The notes beneath the pieces are model-generated. The model saw nothing but the letters and a program-made list of their open reading frames with translations. It did no database searches and had not been told where the DNA came from. The position numbers and the translations under genes were made by a program. Shown here piece after piece: positions 1 to 64,000 of a DNA stretch of 64,000 nucleotides (its first letter is position 1; every line of letters begins with the position of its first letter). The stretch comes from Dysidea avara (taxonomy: Eukaryota > Porifera > Demospongiae > Dictyoceratida > Dysideidae): assembly GCF_963678975.1 (NCBI RefSeq), contig NC_089276.1:8353953-8417952 (forward strand). Direction: 5' to 3'.

Positions 1-173
1 TTAAAAAAGGAAGGAATAAACAATTGTATTGGATTCCTTTTTAAAACTCAAGCACCAAGGCTGGGAAAAGGATTAGTAGACATGCCATATTAAAGCACAG
101 TGAATTTAGATCTGCTGTGTATATTATGGTGTGCAACTTGTGACAACTGTTGACTAAAATTTTTAGTCTTATG

Positions 174-583
174 TAGGGATGGACGGTATTGCTTTTTTGA
201 AGAACGGTACGGTATTAGAAAAAATACCTCGGTATCACTAAATACCTTTTATATTATACACTTTTTAAAAACCTGGGTAAGCTATGATTTACACTTATAC
301 CCACTTTGTGCTAGTAGTGAAAATGATCTTTTAAAGGAACAAATGAAATGACAAGTGTACCACAAAGTAAGGTTTGAATATCTCAAAAGGTAAATTATTG
401 TGTCTGTCTTGTCCACAGCATAAATACATGGTTGTATGGGGCTTGACGTCATGTGTAGCTACCATTAAACCACCAAAAATTTAATTAATGCATTAAATTC
501 GCTGTTTGGTATTTTTAGAAAGCCACAACGGTATCTGAAAAATACCTTCTGAACTACTAATACCTAAATACCTCCCAACCCTA
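174..583. mobile_element. hAT-like MITE, about 410 bp
   Basis: The ends are TAGGGATGGACGGTATT on the left and a matching ...CCCAACCCTA on the right, the TAGGG...CCCTA form typical of hAT-derived MITEs. The 8 bp on either side (GTCTTATG and GTCTTGTT) agree at 6 of 8 positions, as expected for an aged 8-bp target duplication. Inside, the motif 'ggtat/atacc' recurs on both strands. There is no coding potential. It sits in the last but one visible intron of the first + strand gene. Confidence 0.6.
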
Positions 584-660
584 GTCTTGTTCAGTGTTAT
601 GAACACACTTCACCTTTTGTATGTTCACAAGTTACACTAAATTTATGTGTAATCTTGCAG

Positions 661-930
661 TATCACAGAGAATTGGTGCCGCACTCATCAGCTGAGCTAA
701 CCTTCGACTTGTTACCAATACTACCAGGATTGCAGGTGTGTGCATGTCTCTGTGTGGTGTGCAGTTCAATATGTTTAGTTTCCCAGTGTATGTATATTAT
801 TACCCTTGTGAGTATGTACTTGTTCTTATTTCAGGCCATCAGCATGCTCTGCTTTCAAGATATGCTAACAAACCAAAGATATCCTTTCCATAAACTGTGC
901 CAAGTGTTTGTAAACAAATCATCCACATGA
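661..930 (+). CDS. C-terminal two exons of a + strand gene; TRAPPC13-like (tentative)
   Basis: Exons are 661-735 (after AATCTTGCAG, donor CAG|gtgtgtgc) and 835-930 (after TTATTTCAG, stop TGA 928-930). Both are whole codons, so the intron is phase 0. The encoded tail is 56 aa. It begins YHRELVPHSSAELTFDLLP, continues PILPGLQAISMLCFQDML and ends QVFVNKSST. The spaced 'PGLQ.IS.L...D...Y...L.QVFV' pattern resembles the final beta-sandwich of TRAPPC13, a TRAPP II/III tethering-complex subunit. That match is from family memory only and should be treated as a suggestion. The rest of the gene lies left of the window. The gene converges on TSN, whose poly(A) signal lies only 13 bp past this stop, so the two 3' UTRs probably overlap. 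Confidence 0.5.
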   Translation, partial: YHRELVPHSSAELTFDLLPILPGLQVCACLCVVCSSICLVSQCMYIITLVSMYLFLFQAISMLCFQDMLTNQRYPFHKLCQVFVNKSST

Positions 931-942
931 TAATCCAATGTA

Positions 943-948
943 TTTATT
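943..948 (-). terminator. TSN poly(A) signal AATAAA
   Basis: TTTATT on the + strand reads AATAAA on the minus strand, 41 bp beyond the TSN stop codon (989-991). It is the only canonical signal nearby and lies inside the presumptive 3' UTR of the converging + strand gene. Confidence 0.6.
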
Positions 949-988
949 ATTTTTAAAATGTATTTCTAAAATCATACATATACAGGCA

Positions 989-3419
989 TTATGCTGGTTT
1001 GTTTAATCCCCTGATAGAGATGTCATAAACTACTTCTTCTATTTTCTTCAAGTCATATTTCAGCGAGTCAAACTTTCTTCGCAGCGCATCGTTCTTGAGG
1101 TTGAGTAGTTGGAAGCCAGCACTCAGGCTTGATACAAATTCTGATATCTCAAGTGGACGGGTGTAGTTGCCAAGGGTGACACTGTTGACTGCCAATCGTG
1201 CCTTAAAAGGAAAGAAAATTTTTACATATACGAACATCCATTGTCACACGCACAGATACAGTGCAGATACACATACCAGTTCACTGGTCATTGTCAGAAT
1301 TCCCATCAGGTAGTCTTCCAAGTCAAGATGGAACCCATCTTCTGGTCTTGCTGCAACTGAAAACAAGACCACAAGGTTCACAATGCAAACTAGATGTAAC
1401 GGCTAAACACCTAATACTCAAAATATGATATCGTACAATATACAAATTTTAAGCTCCTCAATCCCTCAGTAATCTACACCAACCAAGTACTGAATCTGGG
1501 ACCTTGTAGAGTAGTGTTGTATACAACTACTACAGCCTCAAACACAGGATGTAGCAAAAAAATGATTCATTGCTGGTACATGAGGCATGCTAGTATCATC
1601 ACAAGGAGACAACATAGTGTTACGTTACATGTTCCACTAATAACTCACTGCCAAGCCTCTCTGACAGCTCTGCCCTGGAGAGCAGTTTCCCTGTCATCAG
1701 ATAATTTGTCAGTGATGTGAGAAACACTAGTCTTTGTAACGTGTTCCTCCAGTGATCATGGAACCTGTATATATTAGAAACTGCATATTGTAACACTACA
1801 GTATGCACTACAGGGGAGTACGCAGATTTATGAAAGAGAGTTTCCACTACAGTTGGATGACTCAACCTAGCTGATGCCACTATCACGCGAAGATTGAGTT
1901 TTAAAACATAACCCATTCTATCGTGGATCCTTCATTTTTGGAAACCCAAATTTTATGTTCTTAAAAACCCTCTCCCTGAGTATGCCCTGTATTAGTTATA
2001 TATTCCTTGTAGACATGTGATGTGTTACAGAGATGAGCATAGACGGTATATACCTGTCACAAGTAACATGTGTACACACACAACATACACACTTGTAGTA
2101 GGAGTTAGCTGGTATCAGTGACTCTAGCTCCTTCAACTGATCCTTTGCTGTTCCAAACTGAGTTGAGACATTGTGACAAATAGCTGATACTGTAAACAAG
2201 ACAACTAAATACAGTCTAGTCTTGTACTTAAGACCAAGTGTGAGACTAGGAGCAGTCACTATGAATAACCCTGTAGAACTATCTACAACTGGGATTGAGA
2301 TTTCGATTGAGAAGATGATATTGCCTGAAAAAGGGCCTTGATTACTTGACAATTTAGCACATATTTTTGTAAATTCATGTGCTAAATTTTCTTGTTTTCG
2401 AGCTAGCTTGATCACCATTTTTAAGACTGCTTGATCGCTTGATTCAGTACAAATTTAACCTTTGATCATGTGATTTGATTATGGTTCTACGGGACTACTG
2501 GTAGTGATTACCCCAGTAGCTAATTTTACAACTATCCCTAACCTGAGACAGGAAGGGGGGTACACATAGTGTTTGAAGTAGCTAGGCTGTATGATTGTCC
2601 AAACAGTTAAAATAAAGAGAGGGTTGTGTAACAAAGTGCCAGTAAACATTAAAGAGGGATTTCTGACTAACTAGGTGCTGCTGGCCTGGGGCTTACTCCT
2701 ACCCAGGACGTCTGTGTGTTGTGTGTGTGCCAAGATTGAATCTGGAAGCAATTTTAGAGAAATGATTAAAAATTTAGTAAGAACTATGTTTAACGTATGT
2801 ACGTACATGCACGCCTTGTCACAGTTTTTATTCATAGCTAGTAGACTGTAATAGTAAATTGTAAGAGTTAAAACATACAAAAGTATAATATAACTTTTGA
2901 GTTTATACTTAGTGGTGCAGCTGGCTATTTTGTCAAATATTTGCTAGCCCAATCATCATTTTACAACTAGCGTTTTGGCCACAACTAGCCTCCTTTTAGC
3001 CCGTTACATTATCAAGGACAAAAGGCCTGTTGCAGGGGCATTGCAAGTGAGAACTCCTTATAGGTTACAAAGTAAAGTGACGTATATATGCATGTAAATG
3101 AAACTGTGAAGACAGTGCCTAACTGGTAAAGTAGATAATAATAATAACACTACGCGCGAAATTTCATTTTCGCGCGCACATCACGTTTCCTTGCCTTCTG
3201 TGCTGCTGTACTGGTGAACGGCTTGCAGTACGGCATATATCTCCCTGCAGCTTTGCTCTAATTGTTTAACACGTGTCCTTATATCCTGTAATTCATCATA
3301 ATGTTTTGCTGTATTCCCATAGCTCATACCTCTCTAGTCGTCTGTTCATCTGTCAGGTGTTTCTGAATTTCACTAAATAAAGCGACGGAGTTGTCCGTTT
3401 TAGCTAGCTTCGATTCCAT
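989..3419 (-). CDS. TSN: Translin (C3PO subunit), complete, 6 exons
   Basis: Exons in transcript order: 3419-3330, 3285-3195, 2189-2093, 1764-1649, 1350-1277, 1201-989. They sum to 681 nt and 226 aa, against 228 for human translin. Translin signatures occur in order: N-terminal EIQKHLTDEQ, VKQLEQSCREIYAVLQAVHQ, YYKFHDHWRNTLQRLVFLTS, DGFHLDLEDYLMGIL, ARLAVNSVTLGNYTRPLEIS and the C-terminal LKKIEEVVYDISIRGLNK. Translin is an all-helical RNA/ssDNA-binding protein that forms the hetero-octameric C3PO nuclease with Trax (TSNAX). C3PO removes siRNA passenger strands and trims pre-tRNA. Translin itself supplies the scaffold; catalysis is in Trax. Intron 2 (3194-2190) appears to use a GC donor, AAG|GCAAGG, because only this junction keeps frame and family alignment. 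The start is the ATG at 3419, the only in-frame one before the conserved N-terminus. Confidence 0.96.
2190..3194 (-). other. TSN intron 2, no further features
   Basis: A 1.0-kb intron bounded by the GC donor at 3194-3193 and TTTACAG at 2191-2197 on the minus strand. I see no gene and no clear repeat in it. A long minus-strand open frame reaching 2418 is only read-through upstream of exon 3; it does not resemble translin. Confidence 0.6.
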
Positions 3420-3624
3420 GCAAACCACTGTGCGTATCGACCTGAGCGAGTGGAGAGGAAACCGTTGCTACCCAATTAACGCACACCACGTACAAGACAT
3501 TAAATTTTGATAAATTAAAAACGCGGTATAAAAACACAAGCACAATGGAAAAACTATTACAATCAAACTAATAAACTATGTATAATATGGTAGAACATGA
3601 TGTGGGTGCTATAGACCATCAAGT
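3420..3624. promoter_or_regulatory. Spacer: TSN promoter plus 3' UTR of the upstream FN3 gene
   Basis: Only 205 bp separate the FN3-gene stop (3625-3627) from the TSN start on the same strand, so this stretch must hold both the FN3 3' UTR and the TSN promoter and 5' UTR. A CCAAT-like 'cccaatt' lies near 3471. No TATA box and no canonical minus-strand AATAAA are visible. Confidence 0.4.
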
Positions 3625-6600
3625 CTAAAAACATAAGGCCACAATTGATAACAATGATGTGAAAAGAGTCAAAAACACTCCGTTGTGTAGAGTGACAGCA
3701 CCACCCCTTATTGGGCCTGCAAACAAGAGAAGTTTAATAAAGACATACACACATCACACACTCTACTTACATACGGACGTGCAATCATTAACTTCACTTT
3801 CCACCCAAGCTGACCATGGTCCACTTGTAATTGCAAGAGTATTGGGATCACCAGGTGGTGCCTCGATGTTGGCTCGCACACGAACCTCATAATTTGTCAC
3901 GTCACTAAGGGAATCTATTACTATTGATAAATCATTCAGGTCAGTCGAACTCAATGTGATGACATGTTCTTGGCCAACTGTACGATACTGAATATCATAT
4001 GAGACAATTTTGTCAGCAGTGGGAGCCATCCAAGTGACCCTGATAGCTTTATTACCATCAAGACGTTGCACTCCAACCATGGTAGGAACTGAGACACCTA
4101 TGCACACACACATATTGATAAGATAAAGCCAACAGTCAGTATAGGTAGAAGAAGAGTATTGCTCTGAGTTACGAGAAACAAATGAAAATTTCAAACGTTC
4201 TGTAATCTACCTGTAAAGTAGTACTGTCATGGCCGATTTACTGGTTCAGTTTGGTAAAAGCCTCATACATTCATCAATGTGTGGTTGAATAAATTACAGT
4301 AATGGAACTACACATTACACAGAAAGGAAGCCTTTTAACTGCTACGTCATCATTTGACACAGGGCTAGATGGCATTATAGACACTACACTTAGTACACAG
4401 AACACACACAGAGCATATACAGCAGTACTTACCACCTCCAAATGTGATATCAGATTGTGAGGAGGATGTCAAGTTGTTTCCAGCTGAAACACTGCTAGCA
4501 ACTACCACTACTGTAACAGTTGTTGCTGGATCAATCCCTGTGATTGTTGCAGGAGTTTCAGGGGTAGTGGGGCCTGCCATCTCCATAGCTCCTGGTGTGG
4601 ATGGATCAAAAGTGGCGGGATCAGCTACGTCTGTTCCATAATATACCTACAGTAAAATAAATGTACACATTTCAATAAGAATAACAAACCATCAAGTTCT
4701 TTATAGTAAGAATGTAACAACTAAAGTAAATAATAGTGTACAACTGACTTCTGTGTTCTTCACACTGCCCAAAAAAGGTAGTGACAGTGTACTTGTGTCC
4801 TGACTAGCTAACCTTTGATATGAATGAATTTGCTGGATTATTATAACAACTTAAAATTATGATATATAAAATGTCAATAGTGAGAGGAATCAGATGTACC
4901 TATCAACTCTTGTCGATACAGAATACACAACTTACAGTGTATGTGACATCATTAATGCCTTGAACTTGGGGATCAATGAAGTAATACACATTGATGGCAC
5001 TGTTTGATACTGCTTCAACTGTTATCACTAGTCTTCCTGTCAGTTGTCCCTCTGTAGTAGTGGGACAAATATCAGTAATAGTGGATGTGTCAACCATTAT
5101 AATGTCATAATATTATGAACTTGATACATGCTTAAAGAATAATCAAATAATCGGTTGTTTTGTTCACAACTCTTTGAATAGTAAAATAATGCTATCCGTT
5201 TCAGCACTAACATACATACCCCCCCAAAAGTAATATGGGAAATTTTTTTACTACCCTACACACATAGCTCTTTGATATAATCACCACACATATTCAACAT
5301 CTTCATGCAGCCTATCTGATACATATAGTTCTTGGAATTAATAGCTGAAAGGATTACACGATTCCGAACAAGGTTAACACGTTATGTTGCGGTGAAGAAG
5401 TATTACATGGCTTGCTGTATACAATGCCAATCCCAGTAACGTGGCAGTATATCACGTTACAGCCAAGTGATGGAATTTTAACAACAAGGCTTCAACTTAC
5501 ACACTAAGGGTACATATATCTTTTCGCTTGGAAAAGCAACAAAAGTCATGCCTCACTTCTCTGACAGCAACACAAAATCCAATTCACAAAAATTAAAGTT
5601 GAACCAACAAGGCATTTAACAAACACACACAACTTGATGGATAGAAACAGAAACAAGTGAACACATTAGCATCAGTAGAAATGATCAGATTTCCTCTACA
5701 CATTTCTGGTATGCTTCACATACTTTTTAGCTGAGCAGTTTTAATGCTACCTCTATCATGGGTTCACCACTGTAGCTCATACACTTGTTATTTAATGATG
5801 TCAGATCTCTGGTGCCAGTAAACACAACACAGTGCTTGTTCTAACACTGGAATTTCCATTGTGACTAAAGTTAAGACAGAAGGGGAGCCTGTATTCCACG
5901 GAATATGGAATAGCGGAATAGCAGAATTACGGAATAAGCGAAAATCATTCTAAACTTATTGTTATTGTTTATAGCCTCTATAACATTTTAATATACATTC
6001 CTCACCTCGTGGAGAACACAATCACGATGGCACCGATCCTCGGAGGCGATCTTTAAACTGATAGGATATGTACAAAGATATTCACTCTAGAACAATCGTA
6101 AGCTAAACTACTGTTAAATACACTTCACTATACAAAAACTAGAAGTTCTTTGTGCTATACTTGCTCATACCAGCTGTCACACATGAGCAGCTAGCTAGCT
6201 AGCTAACTGGCCGAATAGTTTAGGACAAAACAATCCACCCCCTAGGTAGCTACCCTGCATGCATGGAATAATCTGACCTTTCTTATAACTCTGTTACCGT
6301 TTCCTAAAGTGTTTCAAATAAATTCGGAGAATAATTCTGCTTTCAGCTCCCAACATCAGAGCTCCAACCTCGGCTCTAACACTTCGTGCAGTTACTCGTG
6401 TGTGACAGCTGGTATGAGTAAGTATAGCACAAAGAACTTCTAGTTTTCTAGCAATTGTGTAGAGAAGTGTATTTGATGGTAGTTTAGCTTAGTTAGATTG
6501 TTCTAGAGTGAATATCTTTGTACATATCCTATTTAAAGATCGTCCTGAGGATCGGTGCTATCGTGATTGTGTTCTCTACGAGGTGAGGAATGTATATTAA

Positions 6601-7559
6601 AACGTTATAGAGGCTATAAACAATAACAAAAAGTTTAGAATGTGATTTTCGCTTATTCCGTAATTCTGCTATTCCATATTCCACGGAATACAGGCTCCCA
6701 GACAGAAGGAAGGATTATTTGCTAGCAAAAACTCCACTAGGTTCAGCAAGTATAAATTCTTCAACGAACAAGCCTTTTACTTAAGAATTCATTCCTGAGA
6801 ATCTAAATTGTCACCAGACACCAGAAAAACTGGAAGAAAAGTGGTCTGATCTCTTGTTCATAAATATACCCTAAGGAACTTCCAGTGTTTATAACTCAAT
6901 GGCCCTCATCCTCTGTTACCAAACAAAGGAACAGTGTCAAGGGACATGACTCTATTGACCAGTGGGAGAGATCCTGTTATAAATTGGACACCAAAGATTG
7001 ATGATCACCTAGGACTTATTTGGCAACATGAGGTAATCATAGGGTGCAAATTCTTAACATGATCACCTGGAAGGCAAAAATATGTCAAGCCATACAGCCA
7101 GCATTATCTCAGACAGACACAATACTTGAGAAGCAATTGAGATACATCCTGAGGCCACTACATGAACAGCCAAATCCTTAGGAATAGAAACTGACACAGC
7201 CAGACACAATATTTGTAGGAGTATAATTAGCCATGACAATCATGAACGTATATGCCTACAAACACTAATTTTGTATTTATTAATGTTTTATAGTACACAC
7301 ACACACAAGCATGAGCTCAGGTACACACAGAGATACAAGATTGACAATACATATGGTGTACTAAAGGTCTGTAGGCTTGTGCCTACAGCCAAAATAAATC
7401 TAAAATTCTTTACACTCTACAAACATTCCTACAAACGCTACTCCGCAATGAGAACAGTACAGTATTAAACTAATGTATTACTAAGGACTTACCAACGCTG
7501 TATAATAACGCTGATATCACTAGTAAACAACGGACTACACCCATCACCTTCGATTCCAT
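3625..7559 (-). CDS. Secreted/GPI-anchored two-FN3-domain protein, complete, 5 exons
   Basis: Exons: 7559-7493, 5051-4936, 4646-4433, 4097-3771, 3716-3625, total 816 nt, 271 aa. Exon 1 encodes a signal peptide (MESKVMGVVRCLLVISALLY). Exons 2-3 (residues ~23-132) encode a divergent FN3-like beta-sandwich with Tyr pairs (VYYFIDPQ, TYTVYYG). Exon 4 (~133-241) is a clear FN3 domain (IRVTWMAP, VSYDIQYRTVG, VTNYEVRVRA). Exon 5 adds a short spacer (CPIRGGAVTLHNG) and an 18-residue hydrophobic end, VFLTLFTSLLSIVALCF, with no charged cytoplasmic tail. That is the layout of a GPI-attachment signal. Introns at domain boundaries are phase 1, as in other extracellular FN3 genes. Likely a small cell-surface adhesion or recognition protein; no named orthologue recognised. 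Its first 12 coding bases equal those of TSN, probably by chance. Confidence 0.85.
5052..7492 (-). other. Intron 1 of the FN3/GPI gene
   Basis: A 2.4-kb phase-1 intron separating the signal-peptide exon from the first mature exon (donor G|gtaagtcc at 7492, acceptor CTACTACAG at 5052-5060). It carries the 817-bp foldback element at 5883-6699. I see no genes or further exons in 5100-5870 or 6710-7490. Confidence 0.7.
5874..6708. mobile_element. Foldback (MULE-like) element with perfect 9-bp target duplication
   Basis: The element proper is 5883-6699 (817 bp), flanked by identical AGACAGAAG copies at 5874-5882 and 6700-6708. Terminal inverted repeats begin GGGAGCCTGTATTCCACGG, and the arms pair for roughly 300 bp each (for example 'cacctcgtggagaacacaatc' opposite 'gattgtgttctctacgaggtg'). 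A short non-palindromic centre lies around 6190-6390. There is no open frame for a transposase. A 9-bp duplication points to the Mutator-like superfamily. The intact duplication argues for a relatively recent insertion. Confidence 0.85.
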
Positions 7560-7802
7560 GTTGAGTGTGATAATGATCTCAAACAAAACGCGCCAACTAG
7601 AGTAACTAAATGCGATGGATTATTCCTCCCTTATAAACACGCAACCAACAGTGTCGAATATCTGCACTTCGAGATTGTTCCTGCTGACTTCAGTTTTGAT
7701 CACGCGAGCATGATTTATAAGGCAGTCACATGAGGCACGTGAATGTTATTGGTGTGCTTCATTCGGGAAAATTCTTGTTTCGAGCGGTGTTAGAAAAGCC
7801 TT
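7560..7802. promoter_or_regulatory. Divergent promoter, FN3/GPI gene and COMMD9
   Basis: 243 bp between two divergent start codons. It contains a CACGTG E-box in 'gaggcacgtgaatg' (~7735) followed within 15 bp by an inverted CCAAT box 'ttattggtg' (~7749). No TATA box is apparent. The same CACGTG + ATTGG combination recurs in the RAD23/WDR83 promoter. Confidence 0.5.
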
Positions 7803-9793
7803 ATGGAGTTAGCGGAAAATGACGCAGCAGCTCTAAACTTATTACTAAAGGTTTTGTAAAATATTAGAAATAATGTTTTAAATATTTGTACGCTGTTTTA
7901 GGCTTCTTCCAAGAGTGTAGTAGTTCACGTGTGTCGTGTGGCATTCTCCCATAGAAATGCAACAGGTTTAACAATTTACTATGTAATTTTTTGTCTAACT
8001 GTTGTATTTGTGTAGTCCCAGCTAGTGTTATTGCTAAGCTCTCATCAGAGTTAGGGATCAAACCTGTGGAAGCTAATAAGGTCAGAATGTGATGTTGTAT
8101 GATTAGTGTACATTGTCTTTGTTGTTGTAGTTAATTGTGGCAGTTGTCAACTTAGTGAAATTAGTTTTATTCGAAAATCTCACCGATGCAGCCAGTATTT
8201 CGACAGTATTCCCTGGTAAAGTGTTGTGTTGTGTGTGTACATATGTACGTGTGTACATATGTAGTGCGTACATGCATTTACCTGTGTGTAACAATGTACT
8301 TAAGTACATACCCTGTACTGAATGGTGTATTGGCATAAATCCTAACCTTATTTCTAAAGCATGACACATTGTTTATTTTGCAGAGGATTTCCATAAAAAC
8401 TTGAGGGGTTTATTGTCAGAAACACTTGCTAGTTTAGGGTAAGCTGTTAATGTTTTAAAATTACAGTTTATTTCAAGCTTAGCTGGTTATTCCCCGCAGA
8501 TCTGAATGGAGAAGTCAAGCATTACTACAAGAAGGTAATCATAGTTGCTACTGATGTATGTGTGTGTGATGGGTTGTGTGTAGTTTCTTTACCTCGTTTG
8601 ATCGACTTTGACTGGCGTGTTGATGTCAAGACGTCGTCTGATTCAGTAATGAGAATGGCTGTCCCAACTTGTTTGGTTCAAATGAAAGTGAGTTGACGTA
8701 AACTGTTGATGACAAATGTACAAAATGATGGAAATAACCAATGAAGTGTACAGTGTCGTGGTCAGCACAAGACTACTCTGAATGCTGCCAATTTTCATTG
8801 GCAATTTTCAGGCATGTGATTTTTGTACATTTGATTTCTGGACAACCAACCCCTAATTGACTGTTAGACTGTGTGGTGAGAAATTTGTCTGTCCTAACTT
8901 TCATCGCTTATGATAATTATGATGTCATCGATGTGTAGTTTTTGGGTTTTATATAGTGTGAAGTTAGTCAGCATTTGATTACATTTAGTGATTTGTTGCT
9001 GTACTTTCAAAATTGTTAATTTTATAATCATTGAATAAACTTTTTTAATACTTTGCTAGCATCGAGAAGTAAATTCATCACATGTTTGTTACCAAATCTA
9101 AAATCAAGTTAAATGATTACTCAGCACTTCTCAGAAGCAATTAATTAGGTATACAGCAATATTGAAAGCTTGTATATACTACAGGGAATACAGAAACTTG
9201 ACACTGAAAACATTTGAATGTAGACAAAAAAAAGGTAGCCACTTAATCCCGAGACTCAGTATGTGTATGTTCCTGTTACCATAAATAACTTTGATGGTGC
9301 TGCACACATTGAAGCACCTGTAGCTTTTAAGACTAACTACTATGGGATAGACTGTACAGAGGAGGTAGGTGTGTAATTGCATCCATGAGTTATTGAGGAT
9401 TCAGCTCAATGTGAACATACTATAGTGAATTCCAGTGTTTGCTGGTTTTGTATGAGACTCACGTGAAATCCCAAATAATAATAATAATGGAATTAAAGTA
9501 AGCGTGGCATGCGCGCATATCCTACCTCCTCTGCTGTACAAATATATACACTGACTATTTGAGTAGTATACAGTGCAGTGTGACCAGAGAAAAAATACCT
9601 ATATATGTGACATGACTTATATTCACACCCATTACTGTGTGTTTAGGTACAGGATCAAGCTACAAGCACAAATCACATGCCAGGATCAACCAGTGTAAAT
9701 GTTGAACTAACAAAACAAACTCTGGATACCATGTTGGATGGACTGGGGAAGATACGTGACCAACTTTCTTCAGTTGCCAAGGCGACTACATAG
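7803..9793 (+). CDS. COMMD9: COMM domain-containing protein 9, complete, 8 exons
   Basis: Exons: 7803-7850, 7902-7965, 8016-8080, 8131-8215, 8384-8438, 8500-8534, 8584-8687, 9647-9793, total 603 nt and 200 aa (human 198). All junctions are GT-AG and keep frame. The helical N-terminal HN domain spans residues ~1-115 (VVNLVKLVLFENLTDAASIS, FHKNLRGLLSETLASLG). The COMM domain covers ~118-195 and carries LPRLIDFDWRVDVKTSSDS, MAVPTCLVQMK and the C-terminal TLDTMLDGLGKIRDQLSSVA, all diagnostic for COMMD9. COMMD9 is part of the hetero-decameric COMMD ring that joins CCDC22/CCDC93 in the Commander complex, which recycles endosomal cargo with Retriever; vertebrate COMMD9 acts on Notch and LDLR-type cargo. 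Exon 4's donor is followed by a GT-rich run. Confidence 0.97.
8688..9646 (+). other. COMMD9 intron 7, no genes
   Basis: A 959-bp phase-0 intron. It is AT-rich with scattered TA microrepeats and shows no recognisable element or exon. Confidence 0.6.
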
Positions 9794-9912
9794 CAACAAC
9801 TATTTATTACACAATTTCATTTTCTCTATGTGTGGAAGTAAAATAGGTTTGTGTTTTAGTATAATTATTATTTTTAAAAATTGTTATTAATATAATAATT
9901 CATTCTGTTCAG

Positions 9913-10467
9913 TTATTCAAGATAGATGGCATAGGCTGTACCAACAGCAAACAATGTTGAGTTGCAGTATTCGCCAGTTGCAAAGCTATCAAACCTTGTG
10001 TTCCAAATGCATCGGCTACCAATCCTGATTCCTTGCTTTAGTCGCTGTCCAATTTGAACAATGCAGATAATTTTGTACCTGGGCAGTTTCATAGCTTTAA
10101 TCCTCTCCTTCATCAGTTCACTCAGTTCTACTGCCAATGCACTGCAAGTATCTGGCGAGTATTCCACCTCGTTTAGCTTTTCTTGAAAAGTTTCTTCAAT
10201 TATTTCTCTCGCCTTCCCTGGCAGAAATTTCTTTTTTGGCGCCATTTGGTAACTGTTCTCGTATCTAGCAACACTGTCCGCAGCGCTACGACTCCTGTCC
10301 CCCTGAGCTGAACTGTGCGTCGGTGTTAAAACAGCTAGCAATAAATCCTGGTCGCCCTTATCACAGAATTGATCGAATTGTTCTTCAGTAATTCGTGGAG
10401 GCTCTTTAGCACCGCTAGTGTGGGCTGATACTTGTCGGGAATCGACCGCAGTCTCATTATTCTCCAT
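9913..10467 (-). CDS. Tctex1-domain dynein light chain, DYNLT4/5-like, single exon
   Basis: A single uninterrupted frame of 184 aa. Residues ~1-74 are a polar, probably disordered leader (TEEQFDQFCDKGDQD, SRSAADSVARYENSYQM). Residues ~75-184 are a complete Tctex1 domain: KKFLPGKAREIIEETFQEKL, LMKERIKAMKLPRYKIICIV, QIGQRLKQGIRIGSRCIWN and the C-terminal STLFAVGTAYAIYLE. The final 'F.V..AYA.YLE' strand and the 'RYKI...QIGQ' strand are the hallmark of the fold. The NSYQM..KKKFLP leader is that of TCTEX1D1/TCTEX1D4 (DYNLT5/DYNLT4), which are longer than the canonical 113-aa DYNLT1/3. Such proteins bind dynein intermediate chain, axonemal structures or TGF-beta receptors. An intronless structure is also seen for vertebrate DYNLT4, but a processed origin cannot be excluded. 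The stop lies 119 bp past the converging COMMD9 stop. Confidence 0.9.
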   Translation of the reverse strand: MENNETAVDSRQVSAHTSGAKEPPRITEEQFDQFCDKGDQDLLLAVLTPTHSSAQGDRSRSAADSVARYENSYQMAPKKKFLPGKAREIIEETFQEKLNEVEYSPDTCSALAVELSELMKERIKAMKLPRYKIICIVQIGQRLKQGIRIGSRCIWNTRFDSFATGEYCNSTLFAVGTAYAIYLE

Positions 10468-10498
10468 AACTGGTAACGAGAGAATATTTCACACCTTG

Positions 10499-10504
10499 TT
10501 TATT
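10499..10504 (-). terminator. Candidate RAD23 poly(A) signal
   Basis: AATAAA on the minus strand, 272 bp after the RAD23 stop and only 32 bp upstream of the Tctex1-gene start codon. If used, RAD23 transcription ends essentially at the Tctex1 promoter, giving a very tight tandem arrangement. Confidence 0.35.
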
Positions 10505-10775
10505 CTACAAATGTGTTAAACCCTAACAACCAAGGTGCTAATAGCACCGCCTGTCTTGTACGAGGTGCCATCTTAACCCCCAATTATTTACACCACCCAC
10601 TCTTCAATTTAATATTCAATCACCACCTAGTAAATCATACCAAGAGATGTTACAAACTCTTGATTGTACAAATATACTTTATAATAATGTATTTGTGTAT
10701 ATCATGGTATGTATGCAACTGGTATTGTAGAAATTGCATATTATATTAGGTTACTAGCCACAGTATTGGCTGTTG

Positions 10776-13700
10776 TTAATTGTCATCATCATCTTGTGAT
10801 AAGAGAAAATTTGCAGCAAGTTCCTCGTTTTTATCACATGCAAAGTATGCCTGTATGACTAGCTCTTCAGGATAACCCAGCTGCTTTAGCTAAAAAAACA
10901 GATGTCACATTAAAATTGAAAAATAAATTGAGTTGTTTTGTACCCTTTCAATTGCTTCTTTCTCCTGTTCTGTAACTTGTATGTGTATGGCACCAGGAGG
11001 GCCACCTTGTCCTGGTCCTCTCGGGCTGCCGCGAGGAGGCATCATCATACCTGGAGGCATGCCAGGAAGAAGACCACCCATGCCACCACCTCCTTGCTGT
11101 GGTTGGCCTTGTTGTTGCTGCATTGCATGTTCAGGATTGTTTAGTAGCTGCAGAAATGCCTCTTGGTTCTGACTGATTACCTGTTTGGAATAAAATATTA
11201 TTACATACCAACAGATATAACTAACTACCTGTAGTAGTTCTGGATTGCTCTGGCCTATTTGTTGTAGTATCGGTTGTAGCAGTGCAGGGTTGTTCTGTAG
11301 GACCTGACGAAGCTGGACAAACTGTGGCTGTCTTGCCAAGTAAGCCATTTGAGATTCTGTGGTGACAATGTAACAGTTACAATCAGACACAGAAAAGAAT
11401 AGTTAGGCTATGCTGCGTGCATGCGACATGCACACACATAAGCACATGTGCATGCATGCATGCAGGCTACTCATGTGCACACACACCTCCAGGTCGCATA
11501 TCCTCAAAAGACGGAGCACCACCTTGGCCACTTCCAGGAGGGAACATACCCAGAGGAATCTGTGGCTGCTGCTGTTGCTGTGGTGGTTGTTGCTGTGGTT
11601 GTTGCTGTGGTTGTTGACCTCCAGCTGGAGCAGGTCTTGGTTGTTGTTGCTGCCCAGCTGGTGCAGGGGGAGCCCCTTGTTCCTCTGGCTGTTGATATAT
11701 TCCTTCTGGTATACCCTGTGTGTAACATACTGTAGTGATAACAGTGCTGGTGCTACAAAGGTGATACTACGGTAGCACAAGCGTGTATAGGCAGTATTAG
11801 TTGGATACAATAACTCCCAAACAAGTCATCATAGTGACAGAAGCTGGTGTACTAAAACAAGGGAGATCATCGATCCTTGAAATTGGCTAAAGTAGGGGTT
11901 AAATTTGCATCACAGGTGATGTCTACAATGGACTTTATCCACAATGATATGCAAATATGCCACAATATTTGGGACACTATAATGTGCAGGCATGGAGAAA
12001 TGTTTTGATTCCAGTTGTGAAGGGAGATATCGATCCATTAGGGACAAGACTTAAACATGGAACGGATGGGGAAAATGGGCTTGCAAATGACGAACTCACA
12101 AACGACTGCTTGTACAAGCCTAAAACAGTATAGTTTACTGTATAGCATCTCAAGAACAATACTAAGTACAACAAACATCTTTCAGAAGCCTTTGAATGTG
12201 ATTATGAAGCCGATATCAAGCCCTGCACCCATAAAACTAGTCTTTAATGTGAGTAATAAGCAAACTTGTCACTATTAGTGCTGTAAACAAGTTAAAATCA
12301 TCCATATACAATATAAACAACATGACAAAAATTCTACACTAGCAGCCAGCCTTTGCCAGATGATGAACTACAGCATGGTATGACCTCGAAGTGTGCTCAT
12401 CACTACCCTGAAGCAGCCATGAAAATAATTGCAGCAATTAACCTGAACACAAATCTGCATCTCTTCAACACCTCTTGAAGGTGGTATATATATTGGCTTG
12501 TAATGTGAAAAGTATGCTTTTAATTGAACACAAAAAGAAAGAAATTCAAGACCAGTTGTTAAGCACAGTGCTTAACAAGCCTTTGAGATGGTGTTCAGAG
12601 GTTTATTCACTGTCATTGTAGCATTTGATATTGTTTTCAAGTGGCTAATTGTGCTAAGTAGAAATTTTTTAAAACAAGGTTCTTCCAGCCTATTTTGCAT
12701 TTTAGCCATCTCTGACCATTAGCCACTAGGGAGGGGTAAAAAACCACTAGAAACATTATCTTAAACACTTCCCCAAAATTCATTTGTTATTGTCTTGTAA
12801 CCATAGCTGTTGCTTACACACTATTCACACTATTGGAGGTTTTTGAACCGAGTCAACTCTAGTTCACTATGTTTTATTTGTGTGTGAAGTGACCTGCTAA
12901 TTAAGCCAGGAGCATTACAAATATATTGACGGTACACAAAGGTATTGAAGTGAATATAGCATGCTTACTGACAACACACACACACTCACAGTCATGAGAT
13001 ATTCAGCTGCACGGCTGGGATTGTTGAAGCTGGCGTTCATGGCACGTACCACCTCATCACGATCATATCCCAGTTCCATTAGGCTAGTAAGTGCTTGCTC
13101 ATATGCCTCACCCAATACTACAAGCATAAATTTTTTTTTTAAAAATCGATATCAATTGCAGTGTAGGATTATATCAAATATTTTAAAGGGATACCATCAC
13201 ATGTACATGTAAACTGACAACATTTAGCTGGTGGATACAAGCAGGAGTCTAAATTTCTGCACAATGCTATTTAAGTATTATTATAGAACTTTGCGTGGGC
13301 GAGATCAAAGGGAAAAGTGTACTTTATATCTCATAAAGTACACTCTCAGCCGGCCAACCGCTTCATCGACCACAAAGAGTGCTTTATTGCACTGCAAAGA
13401 GTGCTTTATTCATTCAATAAAGCACTCTTTGCGGTGCAATAAAGCACTCTTTGTGGGCAATAAAGCACAGTTGCCCACGTGCCTTAGTGTAGGCTAATAG
13501 CCTACGGGGCTCGCGCCAGTACGACTAATCACCCAAGCCGGTAAGGGCTGATAGCCTCGCCGCGCTGAGTGATCAATCACCCCAGCCAATACGAGTTCCA
13601 CCACTGGATTACTTTTATAGACATACCTAAATGCTTCGATGATGGGTGGGAGAAGGTAACGTTGCTGTTACGTTTGTTAATGTAAACGGACAAGTCCTGG

Positions 13701-16700
13701 AGATATCACGGAAATACTTCACCATGTGATTCACAATAGAATCGATTGTGGGTTGCGAGCAAAACCTGCCAAAGGACGCGATGAACGTCTACTATGCCAA
13801 ACTATGGTGAAATACACGTGAGTTACTTTGTTAAACTAGTTTGTGTGCGTTCAGGCTGCTAATAGTTCGTGCAACGCTTGTTAATTACGAGTCCTAGTGT
13901 ATGGTGAAGCTACACGACTAGAAAGTTCCATAAATCATTTAAAGCATAGCCTTGCTCGTGCTATATGAAAAATAAAGTACTCGGCCGCGCGCCTCGTACT
14001 TTATTTTTCATATAGCACTCGCGGCTATACTTTAACATATACATACAGGACGCCCTCTCAAACGATTAACTGGCTCATCACAATGCCCCAAAAAGAGAAT
14101 TCAATTCAACATATGACCACAAATGATAAGTGCATTTTACAAACTGTTTAGACATGTGCACTGTTACACTCTTTTGTTACTGGATCTCCAATTGAACACA
14201 CATTCCATTTAATGCACATCACACTGGTATTGCTTATTTTTGCAAGACACTTACAAGCATGCACACAGTACAAACACAAACATACAATAGTGCATGCATG
14301 CACAGTACACACACACACACACACACACAAACAAACACCTAGTGTAGATGCAGCAGTCTCCACAGTGGGGGTACCAGCTTCTGATGTTGCTGAAGGAGTT
14401 GTTGATGTGTCACTACTGGTAACTGGTAGAGGACCTGAATCTGTTGTGACCGTACCAGTAGGTGGTTGACTGTACATGGAGAATAAGAAATGTGGTACAA
14501 TAGCAACTGCTTCAAAATTGATGCAGTCTATTAATTCACACACCTAATCTAGTGGATCACTTATGGGTTGAAATATTTTGGCCTTTGCAAGCAGGTCACT
14601 GCTTTAAACAACAGGCAAATCACTTTTAAAATTAAACTGGCATTTTCATGCTGGTGGCCAATAAAACACGCTCTGATTTTATACTACCAGGCTATCAACT
14701 AAAATGTCAATACAATCTGTTTCTAGCCATAGAACAAACAGCTATATGTAGGATTAGTTTGGCTATTGACAAATGTGATTAAGCATGTTTGTTTTTTTCC
14801 ATAAATAAAATCATACTGTGTTTCATAACTGTACTTTTTAAATTATTTTTATTTTTTTATCTTCCATATTTCATTTCCCTGGCTCGTTGGTTCAACTCTG
14901 TGCAGAATGCAGTTGGGGAAAGACCTTGCAGAGTACTCCACTGAGGGGCTTCTTCCTCTGCAGCTTTAAATGTTGGAATGACATTCTGATGACCCTCCCA
15001 CATCAAGTAAAATATGACTACTACTGCACACACCATGGAAAACTCACAGTAAGAGTTACTAAATCTTTCCTGGTTGCCTATTATATATACCTGGCACCAA
15101 GGAATTAATGATCATTTATAAATAATTACATAAAGAGCACAATAAGACCTTCAACACCTTGTATTAAAATCATATAATATATTCATACTATATCTCAAAT
15201 ACATTAAGCGCATTAAAGATTGGAGCATCTCTTCAAAGTAAATGATAAATTTTTAAATGATGCACTACCATGAAAGTATGAAGCTGTCATTACACAATTA
15301 ATGGTTCACCTTAGTGCAGGACTCTGAGTTTCCTGTGTGGGTGTGGCTACTGTTGTTGTCGTTGGTGGCTGCTGGGGGGCACTAGTTGGAGCTGTTGTTG
15401 TTGTTGTTGATGACGATGATGCCTATGCAGTAAAAGACAATAATATTTTTCAACGATACTACTGCAAGACTAGAAATATAAGAGAATTTTTAAAAAAATC
15501 TTTGCAAAATAATATATGTGACCCAGTCTGACAAAACCGGGCTTGTCGCCTATTTAAAAGTATCGAGAAATGCCGGTTTTAAGTATTTAGTGTGTTGTAG
15601 CTCGCCAATGGTTGAAGCTATGTGTACCAAATTTTCACACGTTTTACACCAATTCCTTATCTTCCAGAGCATCCACTGTACAAGTACCTAACAACTAAGT
15701 TTCCCGCCATTTTAGATAGTTTTTAAATCGAAGTTGACTGTATCAGGCGAGCTGCAAATTGGGTGGGAGGCAGGAGGCCTGGAAGGCAGGCAAGATGGTG
15801 TTCAAAAATTGAAAAGGAAGGCCAAGGGATGAATTAGGCCAAGTTTTGAGCCATTGAAGTCTCAAAACTGGCTAAAATGAAAGGAAATTTACAGCAGAGG
15901 TACTTATTCAACACCACAGAGCTGTACAGCCACATACAGTCATTCCCAGGCTGACCAGAACTCCATTAAGGCCCCACACCACACGTACGGATCGCCACTG
16001 GGCTCGGGAAAAGCAGCCAGCAAAACCAGACCACTCAAGTCTAGCTGATTTTAAGTGTGGAATTAGATAGTTTATTCATGTAGCTGTGTGTCCTGGGTGA
16101 AAAATCGAATCTGCTGACATGGGCGATAAGACCGGTTTTCTCAGACTGGGTCACATATTCAGAAAGATAAGCAATTAGCCTGATACTTTGGCAAAATTTC
16201 ATTTCTATTAAATTTCTATCCTTTGATATTTAGTTTCTCCTTGGAGGGAACTGCCATTTGACAGACCAAAATGGTTACACAAACATGTGACTAGGTGACA
16301 TACAGCTACATGGCTGTGCCATGCACAGGATGGTGAGGACTGCACTATATATCTACACAACTCTTACCCCAGACTGTGGAGACTTTGCCGGAGTCTTAGC
16401 CTACACAATTGACACACATACAGTGAAACACTTCCTGCACTCAAACAGCATCAGCAATATATAGCTAACAAGATCATAATGATCCCATTAATAGTGAGTG
16501 AGTACACAACAGAAAATGTGTAGGCACCATCATACCCTATACAACCAGCGTCTTTTGTTCTTTAAGGAAAGTGCCACTGTATATATATATACCTATAATC
16601 AGCTGATTTGGGTTGCCATATACCCTTGTCAATTGCATAGTAATGTTTAGCATAATAATGTTATAGACACAGTCAGGCTACCCCCCTCACCACTACCACA

Positions 16701-17106
16701 CACAGTACAAAGTGAGCCTCACCTTGCTGACCATCACTACTACAAAATTTGACTCCGATATGTTGTACTCCTTCAGTGTGGTAGCATCATTTAAGATCTT
16801 CCCTGGAACACCAAACAACAACTCAAGACCTCATAACATACACCAACTTAACATCACAACTACTGGCCATGGACACATTGATAATACAGCACCAAAATGA
16901 TAGGAACATACCAGCATAAATCAATTTCTGCCCTGCTACTGGGTACGCCTCACCCTGTTCTTTTTCTACTCTCTCCTTCAATGCTAACACCTTAACAAGT
17001 ACAGCTACTATAACAGTCACCATTATACCGTTATGCTTACTGTTTCTCCATCATCTATCTCGACCTTGAACGCCTTTTGTTGTAAAGTTTTTAACGTGAT
17101 TATCAT
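10776..17106 (-). CDS. RAD23: RAD23 UV excision repair / proteasome shuttle protein, complete, 11 exons
   Basis: Exons: 17106-17041, 16990-16912, 16802-16723, 16400-16368, 15422-15310, 14469-14339, 13117-12990, 11715-11487, 11356-11229, 11180-10944, 10889-10776; 1338 nt, 445 aa (human RAD23A/B 363/409). Residues 1-75 are the ubiquitin-like domain ([46 protein letters not shown]). Residues 76-167 are a Ser/Thr/Pro linker with a poly-Thr run. UBA1 spans ~168-210 ([20 protein letters not shown]). A Gln/Pro-rich spacer follows (~211-286), then the XPC-binding STI1-type domain (~287-345; [20 protein letters not shown]), a Gly/Met/Pro tract and UBA2 (~399-441; [20 protein letters not shown]). RAD23 shuttles ubiquitylated substrates to the proteasome via the UBL and stabilises XPC in nucleotide excision repair. 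It is longer than usual because of the two low-complexity linkers. Confidence 0.97.
11716..12989 (-). other. RAD23 intron 7, no recognisable element
   Basis: A 1.27-kb intron, phase 0 at both ends. No paired hairpin arms, LTR or coding similarity noticed. Its 5' splice site is followed immediately by (gt)-rich sequence. Confidence 0.5.
13255..14040. repeat. Cluster of three near-perfect hairpins in RAD23 intron 6
   Basis: Three separate stem-loops lie within 800 bp. They are at ~13315-13350 (agtgtactttat...ataaagtacactc), ~13367-13460 (cacaaagagtgctttattgc opposite gcaataaagcactctttgtg, with an inner repeat of the same unit) and ~13950-14035 (gtgctatatgaaaaataaag opposite ctttatttttcatatagcac, with a GC-rich loop ggccgcgcgcc). 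All share the word 'aaagtac' or 'aaagcac' next to 'ttatt'. The stretch between (13480-13630) is GC-richer than its surroundings. This is probably one composite nonautonomous element; no terminal repeat or duplication was found to bound it. Confidence 0.55.
14305..14338 (-). repeat. (GT)n microsatellite abutting the RAD23 exon 6 donor
   Basis: On the transcribed strand the donor G|gtgtttgtttg runs straight into about 11 GT dinucleotides. The donor itself is weak (gtgttt), so the GU tract may support its recognition. Confidence 0.7.
15517..16155 (+). mobile_element. TGTGACC MITE family, copy 1 (639 bp)
   Basis: Terminal inverted repeats TGTGACCCAGTCTGACAAAA / ...TCAGACTGGGTCACA enclose a body that is almost wholly shared with copies at 32141-32775 (inverted) and 47816-48443. 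It is flanked by TA on both sides. The body has no long open frame. Inserted in a RAD23 intron in the antisense direction to the gene. Confidence 0.85.
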
Positions 17107-17439
17107 CTTGACTTACTAACGATTACTAGTAATACAATCAAGTACACTCCACTACTATACAATTACTGGGAAATTATTATTGGAAGAAAAAATTGCTGAC
17201 ACGCGGATGAGACAGCGCTGGATCGATCACGTGAGTCACATGTGCTGTAGACCACGCCTTCTAATGACTTTCACCTTTTAATCGAAATAGTTGAAATTAA
17301 TATTAGAATAATAAAAAAAATAAGGCATTTCGTTATTGGTTGAATAAATTGCAATTGATCTGTTTATCTGTTTTCCGCCACTGATTGTCTTTCGTCATTG
17401 GATGACGAAAGTAAAACCACAATCGATATCTCTTACTCA
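17107..17439. promoter_or_regulatory. Divergent promoter, RAD23 and WDR83
   Basis: 333 bp between divergent start codons. Visible elements are a CACGTG E-box (gatcacgtgagtcac, ~17228), two inverted CCAAT boxes (gttattggttg ~17334; gtcattggatg ~17394) and a perfect inverted repeat ctttcgtcat..atgacgaaag at 17387-17411 that contains the second CCAAT. No TATA box. The arrangement suits a housekeeping bidirectional promoter. Confidence 0.55.
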
Positions 17440-18612
17440 ATGAAGGACTTACCAACACAGCTTGCAGTAGAATTAGGCGGCCACCAAGGCCCAGTTAGAG
17501 CTGTACGCTTCAATAGTACGTGTACTGAGTGTTTATACTGTCTACCATAGTTACTATGGTGATTTTAATACACACCTCCCCATACAGGGAATGGCAACTA
17601 CTGTATGACTTGTGGTAATGACAAAACTGTTAAGTTGTGGAATCCTCATCGTCAGTTACTCATCAAGAGTTATGGAGGACATGGCATGGAGGTGTTGGAT
17701 GCTGATGCGTAAGTTGAGATGATTTGTGCACTATATAGCTGGCTGTGCAGTGTACAGCACATTGATTTACAGAGTACAATGGAACCTGCCAGTGACTTGT
17801 ATTAGCTCTCACACTATTCTTGTTCCACCATTCTTGTCAGTGTTTGTACTGCTAGCAACGTGTATGTACAATGAGCTGTACTAGATGCACTATAGCTACA
17901 TGTGTGTAAAGATCAGTAGCTTGCTAGCTGATTTATTTGTTGTCAGCACGTACAGGAACGTCAATAGCATGATAACTCAACCACACAACAAACACTAGCT
18001 ATCTACTAGCTTGCTGTTGTACATGTTTGACATGGAGGCCAATTCAGTCTGAATTGTGTCCAGAGTTTTGACCTCACTGAAATATTTTTGACGTCAAAAA
18101 GGCATGGCAAGGTTGGGGTGGACTAAATATAGTAGACTGGTTTTTTTTTGACCAGTTGTCTGTGGAAATATTTTTATGACTATGTGTATTTTATGGTTGT
18201 GAAGAAAACACAGGTGTTGAAAGTTGCACTAGCTATATGGTATACAGTGGAACCTGTCTATAATGGCTACTTGACCCTGATTTGTTTTGCTGTAATATAG
18301 AGATATTCCTCTTTCAGAGGTAGACATCCGGCCTGTTGGGACCTTGTTGCCTTATTATGGAGTGTATTAGAGTATTTATAATTGATTGGTGTATGTTCTA
18401 TTAGAAATGTTTTCTAGACATCTCTGATCCATCTCAGAGTGTTGATAGAGAGGTCAGATACATGCTCTAATACGATAAAAGTTGTATCATGGACAAGTTC
18501 CCTTGTACACGTTTCATAGACCTGTAGATAAATAAAAATATCTGTGTTTTGTGTGAAGTGTGTGCATGTGTATATTTTGCGCATACTGTATATAGTTTGT
18601 GTGTGTGTGTGT

Positions 18613-18666
<54 letters not shown>

Positions 18667-21600
18667 TGCACTGACTCTTAGTAACTGACTAGCACACAGC
18701 TGAGCAGCATAACATAAGCAAGCATAGTAGGTGAAGGTCCAGGTGGGACTTCCTTCTGTGAGACATGGCACAACACCCTGCAGGTTACCAGTCCCGCCCC
18801 AGGTGGATTTGCTGCGCTGACTCATAGCTCCTTAGTAGTGTACAGGTATCCCAGTGCTGGTTCACTGGATAGGCATAACCGTGCTAGCATGGCATCTGAA
18901 GGCTTTGCTTTTGCTATTTTGTTTGTTTGTTTGTGTGTGTGCGTGCGCGTGCGCGTGCGCGTGCATGCATATGTGTATGTGTCACTGTGCGTGTGCATGC
19001 ATGTGTGTGATCCTTAAACTACTGACATATTGAACAGCATGTGAGTAGTATACTTACTATAATGTCCTACATGTGCAGGTCACATGACAACAACAGGATA
19101 GCATCAGCAGGGGCAGACAAGATAGTCCAACTAATTGATGTTGGGACTGGTCAGGTTGTGAGGAAGATACGTGGCCACTTGGAGGTAAGTTATTAATGTG
19201 CACCAAGTTATGTACAGTAAGTGTCTACCATACCATGACTACACTGATGGGCATGCATGTCTTTGTAGGTCTGCGCTAATATGCTGGCATAATTATAGGT
19301 CACTAATTTTGTGAGCGTAATTCCAGAATTATAGGATGTGAACAAGCGTAATTTTAGAACAATTGGGAATAACTGGTGGAAGGAGGCATAGCTCTGCTAA
19401 CAGGATGGATTAATCCTAAGAATGAAATCTTACTGATATTATGTTTGTAGGAGTGTGGGCTGAAAGGCTGTTAAAGTCATGCATGATGCAAATATTCTAT
19501 TAGAGCAGTCAGCATTTTGTATGTAGCTGTCAACTACCTGCCATTGTGAAACTTGAGTATCTTTTAAACATACCACTATATCTACTCCAAGTCTTTGAAC
19601 ACACTTATAAATGCTCAAATTTGTCAACTTTTTTGACTGCTAAGAGCCTAAGCAACTCTGATTTGCCTACTTACAGTTAGAAGATTGATGTTAAAGATGA
19701 TTACATAAGTACAGCATTCAGAAGTAAAAGTTATTGGAATAAATATGGTACACTGTACAACAAGGTAACTATTTAAGCAGTCGCGATGGCTTGTACATGT
19801 TTGTTAGGTGCAAGGCTGGTCGGGGCTAGCAACTAAACAGGGCTAGCAATTAAATTATGATTTAATTGCTAAGCCCTGTTTAGTTGTATTTACAGATTGT
19901 AAATCTTAAGCTGTTAATGTAAGGTTGTGCTTTGCTCCTAAAGGTGTCGTGGGTAACCTAGCAACAGAGAAACAGCCTGCATTAAATGACCACCGATTGA
20001 TCCTGTTTTTATTAAAGGTTTATATGTGTGGCTTTCTAATACCCACAATCTACATGGCGTGCATGGGAGTGCTTTGTAAGTCTTTCGTGATCCCTTCACA
20101 AACCAATTGCAATCCTTACGAAATCTGTTGGCAACCTAACAAACTTCACTAACACTCATGAACCCTCGCAAACTTCTTCGTTACTTTGTGTGTACTGTAC
20201 TGTATGATAATAACATAAGAAAATAGGTAATTTTTTGGGGTAGTGATACATTGTTCCAGCTGACGCAGTATGTGTACTGTATGCCATCAATAATGTTTAT
20301 GTGTTTACAGAGAGTTAATTGTGTTAAATTCAATGAGGAGTCAACTATGGTATTATCAGGTATGTTGTCAACCACAGTATTTGGTTGTTATGTGTTGTTG
20401 TTAAGGCTCTTATGATGCAACTGTTAAAGCATGGGACCTCAGGTGAGCACTTAACATTGTGTTAGGATTGTAGTACATAGGATACAAACATATTGTCTTC
20501 ATGTCCTAGCATAGATTATCTGAAGGCTCCAATTGTTTGGATAGTTCCCAGTAAAATTTGTTTTCATGTTCACTGACTGCTTGGCTAAGGACAATATTTT
20601 CAAGGTTTGACAATTTTTTAACATTGCTCTATACAACATTTATCTTTGAATTTGAGGAGTAGATTTTGTGAAATCTTTAAAGCAGCAAAAAGTAATGTCC
20701 TGAAACTTTTTATCATGCATTGAGCATGAACAATACTTTAATCGAAAGTCATGTTACTGTTGAGGTTGTTAAGCTTCTCTAATCATGTGCTGTATGGTAT
20801 AAAATTTTGTTGGGAGAAGGTTTTGACGATTTAACTCCAGATAGAATTTAGTGGGTAATGTTTTGGTGAATGTTTGTGTCATACTGCATTCTCTGTATTT
20901 AGTTGGCTAGAAATTGGACAAAAATGTTTTGGTAAAACAATTCACCAATTTTAGCAAGGAAAACTTTGTACTACACAGTAGGATACAGGAGTGTGGTGTA
21001 TTCTTACCTGTTTAACTAGGTCACGTGCCACTGATCCAGTTCAAGTGATGGATGAAGCTAAAGACAGTGTGTCGAGCTTGCAACTGTCTAGACACGAGAT
21101 TCTTACAGGGTATGTGATTGTACATGTAGCCAGCTATACTGATTTTTCATTTATTTTTTAGTGTGTGTGGTTATGGTATTACGTTTCATACTGTGATACT
21201 CAATCTGACTGTTCAGTTAGAGTAATGTGTTGATGTGTATGCTCTATTAGAGTATTTTGACTGGTAACATGGTAAAAAAACTAGAAATGTTAGTGAGCAA
21301 AGATATGCATTGAGCTCCAAAGCAATTTGGAGAATCCTGGAAAGAAACACAACAATATGTTTTGTCATTAAAAATGATTACGTTAGGATGAAAAAATGAA
21401 TCGTTATATTTTACTACTGTTTTTGTATTGGTTTTTAAAATGATCGTCATTCAGTTTTTGATTACTAATAGTTTCTTTAAAATGATGCCAACATGATTTG
21501 TACTGAAAGTGATTAAAATTTAAAGAATGATATTGTTTAATCATTTTAAAAAACGATCAGTGATGCTGCAAAAATTATGACATAATTAAATGATGATGCA

Positions 21601-24600
21601 ATCAGTTTTTAAAAATAAAACACTGATATGATTTTATGATCATAAAAAACCGAAGTAAAACTTTTTATGTCACATACTGTAAACACTCTCCATGTGTCGT
21701 ATAGAAGAAGTACTGAGAACGTACATACTACAGTTGTTGAGTTTCCTATGAGTAGTTATAATGACACACGGATTCCAGCTTTGGAAAACAAGTGTTGCTC
21801 AGCTTCAGTGCATATATAGAATAGTAAATTGTAGCTATGCAGTAGTGATTAACACGGAGTACATATCAAGAAAGATTTATGAAGCCTAGCTGTTATATAT
21901 ACGCTCTCCATACTTTCACTGCACTTCTAACAAACAATCGAAATTAAAATCATTATCAAATTAACCATGTATGTGCATGTGGTATTATGCAACGGTCAAG
22001 GTCATCATTCCTTTATTGAATAATGAACATGAAAGTTCAACAAATGCTCATAATTAATACTTTAATCCAAATAAAGTTATTTACAGGGTCTAGTCTTAAA
22101 AATTTTGTGCAATGGAACTTGTTGTTTTTAAACTCTGGGTGCAGGAGCACTCAAAATGGTCTCACATTGGAATGTGATGTTGTGTATATTCTTGTACAGA
22201 TCAGTTGATGGTTGTGTGAGGAAATATGATATTAGGATGGGAACATTGCTAGTTGATAATGTCAAACGTGAGTTGTTGTCTTATAATTACACAGACATAC
22301 AGTATGTACATGAATTAAGGAAATTTACTAGACAGTTTTTGTACCTAAGAAGGAATCTGTTCTGCTGAGATTTTAAATCCTTAATGTTAATTTAGAGAAA
22401 TTCATGTAATACTTTTGACAACTGGTATTGTAGTGCAATCAACTGGATGTTACTGCTCTGTTAGAGTAATTTGTTCTTCTGTGTGAAAAAGTTTACATGT
22501 TGTTGTTTTCTGGAGTACCTATAAGCCCCTATATACCCTCAGTATGATCTGGAATACAGACTGTATAATTACAAGTACATGATAAAATTTGGAATTTTCA
22601 ACTAGAGTAGGGACCATAATACATCGATAAAAAGTACTGAAACAAGCTGGAGTAGTTCATGATATTAAACCACAACAAAACAATAAGAAGTGTTATATGG
22701 AAATCTGGAGGCTATTTTACATCCAAAGTCTTAACATCAATGGTAATTTTGTGCTACATTACCAATTAATTGAGTTTCATAATTATAGCTAGTAGCTAAT
22801 TTTATTTTCATGATTTATACAAAAATTTCTCAACGTGAAAGTTTAGTTTTAGATTGTAACTGCATGTTAATGCATGACATGCATGATCAAATAGCTCAAT
22901 GCAGTGTGCCATGCAGATGACTCACTGAGTAATAAGACAGTTAACACAGATGTCATGGCTTAGACTATAAGCTATACTCTATACTGAATGCTTTATTAGA
23001 GTATCATGATGACTGTTCTATTAGAGTATATTTTGATGACTGCTCTATTACTGCTCTATTAGAGTATCTCGATCTTTTCACTAAAATCCAGCTTAAAAGT
23101 GATTGGCCGGACCGTGGGCTCCAGCCCTGACCCATTGCACAGCATTTTGAATCAAGAACTGTTCGTAAAGCACCTCTGCAATCCACGCATATCAAAAGAA
23201 ATCGTGCCGCGCGCCCCAATTATATTAATTATCATCTGAAAAGTGAAGTATCCAGTACACTATGCTGTTGGCTATGTCCAACCCGTTACAAAGCAGTATG
23301 AATCAAGAACTATTTGAAAAGCACCTCTGCTTTCAAAATAGCCACTATGAAAATATAGATGATTTCCGTTACGAAGGGAAGCCATCACGTGCTATTGCCA
23401 AATCGACACTTTTGGCTGTCAGCAAAGATGAATGGGACACAAAAAAGGACACTGGTAAGTCCATGAAGAATGCATTGTACGTACTGTGGTATGCCAAAAG
23501 GCACTTGTCGGGCTGAAGCAACGTCGAATAGTGAAAAAATCAAGCCTGTAGCCTTAGCTGTTATTGAGTTACGTTTGTCGTCAGTCAGTCAGTTACTCAG
23601 TCAGTCAGTAGGAAATTCCATTGAATAAAAAATTTTTAACAACTTGTTGAAAGCATTTGGGTCGATCTGAGAGCTTGTTTGGACTTAGTTTTACCTAACC
23701 AATACTGCTTCATCGTTGTCTGGGAAAATTGAGGCTGGTTTTTGGGTGATATTATTTTGTGGGCCACGCCTACTCCTTTTTGGTCCCTACTATACAGTAC
23801 TATTGTACTGTATGATAGGCAACAATCAAGTAGCTATTATCAAGACACACGGTAGTGTGTTGTGCTGCCAAGAAAGCCAGCGCACCGTGAGTATATTGAC
23901 AGGAAGAAAGAAAACAGCTTTTTTTCATGCATGCATATCTCCATGGCCCCTTCTCCAATGCACACCATTTTTACATTATAGCTGTCCGCTAGGTAGGGTA
24001 GGCCACACAGCAAATTTGATTAAAGTTGCAACAGCCATTTGCGAGATATGGGTGTTCAAAGTTTCTTCATTTTTTTCTTCTTATGCCATATGGGAGCTAT
24101 GGGGGCTTCGATTAATTTCGCACACTTTGCAAAAATTGCTATAAAATAGGACCATGCGCTAATACGTAGTAAAACCCGTATCTTGATAAGTGACTACCAT
24201 TTTATCTCAATAATCAATATTATCTCGATAATGATGTGACATCATAAGAACACAGTTTACATATAAAGTTAAGTAGTGGTTGTTAAGTCAGAATTTTTAT
24301 CACTTCCCAAACTAGTTTGTTTCCGTGGTTGATTTACAATAGATTACAGAGATTTACTATTATCTTGATAAACAAATTCATTATCATATCAATGATAGGT
24401 GATTTAGGTAGATAATCTTTTTATTTGAATTATCTCCCAGCTCTACTAACCACTGTATCACCTCACTTAATTTCTGCTTTATAAATGAAAATTCTTGTTT
24501 AAATTACTTATACATAAACGTTTGTAATTTCATTAGATCTACCACTAGAAGTACTAGATTATTCTAGAACATTCTATGTATATTCTATTAGAAGTTCTCA

Positions 24601-27600
24601 AAAAATGTGCATTCTATTAGAGTATTACAATAATATCAAATATTGAAGTTATCTCATGCAATGCAATACATTTATAAGTCTGTCTTCAATAATCATCATT
24701 GTATCTGTCTAGAAAAGAAGAAATGTGAGTAAAAGCAAATCCCAAAGTCAGGCTTTTGGGCCTTATAAAGTACAAAAAGAAGTGAAATCTACACAAAAAC
24801 AGCCAAGCTGGTGCAGCCTTAAAAAGCCTGGGTGAAAAAAGTTGTGAAATTAAAGGTGGTGGCCAAGAAACAGCTGCAATGATGTTAATGCTAAAAATTG
24901 TGTGGATTTCATACCACAGAAATAATTGTGTACTTAAAAATATGGCGTACTTAAAATGAGACCAACTTGCTGGGTACGTGTTTGTTAAACTTCTGTGGCA
25001 TAACACCACCAGCAAATGTTACCATCTCAGCAAAAACCTGCATAGCTTGCACCAGTATACTTTTAATAAAATGAAAGTTTTAAAAATAGGTGAAATTTTA
25101 CACTCTATAAGGAAAAAAATATGCAAGTTTTATTATAATACTTTTATTTAAGCTGTTACTCAAGGAATCTAGTCTTGAATCTATACACCCTCTTATTCAT
25201 CTGTGCATAAATAATTCTTGTTTGTTCTTTTTTCCTCAAGCGTATGTGTGTTATGTGTATTTGCTTATGATGTCGTTGATGCTTGTATGAGCAATTGAAT
25301 ATACTATTATCTTGATGTCATGGTGAACATTTTAAACCAAATTCTAACTCTGTACGCCAATGTATAGGAAACTATGACTTCTAGTGTCTGTGGTTTATTA
25401 AACTGAATGCCAGCTGTGGGCGCATGCCCTAGTTTACTGAATTGTTTTCGTATAAATTGTGTGTGTGTGCACCTACCGTATAGCTCCAAATTTTGGAGAC
25501 AAAAACTTTCGTGATTTTCATGATGGCTATTGCAGTCATGATTTTTTTCATGAAAATAATTTTGTAGCTGTTAACTACATCATGTAATTTGTTAAATCAC
25601 GTTATATGTGAATGTGGCTAGTGTTGAAACGAAAATGAGTTTGTACAAGTTCTGTAAGCGTGAATCACCCCTTCCTAGCTCAAATGGTCCTCTGTTAAAG
25701 TTCAACTATTAAGGCTGCAAATGATGGAGTATCAGTTATGTTTTCAACAGTAGAGCAAAATTGGCAATTGTAACCTTGTCCTTTCCTAACAGCCACTTAC
25801 TGTACAGCCCTCATTTTCTTCCAACGTGCTACCGCTTCCACCTGTATCTCACGGAATTGCTGCAGCGATAAGGCATTTTAAAAATGAGTTTCCAAACTTG
25901 AAGTGGAGCACCGTTAATGACTGGAAGACAGCAATTACTGAATACAGGAAGAAGGCACATAGCAAAGGAAATTGCAAAAAAGACAAACAAAAAAAAAACT
26001 GGAAGACCTTCCATGTTTTCAGATGAGCTGAGCAAACAATTACGGATGTACATACACACATTGAAAACACTCAAGTCATAATTGCTGCTGCTACAGGTAT
26101 ACTTCAGAAAAGAGATCCAGCATTGTTGGAAAACACTGGAGAGCTGAAGAAAAGCTTGGCTGAATATTTCCTTGGTAAGATGAATTATGTGAAGAGGAAG
26201 ACCACAACTTAAAGTAAGGCTCGCTGTAAGCGATTTTGAAGCTGTCAAAAGCCAGTTTTTGCTGAACATCAAAGGGGTCAAAATATGGAAGAAATACCTG
26301 ATGAGTTGTTGATCAATTGGAACCAAACCAGGATAAAATATGTTCCAGTTTTTCAGTGGATGATGGCTGAGAAGGGATCCAAGAGAGTCGAGCTGAATGA
26401 CAAGAGGTAGATCACTGCAGTGTTTGCAGGAAGACAGGAGACTTTCTGCCAGTTCAATTAGTTTATGAAGGAACAACATCTAAGTGTTATCCCGGTGGAG
26501 TTGACTTTCCTGCAGGTTGCCTCATATCTGCTATACCTAACCACTGGTGCAATGAAGAGATTATGCTCCTTCATATCACCAAGATCATTGTACCATATCT
26601 GCAGCAAAAGAAGAAAGAGATGGGCTTACCTGATGACCAGTCTTCACTTGTGATATTCGATGAATTTTAAGGCCAAACCACAGAGAAAGTCTTATCCTAC
26701 CTTGACAAAAACAATATACTATATGTAATGGTACCCCCAAACTGCACAGATCAGTTGCAACCATTTGATGTGAGTGTCAGCAAACCTGAGAAACATTTTC
26801 AAAGGGCAAAATTTCATGATTGGTATGCCAAGATCAGTTGGATGAGAGAGTGGGGTCTGCTGGTAACTCCACTATTAATTCTATCAATCTTAGGCTGAGT
26901 ATCGTGAAGCCTATTGGAGCACAGTGGATGATTGAATTATACAACTTTTAAATCATCATCCACAAATTAGTATAGGTGCGTATCACACACATTTGAGTGC
27001 AATTTGTACGAGTATCAGTCAAAATTGCACGAGGTGAAGCTGAGTGCAATTTTGGCTGTTACAAGTACAATTATTCCATAATTACACTCAAATGTGTGTG
27101 ATTACCTACTAATGTAGTACACATCTATATATCCAGTTCTGTGTAGCCACTAACTTCTAACAGGTGATTGCATCATTCTTTCAGCACTTAAAAGGTTTCT
27201 TAATCTGATATATCTTTTATTGTTGCATTTTAAAAGCTTCATATTTCAGCAATTCTGATATTTTCAACATTTTGTTGCACGTAAAAGGCTTCTGTAATTC
27301 TGTTATTCTATTGGCTACTATACAGTGCTATTACAGAAATAAACCATGTGATTTGGGATTAATTACACTCTTGGTGCAAGAGTACATAATATTTTATGGA
27401 TATAAACATTATGTACTCTTGATTGCACTCCGGACTAATGTGTAGCAAACTAAACCACTATGTGATTGTGATAAGTAACACTGTTTTCACATGGACACTC
27501 AAAAGTGGGTTGGTTCAACCCGAGTTAAGTAACGGATGGTATAAAACATTGACTGTGGACTATGGACTGGACTGTGAACTGGACTATGGACTGAGTATAA

Positions 27601-30600
27601 AAGATCCCGTTTCACCCATTTACATACCCTAGACCAGACCCTATTTTTTGGGGAGCTTATAAGCACTTAGAATTGGGTCAGCAGCACCCCTGTTTCACCC
27701 CTGTCATTTTCAGCTGCATCAGCGATGCTTTGAAAGATACCACTTGAGACTTGCCATACTAACAGTTGACTTCATTATACATTGTATACAGTGATTGAGC
27801 TTATACTTGTGGATTGAGCTCATGCACTCAAGAACATACAGAATCACAAAAGGGATAATTTTTATTAAACTTCAAAACATTACTCACACACCGTTCGATA
27901 GTATGCAGTTGGTTCCGTGTCCGCATCCAGTAGCTACTGCACAGTGACCAGGTACATTCCCACAGCTACCTGGTTTACTAGTGCCAGAAAAATTTATTTA
28001 TTTTGTACCTCAATTTATACGAATGGCTCTGTGGCACTTATGGGCTCCAAGCTAGCCACTGTAATGTCCAGGGCATTTCCAGTCCCCAGAATTAGCTGTT
28101 GCATTTTGGTGCATTGAAATATAACAGACATTTATAAGATGATGTCACTCAGTCCAGTTCCTAACTTGGCTATCCCTTAGCTGCACCACACAGTGGGATT
28201 TCAGCTTTCATCAGTATACTTTGCTAATAACTCAAACATTTTCATTAGCTATAGGTTAGTCTTCAGCTATAGTCCAGTCCATACCAGTCCAGTCCACAGT
28301 CAATATTTTACACCATCCCATTGAGTAACCCACATTCAACCCAGTTTCTTTTCACAAGCAATCATCACATGATGGTATTCATTGAGTGATAATTGTCTTC
28401 TAAGCACCTTATGTATTCACCAAAAACCACAGCCGCTTTTACTTTACAGACCTGGGTCGAACCCTACTACTTTGTAGGGTTAACTTGTATGATATTTTAT
28501 GACTTCGAGGTTCAGCCAAGCTCATATGGGTTGAATATGGGTTCAACCTGGTTTAAAGTGACCATATGAAAAGGTGTTACTAACTAAATGGTTTTAAGTA
28601 GGTAGGTATTTTAGGAATTTTGAAATCACAAGACGATTTTTTTAAAAATGTATGAGTACAGACAATGCTGTTAAACTGATGTAGCTGTTCTATTGTAGTG
28701 TTATTAGTCTTGGTCCAGAAATAAAAGGAATTTTTGATTTTTAAAGCAAGTGGTTGCATGTCTTGTTGTTTAAACTTGACAGCAGATGGATCAATATTAG
28801 CTGCAGTAGCAAAGACGCCACAGTCCAATCCTCCCACTTGCTTATGAAATGGCTTCATAGTAACCTTGACCTGTGAGCCAGCATTGAACAAATTACAAAT
28901 AACTTGTTGTGTTTCTGTATAAACTGTGCTAAAGAATGAACCTACCATGTATGTCAGTATTCACTTACGTCTTTCTCTAACTGTTTCACTTTAGCCCTAA
29001 GAGCTTGATTAATGCACTAATCATAGTCATTCACTTCTTTAGGTTTACATCCCACAAATCTAGATCATGTATGACTTGCACCTGTTCTTTCAGGATAATG
29101 GATGATTTCTTTGACAGCAGCAGCATTGATTGTAGTCCTCTTAAATAAGGAAACTGTGCTTTAATAATTCGACAAGTTTGTTGACAGGAATGTCAGACAA
29201 CTTTTCTCCATTTAGGATACTTGTCTCTAGGTCTGTTTCTAAAGTTTCAGTCTCATCAGCTAGTCTTGGTCTTTTCTTCTCTGGTGAGTCAGTCTCGGAA
29301 TCGGTGACGACAATGCTTGCTGCAGGAACTGCTGACTGGTTTCGTGTAGTTGGGCTGGGCCCGGGAATTGTTGTTGAGCTGTATGTACCATCCTGTAGTA
29401 GTGCATTCTCACCACAAAATGAATCCAGCAGTTTTTGCAACTTTTCCAGCTCTTCTTTACGACCTTTAAATCGAAGGTCGCAAGGTACTTCCTTTCCACC
29501 TTGGGGTAAATCATTGCTGCATTGTCGGTGACCAGTAATCCTAGATTCGCCTTGCTGAATCAAGAGAGAGAACAATGTAGATATTTTTCTAGGAAGATAT
29601 CAACTACAGTAGCAGACTTAATGATGGATACAGCGTAGCGGTCATGTTCATTATCTGTTTTGAGCAAGCATGACAGCTCTTCGCCAATGTATGCTTCCCG
29701 TATTGCATAGTAATCATGGTATCCTCTCATCATTGCTGGACGAGTAAAAGAAGAACGGTCTGCTGGGCCATCACACATTCTCACTCAGCATTTCATAAGC
29801 CTCTTGATCTCGTAATTGCAATTCACGAAATTTATTGATGATCACGAAAGTTTACATTTTGTGTATCAGGTTAGAATCACAAAAAAAAATTATGAAGCTA
29901 TACAGTATGGTACGTATGTAGGTAAGCTTTGGCTAGCCGTAAGGCTTTGTCGAACAAATTTCCAGGAAAAAACTATAAAGCAGTTGAGAAGTTAGTTCTG
30001 TGTGTAATAAGTTGTTTATGCAGTTTGTTTGAATAGCACTTCCATAGCAACGTAATTAGAGGATTATTAAGTATTTTGTGAAATACAAAATCTGAAACTA
30101 ATAAATTGATGTACTATATCACAAACTAAAAAAAAAACAGATGAACTAGCTAGTTGTATGGCGCCTCAGAACATCAACTTGTTTTCAGCAAGATCCTCAT
30201 TTTTCATTTCACAGTATTATTATTATGATGCTTTCAGTATAGTTGCTGATTTCTGTGCTCTCTTCCTACTACCTTGTTCACACTACCCTCTGACCCGGGT
30301 ACTGCATGGCATGGTTCGAAATAAATTGCAGTGTGAATGAATTGAGCCATCCCTAACTATGCCCAGCAAAGTGAGGTGGACTGACATGGGTTGGTCCGGG
30401 CTAGGATACAATGTGAATGCATTCTGGGATGGCCAACTCAGGTTGACAACAATAATTTGCTTCTGTTGTCACACAGTGAGTCTCTAAAAGTATCCTACAA
30501 GCATGCATGGCTACGACGTGATGTACTGCAAGACACACCATGCCTCCAGTAAAATCCAAACAGTTGTTCTATTGACATTAGCAAAAGGGGTACCCGCTGG

Positions 30601-33600
30601 CTATAATACAGCAACTATAACATTATACAGCTTAGTCTTTGTGTCGTCGCTACAATTTTCAGTAAGCGCCTAAACAATAAATGGCTTATTGTACATTGTG
30701 TGCTTGTTATAGTTCATTATTATTCAACACACACAATCTTGTTGAGCAGTAGTGTGAACAAGGGCTGACTTGAGTTTTTAATAACTCTGAGTTAAAACAG
30801 GCCTTTTCATTTTTCATAGAAGTATTCATTAACTTTGTAGGGTTTCTTAATTTACTGCTGGAGTACATTAATAGGCTCCTATACATTTTAGCCCTTTTTA
30901 AAAATTCTGTGGTTGTGTAACCATACCTATATCCTAATAAACAGTATACTAGTAAATAGACCAAAGCCTGCTCTACACGTTGGTGGTGGTCTGGGATTAA
31001 TCTGTCAAGGCAATCCTGAATAGTGAAGCGAAAATGCTGACATGGTTTTGTGGTCAAAATGCACTATTGATATACCTGATTGGTGCAAAGAGATAGGTTT
31101 AACAATACAATAAACTGGTAAGGACTCTTCTTTGTAATGTAAATTAACACTTTAGGTAGTAGTGAACTTACTAATCATGGTTTTTAGCCCAAAAAACCAA
31201 TTAACTTTATCGCTTCACTACACAAGATTGCCTTGACAGATTAATCCCAGACCTCCACCGGTGTGTAGGGCAGGCTTTGGTCTATTTAACAGTACACTGT
31301 TTATTGGAATATACAGTATGGTTACAAAACCATAGAATTTTTAAAAAGATCAAAAATGTATTGAGCCTATTGAGGCTTAGAGTATTTTCACGGAAGAATG
31401 TACTCCAGCGCTTACATCATCAGTAATTAGTCTGATTGCATATCTTAGGCCCAAAAATGAAATGGCTAGGACAGTGTGAATGGTCTAGCATTATAAACTA
31501 CTCACCATAATTAGCTCATTGTAGATTATACTGCAGACAATATTGCAAACTGAACAGGTTTTTGCTGAGATAGTCACAGTATGTGTACAGTGTAGATCAT
31601 GTGACTCTGCTACCCGTACAGAACCAGTGACGTGTGTCAGTTTCTCACATGATGGTCACTGTATACTGGTCTCCACACTGGACAACAAGTTGTTGTTACT
31701 GGACAAAGATAATGGAGACTTGTTGAATAGGTTATTGGTGTGTGTGTGTGCATGTGCATACGTGTGTGTGTGTGTATTATATACCGTACGCAAGGAAATT
31801 CTGTTGTAAGAAAAATTTGACAAATTCAGACTTCAGCAGATTTGACGAATAAAATGTTGACGAAAATCAAGAAATTGTAGGCAAAACCTGTACTTTTAAG
31901 GGTGCTTATAAACATTTGATGGATTTAAATTTGACGAATTAAACCGATTCGTCAAATTCGTCAATTTTTTTGGACGTCACAATTTCCTTGTGTACAGTAA
32001 TAGCTAGTTGGCTGTGAAAATGTATTTGTAGTATGTCAATAAAAGTATAGAGGTTATCCGTGTATGTCATTTCAAGTTAGTAACGGTTACCAGACACCAT
32101 GTTTTTGAGGCAAAAATCAATGGGACTCATGCAAGTAAAATGTGACCCAGTCTGAGAAAACCGGTCTTATCGCCCATGTCAGCAGATTCGCGATTTTTCA
32201 CCCAGGACACACAGCCACATGAATAAACTATCTAATTCCACATTTAAAATCAGCTAGGCTTGAGTGGTCTGGTTTTGCTGCAGGGCTGCTTTTCCCAAGC
32301 CCAGTGGCAATCCGTACGTGTGGTGTGGGGCCTTAATGGAGCTCTGGTCAGCCTGGGAATGACTGTATGTGGCTGTACAGCTCTGTGGTGTTGAATAAGT
32401 ACCTCTGCTGTGAATTTCCTTTCATTTTAGCCAGTTTTGATACCTCAATGGCTCAAAACTTGGCCTAATTCATCGCTTGGCCTTCCTTTTCAATTTTTGA
32501 ACACCATCTTGCCTGCCTTCAAGGGCCCCCGCCTCCCACCCAATTTGCAGCTCGCCCGATACAGTCAACCTCGGTTTAAAAACTATCTAAAATGGCAGGA
32601 AAACTTAGTTGTTGGCTACGTGCACAGTGGATGCTCTGGAAGGTAAGGAATTGGTATAAAACATGTGAAAATTTAGTACACATAGCTTTAACCATTGGCG
32701 AGCTACAACACATTAAATACTTAAACCAGCATTTCTCGATACTTTTAAAGCCCGGTTTTGTCAGACTGGGTCACAAATAAACATTTTGTGATTGTGCACA
32801 TTTGAAGAAAGACTTGGGGTAAACCACTAAGTTACTTATATTAATAGCCAATTGAAGACTGGAAATAATGCATGGGGACTGGGTTAACTCTGTGGTACAA
32901 GCCAACAAGTTTAATAGCCCTGTTTCTTCCAGCTGCAAAGCGATTACATGTATTACTAAGCAACGAATGACATAACAAATGCACCACAGCTTTCTTGTTT
33001 TCATCAGTGTTCTTTGGGTTGTAAGTCACTCTTGCCTCGTGCATTCACGAAGATAACATGGAAAATAACCTCTATAGTCTTTATTTGCTGTAAATACTAA
33101 GTGCCCTTTGATCCATACACCACTAATAGGTGTACTCTTGTTATATTCTGTTAATGACCATCTAATTGTTATTTTGAACTGTGAGCTTTTTGTTTTTGTG
33201 ATCTCTATGGTTACAGTAGCCTTATAATATGAGGAAGTACAAGGAGAAAGTACTGCAATAGTGAAAGTTCTGTATACTTGACTTACTGTATATACTGATT
33301 AGATAGCTGTACTTAACTGTTATGTTTTATTGGTCATATTTCATAAAAGCAAACAAGAACTAAATTGTGACTAACCACTTCAGTTCTTTAGTCCCTTCAC
33401 AATGGAATGTCTACCTTTAGCTATGAAGGTCATGTCAGTAGCTCATACAAACTGGACAGTTGTGTGTCCCACACTGATGCTTATATTGTCAGTGGATCAG
33501 AAGATGGTAGAATTTGTTTCTGGGATCTGGTTGAAGTGAGTGATCTTGACTTATGATAGTGGATTTTGAAATGAAACTGCATTTGATTTCTATATACATG

Positions 33601-33863
33601 GCATGGTCACACAATATTTAACGTTGTGTTTTACAGCTGTACATTTCCTATGCCCTTAGGGTAATCTTGTACATAATTTACAACACTTTGGCCACAAGGA
33701 GAAACCATCTAAGAAAATAGCTAGTGGTGAAGGAGGGACAGTGGTCTACTCACTCTCATATCATCCCAGACATCCTTGTCTACTATCAGTTGGTGCACAA
33801 GGTCCAGTGAAACTGTGGAAAGGTCCAGAATGGAACAATGATAGTGATGAAGAAGAAACGTAG
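17440..33863 (+). CDS. WDR83: WDR83 / MORG1 WD40 scaffold protein, complete, 11 exons
   Basis: Exons: 17440-17515, 17588-17708, 19079-19184, 20311-20359, 20406-20442, 21020-21109, 22200-22267, 31622-31730, 33421-33535, 33660-33863, with 33863 the end of TAG. These are ten coding blocks; summed with phases checked they give 975 nt and 324 aa (human 315). WD40 blades are visible throughout: GPVRAVRFN, GNYCMTCGNDKTVKLWNPH, GGHGMEVLDADASHDNNRIA, RVNCVKFNEESTMVLSGS, DATVKAWDLRS, VDGCVRKYDIRMG, PVTCVSFSHDGHCILVSTLD, YEGHVSSSYKLDSCVSHTDA, SGSEDGRICFWDLVEG and GPVKLWKG. WDR83 is a seven-bladed propeller found in catalytic-step spliceosomes and a scaffold for ERK/MAPK and PHD3/HIF signalling. The acidic tail DSDEEET is species-specific. 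Oddity: a 9.35-kb intron (22268-31621) carries most of the gene's length and two broken transposon-type genes. The donor of the exon ending at 31730 is weak (gttatt) and followed by GT repeats. Confidence 0.96.
18240..18420 (+). repeat. MITE-type fragment with Tigger-like terminus
   Basis: The string 'acagtggaacctgtctataatgg' and the nearby 'acaatggaacctgcc' (17770) resemble the CAGT.GAACCT... ends of pogo/Tigger-derived MITEs. No matching far end was found, so only a fragment is claimed. Confidence 0.3.
18597..18664 (+). repeat. (GT)n microsatellite
   Basis: A nearly pure GT run of about 68 bp with single 'ta' and 'tt' interruptions. It lies in WDR83 intron 2. A second GT/GC-alternating run lies at ~18930-19010. 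Confidence 0.95.
19829..19886. repeat. Perfect hairpin in WDR83 intron 3
   Basis: The arm 'caactaaacagggctagcaa' is followed after an AT-rich loop by its near-exact complement 'ttgctaagccctgtttagttg'. It is about 58 bp in all and unrelated to the other hairpins seen. Confidence 0.75.
20443..22199 (+). other. WDR83 introns 5 and 6 around the exon at 21020-21109
   Basis: The remaining 0.58 kb and 1.09 kb are AT-rich (especially 21450-21660, with loosely inverted 'ttttaaaatgatcgt' / 'acgatca' words). They include one TCTATTAGAGTAT motif at ~21243. No gene seen. Confidence 0.5.
22988..23074 (+). repeat. TCTATTAGAGTAT motif cluster
   Basis: Three to four copies of GACTG(C/T)TCTATTAGAGTAT occur in 90 bp, ending in the extension CTCGATC. 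The same motif is dispersed through the window (see findings). It lies in WDR83 intron 7. Confidence 0.8.
23255..23640 (+). repeat. Dispersed repeat, copy 1 (partner at 40590-40935)
   Basis: The segment around 'aaagatgaatgggacacaaaaaaggacac' down to 'gtgaaaaaatcaagcct' recurs in diverged form at 40590-40935 (ccttgtcagcaaaaagaact ... gtgaaaaaatcaagctcatag). An 84-aa open frame here (ending WYAKRHLSG) is also visible in diverged form in the second copy, so it may be a fossil coding fragment; no family recognised. It is followed by a short (CAGT)n run at 23578-23610. Confidence 0.5.
23839..24170 (+). repeat. Solitary end of the ATCAAGACACAC foldback family
   Basis: It starts atcaagacacacggtagtg and continues through 'gtgagtatattgacaggaag' and 'ccatggccccttctccaat', matching the outer ~300 bp of the large inverted element at 41468 and 55015 and the internal copy at 45194. 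No tandem array follows, so this is a truncated end. Confidence 0.7.
24735..24905 (+). repeat. ACAGCCAAGCTG hairpin family, half copy
   Basis: Shares 'acaaaaagaagtgaaatcta', 'aaaaacagccaagctg', 'gggtgaaaaaagttgtgaaa' and 'ggccaagaaacagctg' with the full hairpins at 44840-45196, 47085-47390 and 50770-51160. Only the left arm is present here. Confidence 0.75.
25635..26975 (+). pseudogene. Pogo-type DDE transposase relic
   Basis: From ATG 25635 (MSLYKFCKRESPLPSSNG) the reading frame can be followed with several frameshifts and stops. An HTH-type segment comes first (IRHFKNEFPNLKWSTVNDWK; residues after 25850). The DDE_1 catalytic region follows: ELLINWNQTRIKYVPV (~26300), LVIFDEF (~26650), and CTDQLQPFDVSVSK (~26750). 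The tail is AQWMIELYNF (~26920). In pogo/Tigger/Jerky-type enzymes the first motif is W-D-Q-T; here the Asp reads Asn, and the frame has an in-frame stop soon after. The copy is therefore dead at the catalytic and the reading-frame level. The gene would have cut and pasted its own TIR element. It sits in sense orientation in WDR83 intron 7. Confidence 0.85.
26985..27115. repeat. Hairpin element, ~125 bp
   Basis: 'cacacacatttgagtgcaattt' on the left pairs with 'attacactcaaatgtgtgtg' on the right. The inner words 'gtgcaatttt' alternate on both strands. A related piece, 'attacactcttggtgcaagagtac' / 'gtactcttgattgcactcc', lies at 27360-27435. Confidence 0.6.
27474..28579. mobile_element. CATATGAAAAGG MITE interrupted by a GGACT foldback element
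   Basis: The outer ends GTAACACTGTTTTCACATGG (27474) and CCATATGAAAAGGTGTTAC (28579) match the MITE at 35968-36281. Inside, a second element at 27534-28320 is bounded by near-identical 9-bp flanks (TTAAGTAAC and TTGAGTAAC). It has inverted arms starting GGATGGT(A/G)TAAAA and rich in GGACT (gactatggactggactg / cagtccagtccacag). This is a clean nested insertion, giving relative ages: the MITE is older, the foldback younger. Confidence 0.75.
28580..29830 (-). pseudogene. Broken HIRAN-like plus C48 (Ulp1-type) peptidase gene
   Basis: The N-terminal part at ~29784-29560 reads MMRGYHDYYAIREAYIGEEL, then SCLLKTDNEHDRYAVSI. That is the HIRAN-like module found in many uncharacterised cnidarian, mollusc and sponge proteins. 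A one-base frame break near 29600 separates it from the next segment (29575-29141; SRITGHRQCSNDLPQGGKEV, RFKGRKEELEKLQKLLDSF), which ends in a charged, NLS-like stretch (KKRPRLADETETLETD). Further on, ~29130-28600 holds LRGLQSMLLL, VQVIHD, VYTETQQVICNLF and FHKQVGGLDCGVFATA. GG.DCG.FA is the active-site Cys motif of C48/Ulp1-type peptidases. Stops near 29050-29000 and the frame break mark it as inactive. It is probably carried by a transposon. Confidence 0.6.
30740..31420. mobile_element. Foldback element with ~180-bp inverted arms
   Basis: Left arm ~30855-31040 (agaccaaagcctgctctacac ... gtctgggattaatctgtcaa, ending gtgaagcg) and right arm ~31205-31390 (cgcttcac ... ttgacagattaatcccagac ... 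gtgtagggcaggctttggtct) are reverse complements with scattered differences around a ~150-bp loop. An open frame of 116 codons on the minus strand lies across the left arm and is not credible as a gene. It is 0.2 kb upstream of the WDR83 exon at 31622. Confidence 0.8.
32141..32775 (-). mobile_element. TGTGACC MITE family, copy 2 (635 bp)
   Basis: Near-identical in length and body to copy 1, in the opposite orientation. Ends are TGTGACCCAGTCTGAGAAAA and TCAGACTGGGTCACA, flanked by AA on each side. It lies in WDR83 intron 8. Confidence 0.85.
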
Positions 33864-34431
33864 CATAACATGTATATTTAGATCGTGTCAACCTTTATAA
33901 ATTGTGTACATGTACTGCAGATGTGTGAAAATACATCATAGATAGCAGCAGAGGGGGTGTGAAGCATACCTCTATATTACTGGGCAGATGATGTGCCCAG
34001 GGGGCGATTATCACCCACATACATGTACTGCAAATGATGTTGGCAAGCTGTTCCAATGAGGAAAAAAAATAGGATGTTTATAATTAATTTTGTACTATCA
34101 ATATGCATGTGAGGGTATATATAATTTATTTGCTTTATCAATATGTACAGCTAGTGCTACCTGACTGGTGACAAAGAGGGAAAACTAGAGGATGTTGAGC
34201 AGGAAACACTTTCATAGCAGCTGCAGGGGGATTTGGATATGCCGTCTAGATCGTCGTTGACGTCATACTTCCTTGAATGTCCACCGGATAAGAAGCACAA
34301 CCACACGTCAACACACACACACATGCTGGCTAATTACTAATCACGTAATTAATTTCTGTGGTTCGCTGAGGTTTCCAATAATAGGAAGCACACATCAGGT
34401 CGAAAGGATCAGATTTCGTACCTACTAGGGG
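33864..34431 (+). promoter_or_regulatory. WDR83 3' flank and Ig/FN3-gene promoter
   Basis: A 568-bp head-to-tail intergenic stretch. A perfect palindromic CRE, TGACGTCA, lies at 34258-34265, about 170 bp before the Ig/FN3 start codon. A (CA)n stretch follows at ~34305. No canonical AATAAA for WDR83 was found. Confidence 0.45.
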
Positions 34432-35521
34432 ATGAAGTTGTTCTACCTCGTATTGGGGCTTCTGGCGTGGAGCCTATCTATGCTCAAACGTAAGTGACTG
34501 CATTACTGTTCGTGTGTTTCCAAAATCGCTACAACCGTACTTGTCTTGTTTTCATGTTACCAGCAGCTAGCTAGCAAGCAGGCTACCAATGTCTGTACCG
34601 AGTGGCTATATACGTTTTTTTTTTTTTTAAATCTTTAATTTCTTGTACAGGCACATGCCTTTTGTCTTGCCTTTTGTGTATCCCTTTAAACAATTTGATA
34701 ATAATAATTGTTAGCTATCAGCAAGAGTGATTTTTTTTTTCACTTTTGCTGCCAGTGATAATGATATGAGCACTGAGGCTGCTCGCATTGTTCAGTGTCT
34801 CCTGCCCATACAGGATTTGATCTAGAGCCTCCCCGGACTGGGATCTATCGAATTATCTAAATTGAAATTTTCTGCATGCTACAATTATTATTTTTGCATA
34901 TAAGTCTTGCCATACAGTGCTCATGTACTTATATTACTTTGTGGAGGATTGTCTTAATAAGGCATCTCTCATCATCCTATTATAAGGCCATACCAAATTA
35001 ATCATATGTTTCATGGATTGTTAGACCTGGTAGGTCAAAAAATAAATAAAATAATGCCATCATTTCAGTTGCAACCAACTGTTTTATTAGAGTATACATG
35101 ACTGCTCTATTAGAGTATCTTGATCTTTACACAGTGAATTGTGATTAAAATGAGCTATAGCAGAAAGAAATCAGAGGAAATTTAAGTGCGTCATTTTAAG
35201 GTTTTACTTTTTCTATGGCAAATTGAATGGCAGGTATTTGGAAGGGAACACTCTGAAGCTATTTGACGTCTTGACACCCATTAACCTTTACGTTAGTGTT
35301 ACAATGAAACAAAGGCATTGTGAATTAGTTCTGCAGGTTAGCTTGTGAAAAGTACAGTGCTTCCGTGATTAAGCTCAATGATGTCCATTCCATGTAGCAA
35401 ACTTCTTCATATGAGGATATACGTGTCACCCAGATACTTCTCAAACATATCCTATGTTCACAGATTATATAAACTAGTGTAGTAATATGGCTATGAGCAT
35501 GCTATAGGGAGGTCACACACA

Positions 35522-35573
<52 letters not shown>

Positions 35574-38500
35574 CACACACACATTTTGTAGAGTATATAA
35601 GTAGCATTCTATCTGTACAGTAGTTGATGTTTGCTGTTTGAGTTATTAGTGTACTGAATACTGAGCTGGGATAGCCTTCAGAAAGAGACACACCATTCCC
35701 ACTATCAGAGCACTATTGCATTATAAGTTATTTGTCTTGAATGTTGACAAGCCTGAGACTCAACCGACTTTCCACTATACTTCTCCACTCTTCATTGTAT
35801 GAAGAAACACTACATGGAGAAACTCATAAAGAAGGGTGGATTTCTTCTAGAAGATCCATGAAGATGAGCAGTGATACATCGTCTATCCTGTGCTGGTCAT
35901 TATGACATAGCATCATGAAGGGAAAAGGTTAACCCCAGCCTGAGAGCAGCTGATAAGTGTGTAACACCCCTTTCATATGGTCACTTTAAACCACCATATT
36001 CAACCCATGTTCATATGATGATCCAAGTCATATGATGATCCAAGTCATACGATGATCCCACAAGTCATAACCGAGTTCAACCCTACAAAGCAGTTGAACT
36101 CAGTTTATGGCTTCAAAAGTGGGTTGTGGTTTTTGATGAATACATAAAATGCATAGAAGACAATTATCACTCAATGAATACCATCATGTGATGATTGCTT
36201 GTGAACAGAAACTGGGTTGAACCTGGGTTGAATGTGGGTTATTCAACCCCACTTTTGGGTGGCCATATGAAAAGGGTGTAAGATATGCTTGAATAGTGTC
36301 TGGGTGACAAGTACATCTTACTACGCTATGACTTGCATATCACTTTTTGTCCCCCCAAAGTGGTGTCTCTTTTTAAACTCACATAATATGGTGCCACCCC
36401 TCAAAACTGAATTTCATTTAAGAAGCTGCTCAACTCAAAGGAACCTTAAATCTAGCTGTTGCCAATATTGCTTTATTACACTTTGTAACAAGTCATAATG
36501 ACAATGTACAGAGTATTTATTTGAAGAAAGCACAGGTGTGGCTCCAGAAGCTTAGGCACCTTGCAGCGCTTATGAGCTCTTGTAGCTATGCTTTATTCCA
36601 GTTTGTTTGCTATATACAGAGAATTCCTCTTCACTGGCTTCCTCTATATGTTTTCATGGGAAAATGTCTGAGTATGCTATCTTCCTGACAGTGTAGGGGA
36701 TCAATCCATCATCTTAGGCATTTGAAGAGCTTCATTCCCATATGGAAATCTTTAATTTAGTCATTACCTGGACCTGGAGCAATTTTTCCTGCTTGGGGCT
36801 CCAGTAAAATGTATTTGGCATACTTTACATACTGTAAGGGCCCCATGGCCACTTTTATTTTCTGCCATTTGGCCCTGCCAGTGTGCTATCAGATAGAACT
36901 GATCTGATGAAATAATATGCCTAGTTGACTTTATCCGACAAATCACATTGGCAGGGGCAAGGGGCAGAAATAAAAGTGGGACCCTTATAGTATGGAAAAG
37001 TACACTAAATACATTTTTACTAGCTGCATGGGGAAAAATTGCTCCAGTTACCCAGGTGGCCCTACACACTGGTAACTCTTTTATATGGTGACTAGTTGTT
37101 TAGTGCAAATCTGCATGACAGATGTCCTTTTTACAGATTCTAGAGTGCATCGTCACTTGCTTAAGGGCCCAAGGACACAAAGTACATAGTCAGTTTGGTC
37201 ACCGAAGACTTTTAAGACTCCTTCTGTAGACTTAGCCAATTTAGTCAAAATCTTATAAGTGTTCTTATGATGACTTGGACAACCACTAATGACAATGTGA
37301 ACATGTAGAACATTTATACAAAAACAAAGGGTGTTGTTTACTCATGGCATGAAAAGGTATGTGCAATTAATAGTCTATTGTCACTTGTAACATGGCTTCA
37401 TGATGTCTGCTACAGTACTCCCCTCCCAGTGAACAGCTTGGTGAGTGGTAAGATTCCTTGTAGCACAATGCACAGCAGTGATGTTGCAGTGCATAATAGC
37501 TTGCATGTTGTTGATTAGCTGTTGATGTTTGCTATAGATACTGTAGTCTGAGGGGCAGGGCTGAAAGTGGTTTTACTGTGATGGCTGATGTTAATGACAA
37601 TGGGTTGCACAGTGGGAGTGGTGTTGGTGGTGGTGGTGATCCTTCAACTACAGTCTGTGATTAGGAATACCAGTATGTGGGAGGTAGCAATATTGAATGT
37701 GACAGTCGAGAGATGATGGCGTTGTTAGATGAAGCGATGTTGAAGTTGGTGGTGACCCATTGAGAGTTGACGATGACGTAACGATGTTGCGGAGGTGGTG
37801 ATGATGTAGTTGTGTCGTGAACTCGGTGCTTGGTATTGATGATTTGCAGCGGTGTTGATGTTGAAAGGTGGCGAATTGCGATGACAGCCAGTGAGGGAAC
37901 GTAGGGGACTGGTGATGATTGATTTGCTGGACAGCGATGGTGATTGTGAAAGGTGGAAGAATGCCTGTCGGTAAGTCATGCCGGTCGGTAATGTAGTTGC
38001 ACATGATGAGCTCAAGTGAGGTGTTGAGTGATGGATGCTCTGTGACCCAGGACGTATTGCAGTGTTGGCTGCGAACATAGCTGCTAGGAGACAGTGAGTC
38101 ATCAGGTTCTGTGTGATGACACTGTGAGTGCTATCCTACAGAGCAGAGCCATGGGGTTTATGGCAGTCTCTGCAGTAGCTCATGTCAGGGCTACCAATTG
38201 TAGGTAACAAGGCATCTTGGTCTTGTAGGATCAGCTGCAGGTGAAGGTAGTGTGTTCTTATGATGACTTGGACAACCACTGATAACAATGTGAACATGTA
38301 GAACATTTAAAAGCAATGAAAAGATGTTGTTTACGTATGCATGAAAAGGTGTGTGCAATTAATAGTCTATTGTCACTTGTAGCATGGCTTCATGATGTCT
38401 GCTGATGGCTGCTACTCATGCAAATACTGTATAAATGTTACATACCAGTCAGTATCTCAAGGTAGACAAGAGCTGGTTTTGGGGCCTTATAAAGCACAAA

Positions 38501-41500
38501 AAGAAGTGAATTAATATTGGCTGTGTGCATTATTAAAATTTATTAACATTAACATCATTGCAGTTATTTCTTGGCCCCCACCTGTGATTTTTCACAACTT
38601 TTTCACTAAGGCCACAACTTTTTCATTAAGGCTGCACCATTTTTTCACAGCTTGGCTGTTTTTGTGTGGATTGGCTTACAACTGTACATGGTTGGTATGC
38701 ATGGTTAGCACTTAGGTGGCATAGTGATTGTGATGATTGCATTTAGGTGGGTTGTTGGTTGTAATGTTTGGTTTGGTTCAACCAGGAGCTTATAAACACC
38801 GAAGGTGTGAAGGAGCATGATTGGGGCGAGCCTTAGCAAACCCTACTGTAATTATGAGAATACACATTGCTTGCTTGATTGCTTGCTATCATGAATGCAC
38901 CATATGTTCATCTCCCTTATAAGGGATAAAGCCTATCAACATGTACACCTGGTTTTGCTATAATGTCAGTAGTTCACTAGTTCATGGATAGAGCTCTGCA
39001 GCCCAGGGGCTAGGACAAGGAGAGTATAGTGACAAAAGCATCTTTACAGAAGAGTCTTAGTGTATTTAATGTCAAATGTAGAATTAAACCTTACAATATA
39101 ATCATTATTGAAGTCTAAAAATTGTCAACATACATTTTATTTGCCTGTTTGCCAGCCTGGCTTAGTTGATAGGCTAGAGGCTAAATGAAGCATCATATAT
39201 CCACCATTTTATGGTACAATATGAGTGGCATGTGCCTTTGGAGTTGAAGGCCTTCCTTCTATGAAGTTGACTATAATAGTAAGATTGGAGACTATAGGTA
39301 AAGGCAAGACAGATTTCCTTACAGGCACGTAAAAAAAGGTAGAACCTAACACTAACTAGAACACTGCACTTTGACTGTAGCAAAAAGTAACAAACTATTG
39401 CACTAAAATTATTAATTTAGTGATGAAGTGGAGATATAAGCTATAAAAGGTTGTGAAACAAGATTATACGGATAATGGTATTATAACATAGCTATTTGGG
39501 GAAAGCCCTATGTGAGCATTGAACAAAATTAATAATTGTAATGACATGCCATTTCTGGCATGGATATTTTGTAATAACATCATCCTTATACCTTGCTTTA
39601 CAACTTTTTATCACTTGGATTACATAATTTTTTGTTACGCTTGCATTCCATGTTACACTACTTCATGAAAAACCTTATTAAGTGTTAACCATGGTAATAT
39701 GTGATCTTAGGTGTTGATGCTCAGACATACACAGTCACCATAGTCAGTAATCCAGCTGGTACACCAGTTAATGGATCTGCTAACACATTTGACTATCCCA
39801 TATTGAGTAATGTCACTCTGACATGTATGGCGGACCCCTCACAACTAGCTGGTGCTACCTACCAGTGGAACACTGGAGGATGTTTTACTAACAATGCTCA
39901 TAACGCTCCAACATGTTTTCCTACTGGTCAGACAACACAAAATGTAACTGATAATAATCTACTTGCAGAGGATGCTGGTACCATCACTTGTACTGTAACC
40001 ATTGGTGGTGTTAACTATACCAGTGGACCATTAACTCTTCGTATATCAGGTATGTATGTAAAACATTGAGAGTACATGTGATGATTGTCTGTACCAAAAA
40101 CAGCCAAGCTGTGACGAAAGGGAGTGGTCCCTTAAAAAGTCAGGGTGAAAAGGTGTGAAATCCAAGGTGGCAGCCAAGTAATTCCTTTTATACATTGTTA
40201 ATGCTGATCATTATAACAAGTAGAAGGAAGATCAGAAATTTAAAGTTGGATTAGGGATCAAAGAATAAAAAAGTAGTAGTAGTGAAACAAGGGAATAGAG
40301 TAGTGAAACAAGAGCTAGAGGTTACCTATGAAGTGTTAGGGATTAAATTTCCACTAGAATACCTGCAGGTATAGGCAACCTCTCTTGTTTCGCTACTATT
40401 TGTTATTCCCTTGTTTTACTATTTTTTCCCTAATCCAACTTAAAATTCCAAATTTTTCCTTCTACTTGTTTGTTTACTTTTTATAACACAATTCTGACTA
40501 ATGAACCCATGCATACTGCATCAAAAGGAAGAATAGCACCAGGCATCCATAAACTTGCTTTGTGTCTGAATGTGTGTCCCAACAATCAATTACTGAAAGT
40601 GCAGTGGCCATTATGCTTTGTCTTCAGCTATGTTCTGCCCATTACACAGCCATACAAATGAAGAATACTATGAGAAGTGTCTTTGCAATCACTACAGAAA
40701 TACGGACAATAAACATAATAACTACCACCACAGCCACAGGGAAACCGTATCATGCTACTATGGAATTGACACTTTGCCTTGTCAGCAAAAAGAACTGAGA
40801 CACAAAAGAGGATGCGTGTATTGTTATACATACTGTGGTTGGCGAAAAGGCACGTCTCAGGATGAAGCAAAGTCAAACAGTGAAAAAATCAAGCTCATAG
40901 CCTTATACATTGTCGAGTCTGAAGGCATCAGTTAAGAAAATTCAGTTAAAAGCATTCTATGGTATACACCTTATAACACATACTGTGACTTACCTACACA
41001 TACCACCCATCCACCCATCGAGCTCTATCATGCTCCTATTTACGCTCTATATTATATGCACAACACACATGCATGCATACATACAAGCAGGTAAGTATAA
41101 TACTACACACATATCAGGATACAAATACATACATAGACATGTCATTATGCAGCAGATAGTCATGTGAGTAAGTAAATTAGACACTCTTTAATGGGCAGAC
41201 CGGGGATGTCATTGACAAATGATAGGATTTTACTGCAACTTATGGGCTTCTTAACTTTGAATGAAAGTTACTTGTACAAGAGTGTACAACGCACAAACTA
41301 TGTATAAAAGCTCTGCCCACTGCAAGCGCATGGGAGCTGTACACGTCACTGGTTCCATCCACCACAAGCACATGGACAGTACTCATTATGTATAGGGCTA
41401 CACTACTGCCCCCATCCACTGCAAACGCATAGCAGCCACTGGTTGTGTTCTCAATCCCTGGCTATATATCAAGACACACGATAGTGTGTCGTGCGGCCCA

Positions 41501-44500
41501 AGCAGCCGGCGCGCCACTCCGTGAGTATTTTAACAGGAAGAAAGAAAACGCAATTTTCACACCTATGTAGCTCTGTGATCCCTGATCCGATTGGAACCAA
41601 CTTTGCTAGAGACGTGCCGCCCAGTTAGGGGAGTCTACATACCAAATTTGAAGAAAATCGCTCCAGCCATTTCCGAGATACGAGCGAACAAAATTTCGTT
41701 TTAATTTCTTTGTTTTTTTCTTCATCTTCTTCATTTCGTACACTTCGCAAAATTCGCCATAAAACATGAATGCGTGCTCAGATTGGGCTGAAATTTGGCA
41801 CACTTAAAGGGCTCTTTAAGGCGGATCTCCGTACCAACTTTGGTAGGAATCCGATGAACATTCACGGAGTTATGACCGATTATTTGCGTAAAATAAGGTC
41901 GAAGGTCTGTCACGCCTACAGGGTAAACCCCTTGGAGGAATCAGTTGAAAATTGATATGTAGATGGAGCAACCATCGTAGGAGTGCCGTTTTGTGGTTTG
42001 AAAAGAATCGGGATAAAGACCATGGAGATATGACACAAAACCCAACCTGTGTCAAAATTACGCGATCGATTTTTATGAATAAAAAAACTATTAGTTTTCG
42101 TGTCTACCAGGCAAACCGCTTAGAGCAACGAGCTGAAAATCAGTATGTAGCTGGAATAATCATCATAGAAAGTTCTTTCAGTAGTACAGAAGAATCGGAT
42201 TACAAATCACTGAGTTATGATTCGAAAGGCAACTACGTGCAGCAAATGCGAGATCGAGATACTCTAATAGAAGTCACCCTAATAAAGCATTCAGCTGCAT
42301 GTATAATTTACACAGTTATATTATATTGCAAGTTATTCTGTAGGGAATTCAGCTACAAACAAGTCACCCTGTAGTCAGATCAGCTAGAAGAAGGTACCTA
42401 ATAGAGCGTTCAGCTACAAAGAAGCCATCATGTAGAGAGTTTAGCTCAAATAAATCACCCTGTAGAGAATTCAGCTACAAACAAATTGCCCTGTAGAGAG
42501 ATCAGCTAGAAGAAGTTACCTTGTAGAGAGTTCAGTTACAAAGAAACAATCATGCAAAGAGTTTAGCTGCAAACAAATCACCCAGTAGAAAGTTCCGCTA
42601 TGAACAGATCACACTGTAGAGAGTTCAGTTAGAAACAAGTCATCCTGTTGAAAGATCAGCTAGAAGAAGTCACATTGTAGAGAGTTCAGTTACAAAGAAA
42701 CAATCATGCAAAGAGTTTAGCTGCAAACAAATCACCCAGTAGAAAGTTTCGCTATGAACAGATCACACTGTAGAGAGTTCAGTTAGAAACAAGTCATCCT
42801 GTAGAGAGATCAGCTAGAAGAAGTTACCTTGTAGAGAGTTCAGTTACAAAGAAACAATCATGCAAAGAGTTTAGCTGCAAACAAATCACCCAGTAGAAAG
42901 TTCCGCTATGAACAGATAACACTGTAGAGAGTTCAGTTAGAAACAAGTCATCCTGTAGATAGATCAGCTAGAAGAAGTCACTTTGTAGAGAGTTCAGCTA
43001 CAAAGAAACCACCATGTAAGAGAGTTCAGATGCAAACAAATCACCTGTAGAGAGTTCAGCTAGGAACAAGTCACCCTGTACAGAGATCAGCTACAAACAA
43101 GTCACCCTGTAGAGAGTTCAGCTAGAAGAAGTCACATTGTAGAGAGTTCAGCTACAAAGAAACTACCATGAAGAGAGTTCAGCTGCAAACAAATCGCCCT
43201 GTAGAGAATTCAGCTACAAACAAATCACCCTGTAGAAAGATCAGCTAGAAGAAGTTACCTTGTAGGGAGTTCAGCTACAAACAAATCACCCTGTAGAGAG
43301 TTCAGCTAGAAACAAGTCACCCTGTAGAGAGATCAGCTAGAAGAAGTTACATTGTAGAGAGTTCAGCTACAAAGAAACCACCATGTAGAGAGTTCAGCTA
43401 CAAACAAGTCACCCTGTAGAGAGTTCAGCTAGAAGAAGTTACATTGTAGAGAGTTCAGCTACAAAGAAACTACCATGTAGAGAGTTCAGCTGCAAACAAA
43501 TTGCCCTGTAGAGAATTCAGCTACAAACAAATCACCCTGTAGAAAGATCATCTAGAAGAAGTTACCTTGTAGAGAGTTCAGCTACAAACAAATCACCCTG
43601 TAGAGAGTTCAACTAGAAACAAGTCACCCTGTAGAGAGATCAGCTAGAAACAAGTCACCCGTAGAGAGTTCAGCTAGAAGAAGTTACATTGTAGAGAGTT
43701 CAGCTACAAAGGAACTACCATGTAGAGAGTTCAGCAGCAAACAAATCGCCCTGTAGAGAATTCAGCTACAAACAAATCACCCTGTAGAAAGATCAGCTAG
43801 AAGAAGTTACCTTGTAGAGAGTTCAGCTACAAACAAGTCACCCTGTAGAGAGTTCAGCTAGAAGAAGTTACATTGTAGAGAGTTCAGCTACAAAGAAACT
43901 ACCATGTAGAGAGTTCAGCTGCAAACAAATTGCCCTGTAGAGAATTCAGCTACAAACAAATCATCCTGTAGAAAGATCATCTAGAAGAAGTTACCTTGTA
44001 GAGAGTTCAGCTACAAACAAATCATCCTGTAGAGAGTTCAGCTAGAAACAAGTTAACCTGTAGAGAGTTCAGCTAGAAGAAGTTACACTGTAGAAAGTTC
44101 AGCTACAAAGAAACTACAATGTAGAGAGTTCAGCTGCAAACAAATTGCCCTGTAGAGACAAACAAATCACCCTGTAGAAAGATCAGCTAGAAGAAGTTAC
44201 TTTGTAGAGAATTCAGTTACAAACAAATCACCCTGTAGAGAGTTCAGCTAGAAACAAGTTACACTGTAGAGAGATCAGCTAGAAACAAGTCACCCTGTAG
44301 AGAGTTCAGCTAGAAGAAGTCACATTGTAGAGAGTTCAGCTACAAAGAAACTACCATGTAGAGAGTTCAGCTGCAAACAAATTGCCCTGTAGAGAATTCA
44401 GCTACAAACAAATCACCCTGTAGAAAGATCAACTAGAAGAAGTTACCTTGTAGAGAGTTCAGCTAGAAACAAATCACCCTGTAGAGAGTTCAGCTAGAAA

Positions 44501-47500
44501 CAAGCCACCCGTAGAGAGTTCAGCTAGAAGAAGTTACATTGTAGAGAGTTCAGCAGTTTAGCTGCAAACAAATCGCCCTGTAGAGAATTCAGCTACAAAC
44601 AAATCACCCTGTAGAAAGATCAGCTAGAAGAAATTACCTTGTAGAGAGTTCAGCTACAAACAAATCACCCTGTAGAGAGTTCAGCTACAAACAAGTCATC
44701 TGGTAGAGAGATCAGCTAGAAGGATCATCTTGCAGAGAGGTCAGCTACAAAGAAATCACCCTGCTTCATCGTTTCTTCTTCCTGTAGTAAAGAAAAAATG
44801 ACAGGTTAAAAAGCCCTAAAGCCGGCCATAGGCCCGCTTTGGGGTATACAAATACATAAAGAAGTGAAATCTAATCCAAAACAGCCAAGCTGTAAAAAAA
44901 GAGCGCGGCCCTGAGAAAGGCTATGGTGAAAAAAGATGTGAAATCCAAGGTGGCGGCCAAGAAATGGCTGTGATGGTAGGCTAATGGTAAAAATTTTAAT
45001 AACAACAATTCAGGTGAATTTGGTGCCACTTGGTCTTGACACAAAATTCACTTGAATTGTCGTTATTAAAATTTTTACCATTAACCTACCATCACAGCCA
45101 TTTCTTGGCCGCCACCTTGGATTTCACATCTTTTTTCACCATAGCCTTTCTCAGGGCCTCGCTTTTTTTTTACAGCTTGGCTGTTTTGGATTAGATAATT
45201 ATATCAAGACACACAGTATGTCGTGTGGCCAAGAAGGCCAGTGCACCACACCATGAGTATTAACAGGAAGAAAGAAAACAGCATTCACATGTGCATAGCT
45301 CCATGGCCCGTTCTCCAAAGCACACCATTTCTGCATTATAGCAGTCTGCCAGGTAGGGTAGGCCCCACAGCAAATTTGATTAACTTCACACCAGCCTTTT
45401 GCAAGAATCACCGTGGGGTTAAAAAGCTGCACAAAAAATGTTGAAAAAATAACTTGACATTGTCAGAGAACAAACTTTGGACCTCCATACCTAACACTTG
45501 CATCCTTGACCACTGAACCACTACTATCTTGGCTGATCACCTCAGTCACTGCGGGGGTGTATCCATTCACTGGACTGGACTACTGGACTGGATTACTGGA
45601 CTGGTCTACTGGACTCAAACTTGTTTTTGTTTTCTTTCCTTTTATAGCTAGACATAACCACAAAAGTATTTTAGAAATCACACTATTCATCACAAGACAT
45701 AAAACTTGCACACAAGACATATAAAACTTGTACATTATTCACAAAAAAAACTACACTAAAACCTCAGTGTATATCAACAATAATTTACCTAGCAATGATA
45801 CAAGCACTGTGCGCTGTTAACTCTGCTAAATGTATCTGTCAGTCTTTTCTAGCCTTCTTTTGTAAATAGCACGCATTGACATAAAATTCAGTCAGTTTTA
45901 CACCTGTGAATAATGTAGCATTGCCTAACCTTTCAGCAGTCTGCATATTAGATTGGCCAGCTCCTTGGTTTATAATGCATGAGTGCGCAGTGTTCAGTTA
46001 GCCAGAGAAACATTTTCCAATGCACACACTATCTAACAGGCAGGTAAGGCTGCATCTTTGTGAAAAACTACATGTAGTGTACACATTTTAAAGAATTCAA
46101 CCTATTGATTATGAACTTATGCATGCACCACTAAAACTATATTTAGCTGTATGTGCCTCTAAAATGCAATATAAGACACTGAGAACCCTGAGTGTGTGGT
46201 ATATACAGTAATGATCATGTGACTAACCACTTTTAGTGGTTGAAAAAGGTATTTGATCAAATTTTATGTGAGTCCAGTAGTCCAGTCCAGTAGTCCAGTC
46301 CAGTGAATGGATACACCCATCACTGTGGGATAAAAGAGTGCATGAAAATGTCAAAAAAACTTACTAGTGTTTGAACCAGGGACCTCCATACTGAACACCC
46401 CAATTCCATAACCACTGAACTGCTGCTATCATGGCTGTTCACTTCACTTATTGTCTACTTTATAAATGAAAATTCTAGCTAAAATCTACTCAAGTTCATA
46501 AATCTACCAATGGAAAATCTATGTGTGTTCTATTAGAAATCCTCAAAAAATGTGCTCTCTATTAGAGCATTACAAAAGTAATCAAAATTAATAAACTCTA
46601 TACAATATTCCATCGAATCAAAGCCAATATTATAGCCAATTTGGTACAGATCGGCAGGGTAGTACACTACTATTAAAACCCACTTGTGCCAATCATAATC
46701 ATCATAATAAGTGCTATACTAACAAAACTTGTCACAACAGGCTGGAAACCGTAAAAGGTGCAAAATTGAGCAACTGCAACTTATCACAATTTGCATGAAA
46801 AATTGAAATACTCTAATAGAACAGTCACTGCAAAATCCTAATAGACAGATGGTATACAATAATGTATACCTAATATGGAAGGAATTTACTTTGTTATAAA
46901 ACACTATTGCAAATAAATATAAATACAATTTTATGCAAAGAAGCACAGTATAAATTGGCTTTGGTATCAGATCAGTATGTATTTTTCTACATTGGTAGAA
47001 CACTAGTTTGTCCTATATCGTCTTCATTGCATCTGTAGATAAGAACAATGATTTGTGTGAAAACAAACCTCAAAGCCAGTTTATAGTTGGCTTTGGTGTG
47101 TATATTTAAATACAAAAAGAAGTGGAAGTCCATGTAAAAACAGCTAAGCTGTGTAAAAGGGTGCGTCCTTCAAAAAGCCTGGGTGAAAAGAGATCAAAGG
47201 TTGCAGCCAAGAAATGGCTGCAATGCTAATAAATTTTAATTATGGCTGTGTGCATTGTTTAAATTTATTAGCATTAACATCATTACAGCCATTTGTTGGC
47301 CACCATCTTTGATTTCACATCTTTTTTCACCACTTTTTTAGGCTGCACCATTTTTTTCACAGTTTGGCTGTATTTGTGTGAATATATATAGAGTAAAGGC
47401 CTACTTTATTCCCGGACTGGACTCATGGACTGGATTGGACTGGACTCACGGACTGGACTGGACTCGACTTGCAGATTGAGCTGGAAACTGACTTTCTAGA

Positions 47501-50500
47501 AGTAAACTAGCTCTTGCAATGCTGGAGAGATGCCTCTCTTTGAGCTATGCGTACGACGTTAGGCGCGGACATTTACCAATATGTTCGAATATACAGCAGA
47601 CGAGAATCATGTGAACAGTCACGCTTTAATCGAGGCGGCCTACAGGGCTTTAGGAAAAGCAGATCACTCAAGCATGGCTGGTCTGTAACATAGAGTTTGA
47701 ACGCCGTCACAGACCTAGGCGTGCAGTGAATGCCTTAGCTACTATACCATAATATGGAAGGACTACTGGGACTAGAGACGAATCCAAGAGAGAATGGCCC
47801 ACATTTGTGACTGGATCTACGAAAACCGTTCTTATTGCCCAAGACAGGAAGTTTGATTTTTTCACACAAACACAAAGCTTAATGAATGCACTATCAAGTT
47901 TCACTGCCACAGTCGACCAGAGTAAAGTGGTCTGCTTTTGCTGGCTGCTTTTTTAAAGCACAGTGGCGAGCCGTACGAGTGGTCTGGGGTCTTGATGGAG
48001 CCCTGGCCAACCAGGAGATGGCTGTGTGTGGCTGTACAGCTCTGTGGTGCTGGACAATGACCTGTGCTGTAAATTTCCTTTCATTTTAGCCAGTTCTGAG
48101 CCCTGAATGGCCCATAACTTGGCCTAATTCATCCCAACACGTTTCTTTTCAATTTTTGAACACCATCTTGCCCTCCTTCCAGGGCCCCCGCCTCCCAGCC
48201 TTCTGGAGCTCGCCTGATACAGACAACCTCGGTTTTAAAACTATCTAAAATGGTGGGAAACTTAGCTGTTGACTACTTCTTCAGTGGATGATCAGGAGGG
48301 TAAGAAATTGTTGTGAAACGTGTGAAAATTTGGTATGTGTAGCTGCCACCATTGGCCAGCTACAACACTCTGAATATTTAAAACCGACGTTTCTCAATAC
48401 TTTTAAATGGGCGATAAGACCGGTTTTCCCAGAGACAGTCACATTTGTTGATGTGATTCTTGTCTGCTGTATTCAAACATATTGGTACAATGTTCATTGA
48501 ACTTAACGAGCTACCGGATATGGCCTGCGATTGCCCTCGGCTGTGAAAGAGTCCTGTTGTGCTATAGCTACGGTGAGTGTATACCTATACAGTTCAGCAG
48601 TTGGGCTATAGTCTTGAATTCCGCATAGTGCATGAGTTATTTTTGCCGCGTGTTTCATCAACAAGAGAACTGAGATTATCAGCAGTTGTATGCATAGCTC
48701 AAAGATAGGGACCCGCCGATTATGCTGGCATAATTATGAGCATAATAGGTGCCTGAAAGCATTGAGCATAATGCTAGCATAATGGGTAGAATATTTGTGT
48801 AATAGTATGAATCCTTGCTTATCAAAGTAGCTATAACAGAAAGATCGATATACTTTAATAGAACAGTCAGTAACTCTAATAGAACAATCACATAGCTGAC
48901 TGTTCTATTAGAGTATATCGATCTTCTCTGTAATATACAGTTTGGCAAGTAAGTTTGTGCTTCAGCCACTTATTATTTATCCATAAACTGGAAATTATAA
49001 GTAGAGCATGAGAACTGAGGCATAAATAATTGGGCATAATTTGAGCATAATAGGTAAGTATTGAGCATAAATTTAAGCATAATAGGTAAATTTTTGAGCA
49101 GTGCAGCATAGCATAATAGGTAAAATTATGAGCATAATCGGCGGGTCCCTACTCAAAGATAGGCGTCTCTCCAGCATTGCAAGAGCTAGTTTACTATAGA
49201 AAGTTGGTTTCCAGTTCAATCTGCAAGTCGAGTCCAGTCGAATCCGTGAGTCCAGTCCAGTCCAGTCCGTGAGTCCAGTCCGCAGAATAAAGTAGGCTGA
49301 GGGAGAAAAAAACAAATATATATATATATATAAGGGGAGGGAGGGTGGGAAAGAGTAATCTAAGCACTGTTAGCAGTTGCAGCAGATAGAATGCCAATAC
49401 AGCTGACAGTTTTATTATTTATAGCTACCACCTTGAGTACGTATTTTCCAACAGTATACCTTAACAACATTAGTCAATGAAATATTCCACTGGTTGTCAT
49501 GATGACAGCATTACCATATCCCCCATGCTAACCCATGAGCTCAACAGGACAGACCACTGTCTGCATATCTTAAATTTATTGATAACTTAAATTTTGTTGG
49601 AAGGGTTTGGAGTTGCTCTGAAGGCATTTTTGGGCTTGGTTAAGCTTAACCAATACTGCCAAGCTGTTTTGAAGGAAAACTGAGGCTGTTTTGGGTGATT
49701 TTGAAGGACAAGAAAGCCCAAAACTCCCTTATCCATAACATGCAACACTACGTACTGTATGATGACCACACTCATCATTGGCATTAACATAATTGTAGCC
49801 ATTTCTTGGCCACCAACTTTGATTTCACAATTTTTTGGGGTGCCACACCCTTTTTAGGTATATATACAGGGCCATAGCAAGTGGTCCAGCTGGTCCAGTT
49901 TTGGCTGGACTACATTTCAGCCACTTGGAATTTTGTTAAAGATCTAATAGAGCAGTCAATACGATACTCTAATAGAACAGTTAACACAATAACTCTAATA
50001 GAGCAGTCAGCTATAGGTTTCAGTCACCAATCTTACAATTTGCATTGATAATTCCAGTCTGAGTTGCTTCCAAATTCAATCTCAGGGGGCTAAATTTTCA
50101 AAAAAGTTCCTGTTGGGGCAGTTCCCCTAGTTTGGCATGCTATGTGTAGCCTGCCACTTTTTTGGACTTTGCTATGGCTTTGATATATTGACAGTAAGGA
50201 AGAAATATGTTTTCATGCATGCACACAATAGCTCCATTGTCCCTTCTCAAAAGTACACAATTCTTTGCATTTAGCTGCTGGCCGACTTTGGCATCTCACA
50301 TTCCAAATTTCAGCCAAATCTGTGTTTGTTAAATACAAGCCCTCAAAATTCAGCTTAATGTCTTCTTTTTTCCTTTCATTTTTCACACTTTACAAAACTA
50401 TAATAAAATGAAATGTGCAACTCGACTGCCATGAAATTTGGGGATGTATTTAGGTGAATTCACGTACTACATGGCTAAAGGCACAGCCATGTGTGGGCAA

Positions 50501-53500
50501 AGACATGTGCAAAAGTAGGGCGATGTGTGGGCAAAAGTGGAGCCAAGTGTGGGTAAAGGCTGAGCAACTAAAAGTTTCAATGTATTCTTTTTAATGCGGG
50601 CTGCAACAGGATCTGCTAACAATGTCTCGAGGCTCCAAGTCAAGCTCTTCATGGTATATGCAGTAGTGACAATCTGTTTTAATTGCATTGTTCATGCACT
50701 AATGCATGTATCACACTTACCACACATGAGGTTGAAGTTTACTTAGCTATATACTACTTGTGAGATTGAAGTTACTTACTATCTAATCCAAAACAGCCAA
50801 GCTGTAAAAAAAGAGTGCGGCCCTCAGAAAGGCTATGGTGAAAAAAGATGTGAAATCCAAGATGGCGGCCAAGAAATGGCTGTGATGGTAGGTTAATGGT
50901 AAAAATTTTATTAACGACAATTCAGGTGAATTTGGTGCCGCTTGGTCTTGGCACAAAATTCACCTGAATTGTCGTTATTAATTTTTTACCATTGACCTAC
51001 CATCACAGCCATTTCTTGGCCGCCACCTTGGATTTCACATCTTTTTTCACCATAGCCTTTCTGAGGGCCGCACTCTTTTTTTACAGCTTGGCTGTTTTGG
51101 ATTAGATTTCACTTCTTTTTGTATTTGTATACCCCAAAGCCGGCCTATGGCTGGCTTTGGGGCTTTTTAAATCAATCTTTTTTCCTTTACCACAGGAAGA
51201 AGAGAAAGATGAAGAAGTTTTTAAATACTTTAAACTAATTCTGATTTTATCAGTAAATGTACAAATAATATGTATAATAAATACATTTATTACATGTTAA
51301 TTATTCCCTACAGATAATTTGTTTGCAACTCTCTACAGGGCGATTTGTTTGTAGTGTAGCTGAACTCCCTACAAGGTAACTTCTTCTAGTTGATCTTTCT
51401 ACAGGGCGATTTGTTTTTTAGCTGAGTTCTCTACAGGGTGATTTGTTTGCAGCTGAACTCTCTACATGGTAGTTTCTTTGTAGCTGAACTCTCTACAATG
51501 TGACTTCTTCTAGCTGAACTCTCTACAAAGTGACCTGTTTCTAGCTGAACTCTCTACAGGTGATTTGTTTGAAGCTGAACTCTCTACATGGTGGTTTCTT
51601 TATAGCTGAACTCTCTACAAGGTGACTTCTTCTAGCTGATCTCCCTACAGGGTGATTTGTTTGTAGCTGAACTCTCTACAGGGTGATCTGTTCGTAGTTG
51701 AACTCCCTACAAGGTAACTTATTCTAGCTGATCTTTCTACAGGGCGATTTGTTTGTAGCTGAGTTCTCTACAGGGTGATTTGTTTGCAGCTGAACTCTCT
51801 ACATGGTAGTTTCTTTGTAGCTGAACTCTCTACAATGTGACTTCTTCTAGCTGAACTCTCTACAGGGTGACTTGTTTCTAGCTGATCTCTCTACAGGGTG
51901 ACTTGTTTCTAGCTGAACTCTCTACAGGTGATTTGTTTGCAGCTAAACTCTCTACAAGGTGACTTCTTCTAGCTGGACTGTCTACAGAGTGACTGATTTT
52001 TTTGCAGCTCAACTCTCTACATGATGGTTTCTTTGTAGCTGAACTCTCTACAAGGTGATTTCTTCTAGCTGATCTCTCTACAGGGTGATTTGTTTGCAGC
52101 TGAACTCTCTACATGGTGGTTTCTTTGTAACTGAACTCTCTACAGGGTGATTTGTTTGTAGCTGAACTCTCTACAGGGTGATCTGTTCGTAGCTGAACCC
52201 CCTACAAGGTAACTTCTTCAAGTTGATCTTTCTACAGGGCGATTTGTTTGTAGCTGAGTTCTCTACAGGGTGATTTGTTTGCAGCTGAACTCTCTACATG
52301 GTAGTTTCTTTGTAGCTGAACTCTCTACAGAGTGACATGTTTCTAGCTGAACTCTCTACAGGTGATTTGTTTGAAGCTGAACTCTCTACATGGTGGTTTC
52401 TTTATAGCTGAACTCTCTACAAGGTGACTTCTTCTAGCTGATCTCCCTACAGGGTGATTTGTTTGTAGCTGAACTCTCTACAGGGTAATCTGTTCGTAGT
52501 TGAACTCCCTACAAGGTAACTTATTCTAGCTGATCTTTCTACAGGGCGATTTGTTTGTAGCTGAGTTCTCTACAGGGTGATTTGTGTGCAGCTGAACTCT
52601 CTACATGGTAGTTTCTTTGTAGCTGAACTCTCTACAATGTGACTTCTTCTAGCTGAACTCTCTACAGGGTGACTTGTTTCTAGCTGATCTCTCTACAGGG
52701 TGACTTGTTTCTAACTGAACTCTCTACAGGTGATTTGTTTGCAGCTAAACTCTCTACAAGGTGACTTCTTCTAGCTGGACTCTCTACAGAGTGATTGATT
52801 TTTTTGCAGCTCAACTCTCTACATGATGGTTTCTTTGTAGCTGAACTCTCTACAAGGTGATTTCTTCTAGCTGATCTCTCTACAGGGTGATTTGTTTGCA
52901 GCTGAATTCTCTACATGCTAGTTTCTTTGTAGCTGAACTCTCTACAATGTGACTTCTTCTAGCTGAACTCTATACAGGGTGACTTGTTTCTAGCTGATCT
53001 CTCTACAGGGTGACTTGTTTCTAGCTGAACTCTCTACAGGTGATTTGTTTGCAGCTAAACTCTCTACAAGGTGACTTCTTCTAGCTGGACTCTCTACAGA
53101 GTGATTGAATTTTTTGCAGCTCAACTCTCTACATGATGGTTTCTTTGTAGCTGAACTCTCTACAAGGTGATTTCTTCTAGCTGATCTCTCTACAGGGTGA
53201 TTTGTTTGCAGCTGAACTCTCTACATGGTGGTTTCTTTGTAACTGAACTCTCTACAGGGTGATTTGTTTGTAGCTGAACTCTCTACAGGGTGATCTGTTC
53301 GTAGCTGAACCTCCTACAAGGTAACTTCTTCTAGTTGATCTTTCTACAGGGCGATTTGTTTGTAGCTGAGTTCTCTACAGGGTGATTTGTTTGCAGCTGA
53401 ACTCTCTAAATGGTAGTTTCTTTGTAGCTGAACTCTCTACAATGTGACTTCTTCTAGCTGAACTCTCTACAGGGTGACTTGTTTCTAGCTGATCTCTCTA

Positions 53501-56500
53501 CAGGGTGACTTGTTTCTAGCTGAACTTTCTACGGCGATTTGTTTGCAACTGAACTCTCTACATGGTGGTTCCTTTATAGCTGAACTCTCTACAAGGTGAC
53601 TTCTTCTAGCTGATCTCTCTACAGGGTGATTTGTTTGTAGCTGAACTCTCTACAAGGTGACACTTCTAGCTGATCTCTCTACAGGATGACTTGTTTCTAA
53701 CTGAACTTTCTACAGGGTGATCTGATCATAGCTGAACTTTCTACTGGGTGATTTGTTTGCAGCTGAACTCTCTACATGGTGGTTTATTTGTAGCTGAACT
53801 CTCTACAAGATAACTTCTTCTAGCTGATCTTTTTACTGGGTATATTTGTTTGTAGCTGAGTTCTCTACAGGGTGATTTGTTTGCAGCTGAACTCTCTACA
53901 TGGTAGTTTCTTTGTAGTTGAACTCTCTACAAGGTGATTCCTTCTAGCTAATCTCTCTACAGGGTGATTTGTTTGCAGCTGAACTCTCTACATGGTGGTT
54001 TCTTTGTAACTGAACTCTCTACAAGGTGACTTCTTCTAGCTGATACAGGGTGACTTGTTTCTAGATGAACTCTCTACAGGGTGACTTACATGTAGCTGAA
54101 TTGTCTATCAGACTAACTGTTTGTAGCTGAATTCCGTGAATATCTTGCAATGTAATATAATTCTATAATGGAGTAAGTTATAAACGTAGCTGAATGCTCT
54201 ATTAGGGTGACTGTTCTATTAGAGTATCTCGATCTCGCATTTGCTACACTTAGTTGCCTTTCGAATCATAACTCAGTGGTTTGTAAACCGATTCTTCTGT
54301 ACTACTGCAAGGAGTTTCTATGATGATTATTCCAGCTACATACTGATTTTCAGCTCATTGCTCTAAGCGGTTTGCCTGGTAGATGTGGAAACTAATAGTT
54401 TTTTATTCATAAAAATCAATCGCGTAATTTTGACACAGGTTGGGTTTTGTGTCATATCTCCATGGTCTTTATCTCAATTCCTTTCAAACCACAAAAAGGC
54501 ACTCCTACGATGGTTACTCCATCTACATATCAATTTTCAACTCATTCCTCCAATGGGGTTTACCCTGTAGGCGTGACAGACCTTCGACCTTATTTTACGC
54601 ACATAATCGGTCATAACTCCGTGAATGTTCATCGGATTCCTACCAAAGTTGGTGCTGAGATCCGCCTTAATGAGCCCTTCAAGTGTGCCAAATTTCAGCC
54701 CTATCCGAGTACGCATTCGTGTTTTATGGAAGATTTTGCGAAGTGTGCGAAATGAAGATGAAGAAGAAAAAAACAAAGAAATTAAAACGAAATTTTGTTC
54801 GCTCGTATCTCGGAAATGGCTTGACCGATTTTCTTGAAATTTGGTATGTAGACTCCTATAACTGGCCGGCACGCCTGTAGCAAATTTGGTTCAAATCGGA
54901 TAAGGGATCACAGAGCTACATAGGTGTGAAAAATTGCATTTTCTTCCTGTTAATATACTCACGGTGTGGCGCGCCGGCTTCTTGGGCCGCACGACACACT
55001 GTCGTGTGTCTTGATTCATAAGGTCAAAGTTTGCTTATTACACATACTGTAGCTACCAGAGAATGAAGATCATAGCTTGTGTATAATCTGCATTGATGTA
55101 GTCTTAATTCACTGTGTGTAGCTACCAGTTACTGTACTAGATTAAGAAGTAGCTCATGTTCATAGCTATGTAGCTAGCTAGTATTTTCTTGCGGCTTTAG
55201 TCAGCTGAAAATTAATAGAAAGCTGGCCTGACTGTTGGTTTCTACTTAATCTGGTAGCAACTAGTGGTAATCATAATAGAGTAATATTGTTTAGCTACAA
55301 CAAAATTAACAACTGCAGCTTGATTATGTAGAAGTCTCCTCCATCATTGTGGGCATGCTTAACCTGTGATTACACTGATGAAGAAAGGGAGTGGTGAAGC
55401 ATAGTTATTACTTATAGCTTAAAATAACAATAACAACAGGTAAGGTGAACACATACCTAAAATTATCACCTATTACCATCCAGACAAGCTTTGGTTTGGA
55501 TCGAGGGTATGTGTGTAGCCTAAGGGACATGGTTGATAGACTGTTTTATTAGAGTAGTGTATGATTGACAGTGTCTTTCTACAATATAGCAGTTGCAAGT
55601 GTATATATGGAGATTCCAAGGGTTTCAGGAAGTTCCTTTTGAAATTTGGATTGGAAAATTACAGTAGAAACCAAATTTCATTTACTTTCACACAGCCATG
55701 ACAGTTGTGTCACACACAAAATTATTGTGTGTGCCATGCAGTCACATCATACCACATGACAACATTCCATGCATGGCAGCACATTGGCACACTGAATGTA
55801 CAAGAATTATACTTGCATCAACAAAATGGTTGAACATGTAGAGTTTCTTTTGATTGTGTCCAATGAGTGATTTAAATGTTTACGTTCAGCCCACTGAACA
55901 TACAAAGAAAACATCTTTAACCCATGTATCAGTGTCTGGAAACAATGCACCCATCTGTCTAATCAGTAATAACCTAATAATAGTCTGGTGTATATAAAGT
56001 TTAAAATGTACCCCATAGGATTTGATGTAGCTAGCTACAGTAGGTATTATTGCAATGGTCAGTACAAACACTTACTTGCATATTTGAAAATGCTCTTGCT
56101 GCTTCCTTTGGTTCCTCTCCAATATTCCCTCATATACAGTAAAATGAGTTATAAGGTCAAAATAATTATAGTAATATTATATGAATTTAGCCATCTGTGT
56201 GTATTTTAACCAGTAGTTATTTATTTATTTATTGCTTTCCTACTGATTGTGTTTTATGAAACTGAATGTAATCCCTTCAAAAACATAGCTGTATAGAAAG
56301 GTCACGTCCAAGAAATTATAAGTAACTGAAGAGCTGATATCTGGAGTGGCCAAGAATGAATGTTAATGCAACTAATTACAATTTTCTACATTCATTGTTT
56401 ATCATTGACTTTTGCAGTCTTGCTGCATTCCTAATCCTGTGAACTCTAATTGGCTAGTAATTTGGCCACAGAAATTCAATAGGAATGCAGTAAGACTGCA

Positions 56501-59500
56501 GGAGCCAGTGATAAACGATGAATGTAGATGATGATCTTTGTACTGTAAATTGTAGTTAGTTGTCATTCTTGGCCACATTAGAGATCAGCTCTTTACTTTT
56601 ACTTTCTTGGACACACCCTTTTTACAGCTATGTTTTTGATGTAATTACAAACCAAAGAGGATACATTTATGTAGCTATGGTGTATAATAATATCTTTATT
56701 TCTACTATTTTGTAGAACACATATTTTTACTTCATTGTGGAGTAATTTTAATACACCAAAACTGTCTTACTCCAGTAGCAAAAAACTGAGGCTATAGATA
56801 AAGAAACAATGTCAATATCATGACTCACTCTCATGCCACCAATAAAGCCGGCTTGCCACACTAGTGATTGAAAAGAAGACCAATAATGCAATTTTTGCAC
56901 ATGTAACTTTGTGCTCTTTTATACTTGAATGAAATACTTTTCATAGTAGAGTTGCCTACCAAGTACACACACCAACCACTTTTGAGGTAAACAACCAAAA
57001 TTTCACCAACTTCACCAAAACAGTTATAAAATGCAAATATATTATTTGATTGGGACACACATAGCTACAGTAGTCCAAAAGATTTTACATGTAGTACTAT
57101 TTTTTCTGAATTATATTCACAGATTTCTTCATGATAAATATCAATCTTTTATCATGCCTACTGAATAACTGCTTAAAGGTCCACTGAAATGGTAAAATAC
57201 ACTTTGGCTATTACCAATCCTTGCTACTAGTGGGATAGGTTGGTGCATGGGATAGGTTGGTGCATGTGATTTAGTCAGATTTTGTTTTGTTTAGTAGATA
57301 TAATACATTTTAGTGTATTGTGGTTTGAATTATATTATGTCATAACTCACAGACAAAGAAACTTTAGTATGTGTGAGGTGCCATAAAGTAACAAGAGTGT
57401 CTATGTACAGCTAGTTTTGATTTAGTATCTACTATAACAACTTGGAACATGGCCGGTAAGAACTTGTACCGCAACCAGTTACAAGCCTACGGGAGATAGT
57501 TAGTGAATTTACACTGGTCTTGTGGTAAAGAACGCTCGAGAATGCTTGTTAAAGGGACTGTAAATCAACAGTACAGTGGTTGATTATTTCTTAGACGTAT
57601 TTAAATACGTTTAAGGGTCCAATGCAGTGGATGGAGGTAGAGAAACGTGAGGAAAAACGATTGTGATGGTGCCACTGCCAAGATATGCATGAGATATTAT
57701 CCCTACCAGGTAGAGGAACAACTCAGGAAAGTGTAACAGTGACACCATTGTTTGTCTGTTTCATGGTACTGCTAACCCAGCTTTGTAAACAAACTTACTT
57801 CAGAGAAGCATAATGTTCAGAGAAGCATAATGAAACATGAGCTTTGATAGCGTGAAGCACTACAGGCCGAGCTACAGGCAACAACAGAACAACTCTGCTA
57901 TTGTTTTCCAGCAGAACCTTGGAACACTACGAAGTTGAAAAGGAGAGCTTGGTATTGCCACCTGCACATTAGACTTTCACTACCATTGTAAAGTGTGTAA
58001 TAGCTGTACTTCTGGGTCTTTGTCTTACGTAACTAGACTTTGTGGCTTAATATCTCAGTATCACAACATAATTGAATTATTAAAAAGGTGCTTTTGCGTG
58101 TTGCATGATACAAACAACCTACTTATTCAATAAAAAGGCAAGTGAATTTTTCATTTCAGTGGACCTTTAATGGAATAAGTTGAAAGTTAGTTTGTAGAAA
58201 GAGTAGACATCGTACAATGCTTTTAGTGGTTTGAAGGAAATCAAAATAATGCCACAAGTTATAATGTCTAACCAAACATGTGTACAATAAATGCACATCT
58301 AAGTTTCATGGAAAAAATCAACTGGTCATACCTATGTACATCGCTACAGGATTGAGCTCTTACAGTAATTGGCATTTAGATGGATTAATTATCATACATA
58401 GAAGAATATTGGGTGGTTTAGAAATAATTGGATAGCAATGCAAACCCAAACAGGTAGTGTCTAATCACTGGAATGGCCTACTGCACTGGAATACTGAAGC
58501 CAAACATGTGTAACAAGAGTGTGTGCTTGAGATACTCTAACAGTATCCTAATAAAGTATTCAGTTTTTAGTGATACTGTCAGCATTGTGAAATTGTTTTC
58601 AAACATGACAACATGTGCTCACTATTACTAATTGACTCAATAGCGCATGCGTACAATGTGCAATATAATTAGAATACAACTACAGGATGTGTCAGGATGA
58701 TATAACAACTAGTGGTGCATGCATGTGTGTGAGTCAATCAGTTCAGTTCATACAACATCTCCCTTTCTTAGGAATAACGTTTTGGAGGTCTCATTGGTCC
58801 GAATTGGAAATATTGACACTGTCTGATGTTCTGCAGCACTTGCTGTTTCCTCACTTACAAGTTCATCTGGAAGAGGTGTATCAGTCTCAAGATCTACATC
58901 TACATAATACTGTGATGGACCTCCTAGCCTGGGTGCCAGATGATGATGGTTTCTGCAACTGATCCTGAGGAAGTCTGAATTGCGTAAGATCTACAAGTCT
59001 TTGAAACTATTATCCCTGCTACTTGCTTTCTCCACCCAAACTGAAGTATTGGTGCTAAGCGTGGGAAGGATCGAGTTTTGTGCCTGCGGCTGAATTGTAT
59101 TTGTTGTTTGGACTTGTAAGCTTTGTCAGCTTTCTTTAAATGCTTCAAGTGAGACCAGTGGGGAGTCAGCAGAGGAGGAAGTTGAGGTAAAAGTGAGTGG
59201 CAATTTTCCATCCGAACAATAACTCTGCAGGGCTGAGAGAACACCATGGGAGTGAGGTGGCTCAATAGCTGAGTAGTGCCATATGAGGATCAGAAGTTAC
59301 CCTTTCTCACTGCTCTCTCCACCAATCCATTACTCTGTGGGTATCTTGGACTATGTGTTTGTAACATGATGGAAGCCATACTGTGAGGAAAACTGTGTAA
59401 AGGTACTGCAGTTAATCTGTGGTCCATTATCATTTACCAGTGTTGATGGAATGCCATATGTCTTCCAAAAATAGATATGAGGGCATTCACTATTCAGCTG

Positions 59501-62500
59501 GATGACTTCTAGGTATCTTGAGTAGTAGTCAATTATCAGGAAGTGTTGGGTGCTGTCCAGTTCAAAGAGATATGCAGCTACTCTCTGCCTTTGTGGGAGT
59601 GGCAAACCAATCAGTGGCTTTTGGGGAGGAATGTATGTCTTCTGGCAGTGAGGATAATTCTTCACGTAAGCTTCGACAGCTTTGGACACCCCAGGCCACC
59701 ATGCAGATGACATTGATTGGAGGAGGCACCGGTTGATTCCTTGATGGCCTTGTAACCTTGAACACCACTTCATTGTTGTTCACTATTATTTATTATTAGT
59801 AGTACTTTACAGTGACCAGCACTGAAGGTCTGACAGCAACATGTGCTGCAGCCTTTGGATTACCTAACCTAACAAGAACTGGAGACTTTAAATGATTACT
59901 TAACCTAGCTAACAATAAGGTGAAACAGAATTACTTGGATATACCGGACTTATCGCTTATGGCATTAACGTAACAAAGAGATGTCTCTGTTTGGGCACTG
60001 TCATCATGATCAGGGATGTCTTTAGATACCATTGCTACTGTTTTGAAGAAGCACACCTTGCTGAAATGTCTGTGTTAGTTGCATTTAAAGCATGTTACAT
60101 TTTTAGCAGGACAGTGGTCTCTAACATGACTTTTACCACATCTGGAGCACAGCGACACTTTTGTCTTAATGCGGGTAGGGTTACCTGTAGGTTTCTATTT
60201 AACATATTCCAGTGTGCATTCTTCCTTCTTTAGAAATGATTGTTACTCCTTAACTGCCTTCCTTTCGCGAACGAGTTTCTTGGCCTTCTCTAGGGTTAAT
60301 GATTCATCCATCTGGAGTCGTTCTAACAAACTACTATCACTGATGCCGACTTCTAGCTGGTCTTGTATCATCTATTCTTTTATGTGTGCTGTACTCGCAG
60401 TGTTCTATCAAATTATAGAGACTAGTGATATATTGTTCAATGGATTCCTCTCTCAGCTTGCACTCTGGCATTGAAACAGGAATGTTCAAATATCACGTTT
60501 TTTGCATCTTAAAATGGCTGTCAAATTTCCCAAGCACCTTGGCATATTTCTTGTGATTATCACCAGAAATGTTTGTCGAAGTAAGGATATCATCAGCTTT
60601 TTTCCCAAACAATACAGAAGTGTACTAACTTGTCTTTCTTCATCTTCTGTACACAATCTCCAGACGCTTCTTGAAACTGTTCAAAGCATCGATGCCACTT
60701 GGGCCATTCATCGGGAGAACTGAAGTTAAATGGTGGTGGAGGCTGGAGAGATGCATTGTACGTAGAGCTTGAAGCAGTCATTTTACTAATTTCAGAAGGC
60801 CACTTCTGACACCATGTATCACGGTTTTCCAAGTTCTTGCAATGCCAAACATCATGTGCTGTACAAGCATGTGCATGCACAGTTGTTCAACAGTGGATTT
60901 TCAGTGATGACTACTGACTCACAGGACTTTAAGCATGCCTACGCATACAACTCGACAGCCACAGAGCATTACACATACATTTAAAGAACTGCACATACTG
61001 AAACAATATTAGTGCATGACGCTTTGCATTGCAAATACTTGGAAAACTGTGATAACATGTGCTCACCATCAAGGCTCAACTCAGAATATTAAGCTATGGG
61101 GAAGGGGGGCAAAGTAAGCCACTTCAGATTCTAGGGGGGTCTGGGGGCATGCTCCCACAGGAAAATTTAGGTGTATATACTCAAGTTTGGTGAAATTTTA
61201 CTGTGATTCCATTGAATATTGACCATTCAATTATACAACTTTGGGATCAATTAAACCTTTCCATTTCTCAAGGTTTAGGTATAAACCTAGGGGGGGCAAT
61301 AGCTAACCCAGGGGGGCCTGTGCCCCCCCCCCCTCCCCCCTAGATTAACCCCTGACCATTACTAATTGACTCAATAGCACATGCGTGCAATATAATTAGA
61401 ATACAACTACAGGATGTGTCAGTATGATATAACAACTAGTGATGCATGCACGTGTGTGAGTCAACCAGTTCAGTCCATACAACAAAAACTATCCCTGGAG
61501 AAGCTAAAACAATATTCACAATTAAGCAAATAAATGTGTGGAATTATGTTCTTTCTGTTGGGGGAAAAGACAGTTAAAAGCAAGCTTCAAAGCCCTGTTA
61601 GCCCACCTATGGTTGCTTTTCGGGCTTGCAATCCCAAAGCTGACCATATGCAGCTCTGGGGCTTTAGTTGGGAAAAAAATCATGCTGTAAAAAGGGTATA
61701 TACAACTATTAGAAAAGCTAAGGACTGTAAAAAAACTGCTGTCAGTTTAAATTGATTGTTATCAAAATCATCACTGCCTTTTCATGACAGCCATCTTTCA
61801 CTTTGCAATTTTTTTAATTTGCTGTATTTATTTTGTATTTTGGAAACTATTTTTTTGATAAGTGGTATCACTTGTACACATATTAGGTATCGCAATCACT
61901 GGAGCATCTAATATTAGTACTGATTTAGTTAGTAGTAATCAAATTACTGACTACTCATTTGTTACTCAACCTATTACACTTGATCGATTTAATGCTGCTC
62001 TTCGTTGCGCTTCTGGACTGGGACCTTCTGGTGCAGAATTTAATACTGCATTAGGTGAATGGTTTTTTAATGGAGCTCGATTACATTTTTTTACTTTAAG
62101 AAATTACAATGGATCAGGACTTAGAGCACGTGGAGCACATAATAAGTTATATCCAGGAGTGATCAACTTAGATCTGTGTGGAAAATTCACTACTACTGAA
62201 GAAGGTGTGTTTGAATGTCGAATGATGAACAGTTCAATGATGGAACAGACCATAAGGGTGGGTGTGTACTTTGGTGGAAGAAGTGAGTCACTTGATATGT
62301 ACCCATCATCTCATTGTTAACCATCTTTCATCTCTCTACACAGCTGCTCCAATAATAGACCTTCCATCTCCATCTACTGTAACAGTTGCTGTTGGTGATT
62401 CCCTCACATTGTCCTGTACCTCACGAGGTTCTCCCCCAGACATATTCACATGGAGGAAGGATAGTGATTCAATAAAACAGTCCACTAATATCACTACAGT

Positions 62501-63946
62501 GACTTATACTAATACAAGTGCAGTGTTCCGTGCTGACTACTCCATTAATAATGTTACTACAAGTGATAGTGGAACATACACATGTACTGTGACTAATCCT
62601 ATTGGAAGTGATAACAAGACTACCACTGTTAATGTTATTGGTTAGTACTGTTTATTTAACAAGCATGTTATATGTAATCTGTACTCTAAAAATGTATAAT
62701 TTGTATCTTTCTAAAATACTGTGCACAAAATTAATTATAGGTAAAGATATGATCTAACTTTTGTCTTGAAATGCATGTGATGTGTGCTATATAGCAGCCA
62801 TCTCAAATAGGTTTCTAGCGAAACAATGGTGCATTTAATATGGCTAAGTTTTTGTGCTATAGTTGGCCCTATATTAGACATGCATGACATTCCACTGTTG
62901 TGTGTATAGCATAGATGTACAGTATAATGCTAAATGATTTAATAATGCATGTGGGTATTCACATGTAGCTGTTGGTCCTCCTGATAATGTCAGAACTACA
63001 GTGACATCATCTCGTAGTGTTGAGGTCACATGGGACCAATCCCCAACAACTGATGTTACTGGCTACCTCATCTCATATACCACTACTACTTCATATATCA
63101 GTATTAGTAGTAGGAGTGGAAGTGTGATGGTGACTGGTCGTAGTACTACAAGTGTTACTCTCACCAATCTGGAGGAGAACACTCTCTATACCATCACTGT
63201 ACAAACTGATAGTAGTGGTACACTTAGTGTTAATAGTGATGTAGTGTCAGTAACAACATGGACAGATGGTAAGTGACACATAATATGATGTGAGAGAAGC
63301 TCATGTTATAACTCCACAGTTCCTAGTTCACCACCACAGAATGTGATGGTAACAAGTGTTAACCCATCATCACTGAGGGTGTTATGGCAACCACCACCAG
63401 AAATAGATCATAATGGAGTAATTACTGGTTATGTAATTGAATACACTAGGGTTGGGTCTAATGATAACATTAATGAAATTGTTCCTAGTGGAACTACACT
63501 TACAATATCAGGACTAGCACCATTTGTTGATTACTCAGTGAGAGTTACTGCTATGACTGTTAATGGTACTGGATCATTTAGTGATGCTGTAGAACAAACT
63601 TCAGGACAAGATAGTAGGTTAGATTACATAAGAATGTATTTTTAGATTGATGCTTTTTCAGGGCCCACTGTACCAAGGTCATTAATGGTGGTCAGTGTTA
63701 CTGGTACCACAGCTACATTGTCATGGATGACACCTGATCCACCTAATGGGATGATTACTCAATATGAATTACAATATAGAATATGCACAGATGGAAGTAA
63801 TACTACACTACAACCATTGAACAATGAAGTTACACATACAGTAACTGGTCTAGCTGTTAACACTGAGTACTGCTTTAGAGTGAGAGCATTCACTGTTATA
63901 CCATTAGGACCTGGTCCATGGACTGATAAAGCTAGGGGAAGGACTT
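34432..63946 (+). CDS. Ig/FN3 cell-surface or secreted protein, 5' part (3' end beyond window)
   Basis: Exons: 34432-34489, 39711-40049, 61887-62282, 62344-62640, 62969-63268, 63320-63613, 63662-63946, then donor T|gtaagt leading out of the window. These give 656 codons and every intron is phase 1. Exon 1 is a signal peptide (MKLFYLVLGLLAWSLSMLK). Exon 2 is an Ig domain (VTLTCMADPS, QWNTGG, AEDAGTITCTVTIGG). Exon 3 is a divergent Ig-like domain (FNAALRCASG, GVFECRMMNSSM). Exon 4 is a classic I-set-like Ig (DSLTLSCTSRGSPPDIFTWR, TSDSGTYTCTVTNPIG). Exons 5-7 are one FN3 domain each (VEVTWDQSP / LYTITVQT; LRVLWQPPPE / VDYSVRVTA; ATLSWMTPDP / EYCFRVRAFT). The order SP-Ig3-FN3n is that of receptor tyrosine phosphatases, receptor kinases and Sidekick/DCC-type adhesion proteins; the missing 3' part decides which. 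Two huge introns (5.2 and 21.8 kb) contrast with tiny downstream ones. Missed exons inside them cannot be excluded. Confidence 0.88.
35510..35583 (+). repeat. (ACGC)n / (AC)n microsatellite
   Basis: About 14 uninterrupted CACG tetranucleotides flanked by CA dinucleotides on both sides. Confidence 0.95.
35968..36281. mobile_element. CATATGAAAAGG MITE, intact copy
   Basis: Ends AACACCCCTTTCATATGGTC and GGCCATATGAAAAGGGTGT form the terminal inverted repeat. The body contains alternating 'gggttgaa' / 'ttcaaccc' words. Shares its full layout with the interrupted copy at 27474-28579. Confidence 0.8.
36766..37062. repeat. Foldback repeat, ~290 bp
   Basis: 'acctggacctggagcaattttt' at the left pairs with 'aaaaattgctccagttaccc' at the right. 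Internal stretches 'taagggccccatggccactttt' and 'aaaagtgggacccttat' also pair. Confidence 0.75.
37260..38415 (-). mobile_element. TRIM-like LTR element (no coding capacity)
   Basis: Two direct repeats of ~155 bp (37260-37414 and 38253-38415) start TGTTCTTATGATGACTTGG and share 'gtgcaattaatagtctattg' and 'ggcttcatgatgtctgct'. They flank an 840-bp internal part. Read on the minus strand, a purine-rich GGGAGGGGAG lies immediately upstream of the 37414 repeat, fitting a polypurine tract and minus orientation. The interior is TGATG-rich and has no gag or pol similarity; overlapping minus-strand open frames of ~120 codons there look like composition artefacts. Confidence 0.6.
38470..38695 (-). repeat. 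ACAGCCAAGCTG hairpin family, half copy
   Basis: The right-arm version of the hairpin family (ggttatttcttggcc-type words, 'tttttcacagcttggctgttt'), preceded by 'cttataaagcacaaaaagaag'. Confidence 0.65.
40095..40475. repeat. Hairpin-family fragment followed by a ~250-bp foldback
   Basis: 40098-40190 matches the left arm of the ACAGCCAAGCTG family. It is followed by a separate palindrome. In the palindrome, 'acaagtagaaggaa', 'aagttggattaggga' and 'gaaacaagggaataga' (40216-40320) pair with 'tattcccttgttttac', 'tccctaatccaactta' and 'ttccttctacttgt' (40380-40470). It lies 50 bp downstream of Ig exon 2. Confidence 0.7.
40590..40935 (+). repeat. Dispersed repeat, copy 2 (partner at 23255-23640)
   Basis: Diverged second copy of the repeat described at 23255. 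A 105-codon frame here is not shared in detail with the first copy, so coding is unproven. Confidence 0.45.
42260..44770 (+). repeat. Left tandem array, ~30-bp units
   Basis: The unit begins tgtagagagttcagctaca and continues with one of a few variable halves (aacaaatcaccc, gaagaagttacat, aagaaaccaccat, aacaagtcaccc). Units differ by a few bases and by length (28-33 bp). They are organised into higher-order blocks of about 180-270 bp that themselves repeat. From its length the array holds on the order of 80 units. Confidence 0.95.
44840..45196. repeat. ACAGCCAAGCTG hairpin, full copy A
   Basis: A nearly perfect palindrome. 'aatccaaaacagccaagctg', 'ggtgaaaaaagatgtgaaat', 'ccaaggtggcggccaagaaa' and 'ttcaggtgaatttggtgcc' are each answered in reverse complement after a short centre near 45030. 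The left flank holds the 'aaagccggcc' spacer shared with copy B. Confidence 0.9.
45194..45450 (+). repeat. Internal copy of the ATCAAGACACAC terminus
   Basis: 'atatcaagacacacagtatg' onwards matches the element ends, with 'ccatggcccgttctccaaag' as in the 23839 copy. It sits directly after hairpin A inside the giant element, which suggests that one family member has inserted into, or recombined with, another. Confidence 0.7.
45546..46328. mobile_element. GGACT foldback element with 9-bp flanks
   Basis: The element at 45555-46319 starts GGGTGTATCCATTCACTGG and ends CCAGTGAATGGATACACCC. The inner arms are runs of 'actggactggactactgg' and its complement. It is flanked by TCACTGCGG and TCACTGTGG (8 of 9 identical). 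Same family as 27534-28320. Confidence 0.75.
46360..46445 (-). repeat. tRNA-like (SINE-type) module
   Basis: Read on the minus strand, 'agcagttcagtggttatgg' resembles a pol III A box and, about 30 bp on, 'ggtccctggttcaaacac' resembles a B box (GGTTCAA.C). A diverged second copy in the same orientation lies at ~45463-45545. Stems do not fold into an intact tRNA by eye, so a SINE head is more likely than a tRNA gene. The sequence following at 46440-46570 recurs at 24450-24630. Confidence 0.4.
47085..47393. repeat. ACAGCCAAGCTG hairpin, full copy C
   Basis: Same family as 44840-45196, more diverged: 'aaaaacagctaagctg', 'agccaagaaatggctgcaat' opposite 'attacagccatttgttggcc', and 'cacagtttggctg' at the right end. 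Confidence 0.75.
47816..48443 (+). mobile_element. TGTGACC MITE family, copy 3 (628 bp)
   Basis: Ends TGTGACTGGATCTACGAAAA and ...ACAGTCACA, more diverged from copies 1 and 2 but colinear with copy 2 ('cctttcattttagccagtt', 'acaccatcttgccctcctt'). Flanked by TT on both sides. Confidence 0.8.
48698..49159. mobile_element. hAT-type MITE with perfect 8-bp duplication
   Basis: The element at 48706-49151 (446 bp) has ends TAGGGACCCGCCGATTATGC / GCATAATCGGCGGGTCCCTA and identical CTCAAAGA flanks at 48698-48705 and 49152-49159. The body consists of repeated 'gagcataataggta' words and an inner hairpin of the TCTATTAGAGTAT motif at 48841-48925. Confidence 0.9.
49785..50460 (+). repeat. Mixed remnants: hairpin family, TCTATTAGAGTAT cluster, diverged foldback terminus
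   Basis: 49797-49860 is a right-arm fragment of the hairpin family. 49941-50010 has three ctctaatagaacagtca-type motifs. 50190-50460 resembles the subterminal part of the ATCAAGACACAC family (gacagtaaggaagaaa, 'gctccattgtcccttctc') without its end. Confidence 0.5.
50770..51160. repeat. ACAGCCAAGCTG hairpin, full copy B
   Basis: A near-identical copy of hairpin A (44840-45196), including the centre 'ttcaggtgaatttggtgccg'. The spacer with 'aaagccggcc' is on its right, as expected for the mirrored arm. Confidence 0.9.
51310..54130 (-). repeat. Right tandem array, ~30-bp units, inverted relative to the left array
   Basis: The unit reads tagctgaactctctacaggg on the + strand, with variable halves tgatttgtttg, tgacttcttc, tggtttctttg and tgacttgtttc. 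A long higher-order block of roughly 0.9 kb repeats (compare 51440-52060, 52250-52840 and 52870-53110). Edge units grade into 'tagctgaatgctctattagg' at 54180, linking the array unit to the dispersed TCTATTAGAGTAT motif. Confidence 0.95.
55886..57170. repeat. Foldback at 56278-56640 within otherwise featureless intron
   Basis: 'aaaaacatagctgtatagaaa', 'gtccaagaaa', 'gagtggccaagaatgaatg' and 'tgcagtcttgctgcattcc' (56278-56430) are answered in reverse complement up to 'acagctatgttttt' (56640). The rest of this 1.3 kb shows nothing recognisable. Confidence 0.65.
57173..58170. mobile_element. TTAA-flanked MITE, 990 bp
   Basis: The element at 57177-58166 starts AGGTCCACTGAAATG and ends CATTTCAGTGGACCT, a perfect 15-bp terminal inverted repeat, with TTAA on both sides. 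TTAA duplication is the signature of piggyBac-type transposition; there is no transposase frame. Aged internal sequence. Confidence 0.75.
58606..58757 (-). mobile_element. Truncated 3' LTR of a Ty3/Gypsy relic
   Basis: About 150 bp directly repeated at 61050-61484 (ttagaatacaactacaggat, 'gatataacaactagtg', 'gagtcaa.cagttcag'). On the minus strand it starts TGTTGTATGAAC directly after the purine tract AAGAAAGGGAGA (58769-58758), which fixes the orientation. The outer part of this LTR is missing. Confidence 0.75.
58758..60814 (-). pseudogene. Ty3/Gypsy retrotransposon internal region, deleted and broken
   Basis: On the minus strand in order: a primer-binding-site-like TGGTGTCAGAAGTGG (60814-60798) next to the LTR end; a gag region with FNFSSPDEWPKWHR (~60730) continuing in broken frames; two zinc knuckles (CSRCGKSHVRDHC and CFKCN...HFSKVC, ~60160-60060); then directly an integrase fragment (59773-59351). 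The integrase fragment holds the zinc-binding GHQGIN..., WWPGVSKAVEAYV, CQKTYIPPQK, core DYYSRYLEVIQL and DNGPQINCSTFTQF. Its C-terminal tail is at ~59110-58925 (SYAIQTSSGSVAE). Protease, reverse transcriptase and RNase H are absent, so an internal deletion of some kilobases is implied. Multiple frameshifts and stops; inactive. Confidence 0.8.
60815..61484 (-). mobile_element. 5' LTR of the Ty3/Gypsy relic, interrupted
   Basis: On the + strand it runs from TGTATCACGG (60815) to CATACAACA (61484), so it has TG...CA ends and abuts the primer-binding site. Homology with the 3' LTR is split by about 290 bp of foreign sequence at ~61067-61355. That insert is rich in 'gggggg' and 'cccccc' runs and contains 'gggggtctgggggcatgctc'-type words seen in short nonautonomous repeats. 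Confidence 0.65.
61585..61886 (+). repeat. Decayed hairpin-family remnant before Ig exon 3
   Basis: 'caaagccctgttagcccacc', 'cccaaagctgaccatatgc' and 'atgacagccatctttcacttt' echo the ACAGCCAAGCTG family spacer and arms in decayed form. It ends at the acceptor of the exon at 61887. Confidence 0.4.
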
Positions 63947-64000
63947 GTAAGTTACACAAGATGTACAAGATTATCATGTAGTAATATCTTGTACTGTAGA

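Follow-up and report, generated by a model that had tools for sequence, protein, structure and literature searches.

The window, i.e. the whole stretch of 64,000 nucleotides of Dysidea avara DNA analyzed here, contains elements A to D of one repeat family as well as several remnants (Table 1). A terminus, ATCAAGACACAC, had been predicted at 41468 with its mirror image at 55015, and both were present. The unique subterminal blocks and the minisatellite arrays on opposite strands were also confirmed. With the array counted in, the inverted alignment of A and B pairs 41468-44763 with 55015-51740 at 83.2% identity over 3,350 columns. The two arrays showed no distinctive common register, since their best alignment reached about 82% compared to about 83% for A shifted against itself. 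Palindromes were found at both inner edges (44869-45196 and 50781-51107) as expected, but they are 95.4% alike and not identical as had been stated. Of the two solitary ends described before, the one at 23839 was found in place, while the one assigned to 45194 is actually located at 45203. Both solitary copies also terminate in the palindrome family of A and B. This had gone unnoticed and changes the interpretation of the 13.5-kb object. Beyond the element ends, the flanking sequences of the window copies compared share 12-35% identity and are unrelated.

Table 1. Positions of elements, their modules and remnants in the window.
Feature	Position	Strand	Remark
Element A, complete (5' terminus, 5' block, array, spacer, 3' palindrome)	41468..45196	+	module order as in 18/20 genome copies
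A 5' block, start ATCAAGACACACGATAGTGTGTC	41468..42330	+	92.8% identity to B over 859 bp
A tandem array, ~31-bp unit, ~79 units, 2,426 bp	42338..44763	+	
A 3' spacer	44764..44868	+	stem-loop at about 44813-44845
A 3'-terminal palindrome, 328 bp, end ...TTTTGGATTAGAT	44869..45196	+	fold; last 20 nt common among copies
Element C, diverged relative without the A/B array	45203..47383	+	starts 6 bp past A 3' end
Insertion nested in C, 764 bp	45555-46318		
C palindrome	about 47136-47383	+	
Element B, complete	50781..55015	-	inverted alignment to A
B palindrome	50781-51107	-	
B spacer	51108-51326	-	
B array, 2,805 bp, ~91 units of 31 bp	51327-54131	-	
B 5' block	54132-55015	-	
Element D, short relative, array absent	23839..24907	+	
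D palindrome	24786-24907		right arm deleted except last 8 nt (GTGTGGAT)
Remnant F, 3' spacer and right palindrome arm, end GTGTGGAT	38475..38671	+	
Palindrome-arm fragment, old	40097..40182	+	
Palindrome-arm fragment, old	49757..49850	+	
Fragment E, old 5' block, terminus absent	50170..50460	+	

At the 5' end of A a 7-bp stem is located at 41473-41490, and the first 80 nt fold with a z-score of -2.2. The palindrome of A together with its spacer yielded a folding energy of -192 kcal/mol and a z-score of -27.8 against 100 shuffled sequences, which rules out chance. In the alignment of the window copies the stem strands of the A spacer were also seen in B and C but not in D. The Rfam search gave no match, the tRNA gene search found none, and no Pfam match was obtained for the three window ORFs tested. 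The longest reading frame of the 5' block differed from copy to copy, and the longest ORF among 18 elements comprised 140 amino acids.

Copies and insertion sites in the genome

The D. avara genome (550.8 Mb) contains 8,377 exact matches to the 22-nt terminus, and a reversed control sequence gave 0 occurrences. As the original prediction had proposed, the sequences in the window consequently belong to a multi-copy mobile family and are not the product of a single rearrangement. No description of such a family was found in searches of an open-access library, which agrees with the proposal that it is possibly undescribed; the assignment to the Foldback/Galileo type was not upheld. Scanning of viral contigs for the array unit, the terminus and the palindrome motif gave 0 matches. 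The palindrome motif had 2 bacterial matches in a general collection of genome contigs, approximately the number estimated by hand for chance.

Twenty copies were fetched for comparison; like the 38 further copies mentioned below, they are a non-random set of best matches to element A. All 20 start with ATCAAGACACACGATAGTGT, and the 5' end ATCAAG was found in 20/20 of them and at 4/4 window termini. In 18 of the 20 copies terminus, block, array, spacer and palindrome follow each other on one strand and the element stops there; L014 and L022 lack the 3' end. The last 20 nt were identical in 15 of the 18 copies having an end and slightly different in L016, L023 and L026. Among the 38 further 3' ends, 35 were recognized by the motif of the last 20 nt with at most 2 errors allowed (all except L057, L063 and L077), and in 33 of these 35 the last 20 nt were identical. 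L049 and L050 were counted apart, yet they share their flank and thus represent one duplicated insertion. In an unselected stretch an exact palindrome end was located within 10 kb downstream of 35 of 61 termini and upstream of 11, with 8.1 expected. The elements range in length from about 2.5 to 7.6 kb. The family, which has more than 8,000 termini of exact match and includes the array-bearing kind as a subset, disperses kilobase-sized minisatellites through an animal genome. Its 3' end is formed by a long, nearly perfect palindrome, and such DNA is usually unstable.

For five insertions (L011, L027, L018, L021 and L028) the empty site could be read; in each case it has a host AT at the position of ATC...GAT in the occupied sequence. 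For L018, L021 and L028 all 9 fetched empty copies agreed on AT; for L011 three of four agreed, and the remaining one, located in L026, showed TT. L018 has an inverted partner downstream and was nevertheless inserted alone as a single arm. The flanks are AT-rich (29-32% GC). In a first comparison of 22 joined flanks, the matches listed, which do not extend to L017, L018 and some other copies, gave informative spans for L011 and L027 only; the span for L016 lay inside an array, and that for window element A was due to the terminus of C. In a second search with 10 joined flanks, three had spanning matches among the 40 scored of 2,747 candidates, most of these matches belonging to L018, and the search is informative for these three flanks alone. 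In the duplication test of C the end of the element was placed 8 nt too early, and the result for C is therefore unsound.

Comparison with Helitrons

The most probable interpretation, to which we assign a probability of roughly 75%, is that A and B are each one copy of a high-copy, non-autonomous, array-carrying family of Helitron-like elements, and that the 13.5-kb object consists of two such copies facing each other. The unit comprises, from 5' to 3', a fixed end with a small stem-loop, a unique block, a minisatellite of approximately 31 bp, a spacer with a stem-loop and a terminal palindrome of approximately 328 bp. It inserts at AT dinucleotides of the host, and no duplication beyond these is produced. 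In this interpretation the apparent foldback is A on the plus strand facing B on the minus strand; C follows A immediately, and insertions unrelated to the family lie in between. Movement by a rolling-circle mechanism appears likely, presumably with a RepHel protein mobilizing the element in trans, and the palindrome probably serves as 3' end or termination signal.

The 5' end conforms to the TC of Helitrons with an A|TC start. Insertion into AT without duplication was observed in 5/5 readable insertions, although a 2-bp AT duplication would look alike. The 3' end deviates: Helitrons end in CTRR and have a short hairpin some 10 nt from the end, whereas the end here reads TTAGA|T and carries the 328-bp palindrome at the very end. 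Helitron 3' hairpins are short, and the one of Helraiser, as described in PMC4778049, measures 19 bp and is placed 11 nt inside. According to the same source, non-autonomous Helitrons of the Helibat/Helraiser type share with the Dysidea family an A ahead of the 5' TC, a lack of inverted repeats at the ends, AT insertion without longer duplication, AT-rich surroundings and a 3' palindrome (PMC4778049). The Dysidea family differs by its end TAGA in place of CTRR, the position and length of its palindrome and the central minisatellite, and no helper was found for it.

The genome search with Helitron_like_N (Rep) gave 230 candidates, 150 of which were scored; many matches lie in ORFs of more than 1,000 amino acids, and some represent pieces of one gene. 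In the search for an autonomous partner no Rep-encoding copy with the family ends was found. None of the 3-kb sequences lying upstream of 10 Rep loci contained the terminus; some of these sequences may stop short of the 5' end. One of the loci (L038) has a 190-bp stretch, on the other strand, with 74% similarity to internal sequence of the 5' block. One canonical Helitron family of the same genome starts with TCTATATTATAAG instead. If the helper is a RepHel protein, the family widens the range of possible Helitron 3' ends, and its thousands of copies could serve as natural replicates in studies of how palindromes are copied, homogenized and inverted.

The terminal palindrome

A second explanation concerns the palindrome, which could be a working hairpin end replicated by hairpin priming in the manner of parvoviruses, so that arms are re-templated and loops inverted. 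We regard this as rather unlikely, and grant the same modest chance to a distinct eukaryotic, single-strand-based transposon lineage whose long 3' hairpin is copied on itself at transposition. In 57 palindromes 24 events (37 cells) were changed identically in both arms compared to 1.7 cells expected, and in L011 a 14-bp deletion is present in both arms. These symmetric changes would fit re-templating, but they are also explicable by ordinary gene conversion within palindromes. Relative to the body of the element, the loop is forward in 46 of the 57 palindromes and inverted in 9, with 2 unassigned; for the tail-to-tail joint L058 the orientation is ambiguous. In a 5'-block tree with 21 rows, the five copies with inverted loop did not group as a single clade (AU p = 0.00026). 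One arm variant, present in both arms of five of the nine inverted palindromes, occurs in none of the 46 forward ones; much of the loop signal may therefore reflect inheritance plus exchange of 3' ends. Recurrent flipping of the loop, strongly indicated by the 5'-block tree, is weakened by this common variant. Two tail-to-tail joints share a single palindrome between both halves, as self-copying would produce. The halves, however, differ (97% versus 88-90% identity to A), which makes fresh dimers less likely.

In parvoviruses, terminal hairpins exist as flip and flop, i.e. a long terminal palindrome with its centre in both orientations. The Dysidea palindromes resemble them in these features, but the loop orientation of 46 to 9 is strongly skewed and far from the near-equal ratio of flip and flop, and the long palindrome is located at one end only. 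The genome search with Parvo_NS1 gave no match; its control matched nowhere either, and the search thus says nothing on absence. If the hairpin were copied on itself, each new copy would re-template one arm from the other, similar to the renewal of LTRs, and occasional loop inversion as well as occasional tail-to-tail joining of two copies would result. Helitron-like A|T insertion would then be combined with parvovirus-like hairpin ends in an element that would spread thousands of minisatellite arrays.

Helentrons, cut-and-paste transposons and the foldback arrangement

The Dysidea elements might alternatively be non-autonomous Helentron derivatives (HINEs, DINE-1-like) with a central array, which we consider doubtful. 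The modular layout fits the description of HINEs, oyster Cg_HINE and DINE-1 given in PMC4067079 and PMC7492417, i.e. a conserved left module, central tandem repeats and a conserved right module with 3' palindrome, and no target duplication. In contrast, the subterminal inverted repeats of 11-15 bp typical for Helentrons and HINEs were not found in window copies A to D, and no subterminal inverted match of at least 9 bp is common to them (a 10-bp match is common to A and B, a further one of 9 bp occurs in B, and C and D have none). Furthermore, the target was AT and not TT in all five readable insertions, and the 3' palindrome of 328 bp is much longer than the 5-10 bp of HINEs.

Similarly doubtful is an unrecognized cut-and-paste DNA transposon without inverted repeats (CAAG...TTAG flanked by AT) that generates a 2-bp AT target duplication. 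AT was found once at empty sites and on both sides of occupied sites, which agrees with such a duplication as well as with Helitron-like A|T insertion. No terminal inverted repeats exist beyond ATC/GAT, and the two ends of the element bear little resemblance to one another, an unusual situation for DDE elements.

The original prediction had described a 13.5-kb element of the Foldback/Galileo type with inverted arms built from tandem arrays. A single transposon of this kind, whose long terminal inverted repeats would consist of arrays and which a DDE transposase would mobilize as a whole, is now extremely improbable. The window does contain inverted arms with arrays and with palindromes at their inner edges, L018 constitutes a second full convergent pair, and opposite-strand pieces lie downstream in L013, L016, L019 and L023. 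Solitary arms alone would be insufficient to refute such a unit, since Galileo also has solo ends (64 among 170 copies) and chimeric copies (12 without matching duplications), according to the data given in PMC3573991. However, one arm is the complete element with unlike ends in 18 of the 20 fetched copies, and the supposed core contains another family member, C. Target duplications of 7-9 bp had been suggested as a check; around the 13.5 kb the best match, at 41468/55015, was 3 bp, whereas most Galileo copies show 7-bp duplications (PMC3573991). The unique blocks of A and B are less alike than the ends of one Galileo copy, for which 98-100% identity is stated in the same source (PMC3573991). 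Galileo and Foldback of Drosophila and also Tetris resemble the Dysidea elements in the tandem repeats of their long arms and in the occurrence of solitary arms (for Galileo, PMC3573991); the Dysidea elements lack paired arms as a unit and target duplications, and their ends are unlike each other.

Decisive against the unit are the separate empty sites of the five single arms, including L018 despite its inverted partner, and the orientation of neighbouring termini. Among 29 pairs no more than 15 kb apart 7 were convergent, 8 divergent and 14 oriented the same way, i.e. pairing of arms occurs at chance level. The result named beforehand as refuting the prediction, arms that never co-occur, was obtained in the sense of this chance-level pairing. 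The count takes exact termini only (that of B is off by one base, that of C by a 3-base gap); a pair in which one end has changed is therefore missed, and A and B are such a pair. Convergent one-ended, array-carrying copies can thus mimic Foldback transposons in a short window. Mis-assembly of the inverted arms, a known risk with long inverted repeats, is barely credible, since the unique blocks of A and B are 7% divergent, their arrays are of unequal length with no common unit order, and their termini recur thousands of times in the genome.

Family copies in the window

The two inverted arms of the original prediction were confirmed (Table). Their unique blocks are 92.8% identical over 859 bp and their palindromes 95.4% identical. 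Folded as single-stranded DNA, the palindrome of arm A together with its spacer gave -192 kcal/mol, 28 SD below 100 shuffles. The termini of copies C and D had been regarded as solitary ends of a multi-copy family. The multi-copy character held, but the ends are not solitary, since both belong to whole elements reaching a palindrome of the same family. All four window termini have a palindrome or palindrome remnant downstream on the same strand. The flanks of the compared copies are unrelated (12-35% identity), both downstream of the 3' end (A-C and remnant F) and upstream of the 5' end (A-D). Because the palindrome tracks the terminus on the same strand and the outside flanks are unrelated, the two ends of the family unit are unlike each other. 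Copy C starts 6 bp past the end of A; thus, the supposed foldback core holds a third family member.

Table. Family features, with an element nested in one of them, in the window and at two further loci of the same genome (L079, L080).
Feature	Position	Strand or frame	Components
Arm A	41468-45196	+	Terminus, unique block of ~0.87 kb, array of ~31-bp units (2,426 bp), spacer, palindrome
Arm B	55015-50781	-	Terminus, unique block of ~0.87 kb, array of ~31-bp units (2,805 bp), spacer, palindrome
Copy C	from 45203; palindrome 47136-47383	+	Same palindrome family
Copy D	from 23839; palindrome ~24786-24907	+	Right palindrome arm lost except 8 nt
Remnant F	38475-38671	+	3' spacer, right palindrome arm
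Nested element inside C	45555-46318		764 bp; 48-bp inverted ends (98%)
Tail-to-tail joint	L079 4569-5070	reverse-complement coordinates	Spacer, palindrome, reverse spacer
Tail-to-tail joint	L080 4572-5104	reverse-complement coordinates	Spacer, palindrome, reverse spacer

Genomic organization and insertion site

The leading 22 nt of the terminus matched the 550.8-Mb assembly (108 contigs) exactly at 8,377 sites, the reversed control at none. The outer end of the palindrome occurred 11,714 times, an intact palindrome counting twice. Among the first 100 termini listed, 17 were of the A-type and 83 of the D-type letter; many copies therefore need not bear the ~31-bp array. Twenty copies were fetched with 9.5 kb of downstream sequence. 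In 18 of them terminus, block, array, spacer and palindrome follow one another and the element then ends, spanning 2.5-7.6 kb (median 4.3). The exceptions are L014, broken off in the spacer, and L022, which contains a 200-N gap. Downstream pieces of the family were found on the opposite strand in five of the 20 (L013, L016, L018, L019, L023) and second pieces on the same strand in five (L013, L015, L016, L024, L026). L018 is a convergent pair resembling A and B with a separate palindrome on each member, L016 is embedded in the array of another copy and L019 is located at the array-spacer border of a copy on the opposite strand.

The orientation of neighbouring copies was determined for the first 100 termini listed (C1, 0-6.49 Mb), using exact termini only; pairs with one altered end, such as A and B, escape this count, which should not bias orientation. 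Within 15 kb 29 neighbouring pairs were observed versus ~20 expected under random placement. Seven were convergent, eight divergent and 14 same-way, where random orientation predicts 1:1:2. Pairs within 5 kb comprised no convergent, four divergent and four same-way cases. Exact palindrome ends within 10 kb of the first 61 termini lay downstream in 35 cases and upstream in 11, with a chance expectation of 8.1. Since pair orientation is random and palindrome ends favour the downstream side, one-ended units are the norm, and inverted pairs arise incidentally where copies are dense.

Empty sites were sought by joining the insertion flanks and looking for the unoccupied repeat. In all five readable cases (L011, L027, L018, L021, L028) the empty site contains AT and the occupied one ATC...GAT. 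For L018, L021 and L028 all nine fetched empty copies agree on AT, which in L028 adjoins a single substitution. L011 has four related sites, of which three likewise show AT and the fourth, located in L026, has TT. Consequently, single arms insert alone, including L018 despite its inverted partner. Insertion occurs at an AT dinucleotide, either without duplication (A/TC...TAGA/T) or with a 2-bp AT duplication, and the flanks are AT-rich. No longer duplication surrounds A, B or D, except TATAT in AT-rich sequence at A; the duplication test of C used the wrong end.

The reading of 41468-55015 as a single 13.5-kb element of Foldback/Galileo type fails, as the arms are not paired as a unit (7 convergent versus 8 divergent pairs; 18 of 20 units one-armed) and a matching target duplication is absent. 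The facts on Galileo used here come from PMC3573991.

Evolution of the palindrome

Among 57 palindromes, of which L049 and L050 represent one duplicated insertion, 24 events (37 cells) altered both arms alike, versus 1.7 cells expected with independent arms. The first 22 palindromes showed 31 symmetric cells versus 1.2 expected. They carry 25 distinct symmetric variants, 22 of them private to a single element; 14 of these private variants are single columns of a 14-bp deletion that the two L011 arms have in common and that is absent from the near relative L012. The symmetric changes indicate that each arm has served as template for the other, through gene conversion or hairpin-primed synthesis.

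Relative to the body, the loop is forward in 46 of the 57 palindromes, inverted in nine and undetermined in two; the nine include L058, a tail-to-tail joint of ambiguous orientation. A 21-row tree built from the 5' block does not unite its five inverted copies in a single clade (AU p = 0.00026), and their distribution over it resembles that of shuffled labels (four changes; shuffled mean 4.6). Five of the nine inverted palindromes share a variant in both arms that occurs in none of the 46 forward ones, which counts against repeated loop flipping and suggests that part of the pattern reflects 3'-end exchange between copies. The remaining four comprise three with the common letter on each arm and L058, which is mixed.

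At two of 35 recognised 3' ends, copies in opposite orientation share a single palindrome, forming a tail-to-tail joint. In one, no second palindrome lies within 245 bp before its terminus. The halves at L079 and L080 are unequal (97% versus 88-90% identity to A); thus, the joints are not fresh dimers. L079 also contains a 0.9-kb sequence (1222-2114, reverse-complement coordinates) that is self-inverted at 94%.

Relation to Helitrons and adjacent repeats

The family is here termed Helitron-like rather than a proven Helitron. Features shared with Helitrons (PMC4778049) are the unlike ends, a 5' TC preceded by A, insertion at AT, an AT-rich setting and a 3' palindrome. Canonical Helitron features are present at the 5' end and target, without a CTRR end. 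The palindrome of Helraiser measures 19 bp (PMC4778049), that of the Dysidea family more than 10 times as much. Helentron-derived HINEs have a comparable modular layout with the array at the centre (PMC7492417, PMC4067079), but membership in Helentrons/HINEs fails because the copies lack shared subterminal inverted repeats and the target is AT rather than TT. Searches of open-access papers yielded no array-carrying Helitron-like element with a terminal palindrome this large.

A Helitron Rep profile gave 150 scored genome matches, many in ORFs >1,000 aa, although some of these matches are fragments of a single gene. Given these matches and the Helitron-like features, a RepHel protein would most likely move the elements in trans by rolling-circle copying, with the palindrome as 3' stop signal. 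No autonomous copy was found, and the terminus was absent within 3 kb upstream of the 10 Rep loci examined. In coordinates oriented with the Rep, L033 (1150) and L034 (1083) share the start TCTATATTATAAG, which probably marks the 5' terminus of one canonical Helitron family in this genome. Upstream of another Helitron Rep, a 190-bp stretch (L038 325-514) is 74% like window 42106-42293, the 5' block interior, on the other strand; the match may reflect either a module common to the two or a dispersed repeat unrelated to them.

A separate nested element (47399-49297) between A and B is bounded by inverted ends of ~146 bp (91%). Two further copies of its interior (47803-48444) lie at 15513-16159 (~80%) and 32137-32779 (~79%); these two are 92.5% identical. 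The motif CTCTAATAGARCAGTCA has 19 window sites with at most two mismatches, for example 23010, 35099, 46811, 48897, 49993 and 54208, versus 0.04 expected, and looks like a dispersed small repeat. Further long imperfect palindromes occupy 30870-31371 (self-inverted 77%) and 56267-56649 (71%). A retroelement integrase remnant was detected at 59354-59779 (-) (Integrase_H2C2, E 2.4e-9), as were short ORFs with Ig and UBA domains.
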